A stretch of DNA of 39,042 bases from a virus: positions 1 through 39,042 of the IMG/VR virus record IMGVR_UViG_3300047409_000156; one strand, 5' to 3'. Positions 1 to 39,042 of the stretch are shown here, one piece after another. A model generated the notes under the pieces. It ran no database searches and had not been told where the DNA came from. It saw nothing but the letters and a program-made list of their open reading frames with translations. Positions within the stretch are counted from its first letter, which is position 1. The number at the start of each line of letters is the position of its first letter. A program made the position numbers and the translations under genes.

Positions 1-127
1 CCACGACGCGGTGAGCTGCGACCTCCTGCCCTCCGAGACACTGGGCCCGCACTACCAGGGCGACATCCGCGACATCCTCACGGAGCGCTGGGACTTGATG
101 ATCGCCCACCCTCCCTGCACGTTCTTG
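1..127. repeat. Left copy of 127-bp terminal direct repeat
   Basis: These 127 bases are identical to the last 127 bases of the window (38916-39042). The repeat lies inside a gene whose reading frame is continuous across the join. That is what an assembler leaves when it cuts a circular molecule with a fixed overlap of 127 bases. A true short terminal repeat of the packaged DNA cannot be excluded from sequence alone. Confidence 0.97.
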
Positions 128-517
128 GCCGTCTCCGGTGCGCGGTGGTTCACCGAACGACCGGAGCAACAACAGGCGGCACTGGAGTTCGTCCGGCTTC
201 TGCTCGACGCTCCCATTCCGAGGATCGCCTTGGAGAACCCCGTGAGCGTTATCTCATCAAGGATCCGCCGGCCGGATCAGGTGGTGCAGCCGTGGTGGTT
301 TGGTGAAGGCGAGACGAAGGCGACGTGCCTATGGCTGAAGAACCTCCCACCGCTCGTCCCGACGAACATCGTTGACGGCAGGGTCGGACGGGTTCACCTC
401 GAAGGCCCATCGCCGGACCGTTGGAAGAACCGCAGCCGGACCTATCTCGGGTTGGCCGAGGCGATGGCCGATCAGTGGGGCGTCGAGGAACCGCAGACAC
501 TGGAGCTGGTCGGATGA
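1..517 (+). CDS. C5-cytosine methyltransferase-like protein (C-terminal part, gene spans the circle join)
   Basis: This is the downstream part of a gene that starts with GTG at 38854. Joined across the circle it encodes 192 residues. The protein opens with a Rossmann-like strand (VRVLVACEFSG) and carries the PPC motif with Cys60 (HPPCTFLAVSG) and an Glu99-Asn100 pair. These correspond to motifs IV and VI of C5-cytosine DNA methyltransferases. It is much shorter than a typical Dcm/HhaI enzyme (over 300 aa), and I see no clear target-recognition domain. Compact proteins of this kind are common in phages and are annotated as DNA cytosine methyltransferases, although activity is rarely shown. The likely role is modification of phage DNA against host restriction. 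Its stop overlaps the next start in ATGA. Confidence 0.72.
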   Translation, partial: HDAVSCDLLPSETLGPHYQGDIRDILTERWDLMIAHPPCTFLAVSGARWFTERPEQQQAALEFVRLLLDAPIPRIALENPVSVISSRIRRPDQVVQPWWFGEGETKATCLWLKNLPPLVPTNIVDGRVGRVHLEGPSPDRWKNRSRTYLGLAEAMADQWGVEEPQTLELVG

Positions 518-1116
518 GCCGCTTCGATACCGTCCTCTGCCTCACCATGATCCTCGCCGTCGTCCTGGTCTTCGGCTTCCAGGTCTTCCGGCCCTCGCAT
601 CAGCCCGACTCCCGTCTTGAGTCGGCAATCCCCGCCAACGCCACTGCGGGGCCGTCAAGCTTCGCCGCTGAGGCGAACGGGAAGATCGCTGGTGCGAGGA
701 CCGGAGCGCCGGGCGATGCCATCCCAAGGGTCGGAGTGGGTGCAGTGGCATTCCTGCCGCCGACCTCCGGCGCTCCAACTTCTACGGCCACACCGGCTAC
801 CCCTCGCCGGCTCGTGACCAAGGTCGCTGCCCAGAGCGTGACGGCCGCGGGCAGCGGCCACTCTCTCTCCGGCGTGGCGACGTGGTATCGCTACAGGATC
901 GCGCAGGCGGCCGCAGGACCGCGCCTACGGGCCTCTCTGGGTCCGAACTGGCGTGGACACTGGGTCAGGGTTTCCAACGGCTCTCGGGCCGTCCTGGTGC
1001 GTCTGACGGACTGGTGCGGATGCAGTTGGGCGAGGGTGATCGACCTTGACTACCGGAGCTTCCGCCAACTCGCGCCGCTGTCGCGGGGCATCGTCAGTGT
1101 GACGGTGCAATGGTGA
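514..1116 (+). CDS. Membrane-anchored RlpA-like double-psi beta-barrel protein
   Basis: A 200-residue protein starting at ATG 514, which overlaps the previous stop. Residues about 6-26 form an N-terminal membrane anchor or signal anchor, followed by a low-complexity Ala/Pro/Thr linker to about residue 115. The C-terminal 80 residues match the RlpA/expansin-type double-psi beta-barrel: GVATWY at the start, a conserved Asp in the segment LVRLTDWCGC, then VIDLDYRSFRQLAPLSRG. In this family the Asp is the catalytic or sugar-contacting residue on peptidoglycan. The position beside the endolysin and holin suggests work on the cell wall, either in lysis or in remodelling. The domain call is firm; whether it cuts glycan or only binds it is not known. 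Confidence 0.75.
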   Translation: MSRFDTVLCLTMILAVVLVFGFQVFRPSHQPDSRLESAIPANATAGPSSFAAEANGKIAGARTGAPGDAIPRVGVGAVAFLPPTSGAPTSTATPATPRRLVTKVAAQSVTAAGSGHSLSGVATWYRYRIAQAAAGPRLRASLGPNWRGHWVRVSNGSRAVLVRLTDWCGCSWARVIDLDYRSFRQLAPLSRGIVSVTVQW

Positions 1117-1331
1117 GCCAGTGCCTCGCGGTCAAGAATGTCTACCGCGTGGTGTCACATGGACACGCGAAACGCATTCCGCCGAGGGAGCGCTGTCCGG
1201 TGCTGGCTGATGTAGTCCGATGTCCGAACCGATGGACCGTGTTGGTGGAGTTCGTCACGGACCCACCGACCGGCGCGAAGTTCTGCGATGAGCACTGGGA
1301 GCGCGCCAAGATCGATGGGCCGTGTCAGTGA
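1110..1331 (+). CDS. Small Cys/His protein, possible zinc site
   Basis: A 73-residue protein whose ATG lies 7 bases inside the end of the upstream gene. It has Cys residues in RCPVL and RCPNRW and then FCDEHW near the end, so a C-x8-C...C-x2-H zinc site is possible. The family is not recognised. It sits in the lysis region and is probably translated by coupling to the upstream gene. It has no membrane segment. Confidence 0.6.
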   Translation: MVSQCLAVKNVYRVVSHGHAKRIPPRERCPVLADVVRCPNRWTVLVEFVTDPPTGAKFCDEHWERAKIDGPCQ

Positions 1332-1485
1332 TCCGAGGGGGACCGTCCTGCGAATGTACGTAGGTCCATTGCGCCACGGCGGGGTGAGATATACGCTGCT
1401 CTCTCGGATGCGCTCTATCCAGTCGCCGCCTGTCTCGGCTATCGTGTCAACTCTGCATGGACTTCTCGTGTGATGTGGAGCGTGA
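1332..1485. other. Non-coding gap of 154 bp
   Basis: The stretch contains only weak inverted repeats: ATCCGAG at 1331-1337 with CTCGGAT at 1403-1409, and GGACC/GGTCC arms near 1350-1376. No convincing -35/-10 pair was found. A GGAG near 1475 can serve as ribosome binding site for the gene at 1486. It may hold a promoter or a processing site that is not obvious by eye. Confidence 0.5.
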
Positions 1486-1923
1486 ATGGCCGTCGGGAAC
1501 CAACCGCTGGGGACGGGCGTAACCGGCCTGACACTGGACCTCCTCGCAGAGAGGATCGAGAGCGAACAGAAGGTCCGCGAGGCGCACGAGCAGACGGAGC
1601 AGCGGATCAGGGAGTCGCACGAGGAAGCGGCAGCGCAGGCGCTCCAGACGGCCACGCAGGCGCTCGAACGGCGTCTGGAAGGGATGAACGAGTTCCGGGC
1701 CCAACTCACCGAGCAGAACCGGACCTTCATCTCGCAGGCGGTCTTCGACAGCAGGATGGAAGCGATGAACGCTCGTCTCACTCTCTTGGAGCGAACGGGC
1801 GAACGATCGGCCGGAGCCGATGCCGAGCGCCAGCGGTCGGCAGACAGCCGAGCGCGTCTCTACGCCCTGACCGCCGCAATCGCGGGCATAGCCAGCGGGA
1901 TCATCCTGCACTTCATCCAGTGA
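1486..1923 (+). CDS. Coiled-coil protein with C-terminal membrane anchor
   Basis: A 145-residue protein. Residues about 20-110 are rich in Glu, Arg, Gln and Ala with heptad-like spacing (for example ERIESEQKVREAHEQTEQR), so a long coiled coil is expected. The last 20 residues (LTAAIAGIASGIILHFI) form one membrane segment. A tail-anchored coiled coil beside holin and endolysin genes is a common layout in actinophage lysis cassettes, where such proteins may act as accessory lysis or spanin-like factors. The specific role is inferred from context only. The ATG at 1486 is preceded by a GGAG. Confidence 0.7.
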   Translation: MAVGNQPLGTGVTGLTLDLLAERIESEQKVREAHEQTEQRIRESHEEAAAQALQTATQALERRLEGMNEFRAQLTEQNRTFISQAVFDSRMEAMNARLTLLERTGERSAGADAERQRSADSRARLYALTAAIAGIASGIILHFIQ

Positions 1924-1924
1924 C

Positions 1925-2239
1925 GTGACCGAACTCCGCTCCTGTGACATCTGCGCGATGCGCGAAGGCGCGGCCCAGGCCCTTCGCCGGTTCGCGTTCC
2001 GCAACGGTGCGGGTTCGATGGATCTCTGCTCGCAGTGTTACCGACTGACGGCCGAGAAGAACCGCACCGGCCCGCGGCCCTACTTCCCGCACTGGCGCCT
2101 TCGCAAGCTCACGGCCGAGCAGGTGCGCATCATTCGCAGCACGCCGACCCGGGCCGAGCTCGCTCGCCGCTTTGGGGTGTCGACCAAGATCATCGACGAC
2201 GCCGCGCGTGGCCGGACATACCGCGAGGTGGTGCCGTAG
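1925..2239 (+). CDS. Zinc-ribbon plus helix-turn-helix small protein
   Basis: A 104-residue protein starting with GTG just after the previous stop. The N-terminus has paired cysteines (CDIC at residues 7-10 and CSQCY near residue 37) typical of a zinc ribbon. The C-terminal half has a helix-turn-helix pattern (TRAELARRFGVSTKIIDDAA) like the DNA-binding helices attached to phage HNH or Lsr2-type proteins. It likely binds DNA, but no partner or target can be named. The final codons overlap the next GTG. Confidence 0.65.
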   Translation: MTELRSCDICAMREGAAQALRRFAFRNGAGSMDLCSQCYRLTAEKNRTGPRPYFPHWRLRKLTAEQVRIIRSTPTRAELARRFGVSTKIIDDAARGRTYREVVP

Positions 2240-2613
2240 TGAACCAGCCCTACGACCCGCCAGTGATGTATGTCGACTTGAACCAGGCCATCGGCCTGTT
2301 CTTCGCCTCGCCCGCGGCTCTCCTGGTCGCGGTCGTGCTCATCCTCGGGGCCGTCAACTTCTTCGTCCGCTGCGTACAGACCATCGAGGCAGGAACCTTC
2401 GACTTTGCCAAGCTCCCGCAAGTCCTCGATACGCTGATCCTGCGCAAGTGCGGCCCGCTCATCGCGCTGGGCGTTCTCGCCGGCCTGACCTTCGATATCA
2501 CCCAGATCATCGTGGCCGTCTGCTACATCGGCTGGGCAGTAGCGTGCATGGCCTCGGAGCTCGCCCAGCTCGCGGGCTCGTGGCGGACCGTGCCGAAGCG
2601 CGTGGTCATGTGA
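2239..2613 (+). CDS. Small multi-span membrane protein, holin-like
   Basis: A 124-residue protein if translated from the GTG at 2239, which overlaps the upstream TAG; an ATG at 2266 would remove nine residues. It has a strong membrane segment at about residues 25-45 (ALLVAVVLILGAVNFFVRC) and a second hydrophobic stretch at about 80-110. Size, two to three spans and position directly before the endolysin fit a holin or holin partner. No specific holin family could be assigned with certainty. Confidence 0.62.
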   Translation: MNQPYDPPVMYVDLNQAIGLFFASPAALLVAVVLILGAVNFFVRCVQTIEAGTFDFAKLPQVLDTLILRKCGPLIALGVLAGLTFDITQIIVAVCYIGWAVACMASELAQLAGSWRTVPKRVVM

Positions 2614-3428
2614 CGCAGCCCACGCTCAACGGCAGACTGCTCCCTCCGCAGGATTGGGAGGGCGACGACGCCACGCCGGGAGCACACGGGGCGTACGTGA
2701 CGTGCCAGGACACGGCTTCCTCGAGGATGCTCTACTACGCCACGAATGGTGACGTTGACATCGACGGGCAGGCCATCCGCGCCGCCATCCGACCACGTGA
2801 CAGCGATGGGGTGAGTCTCGGCCAGGTCTCCGTGGCGATCCAGTCGCTTACCAGTCCGTCGCGCGTCCTGAAGTGGTCCACCATGACCCTGAACGACGTG
2901 CGGAGCTGGCTCGATGCAGGTCTCGGTCTCGTGGTCAACGGCTACTACGGCGCGATCCCCTTCGCCTACCGCGAACAGGCCCGCGCCGACTTCAACCACG
3001 CCGTCTGGATCAGCAACCGCGAACGTCCGCACTACCGTGTCTGGGATCCGCTGAACAAGAACCTGGACAGCTACGGCCGGATGATCCCGGACTACGCCAT
3101 CGAACCCTTCATCCGCAGCCTCTCGGGGCTATGCGGCTGGATCACCCTCGAGCCACTGGCACCACCCGCGGGAGGCAACCCCTTGATGAACCTCGTCCCC
3201 ACGACGTGCCATCGCGTCGTGGCTCTTCCGAAGGGCACGGTGCTCTACAAGACGCCAGGCGGTGACGACTACACCACCCTTGGCGAACCGATCAAGCTCG
3301 GGTACCTCGCAGCGACCTCGACGCACTACTTCGTCGCAGATGGCGATGCGGGCGTCTACGTGCTGCGAACACTGCCGAACGGCCAGCCGGTCCCGGTGCT
3401 GACCGAAGACAAGAACGTGGGAGTCTGA
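2610..3428 (+). CDS. C39-like cysteine peptidase endolysin with SH3b-like tail
   Basis: A 272-residue protein from GTG 2610 (GTGA overlap). The first 170 residues look like a papain-type C39-like peptidase: candidate catalytic Cys32 in YVTCQD, His130 in DFNHAVWI and Asp146 in VWDPLN, with the typical AGLGLVVNGYY strand between them. Residues about 202-266 (VVALPKGTVLYKTPGG...) resemble a bacterial SH3 domain, which binds the cell wall. The family cuts peptide bonds, so the expected substrate is the peptidoglycan stem or cross-bridge. A holin follows immediately, which supports an endolysin role. Substrate specificity is unknown. Confidence 0.72.
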   Translation: MTQPTLNGRLLPPQDWEGDDATPGAHGAYVTCQDTASSRMLYYATNGDVDIDGQAIRAAIRPRDSDGVSLGQVSVAIQSLTSPSRVLKWSTMTLNDVRSWLDAGLGLVVNGYYGAIPFAYREQARADFNHAVWISNRERPHYRVWDPLNKNLDSYGRMIPDYAIEPFIRSLSGLCGWITLEPLAPPAGGNPLMNLVPTTCHRVVALPKGTVLYKTPGGDDYTTLGEPIKLGYLAATSTHYFVADGDAGVYVLRTLPNGQPVPVLTEDKNVGV

Positions 3429-3432
3429 ACCA

Positions 3433-3804
3433 ATGAAAATCCTCGGACGCGAACCTACACTTTGGATCTCGCTGATATCGTCGGGGATCGTCCTGCTGGG
3501 GACGCTCGGGTTCCACTATCTGACGGGTCAGCAGGCGGCGCTCATCGTCGCCCTCATCAACGGGATCGCACTCGCGATCAACGCCTACGCCGTGCGGCCG
3601 ATCAGTCCCGTCGCGTTCACCTACGTTGTGGGCGCGGCCGTCGCCGTCGCTGCGTCCTACGGGCTCAATGTCAACGCCGACCAGATGGCCTCGCTCAACG
3701 CACTCGTCATCACGACGCTGGCGCTCTTGACCCGTGGCCAGGTATCTCCGACCGAGACCGTCATCACCAAGGCGTCACTCGATCCGGTCAAGGTGTCCGA
3801 ATGA
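3433..3804 (+). CDS. Holin (actinophage type)
   Basis: A 123-residue membrane protein. The start MKILGREPTLWISLI, the following hydrophobic segments at about 10-30, 34-52 and 60-80, the motif RPISPVAFTYVVGA and the end ALLTRGQVSP match the holin family that follows endolysin genes in many phages of high-GC Gram-positive hosts. It would form the membrane lesion that releases the endolysin or depolarises the cell. It is placed four bases after the endolysin stop. Confidence 0.85.
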   Translation: MKILGREPTLWISLISSGIVLLGTLGFHYLTGQQAALIVALINGIALAINAYAVRPISPVAFTYVVGAAVAVAASYGLNVNADQMASLNALVITTLALLTRGQVSPTETVITKASLDPVKVSE

Positions 3805-3965
3805 ACGACTCCATCGCCTTCCTTGCGCTCGCAACGATCTTCGGCATGGCGATGCTGATCGTGGGCTGGTCACTGCGGCAAGTTCGCGAGGAGCAGGAAG
3901 TGCGCTCTTCGCTCGCTTCATGGGTCCGCGATTATCCAGACGACGCGGACGCTGCCGGGGCGTAG
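3801..3965 (+). CDS. Small single-span membrane protein
   Basis: A 54-residue protein with an ATGA overlap to the holin. Residues about 5-25 (IAFLALATIFGMAMLIVGW) are one membrane segment followed by a charged cytoplasmic-type tail. Coupling to the holin suggests a holin modulator or second lysis membrane protein, but there is no family evidence. Confidence 0.6.
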   Translation: MNDSIAFLALATIFGMAMLIVGWSLRQVREEQEVRSSLASWVRDYPDDADAAGA

Positions 3966-4001
3966 GATTGCCGCGACTCGCCATAGAGAAGGGAACCTGT
4001 C

Positions 4002-4292
4002 ATGGCCGATACCCTCGACACCACCGCTGCACCCCGTCGCCTGCTCGTAGACGGGCGCAACCCCACCGCCGACGAGGCGATCAGCTCGGACGACAACGGC
4101 ACGCTCATCACCATCGCGGAAGCGGACGCGGACGGCAACGTCCTCGTGTCAGGCGTGGCGGACGCCGCCGGAACGGTCACGATCTTCGTCGCGCCAGGCG
4201 CGGAGGACGCGAACCGCACGACCGGCACCGATGTCGTGGAAGTCACCACCCCCGTTGCCCCGACGCCGCTCGTCGTCTCCCTCGAGCCATGA
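4002..4292 (+). CDS. Small beta-rich protein, Ig-like appearance
   Basis: A 96-residue protein with a good ribosome binding site (GAGAAGGG about 10 bases upstream). The sequence alternates short beta-type segments (LITIAEADADGNVLVSG, AGTVTIFVAP, DVVEVTTP) and is rich in Asp, Thr and Val, as in immunoglobulin-like or decoration domains. It could be a minor virion or host-surface binding protein. The family was not recognised. Confidence 0.6.
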   Translation: MADTLDTTAAPRRLLVDGRNPTADEAISSDDNGTLITIAEADADGNVLVSGVADAAGTVTIFVAPGAEDANRTTGTDVVEVTTPVAPTPLVVSLEP

Positions 4293-4468
4293 CCGCGGAA
4301 GTCAGTCACACCTCGATCACCGAGACGGAGGACGGCTGGTACGTCGTCATCACCGACGTGGCGAACGCGGTCATCCGCACCAAGGGCAAGCGCATCACCG
4401 TGGCGGTGACGCCGGACGATGACACGGACACCACGCCGCTCGAGGTGACACTGGAGGACGGCGCATGA
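4289..4468 (+). CDS. Small acidic beta-type protein
   Basis: A 59-residue protein with ATGA overlap to the previous gene. It is acidic and Thr/Val-rich (DGWYVVITDVANAVIRTKG, then VAVTPDDDTD), with no membrane segment. Its tight coupling and similar composition suggest it works with the Ig-like protein upstream. Function unknown. Confidence 0.55.
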   Translation: MTAEVSHTSITETEDGWYVVITDVANAVIRTKGKRITVAVTPDDDTDTTPLEVTLEDGA

Positions 4469-4674
4469 CCCCGCTCATCTCCCGCCTCGTCCTGGCCGTC
4501 ATCATCGCGGTGGTGGTGACGCTGGCCTGCATCCTGCTCGGCGGCATCCTCGTGACTCTGAAGGTGGGCATCGCCGTGACGGTCGGTGACTTCCTGCAGA
4601 GTTACGGAGCGGTCCTCGGCGTCCTCGCCGGACTCTGGTACTTCTTCACGAACGGCGGCATCAGGGCGACGTGA
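4465..4674 (+). CDS. Two-span membrane protein
   Basis: A 69-residue protein with two hydrophobic segments (about residues 6-32 and 45-62, the latter ending in LWYFFTNGG). It overlaps both neighbours by four bases and is the last membrane protein before the terminase. It may be an additional holin or antiholin. Sequence alone does not decide. Confidence 0.6.
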   Translation: MTPLISRLVLAVIIAVVVTLACILLGGILVTLKVGIAVTVGDFLQSYGAVLGVLAGLWYFFTNGGIRAT

Positions 4675-5132
4675 GGGGGGAGCAGCCTCGCCGCGACAAT
4701 GCACTACGCCTTAAAAAGGCGCGGTTCCTGGAGGCGTTCGCTCGTTGCGGGACAGTGACCCACGCGGCCGCCGAGGTTGGTGTTGATCGTTCAGCTCACT
4801 ATCGTTGGCTGGAGGACGTGGAATACGCCGCGCTCTTCGTCGTAGCCGAGGAACAGGCGTTCGACAACCTGGAACGCGAGGCGCGGCGCAGGGCTGTTGA
4901 GGGCACCGAGAAGCCCGTCTACCAGGGCGGCGAACTGGTCGGGACCATCCGCGAGTACAGCGACACGCTCCTGATCTTCCTCATGAAGGGTGCACGGCCG
5001 TCGAAGTACCGTGAGCGCGTGGACGTGACGCTGGACGTGAAGCGCGAGATCGAACGTCTCACCAGCGATCCGGCCGAACGTGAGGCGGCCATCGCAGAGG
5101 CGCAGCGCATCCTCTCCGCGGCGAAGACCTGA
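4671..5132 (+). CDS. Terminase small subunit-like protein
   Basis: A 153-residue protein with a GTG start in a GTGA overlap. Residues about 15-45 contain a helix-turn-helix (FARCGTVTHAAAEVGVDRSA, followed by YRWLED) of the type used by small terminases to recognise the packaging site. The rest is helical and charged (ERLTSDPAEREAAIAEAQRI). Position directly upstream of the large terminase, sharing one base, strongly supports the call. It would select phage DNA and regulate the motor. Confidence 0.82.
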   Translation: MRGEQPRRDNALRLKKARFLEAFARCGTVTHAAAEVGVDRSAHYRWLEDVEYAALFVVAEEQAFDNLEREARRRAVEGTEKPVYQGGELVGTIREYSDTLLIFLMKGARPSKYRERVDVTLDVKREIERLTSDPAEREAAIAEAQRILSAAKT

Positions 5133-6460
5133 TGCTGGGAACGAACCCCGCGCAGGAGCTCGCCGCCTTCGCGGTTGCTCGGGTTCGTCTTGCTCAGGCA
5201 TCAGCCCCGACCGAAGCGCTCGCATGGCGGGCAAAGGCCCGACCGGAGCAGCTTCCGCCCGACTCATGGCGAACGTGGTACGTCCGCGGTGGGCGTGGTT
5301 CAGGGAAGACCTGGACCGGCGCGAACACTCTCGCGGAGATGGCGCTGCAGGAACCGGGCGACTGGGGCGTGGTGGCCCCGACCTTCGCGGACATGCGGGA
5401 CAAGTGCGTCGAGGGACCGTCTGGGTTGCTCCGAGCGTTCGGTACCAATGCCGTCGAGGTACGGCGCGGCGCGTCAAGGGTCGTGGAGGCGTGGAACCGC
5501 TCGCTGGGTGATCTGCGTCTCCGCAACGGTTCGGTGATCCACGGCGACGGCGCCGATGACGGAGCGCCGACCATCCAGGGCTATAACCTGCGCGGCCTGT
5601 GGGCCGATGAGGTTGGCCTGTGGAAGGCGTGGCGACAGGCCTGGGAAGAGTCGATCCGCTACGCCGTCCGCCTCAGTCCTGCGCGCATCGTGGCGACCGG
5701 CACGCCGAAGCGTGGACACCCGCTCGTCAAGGCACTCATGGCTGACGACAACGTGACCAAGACGCTGCTGCGTACCACGGACAACGCGGCCAACCTCGAT
5801 CCCGACATGCTCGCGGAACTGCTCGCCAGGTACGGCGGGACGACGCTGGGTCGGCAGGAGCTCGAGGGCGAGATCCTGACCGACGTTCCGGGCGCACTCT
5901 GGAAGCGCAGTCTCATCGACATGCTGCGCGTTCCGAAGGCGCCGGAACTCACGCGTATCGTGGTAGCGATTGATCCATCTGCCACGTCAACAGAGTCAGC
6001 GGACGAGTGCGGCATCGTCGTGGACGGCATCGACATCCAGGGGCACGGTTACACGCTCGAAGACCTTTCGCTGCGGGCCTCTCCGAGCGACTGGGCGATG
6101 CACGCCGTCGCGGCCTATCACCGGCACAAGGCCGACCGCATCGTGGCCGAGTCCAACAACGGCGGTGAGATGGTCAGTGCGGTCATCCACGCCGTCGACC
6201 CATCGGTCTCTGTGAAGCTCGTCCATGCGAGTCGGGGCAAGCACACCCGCGCTGAGCCGATCGCTGCGCTCTATGAGCAGGGACGCTGGCACCATGTCGG
6301 CTTCTTCGAGGAACTGGAAGACCAGCAGTGTTCATGGAACCCGGAGACAGACCTGAACTCACCGGACCGCATGGACGCCCACGTCTGGGGCGCTACCGAG
6401 CTCCTGGTAGCGCAGGGTGGCTGGGGCGCGGTGACCGGCTCTGCGGGAGGCGTGGCATGA
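5132..6460 (+). CDS. terL: Terminase large subunit
   Basis: A 442-residue packaging motor. The ATPase domain has Walker A GGRGSGKT (residues 53-60), Walker B LWADE with Asp159-Glu160, and a coupling motif ATGTPKRG (188-195). The C-terminal RNase H-like nuclease has acidic residues at Asp281 (VAIDPS), Glu340 (VAESNNGG) and Asp415 (DRMDAHVWG). Length and motif order fit the Terminase_6 type. It cuts concatemeric or circular phage DNA and pumps it into the prohead through the portal encoded downstream. The GC-rich gene shares its first base with the end of the small subunit gene. Confidence 0.95.
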   Translation: MLGTNPAQELAAFAVARVRLAQASAPTEALAWRAKARPEQLPPDSWRTWYVRGGRGSGKTWTGANTLAEMALQEPGDWGVVAPTFADMRDKCVEGPSGLLRAFGTNAVEVRRGASRVVEAWNRSLGDLRLRNGSVIHGDGADDGAPTIQGYNLRGLWADEVGLWKAWRQAWEESIRYAVRLSPARIVATGTPKRGHPLVKALMADDNVTKTLLRTTDNAANLDPDMLAELLARYGGTTLGRQELEGEILTDVPGALWKRSLIDMLRVPKAPELTRIVVAIDPSATSTESADECGIVVDGIDIQGHGYTLEDLSLRASPSDWAMHAVAAYHRHKADRIVAESNNGGEMVSAVIHAVDPSVSVKLVHASRGKHTRAEPIAALYEQGRWHHVGFFEELEDQQCSWNPETDLNSPDRMDAHVWGATELLVAQGGWGAVTGSAGGVA

Positions 6461-6756
6461 AGGAACCGGTGATAATGCGGACCGTCTCAGTGACTCGCGG
6501 TGACATCGTTCGCGGCAAGCCTGGGCAACAAGATGCCTGTCCAATCGCGTTAGCCACACGGCGGCTGCTTCGCACCAAGGCAAGCATATGGGCCGAGCCT
6601 GAATACTTGGGAGGCGTCCTAATCTCCCGGTGGGATGGCCGGTCTAAGGTTCTGCGTCCAATTGGCAGGATGCCTCCAGTTGCACACCGATGGATGGAAG
6701 CCTTCGACGAAGGAACTCACGTAGATCCGATCCGCATTCCCCTCTCAATGAAATGA
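6457..6756 (+). CDS. Conserved phage protein of the CPIALA type, function unknown
   Basis: A 99-residue protein starting at ATG 6457 in an ATGA overlap. The pattern VTRGDIVRGKPGQQDACPIA, followed by a segment ending in RWMEAFDEGTHVDPIRIPLS, is that of a small soluble protein found widely in phages with no known function. Base composition is visibly less GC-rich than the flanking terminase and portal genes (for example AGCATATGGG and CTTGGGAGGC), which could indicate later acquisition. Confidence 0.65.
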   Translation: MKEPVIMRTVSVTRGDIVRGKPGQQDACPIALATRRLLRTKASIWAEPEYLGGVLISRWDGRSKVLRPIGRMPPVAHRWMEAFDEGTHVDPIRIPLSMK

Positions 6757-6911
6757 CCGACGCCATCAGCGTCCGCCTTGACGCCGCGTTCGTGCTCGCC
6801 GTGACCGGCGCTGCGCTGATCGTGCCGTGGGGCGCGCTGGTGGTTGGTGCGGCGTTCCTCGTGGGCAACGCGGTATGGGCGTGGCGCAGTGCGCCGAAGG
6901 TGGCCGAGTGA
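6753..6911 (+). CDS. Small hydrophobic protein
   Basis: A 52-residue protein from ATG 6753, overlapping the upstream stop by four bases. Residues about 11-44 are almost entirely hydrophobic (FVLAVTGAALIVPWGALVVG, then AAFLVGNAVWAW), giving one long or two short membrane spans. It is not part of the lysis region and its role is unknown. Confidence 0.55.
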   Translation: MTDAISVRLDAAFVLAVTGAALIVPWGALVVGAAFLVGNAVWAWRSAPKVAE

Positions 6912-7153
6912 TCGGACCGAAGAAGCTCGACGCATTGAGTGCGCTTGTGACGAAGAACCACACTGACGGTCACGCGTTCGCTGATCGCGTCCTCATTCGG
7001 CAGGGCTATGCCGAGAAAGAGGCCGATGTGACGCTAGAGCGAGTGATTGATGGACGACTGGCCGAGTGCGGTGTCTCGGCGCGCACGGGATGGCTCGAGG
7101 AGCGCGGAGTCGCTGAGCTTGAAGCGGCCATTCAGCGGGATCTCTTGGCGTGA
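6908..7153 (+). CDS. Small soluble protein, unknown
   Basis: An 81-residue protein starting GTG 6908 in a GTGA overlap. It is charged and helical, with no cysteine cluster and no membrane segment. It is coupled by overlap to the portal gene and may be co-translated with it. No family recognised. Confidence 0.55.
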   Translation: MIGPKKLDALSALVTKNHTDGHAFADRVLIRQGYAEKEADVTLERVIDGRLAECGVSARTGWLEERGVAELEAAIQRDLLA

Positions 7154-9429
7154 GCATCTTCGTCCCGCCGCGCCCTGCTCCGACGGTCTCCGCTGCCGCG
7201 CAGAAGGCGGGGCCTGTCGGGCAGGGTGCCGGCGTCCTGATGACGGAGTTCCCGCTGCTGTCCATCCTGGGCGGGCAGACGCCCCAGGAGAAGATGCGCA
7301 AGGCGCTGCAGATCGCCAAGGACGCTGCGTGGCCGGAGGCTGCCGAGGACGTGATCGGGATGACGATCACCGGCCAGCCGTGGACCCTCGAGGACGCCGA
7401 GGACGCCGAGGTCGACGCCTCGTACCCGAACCCTGCCGCGAAGCGCGCCCTGGCATTGCTGGACAAGCCCTACGCGAAGATTGAGGTAGGCCGGAGGTAC
7501 ACCCGCTCTGAGCTGTGGCGGATGACGCTCCGTCACATGGGCCTGTGTGGGAACTCGTTCTGGTTCCTCGACGGGCGGGACATGCTCGCGGGGACGCCGG
7601 ACTCGACGCTGTACATCGCACCGTGGCGGATGTCACCGAACGAGGACGAGAAGGGCAACCTGCTGTCCTGGCAGCTCGATCGTTCTCCGAAGTCCGAAGG
7701 GTTGTTGCTGGAACTCGAAGAGGTCATCCACTTCATGCTTCGGCCGCCGGACACGGGCCACTTCGGGCGTGGCCTGATCGAGTCCGCGATCATGAAGGCG
7801 CAGAACTCCATCGGCTTCGACAAGCACATCGCGCAGGTGCTCAGCGCAGGTGGAAGGCTGTCCGGCCTGCTCTCCCCGAAGGCCAACGAGACGATCAACG
7901 ACCAGCAGTACATGCAGCTCGTCGCAGACGCCCGGACGGTCGTGGAGCAGCCCGACGCCGCGAAACGCCTGCAGATCCTCCGCGGGCCGATCGAGTTCAC
8001 CCAGACCACGATGACCCTCGCTGACCTCCAGGTGGTCGAGCTGATGAAGCTCGCGCGGGACGATCTGCTCGCGCTGTGGGGCGTTCCCCTGTCGCAGATC
8101 GGCGGGGCCACGCCGGCAGGGCTGAACAGCGGCGAGACGCGAAAGTACGACAAGCAGGCACTCTGGGAGAACGCGAACCATCCCCGCGTGGTGATGTTCT
8201 CCGAGGCGATCCAGCAGGGCATCGTCGATCCCTTCGCCGTCCTCGGCATCGAGCTGGAGTTCGAGATCGAGGAACCCGAGTTCGACGATGACTCGGCCCG
8301 CTTCGACCTTCTCGGCAAGTCACTGAGCAGCCCGCTGCGGAACAAGGAGCGTCGGGCGCTGGTCGGCCTGGAGCCATTCGGTCCGAGCGTCGTGAACCCT
8401 GCTACGGGCATCGCCCTCGACGACGAGGTGTGGCTGCCGGTCAACGTGGCGATGTCCTACACCGCCCCGGAAGAGGGCACGATGCCGCAGGCCGCCATGC
8501 CGATGGGCACGCCGATGCTCACCGTCGTCCCGGACATGACGCCGCAGAACGACGCTGCGCAGGCTTCCGCGGGCGAGTCGAACGCCCCGCCGGTCGTTGC
8601 CAAGGCCGACGTGAAGCCCCATCTCCAGGGGTTGCACTCCTCACTCACCAAGCTCCGCGCCTCGATGGACGAGCGCATGACGCCGCGCGTGAAGGACCGT
8701 GTCGCAGTCGTCCTGGACGAGCAGCACCGTGAGGTCATGGCAAGGATCAGGGGCAACGCCGCGCACATCATCGCCAACCCGCGCGACACGTCCGTATGGT
8801 GGGACGCTGTGAAGTGGGACCGCAAAATGACGGAGGCATTGAAGCCCACGCTGGTTGGCATGGCCGAGCAGGTGCAGGCGCAGGTGGCGAACGTCCTTCC
8901 TCCCCAGAAAGCCGGTCCGGTAACTGCGGTCGAGCACGTCCTGACCCGCGGCGCGACGCGCGTAACGGGTCTGAACAATCGCACCCGAGACGCGATCATC
9001 GCCACCATCCGCGAGGTGGTCGCAGAAGCAGTCGATGAGCAGTTGAGCCCAGCCGTCGCAGGTGATCGCCTGGAAGCAGCCTTGGCAGGCTCGACGCTGG
9101 ACAACGGCACGCCCGCCTTTGACGAGTACCGCGCCGAGATGATCGCCCGCACCGAGCTCATGGCGGCCTACAACGACGCCACGCTCGGCTCGTACGCGGA
9201 CGGTGGGATCGAGATGGTGGAGGCCATCGACGGCGACGAGGACGAGGAGTGCATCGACCGCGTTGCCAGGAACCCCTACACCCTCGAGGACGCCGACGCG
9301 GAGCAGGACCATCCCAACGGGACGCTGGACTGGCTGCCGGTCATCCCCGGCAAGGCGGCAGGGATGCGGACGGAGATCGAATACGACGATGAGGGCCGCC
9401 TGAAGGCCGTCGTCGAGTACGCCATCTAG
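7150..9429 (+). CDS. Portal protein fused to MuF-like head morphogenesis domain
   Basis: A 759-residue protein with GTG start. Residues about 85-440 have the HK97-type portal pattern: [23 protein letters not shown], a helical clip/wing region and the segment [18 protein letters not shown]. The C-terminal 200 residues match a MuF/minor head domain ([17 protein letters not shown] at about 658, then ECIDRV and EDHPNG-like [13 protein letters not shown]). In actinophages these two functions are often fused. The usual Cys of the HPNC motif is Gly here, as in that fused subtype. It forms the dodecameric DNA gate at one capsid vertex. Confidence 0.9.
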
Positions 9430-9431
9430 CC

Positions 9432-10961
9432 GTGACCACGGGGCGCTACCTGATCCGCGATGTCCTGACGCGCCAACTGGAGAAGCAACCTCCCGTCGTC
9501 AGGGGACCGCAGGGCGAGGAAGGCCCGCCCGGTCAGTCCGGTCCGCAAGGACCGCGAGGCGCGGCGGGCAAGGCCGGCATCGCCCTGGACGGTGTGACGG
9601 GGCCTGTCGGTCCCATCGGTCCCATTGGTCCGACCGGCGTCACCGGTCCGAAGGGCGACACGGGAGAAACCGGCCCGAGCGGCGCGCAGGGCTTTACCGG
9701 GCCGCCCGGTCCCGCGGGTGGTGGGCGCAAGGACGACGCGCTGAACGCGTGGGCGTTCCAGTCCGCGGCGTTCAACCTGATCGACCACGGCACGCCACTG
9801 GGAACCGTCACCACCCTGGACTTCGAGGGACCGGGCGTCACTGTCAGTCGTGTCGCGCCGGGAGCTGGAACGGCGACCATCACGGGCGGGGGAGGCGGCA
9901 GCGGGACCGCTCTCGAGGACACCATCGCGCAGACCGGCCACGTCCTCGCGGTCGGGGACATCGTCCGCTTTGACGGGGCGAACTACGTCGTGGCGCAGGC
10001 CGACTCGGCGGCGAACGCCGAGGTCGTGGGCATCGTCTCGGCAGTGGCGGACGCAGACCATTTCACGCTGACGACCTCCGGCCTCATCGACGGGCTGGCG
10101 GGCCTGACGGCGGGCGAGGTGTACTTCCTCTCCGAAGTCACGCCTGGCCTGCTGACCACCACCGAGCCGACCGGTGTGGGGGAGGTGAGCAAGCCGGTCC
10201 TCATCGCCATCTCCACGACGAGCGGCTACCTGACGAACTTCCGCGGCTCGGTCATCGCGGTGCCCATCGCCGCCTCCGACGTAACGGTAGATCCGACCGT
10301 GGCCGATGCAGCGGACGTGCAGGCGGCGCTGGAGACGCTGGCCATCACAGCCATCGTTTCGGAAACGGAGCCGAGCCCAAAGCGGTCGGGCATGATCTGG
10401 GTGCGAACGTACCCGACCAATCTGTTGAGCGCGCCCCCGCCCTATCCCGCCTATGTCTGCGACTCTCTCGGTGACTGGCTGGAGATCGGCCAGGCGCACT
10501 TTGATGGGAATGGCGTCCTTCGCAGCCTCGTCCAGACGGTGGACGACAGCGTGACGATTGCGTACTACGACGCCTCGGGAGTATTGCGCGCGTATATCCC
10601 GATCGCGACCTCGGGTATCGACCTCTGGATGTACGACGACGCCGCGAACCTGCGCACGATGCTCAACATCAACGGCGGGACACATCCGGACATCGAAGGT
10701 GTGATCCGCAACGCGAGCGGTGACACGATGGCCGCTTTCACCGTGGCTGGCGATGCTGACGGTGGTATCCAGCTTCAGATCGGTGATGGTTCGGACAACA
10801 TCCTCACCTTCAAGGACAACGGACTAAAGATCATCAGCACTGGGATCGGTTTCTTTGGCACGGCCCCGACTGGTCAGCCAATCGTTCCGCTGACTAGTCC
10901 GACTATTCAGAACGTCATTGATGCGCTCACGTCAATCGGCCTTGTTCTGCAGAGTGACTGA
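9432..10961 (+). CDS. Collagen-like tail fibre 1
   Basis: A 509-residue protein from GTG 9432. Residues about 24-98 are a collagen-like run of Gly-X-Y triplets ([19 protein letters not shown] and similar). A beta-rich middle part follows ([20 protein letters not shown], then a long segment to about residue 275) of the kind found in phage fibres, and the last 170 residues form another beta-rich region. The collagen part should trimerise into a rod that carries receptor-binding domains. It is unusual that this gene follows the portal instead of the other tail genes. Confidence 0.82.
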
Positions 10962-11003
10962 CGTGAGCCCATCCTCCCTGCCCTGCCTGTCCGCGGAGAC
11001 GGC

Positions 11004-12977
11004 ATGAGCACGTCCGCCTTCGAGGCTGCGCAGGGCTCGCCAGGACCGACCGGCGCGACCGGGCCTGATGGTTCGACCGGCCCAGCAGGCTCGACGGGTA
11101 GCGCAGGCGCGACAGGCTCTACGGGGACGGCCGGCGCAACGGGCAGCGCAGGTTCGACTGGTCCTGCTGGTGCTACGGGTTCGGCAGGCGCAACTGGCAG
11201 CGTCGGCGCAACGGGCGCAGGTGGAACAACCGGCAGCACCGGAACGCAGGGCGCGCAAGGTCTGACCGGCACCGTAGGAGTCACTGGTCAGCAAGGGCAG
11301 ACAGGCTCTACGGGCACCCAAGGCGTTCAAGGACTCACAGGCACGGTCGGAGACACGGGCACGCAGGGCACGCAGGGCATCCAGGGGATCACGGGTGCAA
11401 CGGGTACTCAGGGTATCCAGGGGATCACGGGATCAACCGGGATAGCTGGGGCTACGGGCGTTGCCGGCGTCACGGGCAGCGTCGGCGCGACCGGAACTGC
11501 GGGCACGAATGGCATCACCGGCCCGACCGGCGTCGTCGGTGTAACGGGAGCCACCGGCCCGCAAGGTATCCAGGGCCTGACGGGAGTGGCGGGGGTTACC
11601 GGTTCAGTCGGCCTGACAGGATCAGGACTCACGGGCGTGACGGGGGTCACGGGCCTGACCGGCGCAGGGATCACCGGTGTCACGGGTGTTCAGGGCCTCA
11701 CCGGAGCGCAGGCGCAGACAGGCAATACCGGCGTGGCGGGTGTGACCGGGAATACGGGCGTCATCGGAGTAACGGGCGCAACCGGCCTCACGGGCGCGGG
11801 CGTTACCGGAGTCACTGGCGCAACCGGCCCCACCCCGACCTTCGTCATCCCCGCGATCACCTTCTCCGGCGTTGCGCAGACCGGCACGGCAGGCACGGCG
11901 ATCAACTCGGATGCAGCGATTGCAGCGTTCACCGGCACGGCACCCGTGGCCCAGAACTACGGATCCGCCTCCTCGACAGGCACATCGCTCTTCGCCGCCC
12001 GCAGCGACCATCTGCACGGTGAGACAGGACCGAAGCTTGAGATCTTCACCGTCACCACCGGGGTCTGGACCAAGACTGCCGGGGCGAAGCGCATATTCGT
12101 CCAGGTCTGGGGCGGCGGTGGAGGTGGAGGCGGGGGAACAGGAGCGGCGGCCGTCGCGGGTGGCGGGGGCGGTGGAGGTGGGGGTTACGCCGAAGCGTGG
12201 TTCGACCCGGCCGACGTCACCGGCGTGACCGGCGTCACCGTGGGAGTCGCGACCACGGGCGCGGCGCAGGGCGTGAACGGCGCATCTGGCAACTTCTCCG
12301 CGTTCGGTGCCTACCTGCAAGCATTCGGCGGTGGGGGCGGACAGGCCGGCGCAGCGGCCACTGGATCGGGTGGCGGTGGCGGTGGAGGGATGTGGGCCGG
12401 TGGCGCGAACGGCTCCGCTGCTGCCGGTGGGGCCGGTGGCGGGCCCGGAGGTGGTGCTGCGAACTCCACAGCGCAGGGGCCACAAGGTGGCGGTGGTGGA
12501 CAGACGCGTACGACGAACATGGGCGTTGCGTCCGGGATCGGCTACAACAACTGGGGCGGTGGAGGCGGTGGTGGGGGAACCTCCACGGGTGTCGCAGGCA
12601 CTGGCGGTTCCGGTACGACCTCCATCTACGGGGGTGGCGGTGGCGGGGCAGGAGGAGGCCGCACCACTGCCGTCGCAGGCTTCGCTGGCGGGCCGGGTGG
12701 CCTCGCGGGCGGGGCAGTGACAGCAGTGAACCAGACGGACGGTGCGGGCGGTACAGCAGGACTCTCAGGCGTTGCGGGCAGCCGCACCGGCTCGTGGGGC
12801 GGCGGTGGAGGTGGAGGAGGGGGTGGCACCGGCGCGGCTTCTGCCATTGCTGGTTCAGGTGCTCCCGGCGGCGCTCCTGGTGGGGGTGGCGGTGGAGGCG
12901 GCGGCGGCTCCGGCGCGCAGGGGGGCGGTGGCGGCGCAGGAGCGCGCGGCGAGGTCCGGGTGACGACGTGGGGCTGA
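11004..12977 (+). CDS. Collagen-like fibre 2 with polyglycine adhesin domain
   Basis: A 657-residue protein from ATG 11004, with a CGGAGA ribosome binding site. Residues about 12-275 are collagen-like and unusually rich in Gly-X-Thr triplets (for example [19 protein letters not shown]), with a few four-residue interruptions after residue 200. Then comes a motif common in phage fibres ([14 protein letters not shown], about residue 330), a strand segment ending in [10 protein letters not shown], and about 290 residues of glycine-rich repeats. The last part resembles polyglycine receptor-binding tips of tailed phages. It probably binds the host surface as a trimer. Thr in Gly-X-Thr triplets is the known glycosylation site in bacterial collagen-like proteins such as BclA. 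Confidence 0.85.
11040..11840 (+). repeat. Degenerate 9-bp repeats coding Gly-X-Thr/Ala triplets
   Basis: The DNA is built of short GGC-NNN-ACG/GCG units that encode the collagen-like rod of fibre 2. Several longer units recur nearly exactly, for example the one coding GIQGITG at about 11375-11395 and 11408-11430. Such repeats allow slippage or recombination to change rod length. Confidence 0.8.
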
Positions 12978-13069
12978 TACGCGGCGCTGGTTCGCACCAG
13001 TGGCCGGCTCTCGCTTCTGTCTCGCGCGAGACCTCAGCTTCATCCGGTTCGCAGGCCCGGCATCGTCAT

Positions 13070-13104
13070 GACTCCGACCGGGTTACCGCCGCGACCTCGG
13101 AGTC
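13070..13104 (+). promoter_or_regulatory. Hairpin covering the ribosome binding site of the glycosyltransferase at 13108
   Basis: GACTCCGA (13070-13077) and TCGGAGTC (13097-13104) form a perfect 8-bp inverted repeat, with three further pairs (GGT/ACC) inside. The right arm contains the only Shine-Dalgarno-like GGAG (13099-13102) before the ATG at 13108. The folded RNA would hide the ribosome binding site. This suggests translational control, but it has not been tested. Confidence 0.5.
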
Positions 13105-13107
13105 TAT

Positions 13108-14265
13108 ATGACGCTGCACGTACTTGGCTTGCCGTGGACGGAGACGACGCGAGAGTGGGAGGCCGAAGCCTTCACCGCGCGCACGCGCGTCCTCGCCACG
13201 ATGATGAGCATGTACGGGAAGGTCGCTCTCTACGGCGGCGAGCGCAACGAGGCCGTGGTGACCGAGTACGTCCCCATCGTCGACCGCGCATGGCAGCAGC
13301 GCCACTTCCCCGGCCTGACCTCCGCGACGACGTTCAGCGACTATGACCCGTCACGTCCTCACTGGATAGAGTTCAACGTGCGCGCAGCGGACGCCATCCG
13401 CAAACGGGCGAAGCGCGGCGATCTTCTGGGCATCACGATGGGCGTCAGTCACCAGCTCACAGCGACCCTGCTCGCAGACCTGGAACTCGTCCCGGTCGAA
13501 GTCGGGATCGGCTACAAGGGCGTCTGGGCACCGTTCAGGGTGTTCGAGTCGTGGGCGTGGCGTTACTTCCACTCGGGCTACGCAGATGGCATCGCGACGG
13601 GGCAGGGTCAGGAGGGCGCTGATCTGCTCTCGGACGTGCGCAACTTCGATGAGACGATCCCCAGGGCCTACGAAGTGGCGGACTTCCCAGAGGGCCAAGG
13701 AGACGGTGGGTACTTCCTCTATCTCGGCCGCGTGGTTGCGCGCAAGGGCCCGCACATCGCCGCGGACGTATGCAGAAGGATCGGCGCGAAGCTCATCGTG
13801 GCGGGCCAGGGCGTGGCGTCGGACGAACTGGGGCGCATCACCGCGACGGACGGGACGATCCTCGAGGGCGACGTGGAGTACGTCGGAGTGGTGGGAGTGG
13901 AGGAACGCGCCAGGCTGATGGGCGGTGCCATCGCCACGTTCTGCCCGACGCTATATTTGGAGCCCGGAGGGGGCGTAGGGATCGAGTCGCTTCTAACGGG
14001 CACGCCCATCCTGTCCGCCGAGTGGGGCTGTTTCCGGGAGTACATCGTCCCCGGAGTCAACGGCTATACCTGTCCGACGCTCGCGGATTTCATGAACGGA
14101 GCGAAGTCAGCCGGTTCCCTGAACCGCTACGCCATCCGTCAAAATGCCATCGGACGTTATGGCACTGATGCGATCGGGCCTCAGTTCGACAGGTATTTTC
14201 GGCGTCTCAGAACTCTCCGTCGCGAGGGATGGTATGAAACGCCTCCGATGCGGCTTGTCGCATAG
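13108..14265 (+). CDS. GT-B glycosyltransferase (GT4-like)
   Basis: A 385-residue protein. The C-terminal half has the GT-B pattern: GYFLYLGRVVARKGPHIAAD (about 201-220, the nucleotide-binding start of the second Rossmann domain), IVAGQG (about 230-235) and EPGGGVGIESLLTGTPILSA (about 285-304), the equivalent of the E-x7-E sugar-nucleotide signature. The N-terminal half is less typical but begins with a short strand and glycine. It should transfer a sugar from a nucleotide donor, but acceptor and donor are unknown. It directly follows the collagen-like fibres, and its 3' end overlaps the HNH gene on the opposite strand by 59 bases. Confidence 0.82.
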   Translation: MTLHVLGLPWTETTREWEAEAFTARTRVLATMMSMYGKVALYGGERNEAVVTEYVPIVDRAWQQRHFPGLTSATTFSDYDPSRPHWIEFNVRAADAIRKRAKRGDLLGITMGVSHQLTATLLADLELVPVEVGIGYKGVWAPFRVFESWAWRYFHSGYADGIATGQGQEGADLLSDVRNFDETIPRAYEVADFPEGQGDGGYFLYLGRVVARKGPHIAADVCRRIGAKLIVAGQGVASDELGRITATDGTILEGDVEYVGVVGVEERARLMGGAIATFCPTLYLEPGGGVGIESLLTGTPILSAEWGCFREYIVPGVNGYTCPTLADFMNGAKSAGSLNRYAIRQNAIGRYGTDAIGPQFDRYFRRLRTLRREGWYETPPMRLVA

Positions 14266-14635
14266 CCCGCTTGTGGTCCCTATCACGCATGTTGTCCTGA
14301 TGAGTGCCGAGCCACAGGTGCCGGACATTGACGCAGCCGCGGTTGTCGCAGGTGTGCAGGACATGCAGGCCATCTGGAATGGGCCCGTTGGCGAGTTGCC
14401 AGGCGACTCGGTGGGCATGGACCATGCGCCCGTCTATGTTGATCTTCCCGTACCCCTTGCCATCACCAGAGCCGGTCCATTGCCAGCACTCATCGTCCCC
14501 GCCGCGTCTCGTCTTGGAGGCCATGCGCTTCGGGAGCGGAATGTAGTGGGCTGCCTTGACTCCGACCCGGACGGCCTGACGCCTGCCGATCTCCGCTCGC
14601 ACAGCTTCACTGCGTACGTACACGCCCTTTGGCAT
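14207..14635 (-). CDS. HNH endonuclease (homing type), antisense in the glycan cassette
   Basis: A 142-residue protein read on the minus strand, starting at ATG 14635; an upstream in-frame ATG at 14662 would add nine residues. It has the HNH_3 pattern: CWQWTG, GYGKI, AHRVAW, then LHTCDNRGCVNVRHLWLGTH and QDN. The His and Asn residues of this segment bind metal and cut DNA. Free-standing HNH genes of this type spread between phages by homing. It is one of only three minus-strand genes, lies between two glycan genes and overlaps the 3' end of one of them, as expected for an inserted selfish gene. Confidence 0.88.
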   Translation of the reverse strand: MPKGVYVRSEAVRAEIGRRQAVRVGVKAAHYIPLPKRMASKTRRGGDDECWQWTGSGDGKGYGKINIDGRMVHAHRVAWQLANGPIPDGLHVLHTCDNRGCVNVRHLWLGTHQDNMRDRDHKRAMRQAASEAFHTIPRDGEF

Positions 14636-14641
14636 ACGTGT

Positions 14642-14670
14642 ACTGTACGACAGATGGCGCATTCTGTGAG
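14642..14670 (-). promoter_or_regulatory. Possible promoter of the HNH gene
   Basis: On the minus strand CTCACA (14670-14665) is followed after 17 bp by TACAGT (14647-14642). Each matches the sigma70 consensus at four of six bases. The -10 ends six bases before the ATG at 14635, so the transcript would be leaderless, as proposed for the repressor-like gene at 32604. The match is weak. Confidence 0.3.
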
Positions 14671-14679
14671 AGGACTGAC

Positions 14680-15603
14680 ATGACCAAGGCCATCATCTCC
14701 ATCGCCGCGCGCATGGCCTCGACGCGCCTGCCGGGCAAGGTCATGGCCGAGGTCGGCGGGAAGCCCATCCTCCAGCATCTCGTGGAACGCCTCTCGCGCT
14801 CGCGGGCCGAGGTGGTCATCGCGAACAACGGGGGTGATCCAGAGATCCTCGATCTTGCCGACCGGCTTGGCGTGTACTGCTTCCATGCCGATCTCGATGT
14901 CATGGATATCCATCGGCTCGCTGCTGTATGGAGTCACGCCGACTTCATCCTGCTCGCCGGGGCCGACGATCCCTTCCTCGATCCTGCCCTCTTCGATCTT
15001 GTCCTGGACCGCCTGGAGCGCGGCGACGTGCAGTACGTCAAGACGCAGGGCTGGCCGCTGGGCATGAACGTCTGGGGCTGGACGCGCGCCGCGATGGAGG
15101 ACGGCCACCGCCTCGCCACGGCACCCGACGAGCGCCAGCACGTCGTGCCGTTCTGGGAGCGCCGTCCGCTGACCTACCCCGCCGCCGTGATCCGGCGAGA
15201 CGGACCGGATCTATACGATCATTACCGGCTCACGGTGGATAACCCATCTGATCTGACGTTGACGCAGTACCTCTACGGCGTCATCGGGGCCACCAGTATC
15301 GAAGCGGAGAGAGTGATCCGCTATCTTGCTCTCCATCCTTCAGTGGTCGCCATCAACGTCGATGGTCTGCGCGGCACCGCTGCCCGCGATGCGATCTACG
15401 ACGTGACGCCCGTGGAGAACGTCATGGAAGGGCTGACGCGTCACCCTCTGAGTAAGCATTTGGACGAAATCCGCGAGCACATCGCAGTCGAACGCCGCGC
15501 CGCTCTCGCAGCAATCCCCGAGCAGGGCGGCTTCGCAGAGGGCCGCGCGGCTGCCCTGCTATCCGTTGAACAGTGGCTCAGGTACAGGGAAGCGGCGCGA
15601 TGA
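14680..15603 (+). CDS. Cytidylyltransferase-like protein, SpsF/CMP-sugar synthetase type (first copy)
   Basis: A 307-residue protein from ATG 14680, with GAGAGGA as ribosome binding site. The N-terminus has the nucleotidyltransferase signature RMASTRLPGK (11-20) followed by GGKPILQHLVERL, and an acidic metal site GADDPFLDP (about 94-102). The later VDNPSDLTLTQYL (about 186-198) is also typical of SpsF and CMP-KDO synthetases. These enzymes couple CTP to acidic sugars such as KDO or nonulosonic acids. A second copy lies at 19724, and both share the segment QGWPLGMN/RGWPIGLN. The gene is followed without a gap by a DUF115/GT42-like gene. Confidence 0.8.
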   Translation: MTKAIISIAARMASTRLPGKVMAEVGGKPILQHLVERLSRSRAEVVIANNGGDPEILDLADRLGVYCFHADLDVMDIHRLAAVWSHADFILLAGADDPFLDPALFDLVLDRLERGDVQYVKTQGWPLGMNVWGWTRAAMEDGHRLATAPDERQHVVPFWERRPLTYPAAVIRRDGPDLYDHYRLTVDNPSDLTLTQYLYGVIGATSIEAERVIRYLALHPSVVAINVDGLRGTAARDAIYDVTPVENVMEGLTRHPLSKHLDEIREHIAVERRAALAAIPEQGGFAEGRAAALLSVEQWLRYREAAR

Positions 15604-16406
15604 GAGCGTTGCCCGACGCGGCTATCGATGGTCAATCGATTGCGCCTGAGCGCGTTCGCGTTGTCGGGCCGCTCCGATCAGCAACTGCCGATCCACCTCC
15701 GGTGACTAGCCGGATTGCGGGCAGTATCGCGCACTTCCGTGGCGCGCTGCAAGGTCGGACCGTTATCGTCCTCGGAGCGGGCGGGCTGGACTACCTTCGA
15801 CCTCGGGCGCTGGAAGCCCTGCCTGTCATCAGCGTGAACAGCTCCGCGCGGAAGTGGGGCCTGACGCCGCAGTACGTCGTAGTCAAGGAGCACACGGAAG
15901 AGGCGATCCCCAACGCAGGAGCCTTCCCCGGCGTGCCGATCATCTGCTCCGCCGGTCCCTACGGCAACCCGGATCGTCCCACACCGCCGGACATTGCGGA
16001 CCTGTTCATCTACGACCACCTGCCGAACAAGGCTGCCGACTTCGATGCGGTCCGCGACTGGCCCACGGAACCGGACCAGCTCGTCGTCTCAATGTCCACG
16101 ATGACCACTGCCATGCACTTCGCCTGCTACGCCGGGGCGAAGGTCATCCTCGTGGTGGGGCTGGTCTGCGGGCTCCTCGAGGGACGTACCCACTTCGCGG
16201 GCTACGGCCACCCTGCCGACCCGGACGGCGAGCAGCCTGCGTGGATGGCGGACTGGCTGGCGAGGACCGAACGCCAGGCGCTCGGCGTGAAGCGCGAACT
16301 CCAGCGCAGATACGACGTGGACATCCTCGGCCTTTTCCCCTGGATCAGCCCCGAACTCGACGGGCTGAGTTATCGCAGCCCGACGAATACGATCAACGAG
16401 TGGTGA
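15600..16406 (+). CDS. DUF115/GT42-like sugar transferase candidate (first copy)
   Basis: A 268-residue protein in an ATGA overlap with the cytidylyltransferase. After a 50-residue leader it has a Rossmann-type start (TVIVLGAGGLDYLRP, residues 54-68), then a strand giving VISVNSSARKWGLTPQYVVV. This resembles the DUF115/Maf group and GT42 sialyltransferases, which use CMP-sugars. Later parts (LVVSMSTMTTAMHFACYAGA, then VILVVGLVCG) fit the same fold. Pairing with a CMP-sugar synthetase supports the call. The active-site residues of GT42 are not identified with certainty, so a different Rossmann enzyme remains possible. Confidence 0.55.
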   Translation: MRALPDAAIDGQSIAPERVRVVGPLRSATADPPPVTSRIAGSIAHFRGALQGRTVIVLGAGGLDYLRPRALEALPVISVNSSARKWGLTPQYVVVKEHTEEAIPNAGAFPGVPIICSAGPYGNPDRPTPPDIADLFIYDHLPNKAADFDAVRDWPTEPDQLVVSMSTMTTAMHFACYAGAKVILVVGLVCGLLEGRTHFAGYGHPADPDGEQPAWMADWLARTERQALGVKRELQRRYDVDILGLFPWISPELDGLSYRSPTNTINEW

Positions 16407-16459
16407 AGTGACCCTTCCAGCGTGGCGTACTCTCCGCAACATGAAAGCGAGCGTCTGAA

Positions 16460-17539
16460 ATGCTCAACGCCATGAAGGCCGAGTGGACCGCGGCCTACAT
16501 CAACGACCTCCCGGACCGCTCGTTCGCGTACGTCGAGGCGGGTGGCACGAAGGATGCGGGAGGGAAGACAACCCCTCGCTCGTTGCGCCACTTCCCGATC
16601 CGTGACGCCAACGGCAAGCCCGACGCGGCGCACGTCCGCAATGCGCTCTCCCGTCTCCCGCAGAGCGAGTTCGAGGCCAAGGCGCGCGGCAAGGTGGAAG
16701 CAGCTGCCAAGGAACTCGGCATCGGTGAGCCGGCGCAGAAGTCCACCTTCGAGGCGAAGGCAGAGCCGATGTCGGGTCGACGACTGGACCGCTGGCTGAT
16801 GGGCGACATTCCGCGCCGCGTCCTGGTCGTGCCGTTCACAGGGCCCCTCCCCGGCGGCAAGGCGGGCCTGGACCTCGACGGCGAGTACTTCGACGCGGAG
16901 ACGGATCTGTACGGCCCATTCCCCGCCCTCCACCTTTCCCGCGAGCGGATGGTGGACTGGCACCACGATGACTTTGGCGTGAACGACCCGAAGGCATCGC
17001 GGATGAAGGGCACGCTACTCGGCCGTATCGTCCTCGACGAAGACCCGGAGGACGATGGGTACTGGGCCGACTGGTGGGCGAAGGCCGGCGAGCGAAGGCT
17101 GGCCCTCATCAAGAGTTTGGAAGAACGGTCAGTCCCGCTGTTCGGCTCGTCGCAGGCGGCGTTCAAGCAGAAGGCCGACGACGGGCGCATCGAAGTCTGG
17201 CCGTTGATCCGCCACACCATCACCACCTCCCCGCAGAACACCCACGCGGTCGTCCCGAGCCTCAAGGCGTACCTGGACGACCCCGACATTCCCTTCGACG
17301 AAGTGGGCCTCTCCGCTCTGAGAGCGGCGCTGGTCGGACTGGACATGGCAGGCGCGAGCTTGCAGGGCAGCTTCACGGACGCCGGTTCCGGCTTGCGTCC
17401 GCGCGGTCGCTCTGCCGGTAAGGCCGGACGCGTCCTCTCTGCGGCGAACGAGGCCGAGCTTCGGCGGGCATTGGAGGCGCTGGGAACGGTGCTTTCCAAG
17501 CTCGACCGCGCAGACATCCTCGAGGAGCTGGCGAGCTAG
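16460..17539 (+). CDS. Prohead protease with N-terminal DUF6582-like domain
   Basis: A 359-residue protein from ATG 16460. Residues 8-90 (YINDLPDRSFAYVEAGG, then PRSLRHFPIRDANGKPDAA) form a domain often found at the start of actinophage head proteins. The protease part has candidate catalytic His168/His169 (VDWHHDD), Ser230/Ser231 (LFGSSQAAF) and the sequence IEVWPLIRHTITTSPQNT, which is typical of the herpes/HK97 maturation protease fold. It would trim the scaffold region of the capsid protein encoded next. It sits between the two glycan cassettes. Confidence 0.8.
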   Translation: MLNAMKAEWTAAYINDLPDRSFAYVEAGGTKDAGGKTTPRSLRHFPIRDANGKPDAAHVRNALSRLPQSEFEAKARGKVEAAAKELGIGEPAQKSTFEAKAEPMSGRRLDRWLMGDIPRRVLVVPFTGPLPGGKAGLDLDGEYFDAETDLYGPFPALHLSRERMVDWHHDDFGVNDPKASRMKGTLLGRIVLDEDPEDDGYWADWWAKAGERRLALIKSLEERSVPLFGSSQAAFKQKADDGRIEVWPLIRHTITTSPQNTHAVVPSLKAYLDDPDIPFDEVGLSALRAALVGLDMAGASLQGSFTDAGSGLRPRGRSAGKAGRVLSAANEAELRRALEALGTVLSKLDRADILEELAS

Positions 17540-17591
17540 CCCCTCACCGTCCGGCCGGAGCGCGGGTGACGGTCGGGTCACGGCAACCCTT

Positions 17592-17603
17592 ACTCGCAGG
17601 GAG
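17592..17603 (+). promoter_or_regulatory. Shared 12-base leader ACTCGCAGGGAG of the capsid gene
   Basis: The sequence ACTCGCAGGGAG precedes the capsid GTG by five bases and is repeated exactly before the tail tube gene (25488-25499). GGGAG is a strong ribosome binding site. The preceding 50 bases hold a weak inverted repeat (ACCGTC 17546-17551, GACGGT 17568-17573) without a T tract. Confidence 0.6.
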
Positions 17604-17608
17604 CACCA

Positions 17609-19048
17609 GTGTCAGAGACAGACTTCACCGAGAAGATGGGCGAACTCACCGGAGCGATCCGGGAGCTCGTCGGTCGGATCGACGAGACACGCAGCAAGGC
17701 GAGCGCCGAGGACAGTGGCCGGGTGGTCGCTGCCGAGGCGGGGATCGCAGAGAAGACGGCCGAGATCCTTGCAGCGAAGGAGCAGCAGGCGGCCGAGGAG
17801 AAGAAGCGCATCGACGAGGCGGTGAAGGCGGCGCTGGCCGACCTCCGCGTGCCGTCGAAGGCAGGGCTGATCGGGCAGGGCCAGGCCGCCGATCCGGTCA
17901 ACCGCATGATCGCAGGCGGCAACGGCGGCACACCGCACCCCGCCCTCAAGGCCAGCATCCGCGACTACCAGGCGGGCGAGCTGCTGACCGCCCTGCTGGA
18001 CATCCACGCCATCGAGACCGGCGGCATCGACTTCGAGGCCGTGCAGCGTGGCAAGGCCAAGCTGGCGGACCTCGGCGCGCTCTGGTGGGGCATGCCGGAA
18101 GCCTCGAAGGCAACGCTCGGCGCGACGGGCGCAACAGGCGGGTACGTCCTGCCGAACAACCTCGTCGACACGCTGGTGAAGCCTGAGACACAGGCGGCCG
18201 TCTACCAGCTCCTCGTCACGGTCCGCACGGGCGTCAACGTCCGCGGCGTGGACCAGCCGTACCGCACCGGGGCTCCGGCCCGGATGGTGTTCCAGGACTG
18301 GGGCACGACCAAGGAGAACGTGAACGAGGCATATGGCTCGTACACGGCCACCCTCGGCACGCTGGCTCGCATCTACGACATCGGCAAGCAGTACGCCCGC
18401 TTCTCGGCAGGCGCGGCGGAAGCCGACGTGATCGACGAGCTCGGCAAGGCCGCCATCCTCGGTGAGAACTACTACATGCTCGCGGGCGCAGGCACCGGCT
18501 CCGTCGGGACCGGCGATCCGACCGTGGGCATCTACACCGCCCTCGCCAACGGCTTCGGTGGCGCGTACACCACGACCGGCGTCCCGGTCGCGGGCACCAT
18601 CGCAGGCTCCGCGGCGGCGCAACTCCTGACCGCCTTCGGCGCGCTTGCTTCTCGCTCGCGCACCCCGTCCGCGGTGGTCATGGACGCGGCCACGTACTAC
18701 AGCCTGTTCGCGCAGGGCTCGGACACGGCCGGGTTCTTCATGTCCGAACTGCTCGGCGCGGGCTTCCAGGTCGGCGGCGACTTCTCGCTGCGCTTCCGGG
18801 GCATCCCGATCTACTACGACGCCAACTTCAACACGAACACCTCAACGACCAAGCGCGCCATCGCGGCCGACTGGAAGGTGTTCAAGTTGTACCGCGGCAT
18901 GGAGTTCCGCATCGACACCAGCGACGTCGCAGGAGACCGCTGGGACAAGAACCTCATCGGCTTCCGCGGTGAGGAAGAGATCGGCTGGAACGCCTACACG
19001 GGTTGCGCGGTCGGAGCCGCACAGCTCATCACCGGCGTCATCCCCTGA
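17609..19048 (+). CDS. Major capsid protein (HK97 fold) with N-terminal scaffold domain
   Basis: A 479-residue protein from GTG 17609. Residues about 1-75 are a charged coiled coil (RELVGRIDETRSKASAED and AAKEQQAAEEKKRIDEAV), matching the delta/scaffold domain that the protease removes. The rest follows the phage capsid pattern: ATGATGGYVLPNNLVDTLVK before the first structural strand, a spine helix region around EADVIDELGKAAILGENYYM, and the C-terminal segments RSRTPSAVVMDAATYYSLFA and FRGIPIYYDANF. It forms the icosahedral shell. It is the expected most abundant virion protein and sits between the two glycan cassettes. Confidence 0.92.
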   Translation: MSETDFTEKMGELTGAIRELVGRIDETRSKASAEDSGRVVAAEAGIAEKTAEILAAKEQQAAEEKKRIDEAVKAALADLRVPSKAGLIGQGQAADPVNRMIAGGNGGTPHPALKASIRDYQAGELLTALLDIHAIETGGIDFEAVQRGKAKLADLGALWWGMPEASKATLGATGATGGYVLPNNLVDTLVKPETQAAVYQLLVTVRTGVNVRGVDQPYRTGAPARMVFQDWGTTKENVNEAYGSYTATLGTLARIYDIGKQYARFSAGAAEADVIDELGKAAILGENYYMLAGAGTGSVGTGDPTVGIYTALANGFGGAYTTTGVPVAGTIAGSAAAQLLTAFGALASRSRTPSAVVMDAATYYSLFAQGSDTAGFFMSELLGAGFQVGGDFSLRFRGIPIYYDANFNTNTSTTKRAIAADWKVFKLYRGMEFRIDTSDVAGDRWDKNLIGFRGEEEIGWNAYTGCAVGAAQLITGVIP

Positions 19049-19052
19049 TCGC

Positions 19053-19727
19053 ATGACAGTCTCTGCCGCCCTGCTGGTCCTCGACCCTCCCGTCGACCGC
19101 CTGGCTGCACTGGTCGAATACCTCCGGCCGGTGGTCAGTCAGTACGTGGTCGTGGTCGATGACCGCACGGCGGTAGAGACTGCCGAGACGATGGCGAAGT
19201 GGCCCGACGTGACGCTCGTCCCCTTTCGATGGGTGGACGACTTCTCGGCGGGCCGCAACGCCGCACTCCCCCACGTCACGGGCGACTGGATCCTGCACGT
19301 CGACCCGGACGAACTGCCCTCCCACGCCATGCTCGACTTCATCCGTTCCGTGGACGCGGTGCAGCAGCAGGACGTGATCTGGCAGGACGCCCTGTATCCC
19401 GCCCCGCTGGGCTATCTCTTCTTCACCCGCAACTGGTACGGCGGAAGGCGCGGCGAGGAATGGGAGGAGCACTGGCACTGCCGGCTCTTCCGCAACCATC
19501 CCGCCAGTCGCTGGTACAAGCCCCTCCACGAACAGGTGATGCTGCATGGACGCGCGGAGAGCGATACCCGCGGGACGCCGTTCCTCCCGAAAGCTCCCCT
19601 GGGCGCATATCTCATCCACTCCAAGCCCGCCGAGCGCATCGGCGTCGACGATGCCGTCTACAACCGCATCGAGGCAGCCGACCTCACCAAACGAGAGACC
19701 GCCTACACCATCGCAGGAGAGCAATGA
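19053..19727 (+). CDS. GT-A glycosyltransferase, family 2 type
   Basis: A 224-residue protein. It has the GT2 pattern: strand SAALLVLDPPVDRLA, then VVVVDDRTAVETAE, the signature DDFSAGRNAAL (62-72) and the metal-binding acidic motif DPDE (84-87) in ILHVDPDELP. Later residues EEHWHCRLFRNHPASRWYKP fit the acceptor side of small GT2 enzymes related to SunS-type transferases. It should transfer sugar from a nucleotide donor with a divalent metal. It begins four bases after the capsid stop and is followed by the second cytidylyltransferase gene. Confidence 0.85.
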   Translation: MTVSAALLVLDPPVDRLAALVEYLRPVVSQYVVVVDDRTAVETAETMAKWPDVTLVPFRWVDDFSAGRNAALPHVTGDWILHVDPDELPSHAMLDFIRSVDAVQQQDVIWQDALYPAPLGYLFFTRNWYGGRRGEEWEEHWHCRLFRNHPASRWYKPLHEQVMLHGRAESDTRGTPFLPKAPLGAYLIHSKPAERIGVDDAVYNRIEAADLTKRETAYTIAGEQ

Positions 19728-20458
19728 CGACGGCACTGCTCATCACGGCACGCATGACCAGCGAGCGGCTGCCGGGTAAGCCGGTCATGGACATCTGCGG
19801 CCAGCAGGCGCTGGCGCTGATGCTGCGCCGCCTCAAAGGCTCGGCAGACTACATCGTCGTCTGCGCACCGGACGACGGGACGAGCGAACCCATCGAGCAC
19901 GCCATCCCTCCCGGCACTGCCACCCTGTTCCTCGGTCACCCGACAGACCTGTTGGCCCGGTTGGCGGGCGCTGCGAAGTACGTGCGGGCGACCGAGGTCG
20001 TGATGACTGGGGCTGACTGTCCGTTGACGGAACCGGGCGTAGTGCGCGTTGCGCTGAAGGCCGTTGCCGCTACTCTCCACGCGAACGTGCAGACGCGCGG
20101 CTGGCCTATTGGTCTCAACGTCCAGGCCGTCACGACATGGCCGCTCTACGAGGCAGACGCGGAGGCTGTCGATCCCGACGAGCGCATCTACTACAACGCC
20201 TTCTTCGACCGCCGGCCGGATCGCTTCCCGCTGGTCACCGTGACTCGTCCAGGTGCCGACGAGTACGCACATCGCGTCACGCTGGACACTGCTGCAGACC
20301 TTGCGCTCATCCGCCAGATCGTCGGAGAACTGGGACCGGGCTGCACGGGGGAGGAGATCATCGCGTGGTTGCACGCGAACCCCGACGCCGACCGCACGAC
20401 ACGGGGCGGGTACAACTACCACCCCGACACGAGCACGCTCATGGCCGTCCCGGCATGA
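19724..20458 (+). CDS. Cytidylyltransferase-like protein, SpsF/CMP-sugar synthetase type (second copy)
   Basis: A 244-residue protein in an ATGA overlap. It has RMTSERLPGK (10-19), the metal site TGADCPLTEP (95-104) and VTLDTAADLALIRQI near the end. It shares the internal pattern RGWPIGLNVQ and FFDRRPDRFPLVTV with the 14680 gene (WERRPLTYPAAVI there), so the two are paralogues. It is about 60 residues shorter, mainly at the C-terminus. The expected reaction is CTP plus an acidic sugar giving a CMP-sugar. A DUF115/GT42-like gene follows immediately, as with the first copy. Confidence 0.8.
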   Translation: MTTALLITARMTSERLPGKPVMDICGQQALALMLRRLKGSADYIVVCAPDDGTSEPIEHAIPPGTATLFLGHPTDLLARLAGAAKYVRATEVVMTGADCPLTEPGVVRVALKAVAATLHANVQTRGWPIGLNVQAVTTWPLYEADAEAVDPDERIYYNAFFDRRPDRFPLVTVTRPGADEYAHRVTLDTAADLALIRQIVGELGPGCTGEEIIAWLHANPDADRTTRGGYNYHPDTSTLMAVPA

Positions 20459-21009
20459 CGACGACCATCGTGGGCCGCGGACCGTCGCTGCTCTCGCTGA
20501 CCCGCGAGGACTTCCCGGCTGGCCCGGTCATCACGCTGAACGCAGCGATCATCTACGTCCGGGAACTGGGTCTCGGGAACGCGCTCTTCTCCATGCAGAA
20601 GGACGGCTGCATCCCGCACGACCATCACGGCAAGCCTGACGTGCAGGCGTGTGGGAACTGCCCGACCTGGCCGATGGTCGCTCCGCATCAGCCGGAGACG
20701 CTGATCGTCACAAGTGCGGAAAGCCCGTTCTGCCTCGCGGACTACTCGCCGCGCATCGTGGTCGATGTTGAGCAGGACTTCGGTCTGCCGTGGCACACGA
20801 TGAGCGCGCCGGTGGCGGTGAGGATCGCGCACAGTTGGGGCGAGACGGATCTGCTCATGCTCGGGCACGACGCCTACGTCAAGGGGAATACGGAACGCTG
20901 GGAGCCGGGAGTGGGATTGGTCGACGATCCGCATGGCGGCTACTTCCTGGCGGGCAAGCTGGCGAACGAGATCGCGGTGGAGCTGGGGATGACGATCACA
21001 TGGCGCTGA
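20455..21009 (+). CDS. DUF115/GT42-like sugar transferase candidate (second copy)
   Basis: A 184-residue protein. It opens with VGRGPSLLSL (6-15), the Gly-x-Gly-Pro-Ser motif typical of GT42 sialyltransferases and DUF115/Maf proteins. Then come VITLNAAIIYVRELGLGN and ALFSMQKDG. The His/Cys-rich segment HDHHGK...CGNC (about 55-75) may bind metal. The end (ETDLLMLGHDAYVKGNTERW) keeps the same fold. It is shorter than the first copy and lacks its N-terminal leader. CMP-sugar use is inferred from the neighbouring synthetase gene. Confidence 0.55.
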   Translation: MTTTIVGRGPSLLSLTREDFPAGPVITLNAAIIYVRELGLGNALFSMQKDGCIPHDHHGKPDVQACGNCPTWPMVAPHQPETLIVTSAESPFCLADYSPRIVVDVEQDFGLPWHTMSAPVAVRIAHSWGETDLLMLGHDAYVKGNTERWEPGVGLVDDPHGGYFLAGKLANEIAVELGMTITWR

Positions 21010-21641
21010 TCGCAGCCGTCATCGCAACCCGCTTCGAGCCGCCGCAGTTGACGCCGCTCCTGGAGACGCTGCGCGCCGATGGCGTCCTGCCCGTGGTCGT
21101 CCACGACACCGGCACCCACGCCCCGGACTGGTCCCTCTACCGACTCTGGAACGACGGTGTACGACAGGCCATCGAGCGCGGCGCGGAGTACGTCTGCGTG
21201 ATGAATGACGACGTGACGATCTTGCCGGGGACGCTCAATCTCATGGCTGGGTGGCTCGAGGAAGTGGCCGAATACGGCGTCCTATATCCCGACTGCAAAC
21301 GCGCTACTTCCGAGAGGTTTGGGCATTTCCGCGCCATGATCACGCAGGGGACATGGGGCGCGGGAGCGATGACCGGCTTCTGCTTCATGTTCCGCGCCGA
21401 CCTCGACGTTCCCTTCGACGAGAAGTACCAGCTCTGGTACGGCGACGATGACTTCGAGGAGCGGGTACGGGCGAAGGGCCTGCTCGTGGCGAGGATCGAT
21501 GGCCTGCCGATCGACCACGCCGCGATGGGTTCCACGTCGCTCGTTGACCACGAGACGGTGATGGCGTGGATTGAGAACGACCGCCGTCGCTGGGAGACGC
21601 GAACCTACTACACCGTCCAGACGGAAGCGGTGACCGCGTGA
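21000..21641 (+). CDS. GT-A glycosyltransferase (GT2-like)
   Basis: A 213-residue protein from ATG 21000, overlapping the upstream gene by ten bases. It shows NDDV (69-72), the metal and nucleotide-sugar site following the helix NDGVRQAIERGAEYVCVM, then GAMTGFCFMFRADLDVPFDE and GDDDFEERVRAKG (about 148-160), which correspond to the acceptor loop and ED motif of GT2 enzymes. It probably adds one sugar residue to a glycan or protein. No signal or membrane segment is seen, so it acts in the cytoplasm. Confidence 0.82.
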   Translation: MALIAAVIATRFEPPQLTPLLETLRADGVLPVVVHDTGTHAPDWSLYRLWNDGVRQAIERGAEYVCVMNDDVTILPGTLNLMAGWLEEVAEYGVLYPDCKRATSERFGHFRAMITQGTWGAGAMTGFCFMFRADLDVPFDEKYQLWYGDDDFEERVRAKGLLVARIDGLPIDHAAMGSTSLVDHETVMAWIENDRRRWETRTYYTVQTEAVTA

Positions 21642-22957
21642 CCCGCGTCCTGTTCCTGGGTGATGTCGCGCAGACAGGGTTCGGCACGGTCACGCTCTCA
21701 TTGGGCCGCGAGCTCCTGGCGCTGGGCCTCGACCTTCGCTTCTGCTCGCTCAACGAACCGACGCCGGGATCGGGCTGGTGGAGTGATCTGCCGGAGGAGA
21801 TCAGATCACGAACCGCCAGTCTCGAGGCCGAGGATGGGTGGCTGGCCTTCGGTGAACCGGAGACGGCCGAACGGCTCGCCGCGATGTTCAGTGGCGGGTT
21901 GTTCGCGGACGGCTGGACACCGGACGCGGCAATCATCCTCGGAGATCCCGGCAGCCTTGAGGCGTCCCCGGTCCTCGACATCATCCCGGACGGCCTGCCG
22001 GTCCTGCACTACGTCCCCATCGAGGGCATCGGCTCCCCGCCGGCATGGCGGGCGCTCTGGCAGAAGGCGCAACCTGTCCCCACTTCTCGCTTCGGCGCGA
22101 TGGAGCTCGAACGCCTGTTGGGCCGTCCCGTGCCGTACGTCTACCACGGCGTGGACACGCAGACCTACCACCGGCCTTCCCGCGAACACCCGATCGTCCT
22201 GCACGACCGGACGAACGGCAGGGACTTCCGCGTGCTTCGCAGCCAGCGCGAGTGCAAGGAGTTCTTCGGCCTCGATCCTGCGCGTTTCCTGATCCTGCGC
22301 ACGGACCGCCTGATGCCGCGTAAGCGCTATCCGTCCCTGCTGCGTTCGCTGGCCGTGGTGATGGCGCAGCGCGACGAGGTGGACTTCCTCTGGCACTGCC
22401 GCTCCGTGGACCAGGGCGGCAACCTGTTCACCTTCCGCTCGCAGTTCCCGCTCGATGTGGCGCGAAGAATGCAACCCACCGGCTACCACGACCAGGGCCT
22501 CGGCGCGCCGGCCGAGATGATGGCGGCGCTCTACGCTGCCGCTGACATCTACGTCTCCACGTCGGCGGAAGGGTTCGGCCTGACCATCGCGGAGGCGATG
22601 GCGTGCGGCACGCCAGTCGTTGCGATGGACTACAGCTCCGTGCCCGAAGTGCTGGGAGCCGATCCCCTGCCCATCTCCACGTCCTTCACCGCGCACACCA
22701 TCCGCCAGGCTCCCGGCGGTCTGCTCGTTCCCCCTGCCTACCTCGACGACAACATCTACGGCTACTGGTGGGCGGCGGTGAACGAACGCCTCTTCGCCTC
22801 GGCCGTGATGGGTGTCGTGATGCTGCGCAGGCAGGAGCGGCAGAACATCGGCGCACGCGGGGCGATCCACGTCGGCGCTGCGTTCCGGTGGAGCAGGGCG
22901 GCGGAGCAGTTCCGCGATCTCATCATGGCGGCACTACCCCAGGAGGTCGCGGCGTGA
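21638..22957 (+). CDS. GT-B glycosyltransferase, family 4 type
   Basis: A 439-residue protein from GTG 21638. The N-terminal domain begins RVLFLGDVAQTGFGTVTLSL, with the Gly-x-Gly donor loop common in GT4. The C-terminal domain has ILRTDRLMPRKRYPSLLRSL, then ADIYVSTSAEGFGLTIAEAM and ACGTPVVAMDYSSVPEVL (about 302-340). These are the classical E-x7-E signature. It completes the second glycan cassette, and its stop overlaps the head-tail connector gene. Donor and acceptor are unknown. Confidence 0.9.
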   Translation: MTRVLFLGDVAQTGFGTVTLSLGRELLALGLDLRFCSLNEPTPGSGWWSDLPEEIRSRTASLEAEDGWLAFGEPETAERLAAMFSGGLFADGWTPDAAIILGDPGSLEASPVLDIIPDGLPVLHYVPIEGIGSPPAWRALWQKAQPVPTSRFGAMELERLLGRPVPYVYHGVDTQTYHRPSREHPIVLHDRTNGRDFRVLRSQRECKEFFGLDPARFLILRTDRLMPRKRYPSLLRSLAVVMAQRDEVDFLWHCRSVDQGGNLFTFRSQFPLDVARRMQPTGYHDQGLGAPAEMMAALYAAADIYVSTSAEGFGLTIAEAMACGTPVVAMDYSSVPEVLGADPLPISTSFTAHTIRQAPGGLLVPPAYLDDNIYGYWWAAVNERLFASAVMGVVMLRRQERQNIGARGAIHVGAAFRWSRAAEQFRDLIMAALPQEVAA

Positions 22958-23667
22958 CGCTCACAGTCTCGGTCGATGCCGTGCGCGAGTACCTGTCCCT
23001 GAACACGACACCCTCGACCTCGCAGTACACCGACGCCACCATCTCGTCGAATATCCTCGCCGCCCAGAGCCGGTTGGAGCAGGTGACCGGGCGCTTTTTC
23101 GTGGATCAGACTTTCGATACCGTGCCCTACCGGCAGACGACCATGTTGCGGGCACAGATCCCCATTCCCGGCTTCCGCACGTTCACGCAGGTGAGCTGGG
23201 GCGGGACCATCCTGACGGTCGATGTGAACGATCCCAGCGCAGCGTCCGTCTGGGCGGTCCCCGATGCGATGCAGACCGGCCTCTATACCGGGTTGCAGTT
23301 CCGCGCGTTCCGCGCCGACGCGCAGGGGCTGCCGTGGTGGATCGCAGACCGGAACTGGTTCGACAAGGCGCTCGACTCGCCGTTCTATCCCGGCAACTAC
23401 GGCGGCGGGTACTTCTATTCGTCCATGCCGAACGACCTGCTCATCACCGGGGACGCGGGGTACGCGCAGGGCAGCGAGCCGTACGACTGGCTGCACGCGG
23501 TCAAGGTGCTCGCGAGCTTCTACACGATGCGCCCCGCGTCGATCCTGGCAGACGTTGCGATCACGCCGGCCGGTGGGATCTTGAACTATTCCCAGATGCC
23601 TCCCGAAGTGAGGGAATTTATTGCGGCGTGGAAGGGCGGGGCCATGATGGTCTCAGTGGGGGGGTAG
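22954..23667 (+). CDS. Head-tail connector (adaptor) protein
   Basis: A 237-residue protein from GTG 22954. The N-terminal 50 residues (VDAVREYLSLNTTPSTSQYT, then ILAAQSRLEQVTGRFF) have the helical pattern of phage gp6/gp15-like connector proteins that sit under the portal. The middle is beta-rich, and the C-terminus has LHAVKVLASFYTMRP. Position between the capsid region and the tail completion gene supports the call. It would close the portal after packaging. Confidence 0.75.
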   Translation: MTLTVSVDAVREYLSLNTTPSTSQYTDATISSNILAAQSRLEQVTGRFFVDQTFDTVPYRQTTMLRAQIPIPGFRTFTQVSWGGTILTVDVNDPSAASVWAVPDAMQTGLYTGLQFRAFRADAQGLPWWIADRNWFDKALDSPFYPGNYGGGYFYSSMPNDLLITGDAGYAQGSEPYDWLHAVKVLASFYTMRPASILADVAITPAGGILNYSQMPPEVREFIAAWKGGAMMVSVGG

Positions 23668-23670
23668 TAC

Positions 23671-23826
23671 GTGCGCCCGATCGCACCCCTCTGCCTGCAC
23701 TGCCGACGACGCCGCGGAAACGTCGTGCCACTGCCCCTGACCGGCGAGTTGCGTTCACTCTGTGACCGCTGTCGCGGAAGGGTGTTCCTCGGCCATATGC
23801 GAAAACTGATCGTGCCGCATGGCTGA
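23671..23826 (+). CDS. 51-residue zinc-ribbon protein
   Basis: A short GTG-started frame between the connector and the tail completion gene, overlapping the latter by eight bases. It contains CLHC (8-11) and CDRC (31-34), two Cys pairs spaced as in a zinc ribbon, in an Arg-rich background. Mini zinc ribbons at this position are frequent in phages of high-GC hosts. Function unknown. Confidence 0.6.
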   Translation: MRPIAPLCLHCRRRRGNVVPLPLTGELRSLCDRCRGRVFLGHMRKLIVPHG

Positions 23827-24334
23827 GACGCTGATCGGCGCGAGCGCGCTGCGGGCCCGCCTCAAGGCGGTGGGTTCGGCGCGTCTGCAGTACATGAAGA
23901 CGGCCGCCGCGATCACGCGCGGCGAGCTCGTCCGTGGGACGGTCGAAGTGGGCGCACGGAAGACGGGGAATACCGGCCGCTCCATCCAGGTCGCGCGCGT
24001 CACGGAGACCTCGGCCGAGATCACCGGCAGCCCCGTCGCGACGTGGATCGACACCGGAACGGGCATCTACGGTCCGCGTCATCACGTCATCACGCCCAGA
24101 GCGAAACGGGCCCTGTCGTGGATGGGCGGCACCTTCGGTCGGGGCGGTTCCCTGCGCCTCACCGGTACGCCGCGCAAGGGCAGGGCAGGCGCGAGTGCAG
24201 GACGGATCACCGTCCGCTCCGTCAAGGGAATGCCCGCCCGCCCGTACATCGCCAAGTCCGTCCGGGATGCGCAGGCCAAGGTCGGAGACGGCATCGCGAT
24301 CGATGTCGTCTCAGCGTGGAACAAGGCGTCGTGA
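23819..24334 (+). CDS. HK97 gp10-like tail completion protein
   Basis: A 171-residue protein. The pattern of N-terminal helices (ASALRARLKAVGSARLQYMK), a central region ending in GTGIYGPRHHVITPRAKRAL, and the C-terminal GMPARPYIAKSVRDAQAK is typical of the HK97 gp10 / minor neck family that joins head and tail. Its last 24 bases overlap the end of the minus-strand HTH gene. Confidence 0.78.
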   Translation: MAETLIGASALRARLKAVGSARLQYMKTAAAITRGELVRGTVEVGARKTGNTGRSIQVARVTETSAEITGSPVATWIDTGTGIYGPRHHVITPRAKRALSWMGGTFGRGGSLRLTGTPRKGRAGASAGRITVRSVKGMPARPYIAKSVRDAQAKVGDGIAIDVVSAWNKAS

Positions 24335-24478
24335 TGCCTGTCGATACCGCTCGACTTCCTTGGGCGTCACGGACCAGTCGCGGCCGACCTTCCGTGCGCG
24401 GAGCTTCCCATTCGCGATCTGCTGGCGAAGAGTCGCGGCGGTCACCCCGAGGGATGCCGCCGCTTCGATCAGCGTCAC
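24311..24478 (-). CDS. Excisionase-type helix-turn-helix protein
   Basis: A 55-residue minus-strand frame from GTG 24478, coupled by a GTGA overlap to the upstream gene. Nearly all of it is one MerR/excisionase-type domain: TLIEAAASLGVTAATLRQQI, then ANGKLRARKVGRDWSVTPKE and VERYRQ. Known members bind DNA as excisionases or small regulators. No integrase is present, so a regulatory role is more likely. The 3' end overlaps the tail completion gene on the other strand. Confidence 0.75.
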   Translation of the reverse strand: MTLIEAAASLGVTAATLRQQIANGKLRARKVGRDWSVTPKEVERYRQASRRLVPR

Positions 24479-24678
24479 TGAACGGGTTCCAGATCCTCGG
24501 CCGGGATGCGCAGCTCGCCGACGTTCGGGTTGGCGTCGGTATCGAAGACCACGACGATGTCATCACCGAAAACGTCGTATCGAACCACTCGGACGAACTG
24601 GCCGATGGAGCCAGCCGGGAGATCGCGGTGCCCGTCGCGGGTCTGGATCTGGATCGGGTTCAGCGTTCGTACCTGCAT
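24475..24678 (-). CDS. Small beta-barrel protein of the minus-strand operon
   Basis: A 67-residue protein from ATG 24678, chosen over upstream in-frame starts because GAGGGG lies seven bases before it and the promoter lies between. The sequence (TLNPIQIQTRDGHRDLPAGS, then IGQFVRVVRYDVFGDDIVVV, FD) suggests a small SH3-like barrel, and it is acidic. It is first in a two-gene operon with the HTH gene. The family is not recognised. Confidence 0.7.
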   Translation of the reverse strand: MQVRTLNPIQIQTRDGHRDLPAGSIGQFVRVVRYDVFGDDIVVVFDTDANPNVGELRIPAEDLEPVQ

Positions 24679-24711
24679 TTCGTTCCCCTCTTGTGCTCCC
24701 CTGATGTACGT

Positions 24712-24740
24712 ACTATCTACCCTAGCGTAGAGAATGTCAA
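24712..24740 (-). promoter_or_regulatory. Sigma70-type promoter of the minus-strand operon
   Basis: On the minus strand a perfect TTGACA (24740-24735) is followed after exactly 17 bp by GATAGT (24717-24712, four of six matches to TATAAT). The expected start of transcription is near 24705, followed by a ribosome binding site and ATG 24678. The 8-bp palindrome GTACGTAC (24706-24713) covers the start region and could be an operator. Confidence 0.75.
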
Positions 24741-24757
24741 GGGGTTTAGGGGAGAAG

Positions 24758-24766
24758 TTATCCACA
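24758..24766 (+). promoter_or_regulatory. Perfect DnaA box
   Basis: TTATCCACA is identical to the consensus of the bacterial initiator DnaA. It lies in the longest A/T-richer gap of the structural half of the genome, between the minus-strand operon promoter and the tail terminator gene. I did not find a cluster of further boxes here, so a regulatory role is as likely as an origin role. Confidence 0.6.
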
Positions 24767-24785
24767 ATCTTTCGGAGCTCTGGCA

Positions 24786-25424
24786 ATGAGCCAGTGGCCC
24801 GTCTGGCAGCCCGTCTGGCTCCCGAACACGGACTACACCGTGACGGCGGTGGTCATCCCCGAGACGTTCGCCGGCAATACGTGGCGCTGTACGCAGGGCG
24901 GAACGTCGGGCAACAGCGATCCCTTCGCGGGCGTCAACCCCGGCGTCACGCAGACTGTGACGGACGGCTCCGTGACGTGGGAACTCGGCACGGGCTTCCG
25001 CCAGGCATTGCAGGCGGGGATGCTGTCCATCATGCAGACCTTCGCCGCAGCCAACCCGACCATCATCCGCGCCGTCCGCCACACCCGCCCGCGCTCGCTG
25101 ACGACGGTCGAGCTGCCGGTGTTCTGGGTCGGCGGGTTCAACGAGACCATCGAGACGTCGGTGGGCGTCCGGACGCGGATCATGGACGGCTTCTCCTGCT
25201 TCGTCGCGGACCGCATGGGTGAGCCGATGGAGTCCGACGACCGCATCAACTTCGTGGTGGACGCGTTGACAGACGTGTTCACCGCGAACTACCACGCCGC
25301 CTCCGGGTTCTCGTTGTTGACGCACACTGCCACCATCGACACGGAGTTCGACGAGGGCGGCACGATCTTCGTCGCCGTGGAGTTCCAGTTCTCCGTTTCC
25401 AAGCTCGCGGAGGGGCGCATCTGA
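24786..25424 (+). CDS. Tail terminator-like protein with carbohydrate-binding-like N-terminus
   Basis: A 212-residue protein from ATG 24786, with GGAG ten bases upstream. Residues about 8-70 (WLPNTDYTVTAVVIPETFAG, NTWRCTQGGTSGNSDPF, then DGSVTWEL) look like the small carbohydrate-binding-like repeats found in phage fibres and glycan hydrolases. The rest (ALTDVFTANYHAASGFSLLT, then FVAVEFQFSVSKL) has the alternating pattern of a tail terminator or tail completion protein, and the position before the tail tube gene fits that. The fusion is unusual. Confidence 0.62.
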   Translation: MSQWPVWQPVWLPNTDYTVTAVVIPETFAGNTWRCTQGGTSGNSDPFAGVNPGVTQTVTDGSVTWELGTGFRQALQAGMLSIMQTFAAANPTIIRAVRHTRPRSLTTVELPVFWVGGFNETIETSVGVRTRIMDGFSCFVADRMGEPMESDDRINFVVDALTDVFTANYHAASGFSLLTHTATIDTEFDEGGTIFVAVEFQFSVSKLAEGRI

Positions 25425-25487
25425 GAGGAGCCCAACTCCCGCCGGTCCTGCGCGAGAGCGAGTGAGCGCAGAGCAGACCGTCACCCG

Positions 25488-25499
25488 ACTCGCAGGGAG
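25488..25499 (+). promoter_or_regulatory. Shared 12-base leader ACTCGCAGGGAG of the tail tube gene
   Basis: The second exact copy of the leader before the capsid gene, here five bases from the ATG. It lies in an 80-bp leader, one of the longest in the structural region. The shared element probably gives both abundant virion proteins strong translation. Confidence 0.6.
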
Positions 25500-25504
25500 A
25501 CAAG

Positions 25505-26527
25505 ATGCCGCTCACGCCGCTTCCAGGTTCCGCAAGGCTCCGGGCCTTCCAACTCGGGAAAGAGAGCACGTTCAAGACGCAGGTTCCCGCGACACGACGT
25601 TACCCGTGGGACGCCGCGCCAACAGTCGATCCGCACTGGACGACACCCACTGCCGACACGGGCACGCTCGACGACGCGCTCGCTCCGTATCGGACCGGCC
25701 TCGACCTGACGATCCAGACGACCGGCCAGCTCGCCGCGAACGACGCCCCGACGTGGATCTCCGCCGGTGTCATGGGCGGCCTCTCGTTCACCGGCGGTGG
25801 CACCGCCAAGACGCTGACCGCCTCACCCGCCTCCACGTCGCAGGACGTGTTCGACACCTACACCGCGGAATGGTTCGACGACGCCACGGCCGATGCGTGG
25901 GCGGGCACGGGCTTCCTCATCGACAAGGTGCTGCTGGACTACCCGCAGGACCAGGGGCCGATCTACGCCACGCTCGACTGGCGCGGCGCGGCGGCGGTCT
26001 ACCCCTCCACTCCCACGGGTGCCTTGACCGTGGACGTGGCACCCACGTACCTCTTCGCGGCGGACACCGAGTTCTACGTCAACGACACGTCGGGCGCGAT
26101 CGAGACGACGAAGCTCACGGACATCGCCTACTCCGCGCAGTTGACCATCGAGAACAGCATCGACCCCAAGCGCATCATCAACGGCTCAAACACCCGCTTC
26201 CAGATCCAGAACTACTCGCGCGGCAAGCGCACCGTGACCTTCTCAATGGTCGGCGCGAAGCAGACGGCATGGATCGCGGAAGCCGTGAAGTGGATCGGCG
26301 TCAACCCGACCGAGCGGTTCTGGGGCATCAAGACGACCTCGCCGGTACTGGCCGAGGCCGGCGTGAACTACTCGCTGGACATTCGATTGCCCGGCTACTG
26401 GAAGACCCGCAGCGAGCAGACGATCAACCAGAACACGGCGTTCCAGTTGACCGGCACGAACGTCTACGACGCGGGGCTGGGCTACCCGTTCCACGTCGTT
26501 TCCGTTTCGACAAGGACGACGCTGTGA
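25505..26527 (+). CDS. Major tail tube protein
   Basis: A 340-residue protein. The start PLTPLPGSARLRAFQLGKES, the repeated beta-type pattern and TDIAYSAQLTIENSIDPKRI, followed by YSRGKRTVTFSMVGAK, fit long-tailed phage tube proteins. It precedes the frameshifted chaperone pair and the tape measure gene, which is the conserved order. It polymerises into hexameric rings. A strong ribosome binding site indicates high expression. Confidence 0.85.
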   Translation: MPLTPLPGSARLRAFQLGKESTFKTQVPATRRYPWDAAPTVDPHWTTPTADTGTLDDALAPYRTGLDLTIQTTGQLAANDAPTWISAGVMGGLSFTGGGTAKTLTASPASTSQDVFDTYTAEWFDDATADAWAGTGFLIDKVLLDYPQDQGPIYATLDWRGAAAVYPSTPTGALTVDVAPTYLFAADTEFYVNDTSGAIETTKLTDIAYSAQLTIENSIDPKRIINGSNTRFQIQNYSRGKRTVTFSMVGAKQTAWIAEAVKWIGVNPTERFWGIKTTSPVLAEAGVNYSLDIRLPGYWKTRSEQTINQNTAFQLTGTNVYDAGLGYPFHVVSVSTRTTL

Positions 26528-27033
26528 CCCCCGTCGACGTGACGATCCGCCCGAACGACTGCCCATGTCCGGGCACGCCGCACACCGAGGAGCACGTGTA
26601 CCTCGAGGGAGAGGCCAGCATTCCCTTGTGCATCTACGCCTACAAGATGCTCTCCAATACCGAGGCAACGTGGCAGGCCAAGGAGACTGCCATGCTCGAC
26701 GCCTATATCCCCCGCGCAATCACCGCGTGGACGTTCACGGGTCCGTTGGGGCCAGATGGCGAACCGGGCGATCTCGTCCCGATCACGAGGGCGAACGCCG
26801 AGCGGTTGATCCCGTGGGACCAAGGCGGCTATGAGGTGCTGGAGCAGGCCAATCATCTCTACAGCGATCGGGTTCTCGCCCCTTTTTTTCGGAGTCTGGG
26901 GATGACATCTCCCCAGACATCCAGGGCATTGCCGACTGGGCCGAAGGACGGGTCGATATCAGCGACCCCGCCTTCTGGCTCACGGCCCCGCGGGCAGTCG
27001 AGGCCATCCTCGCCCACGAGTTCGGCTGGGTAG
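26524..27033 (+). CDS. Tail assembly chaperone (G-type, frame 0)
   Basis: A 169-residue product if no frameshift occurs, from GTG 26524 in a GTGA overlap. The first 120 residues are well-composed (VDVTIRPNDCPCPGTPHTEE, then a helical region). After the slippery site at 26883-26889 the frame-0 end is Ser/Pro/Arg-rich and looks non-functional as a domain. In lambda-like phages this G protein acts with the G-T fusion to assemble tape measure and tail tube. Confidence 0.82.
   Translation: MTPVDVTIRPNDCPCPGTPHTEEHVYLEGEASIPLCIYAYKMLSNTEATWQAKETAMLDAYIPRAITAWTFTGPLGPDGEPGDLVPITRANAERLIPWDQGGYEVLEQANHLYSDRVLAPFFRSLGMTSPQTSRALPTGPKDGSISATPPSGSRPRGQSRPSSPTSSAG
26883..26918 (+). promoter_or_regulatory. 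Programmed -1 frameshift signal: T7 slippery site plus hairpin
   Basis: The slippery heptamer T-TTT-TTT (26883-26889) is in frame 0 phase as required for tandem slippage. Four bases later GTCTGGGGA (26894-26902) pairs perfectly with TCCCCAGAC (26910-26918), giving a 9-bp stem with a 7-base loop. Both elements are classic stimulators of -1 frameshifting between tail chaperone genes. Confidence 0.9.
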
Positions 27034-27206
27034 AAGTGCGCGGCCCCGGCCCGATCACGTGGGACGAGGCACGGCTCACCCTGCAGCTTCTCGTCGAGGA
27101 GCGGATCGGTGCGCCGATGCGCCAGCACGCCCGGAGGATGCGGGCGCAGGAGGACGCTGCGTTCGCGGGGTTGATCGAGTCATCCAGCACTGAGCGGCTG
27201 AGCTGA
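26889..27206 (+). CDS. -1 frameshift extension making the G-T tail chaperone fusion
   Basis: In the -1 frame relative to the G gene, bases 26889-27206 encode 105 well-structured residues (SESGDDISPDIQGIADWAEG, RVDISDPAFWLTAPRAVEAI, then LTLQLLVEERIGAPMRQHA). The joined product has 227 residues, 122 of them from frame 0. The extension lacks a plausible start of its own, and its TGA overlaps the tape measure ATG. This matches the lambda G/G-T arrangement. Confidence 0.88.
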   Translation, partial: SESGDDISPDIQGIADWAEGRVDISDPAFWLTAPRAVEAILAHEFGWVEVRGPGPITWDEARLTLQLLVEERIGAPMRQHARRMRAQEDAAFAGLIESSSTERLS

Positions 27207-29560
27207 TGGCTGGACTCGCGGAGACCGCCAAGCTACTGGTTTCGCTTGATCTCATCGACAACATGTCGGCGGGGATCGCGTCGGCAGAAAGTCGCCTTGC
27301 CAGCCTCGAGGGTCAGGCAGCGACTACCAATAGCCGGCTTGCCGGACTCGGATCTACGATCAAGTCGGCAGCGGTTGGCTTCGTTGCGTTCGCTGCTGCT
27401 GCGGGCGTGGCCGACATCCTGTCGGGCGCGGCACAAGCGGCGCTCGAAGACGAAGCGTCGGTCGCGCTCCTGACGCAATCCCTGACTGCCAACGTGCGGG
27501 CATGGGATGGCAACCGCGATGCCATCGAGGCGGTCATCAAGTCGCGGGAACGGCTCGGCGTCACGGACGAAACGCAACGCGATGCGATCGCGCGACTGGC
27601 GGCGGCAACCCATGACATCAACGATGCCCTAGACGCCGAGGCCATCGCGCTCGACCTCGCGGCGTTCAAGCACATTGACCTTGCGACCGCGACGGACGAT
27701 TTGGTCCGGGTCGAGGCCGGACGATATCGCGCGCTGGCAGCGCTCGGTATCGTCATCAAGGCCGGCGCTACGCAGGAAGAAGCCCTCGCGGCGGTCCACA
27801 AGGTCACGGCCGGCGCGGCAGAGGAGCTTGCGAACACCGAGGGCGGCAAGCTCAAGGCTTCCCAGGTTGCCATCAACGAGGCGATGGAGAAGTTGGGCAG
27901 CTCGCTCCTGCCCGCGCTCGCAACCGGGATGCAGGGCATCTCGGCCGTCGTCGGTGGCGTGGCCGATGTCTTCGGCGGTTTCGCGGACATCCTCGGCGGC
28001 GTCGGAGACAAGATCGGCACAACGGTTGGCGATCTCGAAAAGCTCAACGATGTCAACAACCGCGAGGCCGAGGCCACCATCGCCTACAACCTCGCCCTGA
28101 CAGAGCTCCAGAGTCAGTTCGCGAACGGTCTCATCACGCAGGACCAGTATCTCGCCAAGGGCGCGCAGCTTGAAGCCTCGTTCCAAGCACAGATCGAAAC
28201 CAGCGCGGGGTTCACCAAGGCCACGGAGGAGTCCGGCACCGCCCTGGACAACCTCGCCGGACGTGCCCAGTACGCCGCGCTGGCAGCAGACAAGACTTCG
28301 ACCTCGCTGGGCGATCTGTCCTCGATCGCCGGCAACCTCGAACTCGGCGGGCTGGCGACCGATCTGCAGAACACAGGGTCAGGGCTGGATCAGGTCGGCA
28401 TCAACGCCATCGCCGCTGCCAATGGCCTCGACATCACGCACACGGAAGTCAGCAATCTCCTCGGTCCGGTGTCTCAACTTACGAGCGAGACCGGCGCACT
28501 TGTGACAGCCCTCGCCGGTCTCCCCGGTGGGCTCGGAGCTGGTGCGCTGGGTATCGATCAGACGGGCGGTAACGTAGGCGCTCCGGGCAATCAACCGACC
28601 GACACCGGCACGCTTCCCAAGAGCAATCAGAACCAGGTCGACGCCAAAAATCGACAGACGGCCCTTGATACCGCCGCTCGCAAAGCCCAACAGGATGCAC
28701 TGCAGCGCCAGCGCGACCTGACCGCGGCCATCACCGACACCTACCGCACGGCGAAGTCCCTCGAGGATGACTACTTCGCACGCTGGCACGCCAACGCCCT
28801 GAAGAAGATCCAGGACGTACTGACGCTCGCGCAGAAGCAACACGACGCGGCGATCCAGGCCATCAACGACACCTTGCAGACCCAGCTCGCGAACAACGCG
28901 AAGCCCGTCACGGCGGCGCAGGGAGCGCTGGCGAATGTCCAGAACCAGCAGCAGCTCCGCAACCTCGCAGAAGCCGCAGACGCCGCGTATACCGCCCTCC
29001 AGCGCAATACCGATCCGACGCAGGCCGACGCGTTGCAGAAGGCACTACGGGACGCCCGCGAGGCGTTGGCGAACTTCAAGGCGCAGCTCAACATCAACGA
29101 CCTCCAGGCGCAGCAGGCAGTCGCGGATGCCAAGGCGCGCAACGACGCGAAGGCTGCTACCGATGCCGCAGATGCCACGCTGGCGGCGGCCGAGACGAAG
29201 GCCAAGAACGACACGCTGCGCGAGAACCAGCGCTACGCCGCGCAGCAGAAGCGCTTCAACGATGACCTGGACAAGGTGCTGAAGGAGACCATCAAGAAGC
29301 ACCAGTCCATGAACACGGCCCTGCAGAACCTCATCAACCTGATCGCCCACTACGCCGGGACTTCGGCAGGTATTCCCAAGAGCAAGCAGGGCCTCGAGGT
29401 GCCCCACGAGAGCCAGTCCATCAACATCACGGTGAACGTCCCGCCGATCACCATCGGGGCGCGGGCTGTCACCTCGGCCCTTTCGACGCAGGCCAGCCCG
29501 TCGCAGAGTCCGTACGTGCGGAGTGGGCAGGTGCGCCCGAAGTTCTCTCCGGGCAACTAG
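27206..29560 (+). CDS. Tape measure protein
   Basis: A 784-residue protein directly after the frameshifted chaperones. It has hydrophobic stretches near residues 50-80 and 235-270 (AVVGGVADVFGGFADILGG), then long helical Ala/Gln/Asp-rich coiled coil from about 480 to 715. This is the normal layout of tape measure proteins, which set tail length. At roughly 0.15 nm per residue the tail would be about 115-120 nm long. It may also help DNA entry through the membrane. Confidence 0.92.
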   Translation: MAGLAETAKLLVSLDLIDNMSAGIASAESRLASLEGQAATTNSRLAGLGSTIKSAAVGFVAFAAAAGVADILSGAAQAALEDEASVALLTQSLTANVRAWDGNRDAIEAVIKSRERLGVTDETQRDAIARLAAATHDINDALDAEAIALDLAAFKHIDLATATDDLVRVEAGRYRALAALGIVIKAGATQEEALAAVHKVTAGAAEELANTEGGKLKASQVAINEAMEKLGSSLLPALATGMQGISAVVGGVADVFGGFADILGGVGDKIGTTVGDLEKLNDVNNREAEATIAYNLALTELQSQFANGLITQDQYLAKGAQLEASFQAQIETSAGFTKATEESGTALDNLAGRAQYAALAADKTSTSLGDLSSIAGNLELGGLATDLQNTGSGLDQVGINAIAAANGLDITHTEVSNLLGPVSQLTSETGALVTALAGLPGGLGAGALGIDQTGGNVGAPGNQPTDTGTLPKSNQNQVDAKNRQTALDTAARKAQQDALQRQRDLTAAITDTYRTAKSLEDDYFARWHANALKKIQDVLTLAQKQHDAAIQAINDTLQTQLANNAKPVTAAQGALANVQNQQQLRNLAEAADAAYTALQRNTDPTQADALQKALRDAREALANFKAQLNINDLQAQQAVADAKARNDAKAATDAADATLAAAETKAKNDTLRENQRYAAQQKRFNDDLDKVLKETIKKHQSMNTALQNLINLIAHYAGTSAGIPKSKQGLEVPHESQSINITVNVPPITIGARAVTSALSTQASPSQSPYVRSGQVRPKFSPGN

Positions 29561-31111
29561 ATGCGCATCTACCGCAACGGAAACCTCGCCTACGACGATA
29601 CGACCGGCGATGACTTCGATGACGGGCAACTCAGCGGGATCTCGCTCGGCATGGTCGCTCTTGACGCGGAGATCGGCCAGGGATCGTTGCCCGTCCCCGG
29701 CGATCCGGGCTGGGTGGCGGGTGACCGCATCACGATCTACGAGCAGGGAACGCTGGACTCGGACTCCGGTGTCACCTCTGGAGGAGTGGACGTGGTGTCT
29801 GGGGGCGTCACAGTCGTCTCCGGTACGAGCAGCGGGCCGACCAGCGACTACCTCATCTATACGGGTTTCGTCGGACCCCATACCCGTATTCGCAACCCGC
29901 AATCGCCACTTGAGATGACGAGCATCTACCAGCTCTCGGACATGAACCGCCAACTCATTGGGCGCAGAGTGGTCAACTACTACGTCACCGACTCAGGGAC
30001 GGCAGCGCACCCTCTCGTCACGGCGGGCGGGCTGGTCTCCGAGTTCCTCGGCACGTACATGGCCGACGTGGACCTCGATACGGGCTTCTCCTTCGGCAAC
30101 GCCACCGAGATGCTCGCCGCGACGTACAACAGCGACGGCATGATGGACATTCTTTCAACGCTCGTCCTCTACACCGGCTGGACGGTGTTCATGTGTCCGA
30201 CGAACACGGAGAACCTCTTCGAGTTTCACTTCCACGGACTGACATCCGGTCGCCTCTCAGGGCTGACCATCGACGACACGCCGGGTGCAGCAGATGGAGT
30301 GACGGTCTTCGCCCCGCGCGATCCCGAGTTCCGCGGCGATCCAGGCAACCTGATGAACACCGTCGAGGCGAACAACGGCCTCATCACGGTCTCGGGTGAC
30401 AACGCCAGTTCGCAGGCGATCTACAACGCGGGCGGCCTCAAGTGGGAGGCCATCATGAACTACGGCGTTGACCAGGACTCCCTCGAGACCTATGTGAACA
30501 ACCTGCTGAACTCGGCGTTCGAGCAGCAGACCTACGCCTGCACCATCGGCCCACTCAACGGCTCGCAGATCGTGGAACTCCGACCCGGCAGTCTCATCAC
30601 CACGACCTCGCAGGTGTTCGACCTCGCCGCACACGATGAGCGCATCGCGCGCATCACGCTCACCCCTTCGCAGGGCGGGACCGTCGCGCCGGGACTCTGG
30701 GACGCGCACCTCGAGCTTGCCTCGCCAACCAGACTTCCCGCGCAGTCGGCGGACCTCGGCGGACAGGGCGGGTATGCAGGAGCATTGACCGACCCGTTCA
30801 ACCTCATCGACCACTACCGCCCCGTCTCGGGTGCGATCTTCATCTCCTCGGACATCCCGGTCGGAGCGACCTACCGCATCGTCTACCAGATGGTGAGCAA
30901 GGCGAACGATGCGCTGACCATCCCCGGCGACACGGCGTTCTTCACCCTCGAGATGTGGGCGGACGTGGACGAGACGGTTCCGGGCGATGGCTGGTCCATC
31001 GTCACTCCGACCGGAGGAGATGTGTCCGACACCGCGGGCCAGGTCTACGTCGACCTCACCCATGACACGGCGGGCACGTCCGTCGTGGTGAACGTGATCG
31101 CGTCCCGATGA
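29561..31111 (+). CDS. Minor tail protein, tail hub / distal tail type
   Basis: A 516-residue protein following the tape measure, ATG one base after the previous stop. It begins with a beta-rich part (ISLGMVALDAEIGQGSLPVP and GDRITIYEQGT), continues with segments such as RIRNPQSPLEMTSIYQLSDM typical of a hub domain, and ends with a beta-sandwich-like domain. Position and length fit the protein that closes the tail tip. No enzymatic motif was found. Confidence 0.72.
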   Translation: MRIYRNGNLAYDDTTGDDFDDGQLSGISLGMVALDAEIGQGSLPVPGDPGWVAGDRITIYEQGTLDSDSGVTSGGVDVVSGGVTVVSGTSSGPTSDYLIYTGFVGPHTRIRNPQSPLEMTSIYQLSDMNRQLIGRRVVNYYVTDSGTAAHPLVTAGGLVSEFLGTYMADVDLDTGFSFGNATEMLAATYNSDGMMDILSTLVLYTGWTVFMCPTNTENLFEFHFHGLTSGRLSGLTIDDTPGAADGVTVFAPRDPEFRGDPGNLMNTVEANNGLITVSGDNASSQAIYNAGGLKWEAIMNYGVDQDSLETYVNNLLNSAFEQQTYACTIGPLNGSQIVELRPGSLITTTSQVFDLAAHDERIARITLTPSQGGTVAPGLWDAHLELASPTRLPAQSADLGGQGGYAGALTDPFNLIDHYRPVSGAIFISSDIPVGATYRIVYQMVSKANDALTIPGDTAFFTLEMWADVDETVPGDGWSIVTPTGGDVSDTAGQVYVDLTHDTAGTSVVVNVIASR

Positions 31112-31641
31112 GCGGCGAGACCGGCACGTTCAAGATGTACGTGGGCGCGGGTAACTCCGCGACGTGGCGGGGCCTCTCACTCAGTCAGACCACCGCCCAG
31201 TCCGTTCTCGCGGGGGCGAGTGACGCGATTGCGTGGGACGTGGTGTTTGCGGAGACGGACGGCATCAGGTCAACGGGGACGCATGGTCCCTACGGCTCGG
31301 GGATCACCGTGCCAGTTGGGGCCGCGGGCGTGGTTCCGAGTGGCATGGCCGGCCTCTGGCGGGTCGGCGGCAACATGGACGTGTACCCAGCGGCCAGCGG
31401 CGGTGTCGTCGCTGCCTTCGGGATCATCGTCAACGACTTCTCTCCCTTCTGGGAAGATGACCTCTCGGCCTTCGACTTCGGCATTCCAGGCGACTTCAAC
31501 CTCACCATCTCGCCCATCGTCTACCCACTCTCCGAAGGCGATGTGGTCTGGTGCAACTTCCTGAACAATCTCGACGGCAGCGCCAACGTCGGCGGAACCG
31601 ACTCGACCTTCCTCATGGAATATCTCGGCCCCGTGCCGTGA
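31108..31641 (+). CDS. Small beta-sandwich tail protein, C1q/TNF-like appearance
   Basis: A 177-residue protein in an ATGA overlap. It is rich in Gly, Ser, Val and Asp, with alternating strands (GLWRVGGNMDVYPAASGGVV, then FGIIVNDFSPFW) resembling the trimeric jelly-roll heads seen in phage baseplate and receptor-binding proteins. It lies between the hub and a collagen-like fibre. It may be an upper baseplate or receptor-binding component. The family is not certain. Confidence 0.55.
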   Translation: MSGETGTFKMYVGAGNSATWRGLSLSQTTAQSVLAGASDAIAWDVVFAETDGIRSTGTHGPYGSGITVPVGAAGVVPSGMAGLWRVGGNMDVYPAASGGVVAAFGIIVNDFSPFWEDDLSAFDFGIPGDFNLTISPIVYPLSEGDVVWCNFLNNLDGSANVGGTDSTFLMEYLGPVP

Positions 31642-31654
31642 ACAGGAGCACCCG

Positions 31655-32563
31655 ATGACGCGCGAGATCAGCAGCATCTTCAGCATCGGCCTCTTCGCGT
31701 CTCGGCCGGCGTCTGGCACGTCCACGGGCGACCACTACTTCGCCACAGATGTGGGGATCAACTATCGATGGTCCGGGGCGGCATGGGTTCCCGAACCGCC
31801 TCTTGACTCGTCCCTGTCCATCTCCGACATCACGACGAACAACTCCACGACGGGCCATCACGGCTTCCTCCCGAAGCTCTCCGGGACCGGCGTGCAGTTC
31901 CTCAACGGCCTCGGCCAGTGGGTGACGGGTTCGGGTGGCGGAACGACTGGCGCGGCAGGATCGACCGGAGCCACAGGGCCTGCCGGCGTCACGGGCCCCA
32001 CAGGCGTCACAGGAGCCACGGGGACGGGTCAGACGGGCGCAACCGGCACTGCGGGCAGCAACGGCACGACCGGCGTCACAGGGGCCACAGGAGAGGTCGG
32101 CGCGACGGGGCCCGGAGTGGGCAGTACGGGCGTAACCGGAGCAACCGGTGCGACAGGCTTCTCGCCGAGCTTCCAGGTCGCGCAGCTCGCGGCGGCCGTA
32201 CCCATCAATACCGGCCCCGGCAACTTCATGACCGGCCCGTCCATCGTCCTCGGCGCGACCGGCGACTACATCTTCGGGGGCACCGTCACCGTCAACCAGT
32301 CCACCGGCAACTCGAACGCCTATACCGCGAAGCTCTGGAACGGCACCACCGTCCTCGCCTCGACCGAACAGGGCATCCCGCTCGGCGCTGCCCTCACCCG
32401 TCCGATGACGCTGTCGCTCCATGGCGCGGCGAGCGGCGTCTCGGGGACGTGGTACATCAGCGTGGCCGGAAACGGCGGGCCGACTGGATCGATCCTCGCC
32501 ACCGTTCCCGACAGCGGGCCTTCGGGTACCGCCTCGACGTTGACGGCACTGCGCGTGGGGTAG
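31655..32563 (+). CDS. Collagen-like tail fibre 3
   Basis: A 302-residue protein with AGGAG nine bases upstream. The N-terminal motif GLFASRPASGTSTGDHYFAT, ending in YRWSGAAWV, is common at the attachment end of phage fibres. Residues about 95-170 are collagen-like Gly-X-Thr/Ala triplets ([19 protein letters not shown]). The last 130 residues form a beta-rich head (FGGTVTVNQSTGNSNAYTAK). It is the third Gly-X-Thr fibre of this genome, this one at the normal place after the tail tip genes. Confidence 0.82.
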   Translation: MTREISSIFSIGLFASRPASGTSTGDHYFATDVGINYRWSGAAWVPEPPLDSSLSISDITTNNSTTGHHGFLPKLSGTGVQFLNGLGQWVTGSGGGTTGAAGSTGATGPAGVTGPTGVTGATGTGQTGATGTAGSNGTTGVTGATGEVGATGPGVGSTGVTGATGATGFSPSFQVAQLAAAVPINTGPGNFMTGPSIVLGATGDYIFGGTVTVNQSTGNSNAYTAKLWNGTTVLASTEQGIPLGAALTRPMTLSLHGAASGVSGTWYISVAGNGGPTGSILATVPDSGPSGTASTLTALRVG

Positions 32564-32567
32564 CCTC

Positions 32568-32597
32568 TTGACAATGGTGCGTACCACTGCGTACCAT
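32568..32597 (+). promoter_or_regulatory. Promoter with tandem operator-like repeats for the HTH gene
   Basis: TTGACA (32568-32573) and TACCAT (32592-32597) are separated by 18 bp. Within them TGCGTACCA occurs twice (32578-32586 and 32588-32596), a direct repeat with 10-bp spacing, one helix turn. ATGGT (32574-32578) and ACCAT (32593-32597) are also inverted. A repressor bound to this site would block the promoter. The -10 ends six bases before the ATG at 32604, so the transcript is probably leaderless. Confidence 0.7.
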
Positions 32598-32603
32598 GCT
32601 GCC

Positions 32604-32825
32604 ATGACACGAACCCAAGTCCCGTGGCTCGCACTGCGGCAGGCGTCAGGACTCTCTCAGCGCGAGGTTGAGCGGCGCGCCGGCTGGACGAAGCACGGCC
32701 GTCTGTCATGGATCGAACGCGGCGTCGTGGCATCGCCGGAAGAGGAAGCCGACCTTCGACGCGTCTTCGGGGAAATCCTGCTCAACCAGGCACCGGGCGA
32801 ACTCACAGAGGCGTTCGGAAAGTAG
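32604..32825 (+). CDS. Small XRE-type helix-turn-helix repressor-like protein
   Basis: A 73-residue protein. Residues about 8-40 (WLALRQASGLSQREVERRAG, then WTKHGRLSWIERG) are a Cro/cI-type helix-turn-helix domain, with no C-terminal oligomerisation or protease domain. ATG 32604 was chosen over an upstream in-frame start at 32574 because the promoter -10 ends at 32597 and repeated operator-like sites precede it. It is first in the early region and could autoregulate. It is the best candidate for a phage regulator here. Confidence 0.78.
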   Translation: MTRTQVPWLALRQASGLSQREVERRAGWTKHGRLSWIERGVVASPEEEADLRRVFGEILLNQAPGELTEAFGK

Positions 32826-33017
32826 ATGAGCCCGTGGTATCAGCTCGCCCGAGAGAAGCGCCTGCCCGTCCTCGTCATTGGTGGTTCGGAACTTCCCACG
32901 TCCCGAGTGAACGCTGACTCTCCCCCCGGATCGGCGTTCACTCCGGCCGCGGGACGTGACACACCGAAGCGTGGCGTCCCGGCACCGCCGTCGATGGGTG
33001 CGGCTCGCGGTCGCTGA
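32826..33017 (+). CDS. Doubtful 63-residue frame in a structured region
   Basis: An ATG directly follows the HTH stop. The frame starts plausibly (SPWYQLAREKRLPVLVIGG) but ends in a Pro/Gly/Arg-rich run, and much of it is covered by the large inverted repeat at 32897-32958. It may be a real short gene, or a chance frame in a non-coding RNA or terminator region. Confidence 0.3.
   Translation: MSPWYQLAREKRLPVLVIGGSELPTSRVNADSPPGSAFTPAAGRDTPKRGVPAPPSMGAARGR
32897..32958. repeat. Large inverted repeat with an asymmetric 7-base bulge
   Basis: The left arm CACGTCCC-GAGTGAACGC (32897-32914) is matched perfectly by GCGTTCACTC (32934-32943), then a 7-base insert (32944-32950), then GGGACGTG (32951-32958). 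Eighteen base pairs in all enclose a 19-base loop. It can be seen as two inverted copies of an 18-bp element, one of them interrupted. It lies just after the repressor-like gene. Confidence 0.75.
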
Positions 33018-33025
33018 GCAACAAA

Positions 33026-33061
33026 GAGCCGGCGGTTACCTTGGAGGAACGCCGCCGGCTC
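33026..33061. terminator. Strong GC hairpin, terminator or RNA element
   Basis: GAGCCGGCGG (33026-33035) and CCGCCGGCTC (33052-33061) form a perfect 10-bp stem; GTT/AAC can extend it with a one-base bulge. No run of T follows, so it is not a standard intrinsic terminator, though GC-rich phages may use such hairpins. The loop contains a GGAGG that could attract ribosomes. The gene at 33086 begins 25 bases later. Confidence 0.55.
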
Positions 33062-33085
33062 ACTTCCACTGAAGCGAGGGTAACG

Positions 33086-33313
33086 ATGGCGCTCACGGCA
33101 TCCGAAAACAAGCAGCTCGCCCGCCTCGCCGCGGAGCGCCTGGACAGGCTCTACGCCTGCCCCGGTCCCGTGCCGAACGAGATCGACGACGGGGACGACA
33201 TGCTCTGCCGGTTCTGCTGGTTCAGCGTGTACGCCATCGCGGGCGGGTGGCGGCACTCTGAGAGCGCGGTGAAGACGATGCGCGTCCTCGCCGGGACTGA
33301 GTGGCCGCGGTGA
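33086..33313 (+). CDS. Small protein, possible metal site
   Basis: A 75-residue protein from ATG 33086, with GCGAGGG as ribosome binding site; an in-frame TTG at 33041 is inside the hairpin and less likely. It starts with a helix (SENKQLARLAAERLDRLYAC) and has CRFC (about residues 56-59) with an earlier Cys. Family unknown. First gene of the compact early operon. Confidence 0.62.
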   Translation: MALTASENKQLARLAAERLDRLYACPGPVPNEIDDGDDMLCRFCWFSVYAIAGGWRHSESAVKTMRVLAGTEWPR

Positions 33314-33408
33314 ACAGCGACCCGTGGCGATGGATCATCAGGGCTTGGATCGTCATTGGAGTCTGTTTGGTAGTGATCGGTCTGATGTCGGTTAGGCATC
33401 TGTCATGA
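33310..33408 (+). CDS. 32-residue single-span membrane peptide
   Basis: GTG 33310 overlaps the upstream stop, and its TGA overlaps the next ATG, so it fills the space between two genes exactly. The peptide is almost all one membrane segment (IIRAWIVIGVCLVVIGLM) with basic ends. Tight packing supports translation. Function unknown. Confidence 0.5.
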   Translation: MNSDPWRWIIRAWIVIGVCLVVIGLMSVRHLS

Positions 33409-33653
33409 CCGCAGTCCATATCCAGCTCAGGGAGGACGCCGCGCTGGGAGCGGCCTGGCGACGATGCGAAGCGGCGCTTCCGGAAGGCTCGGTGCTTTCT
33501 CTGGACCTCGATACGTTTCTCCAACTGCTCCCGCCCTACGATGCGAGTGTTCGAAACGGTCATGACACCGTGCTGGGTACGACGGGGCAAACTCCCACCG
33601 AAGCCCTCGAAGCACTCGCAGAAGCCCTCGAAGCCCGCAAGGCCGCAGAGTGA
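33405..33653 (+). CDS. Small acidic helical protein
   Basis: An 82-residue protein, ATGA overlap upstream and GTGA overlap downstream with the exonuclease gene. The C-terminus is Ala/Glu-rich and helical (ALEALAEALEARKAAE). It has no recognised domain. Position suggests an accessory of the recombination module. Confidence 0.6.
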   Translation: MTAVHIQLREDAALGAAWRRCEAALPEGSVLSLDLDTFLQLLPPYDASVRNGHDTVLGTTGQTPTEALEALAEALEARKAAE

Positions 33654-34612
33654 GCGCGCCCGTGATGACCACGCCACCCGCGCTACGCCGCGATACCGCC
33701 GAATGGTTGGAGGCCAGACGGAAGTTCATCACGTCCACGGATCTGCCCATCATCCTCGGCTTGTCGCCCTACCGTGTCGAAGCGGATCTCGCGGCCGAGA
33801 AGATGGGCGCGGAAGTCGACCCTCCCGACGCCAAGCGACAGGAGGCGATGGACCTCGGCAAGCGGCTGGAGGACGTGATCCGCGAGACGGACCAGGACCG
33901 CCACGGCATCCGCACACGCAAGGTCAATCGGTTCCTCGTCCATCCCCAGATCGAATGGGCTGCGACCTCGCTCGACTTCGAGCGTGTCGGCGAGCGGACC
34001 ATCGTGGAAACGAAGGCCAGTCGATCGCGCCGATGGGATGACGGGCTGCCGCAGGATGTGGAGGCGCAGGTGCGCTGGCAGATGGGCGTCGGGAACTATC
34101 CGCGTGCCCACGTCGCGGTCCTGCGATCAGGCTCCGAGCTGGAGTGCTTCGATGTGGAGCATGACCCAGCCACCTTCGACGGCCTTGTGGACATCGCGGC
34201 CGACTTCCGGGCACGGCTCGCGGCCGGCGGTCCCTTCACCGAGTCGTCGGACTCCATCAAACGCCGATATCCGAACGACAGCGGCGCGGAGATACGGGCC
34301 GACGTCGAACTCGAGGAAGCCGTCGCCACGCTCATCGCGTCGAGGCAGAACCGCAAGGCGCTGGAAGCGCAGGAGGAAGCACTGGAGAACGCCATCAAGA
34401 TGCGGATGGCCGATGCGTCCACGCTCATCGGTCCGTCCTGGCGAGTGACGTGGAAGCGCACGAAGGACTCCGAGACGGTCGACTGGAAGTCGATTGCCGA
34501 TGGGCTCCTGCGACAACTCCAAGAGCCGGAGCGCACAGCTCTGGTTGGCATCCACACGACGGTCAGGCCCGGTGTTCGCCCGTTCCGCGTCGTGTCAAAG
34601 GAGAACGAATGA
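33650..34612 (+). CDS. YqaJ-type exonuclease (lambda Exo-like)
   Basis: A 320-residue protein from GTG 33650. It has the YqaJ pattern: FITSTDLPIILGLSPYRVEA near the start, GKRLEDVI with the first acidic site, then WAATSLDFE (acidic) and TIVETKASRSRRW, which carries the E-x-K pair. Together they form the PD-(D/E)XK active site. A helical C-terminal region follows. It should chew 5' ends of double-stranded DNA and give 3' tails to the RecT-like annealase encoded next. The pair makes a phage recombination system like Red. Confidence 0.88.
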   Translation: MSAPVMTTPPALRRDTAEWLEARRKFITSTDLPIILGLSPYRVEADLAAEKMGAEVDPPDAKRQEAMDLGKRLEDVIRETDQDRHGIRTRKVNRFLVHPQIEWAATSLDFERVGERTIVETKASRSRRWDDGLPQDVEAQVRWQMGVGNYPRAHVAVLRSGSELECFDVEHDPATFDGLVDIAADFRARLAAGGPFTESSDSIKRRYPNDSGAEIRADVELEEAVATLIASRQNRKALEAQEEALENAIKMRMADASTLIGPSWRVTWKRTKDSETVDWKSIADGLLRQLQEPERTALVGIHTTVRPGVRPFRVVSKENE

Positions 34613-35322
34613 CCACCGAAACACTCCCTGCAACCACTCCCGACACCGAGGACCGGCAGCGCCGAGTAGCGCTCCTGAAGGCCGTAGGACTCGACAAGCT
34701 GTCCCCGGAGCAGCGCGAGTTAGCGCTGAACATCGCCAAGCGCTACGAACTCGACCTTCTCCTGAAGCATCTCGTCATGATCGACGGGCGGCCCTATCTC
34801 ACCCGCGATGGGCTGCTGCACATCGCGCACCGCTCCGGCCAGCTCGACGGCATCGAGACGACAGAGCCGACAGTCGTGGACGGCTTCTGGCGCGTCTCGG
34901 CCTCGGTCTACCGCAAGGACATGTCCCGCCCGTTCACTTACTTCGGCCGCTACCCGACACAGGGCGGCAATCAGAAGTACGCACCTGAGATGGCGACAAA
35001 GGTGGCCGAGTCCATGTCGCTTCGGCGGGCGTTCGATGTTGCTGCTCCATCGCAGGATGAGCGCTGGGATACCGAGGTGATCGTCCAGGAGCCGACGCCC
35101 GCCCCAACCCTGAAAGAACGAGTGGAGGCCAAGCGGCCCGCGAAGGCCGAGCTGCCCGATGCTCCGGCTATCCGCACCGCACCGGAGCCCGTAACCGGCG
35201 CTCTGGACACGACGCTCTGCGGCTCCGAAGACAAGGGCCTGGACACCGGTCCCTGCACCCTGCCAGCGGGACACGACGGGAAGACGCATCAGAACGACTC
35301 AGGCGTGTGGCCGGTCGCATGA
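34609..35322 (+). CDS. RecT-like single-strand annealing protein
   Basis: A 237-residue protein in an ATGA overlap. The core LTRDGLLHIAHRSGQLDGIE (about 62-81), then FWRVSASVYRKDMSRPFTYF and the later segment ending in ESMSLRRAFDV fit the RecT/Redbeta group. The C-terminal 80 residues are a Pro/Ala-rich linker and a short Cys-containing end. It binds and anneals single strands produced by the exonuclease. Pairing supports the call. Confidence 0.82.
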   Translation: MTTETLPATTPDTEDRQRRVALLKAVGLDKLSPEQRELALNIAKRYELDLLLKHLVMIDGRPYLTRDGLLHIAHRSGQLDGIETTEPTVVDGFWRVSASVYRKDMSRPFTYFGRYPTQGGNQKYAPEMATKVAESMSLRRAFDVAAPSQDERWDTEVIVQEPTPAPTLKERVEAKRPAKAELPDAPAIRTAPEPVTGALDTTLCGSEDKGLDTGPCTLPAGHDGKTHQNDSGVWPVA

Positions 35323-35531
35323 GCGAGGAAGCCGTCTGGATGGCGTGGGTCATCGCTCACCACGCCACGGGCTGCGCAGAGCGGAACCGCGTCTCATGGG
35401 AGAACTGCCGCTACAGGGCGGCGCACATCAAGACGGCGAAGCTCATCGCGGAGCTGCTGTACGAACAGGGCTATCGGTTGGTGAAGGTGGAGCGGGAAGC
35501 TGAGAGTCTGCCCCTGTTCGGTGCGTCGTGA
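35319..35531 (+). CDS. Small protein, unknown
   Basis: A 70-residue protein from ATG 35319 (ATGA overlap). It is helical, with several Trp and Cys residues near the N-terminus (WMAWVIAHHATGCAERNRVS) and no clear motif. It is translated between the annealase and the MazG-like gene. Function unknown. Confidence 0.6.
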   Translation: MSEEAVWMAWVIAHHATGCAERNRVSWENCRYRAAHIKTAKLIAELLYEQGYRLVKVEREAESLPLFGAS

Positions 35532-35824
35532 GCGAGATGTATTTGGCCGATGTGTTCTATGACGTGAGCCATGAGGCGAATGCTGCCCGCAACAAGTTCG
35601 GGGAGCAATCCGATCTTACCGACCTCGAATGGCTGGCCGTGCTCGCTGAAGAGTTCGGTGAGGCGGCGATGGACGTAACGAAGCGATGCGTCCGGCCGGT
35701 CAACCTCGGCCCCGATGATCCGACAGAAGAAGACCTGATCGTCGAGGTCCTACAGGTTGCCGCTGTGGCGATGCGGTGGCTGCGCGCCATTGATATCCGG
35801 CGGAACGGGGTCATCGCGCCATGA
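35528..35824 (+). CDS. MazG-like nucleotide pyrophosphohydrolase
   Basis: A 98-residue protein from GTG 35528. It contains LAVLAEEFGEAAMDV (about 38-52), with the E-E-x-x-E metal site of the MazG superfamily, and EVLQVAAVAMRWL later, which supplies the second half of the active site. Such enzymes hydrolyse (d)NTPs or modify the nucleotide alarmone pool and are common in phages. Specific substrate unknown. Confidence 0.75.
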   Translation: MSEMYLADVFYDVSHEANAARNKFGEQSDLTDLEWLAVLAEEFGEAAMDVTKRCVRPVNLGPDDPTEEDLIVEVLQVAAVAMRWLRAIDIRRNGVIAP

Positions 35825-36123
35825 CCATCCGTCGCCACACCCCGCTGAAAGCCTCCAGGGGCACGCAGATCCCGTCATGGGTACGAGAGGCCGTCGTGAA
35901 GCGCGATGGGTACTGTGCAGGCTTGCAGGCGGGCATGGAGGGCCGCTGCTATGGCTCATCGGAGATCGATCACGTCCGCGCGTCAGGAGCCCTCGGCATG
36001 AAGTCCCCGTCCACCGTGGACAACCTCGTGCGGCTCTGCGCGGCGCATCACCGGATGAAGACGGGCGACGGGCGGAAGTGGCGGCCGGTCCTGCTGGCGT
36101 ACCTCGCGGGGGCGGCGAAGTGA
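35821..36123 (+). CDS. HNH endonuclease domain protein
   Basis: A 100-residue protein in an ATGA overlap. The core is VREAVVKRDGYCAG, then SSEIDHVRASGALGMKSPST, DNLVRLCAAHHRMKT and GRKWRPVLLAYL. The conserved Asp-His (EIDHV), Asn and final His-His make the HNH metal site. Free-standing phage HNH proteins may act in DNA processing or homing. It is unrelated in sequence to the minus-strand HNH at 14207. Confidence 0.8.
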   Translation: MTIRRHTPLKASRGTQIPSWVREAVVKRDGYCAGLQAGMEGRCYGSSEIDHVRASGALGMKSPSTVDNLVRLCAAHHRMKTGDGRKWRPVLLAYLAGAAK

Positions 36124-36410
36124 CGAGCGCTGAAGCAGGACCGTTCGCAAGGCTGAATGCCGCACTTGACGCGTTGCACCCATCGGCCCGTTACGTCCGC
36201 GTTGAGGCAATCGACCTTGCAGCAGGGCTAGTCGAGGCTCGCCTCGTCGACGTGGCACGGCTGACTGAGGCGATCATCCGCGCAGACGAACTCAACGCCG
36301 AGGGATTGCCCCCGAAGGAGACGCAGGGGCCACCGCCTGAGTGGTATCGCGGCTATGCCGCGATTGTCGCCGCCGAATACCGCCGTCTCACCGATAAGGC
36401 AGTCCCATGA
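36120..36410 (+). CDS. Small helical protein, unknown
   Basis: A 96-residue protein from GTG 36120. It is helical and has balanced charge (ARLTEAIIRADELNAEGLPP), with no zinc site or membrane segment. It overlaps both neighbours by four bases. No family recognised. Confidence 0.58.
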   Translation: MTSAEAGPFARLNAALDALHPSARYVRVEAIDLAAGLVEARLVDVARLTEAIIRADELNAEGLPPKETQGPPPEWYRGYAAIVAAEYRRLTDKAVP

Positions 36411-36610
36411 TCCACGCCGACATCGAGCGCTCCGCCGAGACGTTGGCGCGCATCCGCAGCCTCTACGCCCACCAGGACCGCCTCGAGCGCTGCGCGTGCG
36501 ACGGGACGATCAGGCTGGCTGGGGGGCGCATGGAGCTCCTGCCGATGGTCATGGCGCACCATCAGAAGAGCGCGGCGCATCGGCGCTGGTGGGAAGGGGC
36601 GGGGTGGTGA
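36407..36610 (+). CDS. Small His/Cys protein, unknown
   Basis: A 67-residue protein in an ATGA overlap. A helix (AETLARIRSLYAHQDRLERC) is followed by CACDGTIRLAGG and a His-rich end (AHHQKSAAHRRWW). The Cys and His spacing could bind one metal. Its end overlaps a remnant of a methyltransferase gene in another frame. Confidence 0.55.
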   Translation: MIHADIERSAETLARIRSLYAHQDRLERCACDGTIRLAGGRMELLPMVMAHHQKSAAHRRWWEGAGW

Positions 36611-36755
36611 CGCCGGAACTTCAGGCACGACAGCCCTCGCCGCGGAGATGGAGGGCTTCGCCTGGATCGGCATCGAGAAGGAGCCGGAGTACGTGGCCAT
36701 CGCAGAGGCACGGCTGAACGGCACGCAACGCGGCCTTGGGTTGGCGGTACAATGA
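36609..36755 (+). pseudogene. C-terminal remnant of an N4/N6 DNA methyltransferase
   Basis: In one frame bases 36609-36755 encode 48 residues, DAGTSGTTALAAEMEGF then AWIGIEKEPEYVAIAEARL. This is the motif I region and the following strand-helix at the C-terminal end of beta-class amino-methyltransferases. No start codon fits at the front except an internal ATG (36648), and the catalytic DPPY part with its target domain is absent upstream. The remnant is therefore probably not functional. It suggests that a full methyltransferase was deleted between 36407 and this point. Confidence 0.75.
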
Positions 36756-36789
36756 CGGAGCAGGGTTGCAGCCTGCCACAAAGCACGGC

Positions 36790-36815
36790 GGGTCGGGTGC
36801 CATCCCATCCGACCC
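36790..36815. repeat. Short inverted repeat before the replication initiator
   Basis: GGGTCGG (36790-36796) and CCGACCC (36809-36815) form a perfect 7-bp stem with a 12-base loop in the 94-bp leader of the initiator gene. It could be a terminator for the genes before it or a regulatory site. Confidence 0.45.
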
Positions 36816-36849
36816 AGCCGGTGCCCTCTGGATGGAGAGGAACGCCCAG

Positions 36850-37365
36850 ATGCCACGCGCATATCTACGACTTGACCCCGGCTTTGACGAACACAAAGAG
36901 GGGTACCCCGATGGGCCGTACGCCGCGCTCATCGCCTGCTTTTGCCAGGGTGAACTCCAGCCGAGGCGTGGTCGCTTTCGCAGCGAGCGCTATTTGCGTG
37001 CCATCCTCGGACCGCGCGCCAAACACGTTTCCTACCTCATTCAGCACGGCGATCTGATCGTGCTTCCAGATGGACGCCTCTACATCGACGGCTGGGACGA
37101 GTGGCAGGAAGGCGACTGGAAAGTAACGGAACGTGTAACGCGCATCCGCAACCGAAGACACGGTGACGTAACGGTTGGTGTAACGGGCGATGTAACGCCC
37201 GCTGTAACGGTGCCTGTAACGGCTCTCCGTCAGAACGGAGCGGAGCGGAGCATTAGCGGTGCGCCACGGTCGCCCGTTACGGCGACCCAGAGCGCGTTTG
37301 ATAAGGCCGCTGAAAGAACGTACAGGGAGTCGATCGCCCCCTTCCGGGTGAAGGACGAGACGTGA
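36850..37365 (+). CDS. Replication initiator-like protein (DnaD/O-type)
   Basis: A 171-residue protein from ATG 36850, with GAGAGGA ribosome binding site. The N-terminal 90 residues (RAYLRLDPGFDEHKEGYPDG, then RYLRAILGPRAKHVSYLIQH and IDGWDEWQEGD) resemble the winged-helix start of phage replisome organisers. Residues 92-124 (KVTERVTRIR, then DVTVGVTGDVTPAVTVPVTA) are encoded by the iteron array, and the end is a short helix. In lambda, O protein binds iterons inside its own gene and recruits host helicase loading. Lack of phage polymerase, primase or helicase fits use of host enzymes. Confidence 0.7.
   Translation: MPRAYLRLDPGFDEHKEGYPDGPYAALIACFCQGELQPRRGRFRSERYLRAILGPRAKHVSYLIQHGDLIVLPDGRLYIDGWDEWQEGDWKVTERVTRIRNRRHGDVTVGVTGDVTPAVTVPVTALRQNGAERSISGAPRSPVTATQSAFDKAAERTYRESIAPFRVKDET
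37123..37221 (+). repeat. Iteron array, candidate replication origin
   Basis: GTAACG occurs at 37123, 37135, 37168, 37180, 37192, 37204 and 37216. The last five are exactly 12 bp apart and the first two form another 12-bp pair. An inverted copy CGTTAC lies at 37275. The array is inside the initiator-like gene, as in phage lambda and several other phages. It is the most likely origin of replication. Confidence 0.75.
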
Positions 37366-37583
37366 GCGCCTACACCTTCAAGGGTCAGTGCGAACTCTGC
37401 GACACGCCCCAACTCGTCCGGGTGGAGATCACCCGCTACGCCATCAAGGAAGGGGGCTACTGGTTCGACCCGGGTGCCAGGTGCATCGACCGGAAAGCCT
37501 GCCGCGCCCGCGTGGAGGCTGCCGGCAACCCGTGGCTTGTCATCGACCCGAAGGATCTTGTGAGCGTGGAGACTGACCGATGA
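37362..37583 (+). CDS. Small zinc-finger-like protein
   Basis: A 73-residue protein from GTG 37362. It has CELC (10-13), and later ARCIDRKACRARVEAAG, so a four-Cys zinc site is likely. It overlaps both neighbouring genes. Proteins of this kind are frequent in phage early regions and may bind nucleic acid. Family unknown. Confidence 0.65.
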   Translation: MSAYTFKGQCELCDTPQLVRVEITRYAIKEGGYWFDPGARCIDRKACRARVEAAGNPWLVIDPKDLVSVETDR

Positions 37584-37816
37584 CCGACGAGATCACCCTC
37601 CGCGGGGTCGCCCGCACGGGCACCGATACCGAATGCCGTGAAGAGGCGCGGCGTCACGGTGACCGCGTCGGACGAATGACGCACGCCGAGATCGTTGATG
37701 CCGTGTACGACAGGGCCGATGAGTGTCCGACGTGCAAGGCGATGTCCGAGTGGCGCGAGCGGTATTTCGCGGCGGCGTTGATTGAGGGTTTTGCGCCCTT
37801 CGGTACTTCCTCGTGA
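37580..37816 (+). CDS. Small protein with CxxC, unknown
   Basis: A 78-residue protein in an ATGA overlap. It is charged, with CPTC (about residues 49-52) and a further Cys near residue 19. A metal site is possible. It is probably translated as part of the chain of overlapping early genes. Function unknown. Confidence 0.58.
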   Translation: MTDEITLRGVARTGTDTECREEARRHGDRVGRMTHAEIVDAVYDRADECPTCKAMSEWRERYFAAALIEGFAPFGTSS

Positions 37817-38544
37817 CCCCCGACGAAACCCTGGATGGCCTGCGCCGCCACGCCTCGGCCGAAGGCATCGTCGGGCCGCTGGGGCGGCCGACGCTGGTGG
37901 ACCGGCTGCCCGTGCTCCGCGAACGTGCGGCACGCGGCGAGGCGTGGGAGTCAACGACCGATGAGGACGTAGCCCTGCTGCTCATAGAGGTCGACCGACT
38001 GCGGAACCAACTTGCTTTCACGGGCGAGACGGCGCATCTCCTCGACCCTCCCCACGGACCTTTCAGGTTTGAGGAGTGCCCGTTGGAGATGTGCAGGACG
38101 ATACGCGCTCTGAGTGGTCACGCGATGACCGAGCCGCTGGGGACGCCGGAACCGCAGGGGCCGACCACCCTTCGATCGGACTGGACGGTCGAACTGATCA
38201 TCGAGCACCTGATCATCGACGCATGGCAGGACGAGACGCCAACGGCCGAACTCAATCAGGTGCCCGACCTCATGGCGCGGATCGAACGGGAAAAGGCCGA
38301 GGCCCGCGCTGCCACGCCACCGGACATCGACGCGCTGCCTGATGCGTGGACGCTGGCGCTCTGGTTCCATGAGGCGTACGAACAGGCTGCCCCGATCTAC
38401 GGCTACGAGACGCGGCCTGAGTCGCAGGTGGACTTCGATGACCTCCCGCAGCCGAACCGGTTGACGATGGTCGCGACGGCTCAGGCTGTCCTTGACCGCC
38501 TCGTCCCCCCCGACGCCACACGCCGGGAGCCGCGGGGTGAGTGA
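37813..38544 (+). CDS. Acidic protein of unknown function
   Basis: A 243-residue protein from GTG 37813. It is mainly helical and acidic (TDEDVALLLIEVDRLRNQLA, later VPDLMARIEREKAEARAA). No enzyme motif, zinc site or membrane segment is visible. It is the largest unassigned gene of the early region and sits just before the nuclease gene. Function unknown. Confidence 0.6.
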   Translation: MTPDETLDGLRRHASAEGIVGPLGRPTLVDRLPVLRERAARGEAWESTTDEDVALLLIEVDRLRNQLAFTGETAHLLDPPHGPFRFEECPLEMCRTIRALSGHAMTEPLGTPEPQGPTTLRSDWTVELIIEHLIIDAWQDETPTAELNQVPDLMARIEREKAEARAATPPDIDALPDAWTLALWFHEAYEQAAPIYGYETRPESQVDFDDLPQPNRLTMVATAQAVLDRLVPPDATRREPRGE

Positions 38545-38857
38545 GGCGGAAGAGGCGCTGGCGTTCCAACTCCGGGCAGTTGGCATCCCGTTCGAACGGG
38601 AAGTGCATTTCGCCCGACCTCGGAAATGGCGTGCCGACTTCCGCATCCGCGCTCCCCGGCCGCCGGCGCTCGACAACCTGCTCGTGGAAGTGGACGGCGG
38701 CGCATGGACCGGCGGTCGCCATACGTCCGGGTCCGGCTTCGAGGCCGACGCGGAGAAGGCCAGTGCGGCGGCGATTGCGGGCTACCGGGTGATCCGGTGC
38801 ACTCCGAGGCACGTCGAGACCGGCGAGTGCCTGCGATGGATCGAGCTGGCCCGGTGA
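38537..38857 (+). CDS. PD-(D/E)XK nuclease (VRR-NUC/Vsr-like)
   Basis: A 106-residue protein from GTG 38537, eight bases inside the previous gene. It has an N-terminal helix with Glu (EAEEALAFQLRAVGIPFERE), Asp in KWRADFRI, the VEVDGGAW strand with a second acidic site and GFEADAEKASAAAIAGYRVI with a conserved Lys and helix. This is the compact PD-(D/E)XK layout of phage nucleases thought to resolve recombination junctions or cut DNA during packaging. The gene is linked to the methyltransferase-like gene by a GTGA overlap. Confidence 0.75.
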   Translation: MSEAEEALAFQLRAVGIPFEREVHFARPRKWRADFRIRAPRPPALDNLLVEVDGGAWTGGRHTSGSGFEADAEKASAAAIAGYRVIRCTPRHVETGECLRWIELAR

Positions 38858-39042
38858 GAGTTCTCGTTGCCTGCGAGTTCTCCGGCCGCGTCCGCGATGC
38901 GTTCATCCGGCGCGGCCACGACGCGGTGAGCTGCGACCTCCTGCCCTCCGAGACACTGGGCCCGCACTACCAGGGCGACATCCGCGACATCCTCACGGAG
39001 CGCTGGGACTTGATGATCGCCCACCCTCCCTGCACGTTCTTG
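38854..39042 (+). CDS. C5-cytosine methyltransferase-like protein (N-terminal part, continues at position 1)
   Basis: GTG 38854 overlaps the nuclease stop and begins the 192-residue protein that continues at the start of the window. The first 63 residues encoded here include the Rossmann-type start and the PPC motif. Bases 38916-39042 duplicate 1-127. Confidence 0.72.
   Translation, partial: MRVLVACEFSGRVRDAFIRRGHDAVSCDLLPSETLGPHYQGDIRDILTERWDLMIAHPPCTFL
38916..39042. repeat. Right copy of 127-bp terminal direct repeat
   Basis: Exact copy of bases 1-127. The reading frame of the methyltransferase-like gene is unbroken when the copies are merged, so the genome is circular or circularly permuted. 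Confidence 0.97.

Follow-up and report, generated by a model that had tools for sequence, protein, structure and literature searches.

A collagen-like phage fibre and its neighbouring GT4 glycosyltransferase as a probable substrate–enzyme pair, with a second, capsid-linked cassette

The virus record IMGVR_UViG_3300047409_000156 (39,042 bases, 66% GC; this whole stretch of DNA is referred to below as the window) encodes a fibre protein with a long Gly-X-Thr rod, fibre 2, and, directly behind it, a glycosyltransferase, GT4a. Gene order and gene content suggest that the two are probably a substrate–enzyme pair, in which GT4a would O-glycosylate threonines of the rod, and that a second block of glycosylation genes, located behind the capsid gene, is separate and would decorate the capsid. 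Although phage fibres commonly contain collagen-like rods, no report of a glycosylated phage fibre collagen was found in the literature searched, a search that had most subscription journals outside its reach. If the pairing is real, the enzyme, its substrate and the acceptor site are all named, and can be tested.

Genome organization

A 127-base direct terminal repeat is present at the ends of the window, which is therefore probably complete. The + strand carries, in order, terminase, portal, fibre 1, fibre 2, GT4a, cytidylyltransferase a and GPSa; then a likely protease, the major capsid protein, GT2a, cytidylyltransferase b, GPSb, GT2b and GT4b; and then a head–tail adaptor, tail genes and fibre 3. 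An HNH endonuclease gene on the opposite strand (14207–14662, −; Pfam HNH_3, 8e-16) is inserted in the first cassette; this is probably a mobile element that lies outside the system proposed here. An unsystematic look at the genes showed none for modified bases that would point to DNA glycosylation.

The fibres, GT4a and its partners

Fibre 1 (9432–10961, +; 509 aa) has a short Pro-rich collagen-like stretch of 24 triplets, with Thr at 6 of the 24 Y positions, followed by a non-collagen body, and has PHROG tail fibre matches. Fibre 2 (11004–12977, +; 657 aa), the proposed glycosylation substrate, consists of a Gly-X-Thr rod and a Gly-rich C-terminal part. It contains 88 Gly-X-Y triplets, 83 of them within the N-terminal rod, with Thr in 44 Y positions, Gln in 14 and Ala in 13; proline is found in only six X positions and one Y position. 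The longest unbroken run is 44 triplets, compared with a maximum of 7 among 2000 shuffles, and the protein matches Pfam Collagen at 5e-22 (77.8 bits, cutoff 27.2), which places it among the collagen-like proteins. Fibre 3 (31655–32563, +), a possible second substrate, has a short Gly-X-Thr rod of 24 triplets with Thr in 16 Y positions; it is located in the tail module, and no transferase gene adjoins it.

GT4a (13108–14265, +; 385 aa), the proposed fibre O-glycosyltransferase, starts 130 nt downstream of fibre 2 on the same strand. An earlier sequence-only reading of this region had given the same coordinates and gene calls for the fibres and the transferase, with about 85 Thr- and Ala-rich collagen-type triplets in fibre 2, the first glycosyltransferase gene behind it and a third fibre at the tail position, and in all of this it agrees with the present counts. 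GT4a matches the GT4 profile Pfam Glycos_transf_1 (7e-11; 42.4 bits, cutoff 26.4) and phrog_3408 (5e-46). Its AlphaFold model (pLDDT 88.5) has the GT-B fold (PDB matches 3e-17, TM 0.68–0.77), and the nearest solved structures are those of cyanobacterial UDP-glucose GT4 enzymes; from this likeness of the model, a UDP-hexose would be a fair guess for the donor. Both residues of the E-x7-E catalytic motif, E285 and E293, are present in the window protein. In an alignment of 25 rows E293 is invariant, and E285 is not among the invariant positions.

The two genes that follow are a cytidylyltransferase-like gene of SpsF/KdsB type, copy a (14629–15603, +; Pfam CTP_transf_3, 2e-15; PDB 6oew, 2e-14), and GPSa (15573–16406, +), a possible transferase of MptE/GT42-like fold. 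GPSa has no sequence family match (Pfam was among the profiles searched); the folds that its model (pLDDT only 63) weakly matches are those of MptE-type HPPK and of the CST-I/II sialyltransferases (E 2e-4 to 1.5e-3, TM 0.36–0.42). The cytidylyltransferases of both cassettes resemble KdsB-type enzymes. Taken with the likeness of GPSa to MptE and CST, this may point to a CMP-sugar step, which is offered as a guess.

Linkage of GT4a to collagen genes in other phages

Of 50,697 phage records searched with the GT4a protein, 51 gave matches, all of them Synechococcus phages. In S-CAM7, two Gly-X-Thr genes are directly followed by GT4a; in its relative ACG-2014f, GT4a is two small genes behind a Gly-X-Thr gene, and in S-CBWM1, a distant lineage (approximately 31% identity), it is again directly behind one. 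A 2OG-Fe(II) oxygenase gene is also present near the pair in S-CAM7 and ACG-2014f. Weak matches in fecal phages (H97–H99), obtained with a second query, were judged to be generic transferases and excluded. Isolate phages searched with the window portal, capsid and cytidylyltransferase yielded no relatives, nor did single-sequence scans of viral contigs with the portal or GT4a; an alignment-based scan of the viral contigs was needed, and found more than 590 GT4a relatives. The best 80 of these, which are not a random sample, were retained.

Clustering of these 80 with the isolates and the window at 70% identity gave 31 GT4a clusters, of which the 26 with at least 3 kb of upstream sequence formed the test set. 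A same-strand collagen gene is present within 3 kb upstream of GT4a in 16 of the 26 clusters, against 5.7 expected, for this set built on the best 80 of more than 590 relatives; in eight, against 0.9 expected, it is within 150 nt. The expected counts were drawn from other genes of the same loci, and in 50,000 simulations the observed counts were never reached. GT4a adjoins a collagen gene approximately nine times as often as do other genes of the same loci, and the order, collagen gene first, and the shared strand are nearly constant. At the level of records, 44 of 50 with GT4a contain a Pfam Collagen match. The GT4b family served as an outside control, collected with a four-sequence query after a two-sequence query had given three loci; none of its 17 clusters has a collagen gene within 3 kb upstream (Fisher p=2e-5 versus GT4a).

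The expectation raised by the sequence-only reading, that in related phages Gly-X-Thr fibres and the transferase should occur together more often than by chance, is thus borne out for GT4a. The two kinds of exception that it had named as contrary evidence also exist, however: there are related phages with a Gly-X-Thr fibre but without GT4a (L399 and L400, in which the fibre is short), and about a third of the GT4a clusters have no collagen nearby, although several contigs start inside or just ahead of collagen repeats, so that some pairs are hidden. The link, a statistical one, is therefore strong without being exclusive.

The collagens linked to GT4a are rich in threonine, with a median of 0.59 of Y positions and a minimum of 0.36 (19 clusters), whereas in a broad sample picked by a residue-free Gly-X-Y pattern the median is 0.09 and 22% reach 0.36 (p=3e-8). 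The result was the same when only one frame was kept at each place, as a guard against possible bias from antisense frames, and a sample of Lys-type collagens was dropped as a control because it selects against Thr. The link is one-way. A pattern search picked approximately 100 Thr-rich fibre loci, many truncated; GT4a is present in only two of these, and it was found in none of 52 generic collagen loci. Gly-X-Thr rods are thus common without GT4a, and GT4a occurs more often with them than without.

GT4a relatives in Bacillota

A search of 84,980 species genomes identified only 20 contigs with GT4a relatives, mostly from Bacillota metagenome genomes. In 11 of the Bacillota contigs, GT4a starts 79–309 nt behind a Gly-X-Thr gene. 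All four of the Bacillota collagens checked have a BclA_C-like C-terminal domain, above the Pfam cutoff in one and below it in three, and in both of the loci checked a SipL-type spore gene is located just upstream. One Pseudoalteromonas relative adjoins a radical-SAM-like gene; this, together with the clusters that lack collagen, suggests that the family may have other acceptors too.

In the GT4a tree the Bacillota sequences form a clade that lies within the phage diversity, and most branches include members adjacent to a collagen gene; with a root placed by midpoint only, the tree gives no direction of transfer. The GT4a of the window is sister to that of L013 (support 100/98), in which the pair is located in the tail module.

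Position of the fibre–GT4a pair

The two portal-side fibre genes had been taken to have moved out of the tail module, which is too simple a view, as fibre genes adjoining the portal recur in other phages. In two distant phages, L027 and L043, the portal gene is followed by a small gene and then by the genes for a Gly-X-Thr fibre, GT4a, protease, capsid and GT4b. The sequence of L043 stops at GT4b; in L044, its near-twin, a GT2-like gene, a GPSa relative and the adaptor come next, which is nearly the arrangement of the window. In L019 and L039, fibres and GT4a are found between terminase and portal. The arrangement thus recurs. The pair is present in head modules and tail modules alike, and the portal-side fibres may, as far as the sequence shows, attach to either head or tail.

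The second cassette and the capsid

The second cassette (19053–22957) starts 4 nt behind the gene for the major capsid protein (17609–19048, +; Pfam Phage_capsid, 5e-12), its proposed substrate. The first gene, GT2a (19053–19727, +; Pfam Glycos_transf_2, 6e-7), encodes a family 2 glycosyltransferase, and the genes after it overlap. These are cytidylyltransferase-like copy b (19724–20458, +; Pfam CTP_transf_3, 2e-7; 33% identity to copy a); GPSb (20455–21009, +), a distant GPSa relative (25% identity in pairwise alignment) with no Pfam family match; GT2b (21000–21641, +), which is family 2 transferase-like by motifs read from its sequence and has no match in Pfam or NCBIfam; and GT4b (21638–22957, +; Pfam Glyco_trans_1_4, 5e-13). 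In 68 loci the gene directly ahead of a GT4b relative is the capsid gene, within 261 nt in 61 of the 68. These positions, together with the glycosylation of capsid and tail tube known from mycobacteriophages, are the ground for reading the block from GT2a to GT4b as, most likely, a separate set that decorates the capsid, apart from the fibre set. Among 32 GT4b-type head modules whose contigs include portal and protease, both a fibre and GT4a are found in two, neither in 27, a short-rod fibre without GT4a in three and GT4a alone in none (Fisher p=0.02, with small numbers and unclustered loci).

The idea that substrate and enzymes were inherited together thus holds in part. It stands for GT4a, which is linked to Gly-X-Thr fibres in independent phage lineages and in Bacillota, but not for the whole cassette, because five of the genes are located behind the capsid gene and include GT4b, whose family is linked to the capsid in other phages too. 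Fibre-linked and capsid-linked transferases, which are often lumped as modifiers of host surface or DNA, can in this way be separated.

The opposite assignment, in which the entire cassette including GT4a glycosylates the capsid, as in mycobacteriophages, and the fibre just happens to lie between the portal and capsid genes, appears unlikely. Such an arrangement would account for a cassette that brackets the capsid gene and whose second block starts so close behind it, for the capsid linkage of the GT4b relatives and for those GT4a genes that lie within head modules. It would not account for GT4a behind a collagen gene in the tail region, as in the cyanophages and L013, or behind spore collagens in Bacillota, where there is no capsid; moreover, an HK97-type portal or capsid is present in only 12 of the 50 GT4a records, versus collagen in 44.

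Proposed function of the pair

The occurrence of the same pairing in many unrelated phages and in spore-formers suggests that GT4a probably coats the rod threonines with sugar. The data show the genes, the families or folds to which they belong and the statistics of their linkage; from these, the reaction, its acceptor residue, the sugar and the benefit are inferred as follows. GT4a, a GT-B enzyme and probably a UDP-sugar user, would transfer a sugar to the Y-position threonines of the Gly-X-Thr rod in the host cytoplasm, either ahead of trimer assembly or in the course of it. Such a glycan would stabilize the proline-poor rod and shield the fibre, and the cytidylyltransferase and GPSa encoded beside GT4a may supply and add a further sugar.

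GT4a might instead alter the host surface, for example the O-antigen, against competing phages, and share a hypervariable host-recognition region with the fibres. Transferases that adjoin tail fibres in pelagimyophages are usually interpreted in this way (PMC7029224), and fibre regions of actinophages are hypervariable (PMC10202952). Neither the fixed order and short gaps nor the Thr-rich bias and the BclA-type pairing in Bacillota would be expected from a role of this kind, and an unrelated phage GT4 family, GT4b, shows no such link; we regard such a role as improbable. Modular exchange and a limited sample of best hits might also have produced the adjacency by chance, with no functional tie. 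Such a chance origin would suit the many Gly-X-Thr fibres without GT4a and the GT4a genes without a collagen neighbour, but is very doubtful given the near-constant order and strand, an adjacency some ninefold that of the other genes, adjacent pairs on most branches of the tree and linked collagens that are all Thr-rich, none below 0.36.

If GT4a does glycosylate fibre 2, this would explain the folding of proline-poor rods, indicate where glycan shields on adsorption fibres could come from, and point to a function both for phrog_3408-type transferases and for the transferases beside BclA-type spore collagens. A broader proposal, to which we would give an even chance, is that GT4a founds a dedicated family of collagen O-glycosyltransferases in phages and spore-forming Bacillota, moving as a unit with Gly-X-Thr genes, with transfer between phage fibres and the collagens of spore surfaces, and that single phages run two virion glycosylation systems, for fibre and capsid, each specific to its gene neighbour.

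Comparison with known systems

The closest parallel for the fibre set is Clostridioides difficile SgtA, whose gene is beside bclA3 and which transfers GlcNAc to Thr of collagen-repeat peptides in vitro (PMC7157674). In both systems the transferase gene adjoins a collagen gene, with Gly-Pro-Thr repeats in BclA3, and in GT4a this arrangement, at 130 nt in the window, recurs in relatives. SgtA is described as combining a GT-A fold with TPR repeats, and its gene precedes bclA3, whereas GT4a is a GT-B protein of 385 aa encoded downstream of its fibre; BclA3 and SgtA belong to the spore surface and fibre 2 to the virion. GT4a probably works like SgtA, though it is of a different type.

Mimivirus L230, a collagen lysyl hydroxylase and glucosyltransferase, adds glucose to hydroxylysine of viral collagen (PMC9614988). 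As proposed for GT4a, an enzyme encoded by the virus here glycosylates collagen-like proteins of that same virus; the two systems differ in target residue and enzyme, and L230 belongs to a giant virus of amoebae. For the second cassette the closest match is found in mycobacteriophages, in which phage-encoded transferases modify the virion. The substrates there, as cited in PMC12619734, are capsid and tail tube, with no collagen fibre among them. In the cuticle collagen of Riftia, the helix is stabilized by glycosylated Thr rather than by hydroxyproline (as cited in PMC6953826). This is an animal collagen, but fibre 2 is likewise Thr-rich with almost no Pro in the Y position.

Genome ends and gene order

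A direct terminal repeat of 127 bases, at positions 1-127 and 38916-39042, makes it probable that this phage genome is complete and was assembled as a circle. ARAGORN predicts a tRNA-Arg at 31580-31673 on the minus strand, where it lies antisense to the last part of a tail gene and to the beginning of fibre 3. The prediction may be spurious, or it may mark a site connected with integration.

Within the cassette, a cytidylyltransferase gene (14629-15603 and 19724-20458) and a GPS gene (15573-16406 and 20455-21009) each occur twice, with one pair per cassette half. The cytidylyltransferases share 33% identity and the GPS genes 25%. The presence of both genes in duplicate, in the same order, suggests an old duplication.

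Comparison with other loci

Either partner, the Gly-X-Thr fibre or the GT-B fold glycosyltransferase GT4a, can be found alone. In two head modules (L399 and L400, about 200-9200), a short Gly-X-Thr fibre lies between portal and protease, and the place of GT4a after it is taken by a gene for a probable cell-wall hydrolase. On a Pseudoalteromonas piscicida replicon (L500, 2216-6155), the genes ahead of a full-length GT4a relative are one of radical-SAM-like type and one for a protein that looks secreted; there is no collagen in the vicinity.

GT4a matches are also carried by contigs labelled Microbacteriaceae and Rubrivivax (L495, L488). Since these cluster with cyanophage S-CBWM1 in the tree, the bins concerned probably contain phage contigs. 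In GT4a loci of T4-like phages, 2OG-Fe(II) oxygenase and methyltransferase-like genes lie close by (L008, 8978-9574; L010, 9052-9645 and 7420-7983; L079, 9130-9690); modification of the glycan or of the fibre is a possible role for them.

Follow-up and report, generated by a model that had tools for sequence, protein, structure and literature searches.

Two candidate virion-glycosylation islands with paired CMP-sugar synthetase-like and DUF115/GT42-like genes among the structural genes of a phage

Main finding

The window analysed here, the whole 39,042-nucleotide stretch of IMG/VR record IMGVR_UViG_3300047409_000156, carries two islands of predicted sugar genes among its structural genes (island A, 13108–16406; island B, 19053–22957). 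We consider it probable, if only just, that these islands serve to glycosylate the virion: they would be expressed together with the structural genes, and their products would activate an acidic sugar for attachment to the phage particle. Gene families, folds, overlaps, conservation of the island B slot and a partial collagen-like association were computed from the sequence and are set out below. An ORF check of the window confirms that all eight sugar genes are open at their given starts; they and their neighbours are as follows (E values in brackets).

9432–10961, plus strand: collagen-like tail/fibre protein (Pfam Collagen 4.9e-6, just under cut-off; PHROG tail fibre)
11004–12977, plus strand: Thr-rich collagen-like, Gly-rich fibre protein (Pfam Collagen 5.4e-22)
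13108–14265, plus strand: island A GT-B glycosyltransferase (Glycos_transf_1 7.2e-11; phrog_3408 glycosyltransferase 4.7e-46; EX7E motif)
14207–14662, minus strand: HNH endonuclease (HNH_3 8.1e-16; phrog_1872 5.8e-35)
14680–15603, plus strand: island A SpsF/CMP-sugar synthetase-like protein (CTP_transf_3 2.1e-15)
15600–16406, plus strand: island A protein of DUF115/Maf-GT42-like fold, possible CMP-sugar transferase (Foldseek, Z scores)
16460–17539, plus strand: prohead protease between the islands (weak phrog_3017 0.61; position before capsid gene)
17609–19048, plus strand: major capsid protein (Phage_capsid PF05065 4.6e-12; phrog_10 6.7e-22)
19053–19727, plus strand: island B conserved first gene, GT-A (Glycos_transf_2 PF00535 5.9e-7; orthologues)
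19724–20458, plus strand: island B second SpsF/CMP-sugar synthetase-like protein (CTP_transf_3 1.9e-7; PDB 6oew 6e-12)
20455–21009, plus strand: island B second DUF115/Maf-GT42-like protein (fold Z scores; HHalign)
21000–21641, plus strand: island B GT-A-like protein (weak PF00535 0.055; L024 orthologue, 47%)
21638–22957, plus strand: island B conserved last gene, GT-B (Glyco_trans_1_4 4.7e-13; orthologues before adaptor gene)
22954–23667, plus strand: head–tail adaptor (phrog_442 2e-7; 4-bp overlap with island B end)

The two collagen-like genes lie immediately 5′ of island A, and the HNH gene between 13108 and 14680 is probably a mobile insertion. Each synthetase–transferase pair (14680/15600 and 19724/20455), read in a first-pass annotation as gapless, overlaps by 4 bp; from 19053 to 22957 successive overlaps of 4 to 10 bp run into the adaptor gene at 22954. 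Pfam bears out both proposed GT-B enzymes (13108 and 21638) and the GT-A enzyme at 19053; the 13108 protein has an EX7E motif, which we take to be a GT-B feature. The second proposed GT-A enzyme, 21000, matches Glycos_transf_2 weakly, below the cut-off, and has an orthologue in one relative. A stretch matching 16460 precedes the capsid gene in six relatives (L020–L025). Antisense ORFs over 19038–20422, favoured by a crude codon-position gene caller, were rejected for the plus strand because 19053 has orthologues in four relatives and 19724 matches CTP_transf_3.

The synthetase-like proteins and their likely sugar

Both SpsF-like proteins fall in the CMP-sugar synthetase family, as first proposed, with CTP_transf_3 scores of 57.6 (14680) and 31.5 (19724) bits against a curated cut-off of 22.6. 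Each has an ARMxSxRLPGK-type stretch at its N-terminus, which in 14680 aligns with PDB 6oew and 1vh3. A profile of 14680 with its copy from L003, the only other phage found with island A, retrieves 6oew at 2.7e-25 together with KdsB chains; 19724 also retrieves 6oew. These relationships suggest that both proteins may form a CMP-sugar from CTP, and Kdo or another CMP-sugar suits them equally well. The two share 32% identity, and in a 38-row tree (leaving out L005, which resembles L004, and L017, which resembles L016) both group with L003 (99/94), 19724 on a very long branch. The description of the cassettes as duplicated thus holds in the sense of deep divergence, given this identity and a DUF115-like pair (15600 and 20455) that has no BLAST match between its members (HHalign probability 13%).

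Eight other viral loci carry SpsF, and seven of them, from about five lineages, also have a NeuB gene; terminase, portal or capsid genes are present in these SpsF/NeuB loci; NeuB beside SpsF hints at a nonulosonic acid as the sugar. NeuB has no match in the window; as ORFs continue past the ends of the record, which may be incomplete, this is not proof of absence. In L004/L005 and L016/L017 a DUF115-like gene (weak PF01973, 0.081; GxGPS motif) lies at most about 1.1 kb 3′ of the capsid gene. Positions 2214–3170 of L016, considered as its NeuB gene, encode an oxidoreductase, and tblastn places the NeuB-like sequence at 674–1339. A Chloroflexi metagenome-assembled contig carries a relative of the window capsid (54%), and the genome to which it is assigned has NeuB and SpsF about 3 kb apart; a Chloroflexi host for the phage is possible, the link running through a metagenome bin. 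Across 201 Chloroflexota genomes SpsF is found in 16 of the 19 with DUF115 and in 25 overall (Fisher 9e-15, uncorrected for kinship, and assuming that G001–G201 denote the same genomes in both scans).

The DUF115/Maf-GT42-like proteins

The DUF115/GT42-like start proposed for 15600 and 20455 is borne out by a Maf/GT42-type fold in both, with the kinase MptE tying or leading. For 20455, structure comparison (VIA-align) gives Maf (5mu5) at Z 11.8 and MptE at 11.2, a tie, then thiamine pyrophosphokinases at up to 10.2 and GT42 CstII at 8.4; the fold group (Maf, MptE, SteA, TPK, GT42, GT29) spans Z 11.8 to 6.6, and other folds begin at 5.9. For 15600, whose model is weak (pLDDT 58), the values are 12.4 for MptE, 11.3 for Maf and 9.6 for CstII, in a fold group from 12.4 to 6.2 with other folds from 4.4. 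In Foldseek, suggested as a check at the outset, the best match for both proteins is the kinase MptE (HPPK); 15600 matches 8sd5 (5.6e-5) and CstII (1.2e-4), and 20455 has no PDB match at E ≤0.001. At 184 aa (20455) and 268 aa (15600), both are small beside the 632-residue 5mu5 chain.

Sequence comparisons are sparser. The 15600 protein gives sub-threshold matches to DUF115/MptE-like PF01973 (E 0.22; 11.7 bits against a cut-off of 34.6) and to phrog_4603 ‘alpha-2,3-sialyltransferase’ (0.06); 20455 has none in the Pfam or PHROG profile searches, and a PDB sequence search returned no relative of either. HHalign relates 20455 to bacterial DUF115 proteins (87%, 4e-6) and 15600 at its N-terminus only, at 3% probability (DUF115 alignment A8, 8 of 14 loci). 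A profile search of genome contigs with 20455 found no relative; with 15600, none of 301 Chloroflexota genomes matched, in a search that had no positive control. The GT42 family CST-I (PF06002) is not listed by hmmscan for either protein up to E 1; in the genome search it matched nothing, control genomes included. The fold extends to kinases and confidence in the 15600 model is low, so sugar transfer by these proteins is argued from resemblance, 15600 being a possible CMP-sugar transferase.

The same DUF115/GT42-like fold family recurs, with no assigned function, among viral structure models: nine match at E ≤0.001, and uncultured Caudovirales phages account for six of these.

Island A and the collagen-like fibre

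The GXT-rich collagen-like protein encoded at 11004 (Thr at Y in 42 of 95 GXY triplets) adjoins the glycosyltransferase gene 13108; the 9432 protein has 24 GXY triplets in runs of at least five, with Thr at Y in six. L003 shares island A (GT-B 57%, SpsF 49%, DUF115-like 76%) and has a Gly-rich fibre end similar, by eye, to the 11004 C-terminus; its capsid has no BLAST match to that of the window, the two having in common a weak match to phrog_617. None of the six capsid-relative loci has an island A match or a GXY run of at least eight. The protease and capsid genes lie between the islands, as first described, but that position may mislead as to the acceptor of island A, since in L003 the island goes with a similar fibre end and a capsid that has no BLAST match to the window's. 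The capsid was dropped as leading acceptor for island A on this one case.

Relatives of 13108 extend the comparison. Of 228 confirmed viral loci 80 were kept, many of them near relatives of each other; same-strand GXY runs accompany the 13108 relative in 23 of these 80, in 13 of the 47 whose flanks reach 3 kb each way, and in 0 of 16 control loci, a small control that omits L001–L003, L005, L008, L012, L017–L019 and L026. Cyanophage S-CAM7 has both a 13108 relative and GXY runs. The remaining 57 loci have no collagen-like run, among them the L003 copy, whose fibre gene is cut by the contig end; that copy alone of the 80 matched the window SpsF and DUF115-like proteins, and L033 weakly matched the L004 SpsF. 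Because L003 has island A with a similar fibre end, and given the association in 23 of 80 loci, the fibre may be the acceptor of island A, the 11004 protein being one possible acceptor. The Thr content is weak evidence, since bacterial collagens often have Thr at Y (31.6% across all bacteria) and the majority of them are not glycosylated (PMC8968730).

Island B as a variable slot

Island B is a variable slot, in which capsid relatives mostly keep the end glycosyltransferases while the middles differ. Orthologues of 19053 (63–70%) lie 3′ of the capsid gene in L021–L024, four of the five relatives that extend past it (L020–L024; L025 ends at the capsid gene), and orthologues of 21638 (40–49%) precede the adaptor gene in all four that reach it (L020, L022, L023 and L024). 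In the middle, L020 and L021 have methyltransferase genes, L022 has Asn synthase, GDSL and hexapeptide genes, and L024 has a 21000 orthologue (47%). No SpsF or DUF115-like match was found at E 1e-3 in the retrieved loci of any of the six capsid relatives.

Proposed mechanism and alternatives

In the scheme we favour, soluble glycosyltransferases of each island (13108; 19053, 21000 and 21638) would act in the host cytoplasm and assemble a short glycan on a structural protein. An acidic ulosonic sugar made by the host, most likely a nonulosonic acid, would be activated with CTP by the SpsF-like enzyme and then added by the DUF115/GT42-like one. Island A would most likely decorate Thr of the collagen-like fibre encoded directly 5′, and island B a capsid or neck protein, its exchangeable middle genes giving related phages different surface glycans. 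All of the catalysis, the identity of the sugar and of its acceptors, co-expression and any advantage gained (shielding, stability or adsorption) are inferred. A precedent for the fibre is SgtA, encoded just upstream of collagen-like BclA3, whose Thr residues it modifies with GlcNAc (PMC7157674). A broader and more tentative proposal, which we hold to be possible rather than probable, is that tailed phages have evolved exchangeable ‘serotype loci’ acting on their own particles: glycan cassettes with fixed ends and swapped middles, one set for collagen-like fibres and one for the head, some of them encoding compact Maf/GT42-like transferases and enzymes that activate nonulosonic acids as CMP-sugars.

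The enzymes might instead remodel the host surface, by serotype conversion or superinfection exclusion, their late-operon position being incidental. PMC12619734 and PMC10202952 give phage glycosyltransferases such a role, and PMC12053666 and PMC6586298 report phage-encoded enzymes that act on the nonulosonic acids in Acinetobacter capsules and alter them; the Acinetobacter reports, the commonness of Thr at Y and the Maf–MptE tie weaken the virion reading and raise this one. It is unlikely nonetheless: no clear membrane-type protein occurs among the eight (seven have no 19-residue mean hydropathy above 1.47, and the one stretch of 15600, at 2.13, is modelled as core helix 167–177 and strand 182–186), the genes overlap into the adaptor gene, and in other phages similar genes sit beside those for fibre, protease or capsid.

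The MptE ranking, with thiamine pyrophosphokinases next for 20455 in Foldseek, would fit DUF115-like proteins that are small-molecule pyrophosphokinases or binding proteins, the islands making another product. We regard this as more doubtful still, given that in each of two separate islands the DUF115-like gene overlaps one for a CMP-sugar synthetase, Maf scores close to those of MptE and the co-occurrence of DUF115 and SpsF in Chloroflexota. That the glycosyltransferases modify phage DNA, a role stated for such enzymes in PMC12619734, is highly improbable: Pfam scanning of 30 window proteins, a subset of the ORFs, found no modified-base synthesis gene, and the genes sit among structural genes. 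Virion glycosylation thus ranks above both DNA and host-surface modification.

Occurrence and significance

The first-pass annotation was aware of no described phage system with a duplicated synthetase–transferase pair at this location. By tblastn both SpsF and both DUF115-like proteins, hence both pairs, matched 0 of 50,697 phage records, as did 19053, 21638 and the L004 DUF115-like and SpsF proteins. The L013 NeuB matched three of these records and the L015 SpsF one. (L001 and L002 derive from the window itself, L008 and L027 duplicate L003, and L018/L019 duplicate L004/L005.) Literature searches confined to openly licensed PMC papers listed no phage CMP-sugar synthetase with a DUF115/Maf-like partner acting on virions.

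If the virion reading is true, phages are able to coat their virions with sialic-acid-like sugars through a small transferase family, and orphan CMP-sugar synthetases of phages would be explained as virion genes, not metabolic cargo. It would also offer minimal Maf/GT42-like enzymes for study and a modular locus for probing glycan roles in shielding, stability, adsorption and immune recognition. Were the exchangeable-locus proposal to hold as well, related virions would wear different, partly sialic-acid-like coats.

Comparison with known systems

Phage virion glycosylation itself is already known; Freeman et al. (2023) reportedly described it for mycobacteriophage capsids and tail tubes. Passages of PMC11256854 and PMC12619734 hold phage glycosyltransferases responsible for the glycans on those proteins. 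In both that system and our reading glycosyltransferases act on virion proteins, but neither a CMP-sugar synthetase nor a DUF115/GT42-like enzyme is mentioned in those passages. In the mycobacteriophage-related phage Maravista (PMC11256854) the glycosyltransferase genes lie near the genome 3′ end, whereas those of the window lie among structural genes. The Maf transferases that attach nonulosonic acid to flagellin, with their CMP-NulO synthesis (PMC13317340), also join a synthetase to a DUF115-fold transferase; the window proteins are small, without flagellin, and no NulO synthesis gene was found with them. GT42 sialyltransferases such as CstII share the fold, at 10–16% identity over the aligned part and with no Pfam CST-I match listed. 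The BclA3/SgtA system of C. difficile spores (PMC7157674) likewise sets a glycosyltransferase gene beside a Thr-rich collagen-like surface protein, SgtA being a GT-A enzyme with TPR, whereas the window, in a phage, has a GT-B enzyme and the acidic-sugar pair. Cyanophage S-SZBM1 likewise encodes a cytidylyltransferase, which was detected in its virion proteome and is discussed in PMC9146016 as a glycerol-3-phosphate type of unclear function. A last comparison is with the viral loci L004/L005 and L013–L017, where SpsF lies near packaging or head genes, as in the window, and is accompanied by NeuB, which is unmatched in the window.

Two probable virion-glycosylation islands

The region between the portal and head–tail adaptor genes probably encodes two virion-glycosylation islands: island A, probably linked to a collagen-like fibre, and island B, which occupies a variable slot reaching from the capsid gene to the adaptor gene. 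The first-pass annotation had described eight genes in two CMP-sugar synthetase–transferase cassettes around the protease and capsid genes; this is confirmed, with gene order and the gapless junction within each SpsF–DUF115 pair (14680/15600 and 19724/20455) as claimed, the two genes of each pair overlapping by 4 bp. Its proposal that an acidic sugar is attached to virion proteins is supported in part, in the synthetase family and the DUF115/Maf–GT42 fold, and is sharpened by tying island A to the fibre and casting island B as a slot. The window is an entire virus record, spanning 39,042 bases, with ORFs extending past its ends.

Genes of the region, by start position
7150, portal, upstream limit of the region
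9432 and 11004, two collagen-like genes, after portal and before 13108
13108, GT-B glycosyltransferase, island A
14207–14662, minus strand, HNH endonuclease gene (Pfam and PHROG), between 13108 and 14680
14680, SpsF, island A
15600, DUF115-like, island A
16460, protease, before the capsid gene
17609, capsid, between the 16460 protease and 19053
19053, GT-A, first gene of island B
19724, second SpsF, island B
20455, second DUF115-like, island B
21000, GT-A-like, island B
21638, GT-B, last gene of island B
22954, head–tail adaptor, downstream limit of the region

An unbroken chain of 4 to 10 bp overlaps runs from 19053 to the adaptor gene, and both GT-B proteins carry an EX7E motif. HNH-like genes, read by eye, also occur in two capsid-relative loci (L021 10382–10906 and 11580–12023; L023 16996–17469; all minus strand), within or adjoining glyco-islands as in the window, as if such slots attract mobile endonucleases. 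A tRNA-Arg(acg) is predicted at 31580–31673 (minus), on the strand opposite the structural genes.

Synthetases and candidate sugar

Both SpsF proteins match CTP_transf_3 above cut-off, the closest solved structure by sequence being the cytidylyltransferase 6oew, then KdsB chains. Enzymes of this family use CTP to activate ulosonic acids, so that either Kdo or a nonulosonic acid may be the sugar here. A profile scan found SpsF in eight viral loci besides the window and L003, a phage with island A. NeuB is present in seven of the eight (about five lineages), in loci that also carry terminase, portal or capsid genes, and a DUF115-like gene follows the capsid gene within about 1.1 kb in the near-alike pairs L004/L005 and L016/L017; NeuB had no match in the window or L003. 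One Chloroflexi MAG contig encodes a capsid relative (54%) together with mnmA-like and integrase-like genes (named by eye from sequence), and in the genome of that MAG NeuB and SpsF lie about 3 kb from each other. Of 201 Chloroflexota genomes, 16 have both DUF115 and SpsF, 3 have DUF115 alone and 9 have SpsF alone (counts that ignore kinship). Given NeuB in the SpsF-bearing viral loci and the MAG, and this co-occurrence, host supply of a nonulosonic acid is plausible.

On one of these viral contigs, L014 (8472–15958), the phage pathway to a nonulosonic acid is almost complete, its genes partly named by eye: Polysacc_synt_2 (PseB-like), DegT and NeuB by Pfam, SpsF by profile scan, and, by eye, genes resembling GNAT, HisF and PseA, with a terminase gene following.

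Fold of the DUF115-like proteins

Sequence searches with 15600 and 20455 gave nearly no matches. The AlphaFold model of 20455 is fair (pLDDT 73, six sequences) and that of 15600 weak (pLDDT 58, two sequences). By VIA-align, 20455 superimposes equally well on Maf (5mu5), at Z 11.8 with rmsd 4.2 across 164 residues, and on MptE, at Z 11.2; SteA (10.3), thiamine pyrophosphokinase (10.2) and CstII (8.4) follow, with other folds from 5.9; Foldseek is weaker, with MptE best (E 5.3e-3) and no PDB match up to E 0.001. The weak 15600 model gives Z scores of 12.4 (MptE), 11.3 (Maf), 10.8 (SteA) and 9.6 (CstII), other folds scoring from 4.4, and Foldseek E values of 5.6e-5 (MptE) and 1.2e-4 (CstII). Because Maf, MptE, SteA and CstII outscore other folds for both models, the predicted membership of the DUF115/Maf–GT42 fold group holds; this group comprises kinases and transferases alike. 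The 20455 family profile matches bacterial DUF115 proteins (87%, 4e-6, over 150 columns), and that of 15600 does not (3%).

At E up to 0.001, the fold is seen in nine viral structure models. In viral loci L006 and L007, a gene of the 20455 type sits between the protease gene and the capsid gene; in L009 and L010 it comes directly behind the capsid gene. A DUF707-matching neighbour accompanies that of L006, and the one in L011 is accompanied by a gene like that neighbour and by an aminotransferase-like gene (both by eye).

Island A and collagen-like genes

Among the loci compared, the triplet 13108–14680–15600 recurs only in L003 (57, 49 and 76%), downstream of a similar Gly-rich fibre C-terminus (by eye). 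There, prohead protease and capsid are apparently fused in one 667-aa ORF (4702–6705; capsid part phrog_2263, 1.1e-48; protease part by eye), which has no BLAST similarity to the window's protease and capsid; a weak phrog_617 match is common to both capsids. In the 11004 fibre, 42 of 95 GXY triplets carry Thr at Y, which is not unusual since, according to PMC8968730, Thr takes 31.6% of Y positions across bacterial collagens, most of them unglycosylated. A third protein with collagen-like repeats (31655–32563) has Thr at Y in 16 of 24 triplets.

In Synechococcus phage S-CAM7 (L012, 7078–14574), a 13108 relative directly follows two GXT-rich collagen-like proteins and precedes a hypothetical protein, by eye resembling a glycosyltransferase, and a protein annotated as a 2OG-Fe(II) oxygenase, possibly a collagen hydroxylation and glycosylation set. 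Viral locus L061 likewise has an oxygenase-like gene (by eye) with GT-B and collagen-like genes. Same-strand collagen-like runs occur in 23 of the 80 viral loci with a 13108 relative (of 228 confirmed loci) versus 0 of 16 control loci, 16 of the 23 within 1.5 kb. As many rows are kin and 57 loci are without such runs, this is an association, not a rule.

Island B as a variable slot

A capsid-gene scan returned six relatives (capsids 49–67% identical; loci L020–L025), five extending past the capsid gene. Orthologues of 19053 lie downstream of it in L021–L024 (63–70%, somewhat above capsid conservation), after an intervening minus-strand ORF in L021 and L024, and a 21638 orthologue precedes the adaptor gene in L020, L022, L023 and L024. 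The genes inside differ: L021 has a methyltransferase in the slot, while its middle is filled in L022 by an Asn synthase, GDSL enzyme and hexapeptide protein, in L020 by a methyltransferase together with genes lacking a Pfam match, and in L024 by a 21000 orthologue. Neither SpsF nor a DUF115-like gene was matched at E 1e-3 in any of the six.

Comparison with known systems

The phage records and the listings of openly licensed PMC papers searched contained no synthetase–transferase cassette in such a slot. Virion glycosylation in phages is itself already known (PMC11256854, PMC12619734), and SgtA/BclA3 of C. difficile (PMC7157674) provides a tested precedent for a glycosyltransferase acting on a collagen-like protein.

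Follow-up and report, generated by a model that had tools for sequence, protein, structure and literature searches.

In the present study, seven direct copies of the hexamer GTAACG have been revealed within one gene of a phage-like record of 39,042 bp (66% GC), the whole of which is hereafter called the window, and this array is very probably the binding-site (iteron) part of a phage replication origin, judging from its sequence and from analogy with known origins. Herein, we propose that the origin lies within the phage's initiator gene itself, in the codons of the linker, and is bound and opened by the initiator, a reading to which we give a probability of about 85%. The array lies inside the gene, is conserved at the level of the DNA and is linked to initiator genes. 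The window begins and ends with an exact 127-bp terminal direct repeat (1-127 and 38916-39042), and therefore the record is probably a complete genome, either circular or terminally redundant. The features on which the argument rests are as follows.

36850-37365, plus strand: putative initiator gene, 171 aa (open reading frame and translation, AlphaFold model, hhalign homology)
Protein of this gene: winged helix at about residues 12-87, a basic ERVTRIRNRR stretch and a disordered linker (AlphaFold model)
37123-37221, plus strand: iteron array, seven direct GTAACG copies, conserved in relatives
37230-37251, plus strand: candidate second origin element, CAGAA CGGAG CGGAG CGGAG, the strongest period-5 stretch of the window
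37275-37280, minus strand: inverted iteron, reading CGTTAC on the plus strand and again encoding Val-Thr (position count)

First, the array is far denser than expected by chance. GTAACG starts at 37123, 37135, 37168, 37180, 37192, 37204 and 37216 on the plus strand; the last five copies follow one another at exactly 12 bp, the first two are also 12 bp apart, and 33 bp separate 37135 from 37168. This position count bore out exactly the preliminary description, made from the sequence alone, of seven copies, five of them at an exact 12-bp period, and one inverted copy. The consensus of the unit is TGTAACGG with a period of 12 bp. The whole window holds 19 copies of GTAACG against 7.35 +/- 2.65 expected, a count reached in none of 100 shuffles, and the seven copies in about 100 bp form the densest hexamer cluster of the window, the next unrelated word reaching five. 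GC skew was uninformative as an origin test, showing no clean switch at 37 kb and cumulative minima near 4-5 kb and 34-35 kb.

Second, the repetition appears to be kept for its DNA and not for its amino acids. The array is in frame with the gene and reads GTA-ACG, or Val-Thr, as had been described beforehand, and a Val-Thr repeat selected as a flexible or beta-prone linker, with the DNA repetition as a by-product, might produce a similar picture. The close family of the window gene does read the repeat mainly as Val-Thr, even where it is inverted (L013), and some of the GTAACG matches listed from other phages are GNVTGN tail-fibre repeats, in which the same DNA pattern arises purely at the protein level. 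The codon choice here is nevertheless extreme, since the gene's seven GTA codons all fall within the array although GTA provides only 18 of 344 Val codons (about 5%) across ten other long reading frames of this phage. With the protein held fixed and codons drawn according to usage, a mean of 0.67 copies was obtained and the observed eight were reached in none of 20,000 draws. Synonymous shuffling within the gene reached the observed count in 122 of 20,000 trials, which is a weaker null because all of the gene's GTA codons stem from the array. Moreover, homologous initiators encode VT, SN/GN/RN, ET, VS or TLH at this place, with frames mixed within one gene. The protein-repeat explanation was rejected on this codon bias and frame switching and is very improbable.

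Slippage can create tandem arrays, and a recent chance duplication without function was also considered. The six-base spacers vary between units while GTAACG itself is identical throughout; therefore, the array is not a fresh duplication. The word is also kept by relatives at 49-63% protein identity, and we regard a functionless duplication as the least credible of the alternatives.

Third, the array is found again in relatives of the gene. Five family members were obtained through protein and pattern searches (L002, L003, L006, L013 and L037); of these, L013 and L037 came from the search with the DNA pattern, and L002, L003 and L006 are the relatives obtained independently of the motif. GTAACG/CGTTAC arrays stand at the same place in four of these five: L003 has five copies of GTAACG and none elsewhere in its 16.4 kb, L037 five direct copies and one inverted (six in all), L013 three inverted copies at 12 bp and one direct (four in all), and L002 three exact copies together with GTATCG and GCAACG. 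No exact GTAACG was found in L006. The position of the array is constant, immediately behind EWQEGDxxVxERxxRxR, with C-termini that vary in length and sequence. The preliminary description had proposed that functional iterons should be conserved in position and not in exact protein sequence; both these relatives and the larger set of initiators described below agree, with the same word behind the winged helix in varying orientations and frames.

The protein encoded by the gene is likely a replication initiator, as its sequence and predicted structure suggest. The AlphaFold model has helices at 12-15, 21-34 and 46-65 and wing strands at 69-71 and 77-79; the mean pLDDT of the whole model is 63.4, with most winged-helix blocks at 80-93 and residues 104-159 below 50. 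The array (codons 92-124) is thus predicted by the model to fall mainly in linker codons just behind the winged helix. A profile-profile comparison (hhalign) with 27 phage initiators gave E = 2e-5 and a probability of 76%, the alignment staying in register across the basic stretch, and the layout of replisome organisers (Pfam PF09681, phrog_3926) is present, namely an N-terminal winged helix, a basic ERVxRxRxR stretch and a disordered linker. The profile of phrog_3926 ("replication initiation protein") matched three of six family members weakly (best E 0.0046), and in a structure search of viral models HTH, DUF1376, replisome-organiser and replication-initiation proteins ranked high, with E from 7e-4 upward. 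Foldseek against the PDB gave nothing under E 0.001 with the window model; a second look at the PDB gave matches of middling strength that included RepA and DnaD N-domains (Z 5.3-6.0, about residues 1-95), and the family profile found no sequence match there, solved RepA domains included. The window protein matched neither Pfam nor PHROG, its sequence found no match in phage records or in genome contigs when these were first searched, and it does not have the longer C-terminal part seen in two relatives.

Around this gene, RecE/YqaJ-like and weak RecT/Bet matches were observed upstream among the part of the reading frames that was scanned, and the three reading frames downstream, where a P-type loader was sought, gave no Pfam match. 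Elsewhere in the window, collagen-like or Gly-rich tandem repeats with tail-fibre-like matches occur at 9432-12977 and 31655-32560, and two glycosyltransferase-like genes (13108-14265 and 21638-22957) lie among structural genes.

Fourth, the word is linked to initiator genes in other phages. When IMG/VR was scanned for exact matches to three GTAACG copies spaced by 12 bp, at least 120 stretches were returned, and the families commonest among the listed matches were phrog_9474 (22 members), DnaD-like loaders (16), phrog_2509 (15), phrog_3926 (14) and primosomal proteins (10-12), where one protein may match several of the replication-initiation families counted. The permuted control word CGTAAG gave 41 contigs in all, and initiators accounted for 1 of 39. 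Translated in the listed initiators, the word gives VT, [SGRC]N[AVDEG] or TLH, and inverted copies again give VT. GTAACG as a universal word was rejected: epsilon15, PSA-2T, Rac YdaU and Vibrio 1.211.A use others, and L006 is without it. Apart from initiator genes, GTAACG/CGTTAC arrays were observed directly behind phage primase/helicase genes, partly overlapping the gene end (L044:7500-7700, L026:1990-2190, L087:4850-5060), largely without a clear reading frame and near AT-rich DNA; these may be intergenic origins in which the word is paired with another type of replication protein.

A further set of initiators was fetched by N-terminal protein patterns only, independently of the motif (83 genes, reduced to 58 by dereplication). 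De novo hexamer counting ranked CGTTTC/GAAACG first, with at least three copies in 160 bp in 31 genes and an 8-fold excess over the flanks; the CAGATA class came second, CGTTAC/GTAACG was 10.8-fold over the flanks, and GTCACG emerged as a third iteron word. At least three copies of one of these words (GTAACG, GAAACG or GTCACG) were present in 49 of 55 genes of at least 180 aa, counts that are not independent events since the members share ancestry and the patterns that fetched them started from examples with GTAACG; the appearance of GAAACG and GTCACG was not selected for by that seeding. The words peak at residues 90-120, in the same linker, and most genes show three to five orientation/frame states. 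In total, 344 words were observed against 138 +/- 9 under synonymous codon shuffling, and all 65 clusters of at least four words lay inside the initiator gene in loci with up to 6 kb of flank. Direct pairs are spaced by 11-12 and 22-23 bp, and the dyad GWAACGTTWC (a plus/minus pair at offset 4) accounts for 51 pairs. On a tree of the winged-helix domain the word types cluster (15 changes against a shuffled mean of 21.1; 0 of 200 shuffles), GTCACG forming one supported clade. This clustering fits co-evolution of reader and site as far as the sequences go, with the qualification that both lie in one gene and shared descent alone gives some of it.

Fifth, a second array follows the iterons. In the window this element begins about 10 nt after the last direct iteron and has a 5-bp unit that is purine-rich and rich in G, not AT-rich. 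Within L127-L209, directional CAGA-type arrays were scored in the stretch of some 90 bp that follows the iterons, and CAGA units spaced by 5 or 6 bp were found directly 3' of the iterons, on the coding strand, in all 52 iteron-bearing genes. Their mean was 6.2 units per 90 bp, compared with 0.38 in control segments and 0.04 in the reverse complement. The arrays often begin 4 nt past the last iteron, use all three reading frames and lie in regions where the local purine content reaches 0.72 and AT 0.59. Other families often place AAGAG, CAGGA, AGTAAG, TTTAGA or similar units of 5-6 bp in the same slot. Among the close relatives of the window gene, about nine such 5-bp units are present in L002 and a version with 6-bp units in L037, and L003, L006 and L013 show the element weakly or not at all. 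From position and sequence, the 5-bp array of the window is a candidate counterpart of the CAGA and AAGAG arrays of other initiators. DnaG start sites (CTG opposite CAGA arrays) were considered as a general role and rejected, the AAGAG-type arrays being without CTG.

Iteron-like repeats followed by such a track were recognised by inspection in CP2, Usaquen, VW-6S, ZX5, 673R7, ppBjS10J, D14H and Silvergun, and likewise in epsilon15, PSA-2T, Vibrio 1.211.A, the Rac prophage ydaU and lambda O. The homologous initiators of epsilon15 (L255, 2528-3205) and PSA-2T (L262) use the iteron word GCGGACA/TGTCCGC and share the same AGAGAAGAGAAGAG track. In the Rac prophage of E. coli K-12 (L251, ydaU 5120-5977), the linker of YdaU (DUF1376) carries a TGTTCAAAC/GTTTGAACA repeat cluster and then AAAGATACAGATAAAGATC; this cluster is a candidate relic origin of Rac.

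These observations bear on another alternative, in which the winged-helix protein represses its own operon from an operator inside the gene and the origin lies elsewhere. Repressors are commonly winged-helix proteins, and conservation at the DNA level suits any binding site. On the other hand, an array at codons 92-124 together with a second, strand-specific array is the origin layout of lambda and SPP1 and not the layout of an operator, and relatives annotated as replication initiators adjoin DnaB, DnaC or P-type genes. An autoregulatory operator is therefore improbable, if slightly less so than a repeat selected for its amino acids.

If the array is an origin embedded in the initiator gene, its action might be described as follows. 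As lambda O and SPP1 gp38 suggest, the N-terminal winged helix of the initiator would bind the TGTAACG iterons, with perhaps one protomer per helical turn and possibly dimers on dyads. By the same analogy, oligomerisation of the initiator would bend the DNA and open the adjacent strand-asymmetric array of 5-6 bp repeats, and the exposed strand, aided by transcription through the gene, might become the loading site of the host helicase. Alternatively, the second array may act in an R-loop under transcription, because the RNA across it is purine-rich.

Beyond the window, we consider it an evenly balanced proposition that many phage initiator families share one intragenic-origin grammar, in which iterons read by the winged helix (often TG[T/A]AACG) are written in the linker codons and are followed by a directional, purine-rich track of 5-6 nt units on the coding strand. 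The DNA code of the origin would then dictate the amino acids of the linker, and the track would be a single-strand landing site read by sequence, or an R-loop site, for helicase loading. If this is right, the replication origins of very many uncultured and cultured phages could be located directly in the sequence of the initiator gene, and odd repetitive linkers (VTxxVT, DTDTDT, REEKRREE) would be explained as DNA signals and not as protein features. The families would also amount to a natural set of matched winged helices and iterons from which DNA recognition could be decoded, and the repeated element could be examined as a phage counterpart of the DnaA-trio or of the RctB DUE repeats.

The anatomy proposed here, iterons and a second array, matches by analogy that of lambda and of SPP1 oriL, in which iterons are joined to an unwinding element; novelty was judged against open-licence papers. 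In-gene iterons are also found in the RepA_N-type class of plasmid initiators; the winged helices of its members 4pql, 5kbj and 4pta, like the DnaD N-domain (2v79), gave the middling structural alignments described above and no sequence match. Initiators of phrog_3926, 9474, 2509 and 2447 and DUF1376 or primosomal-protein initiators have the same gene layout, many with GTAACG and purine-rich repeats of 5-6 bp, and they differ in that the window protein is too diverged to match their profiles. The iteron words also differ between initiator clades (GAAACG, GTCACG, GCGGACA, TGTTCAAAC). The lambda origin lies inside gene O, with an unwinding region that is purine-asymmetric and A+T-rich (PMC5043065), and the parallel drawn in the preliminary description, with a different repeat and protein, was upheld at the level of layout: in both, the iterons occupy the linker-coding middle of the gene (codons about 116-145 of O), and they are followed in lambda by a purine-asymmetric, A+T-rich element and in the window by its candidate counterpart. 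Lambda differs in having 18-bp inverted-repeat iterons, compared with direct repeats of 6-8 bp at 12 bp here, and the second element of the window has a 5-bp unit rich in G; no similarity to O was found for the window initiator among the matches described above. SPP1 oriL lies inside gene 38, which encodes the replisome organiser G38P, and this protein binds the direct repeats and AT-rich unwinding element of which oriL is made (PMC6316719). Compared by layout, it resembles the window in placing direct repeats within an initiator gene, and differs in that SPP1 also possesses another origin, oriR, at a separate site and encodes a helicase and a loader of its own. The second array finds its nearest functional precedent in ori2 of Vibrio cholerae chromosome 2, where 5-nt DUE repeats, 5'-(G/A)ATCA-3', stand beside iterons and are recognised by RctB (PMC10797057), a functional analogy only, as ori2 is neither phage-borne nor inside its initiator gene.
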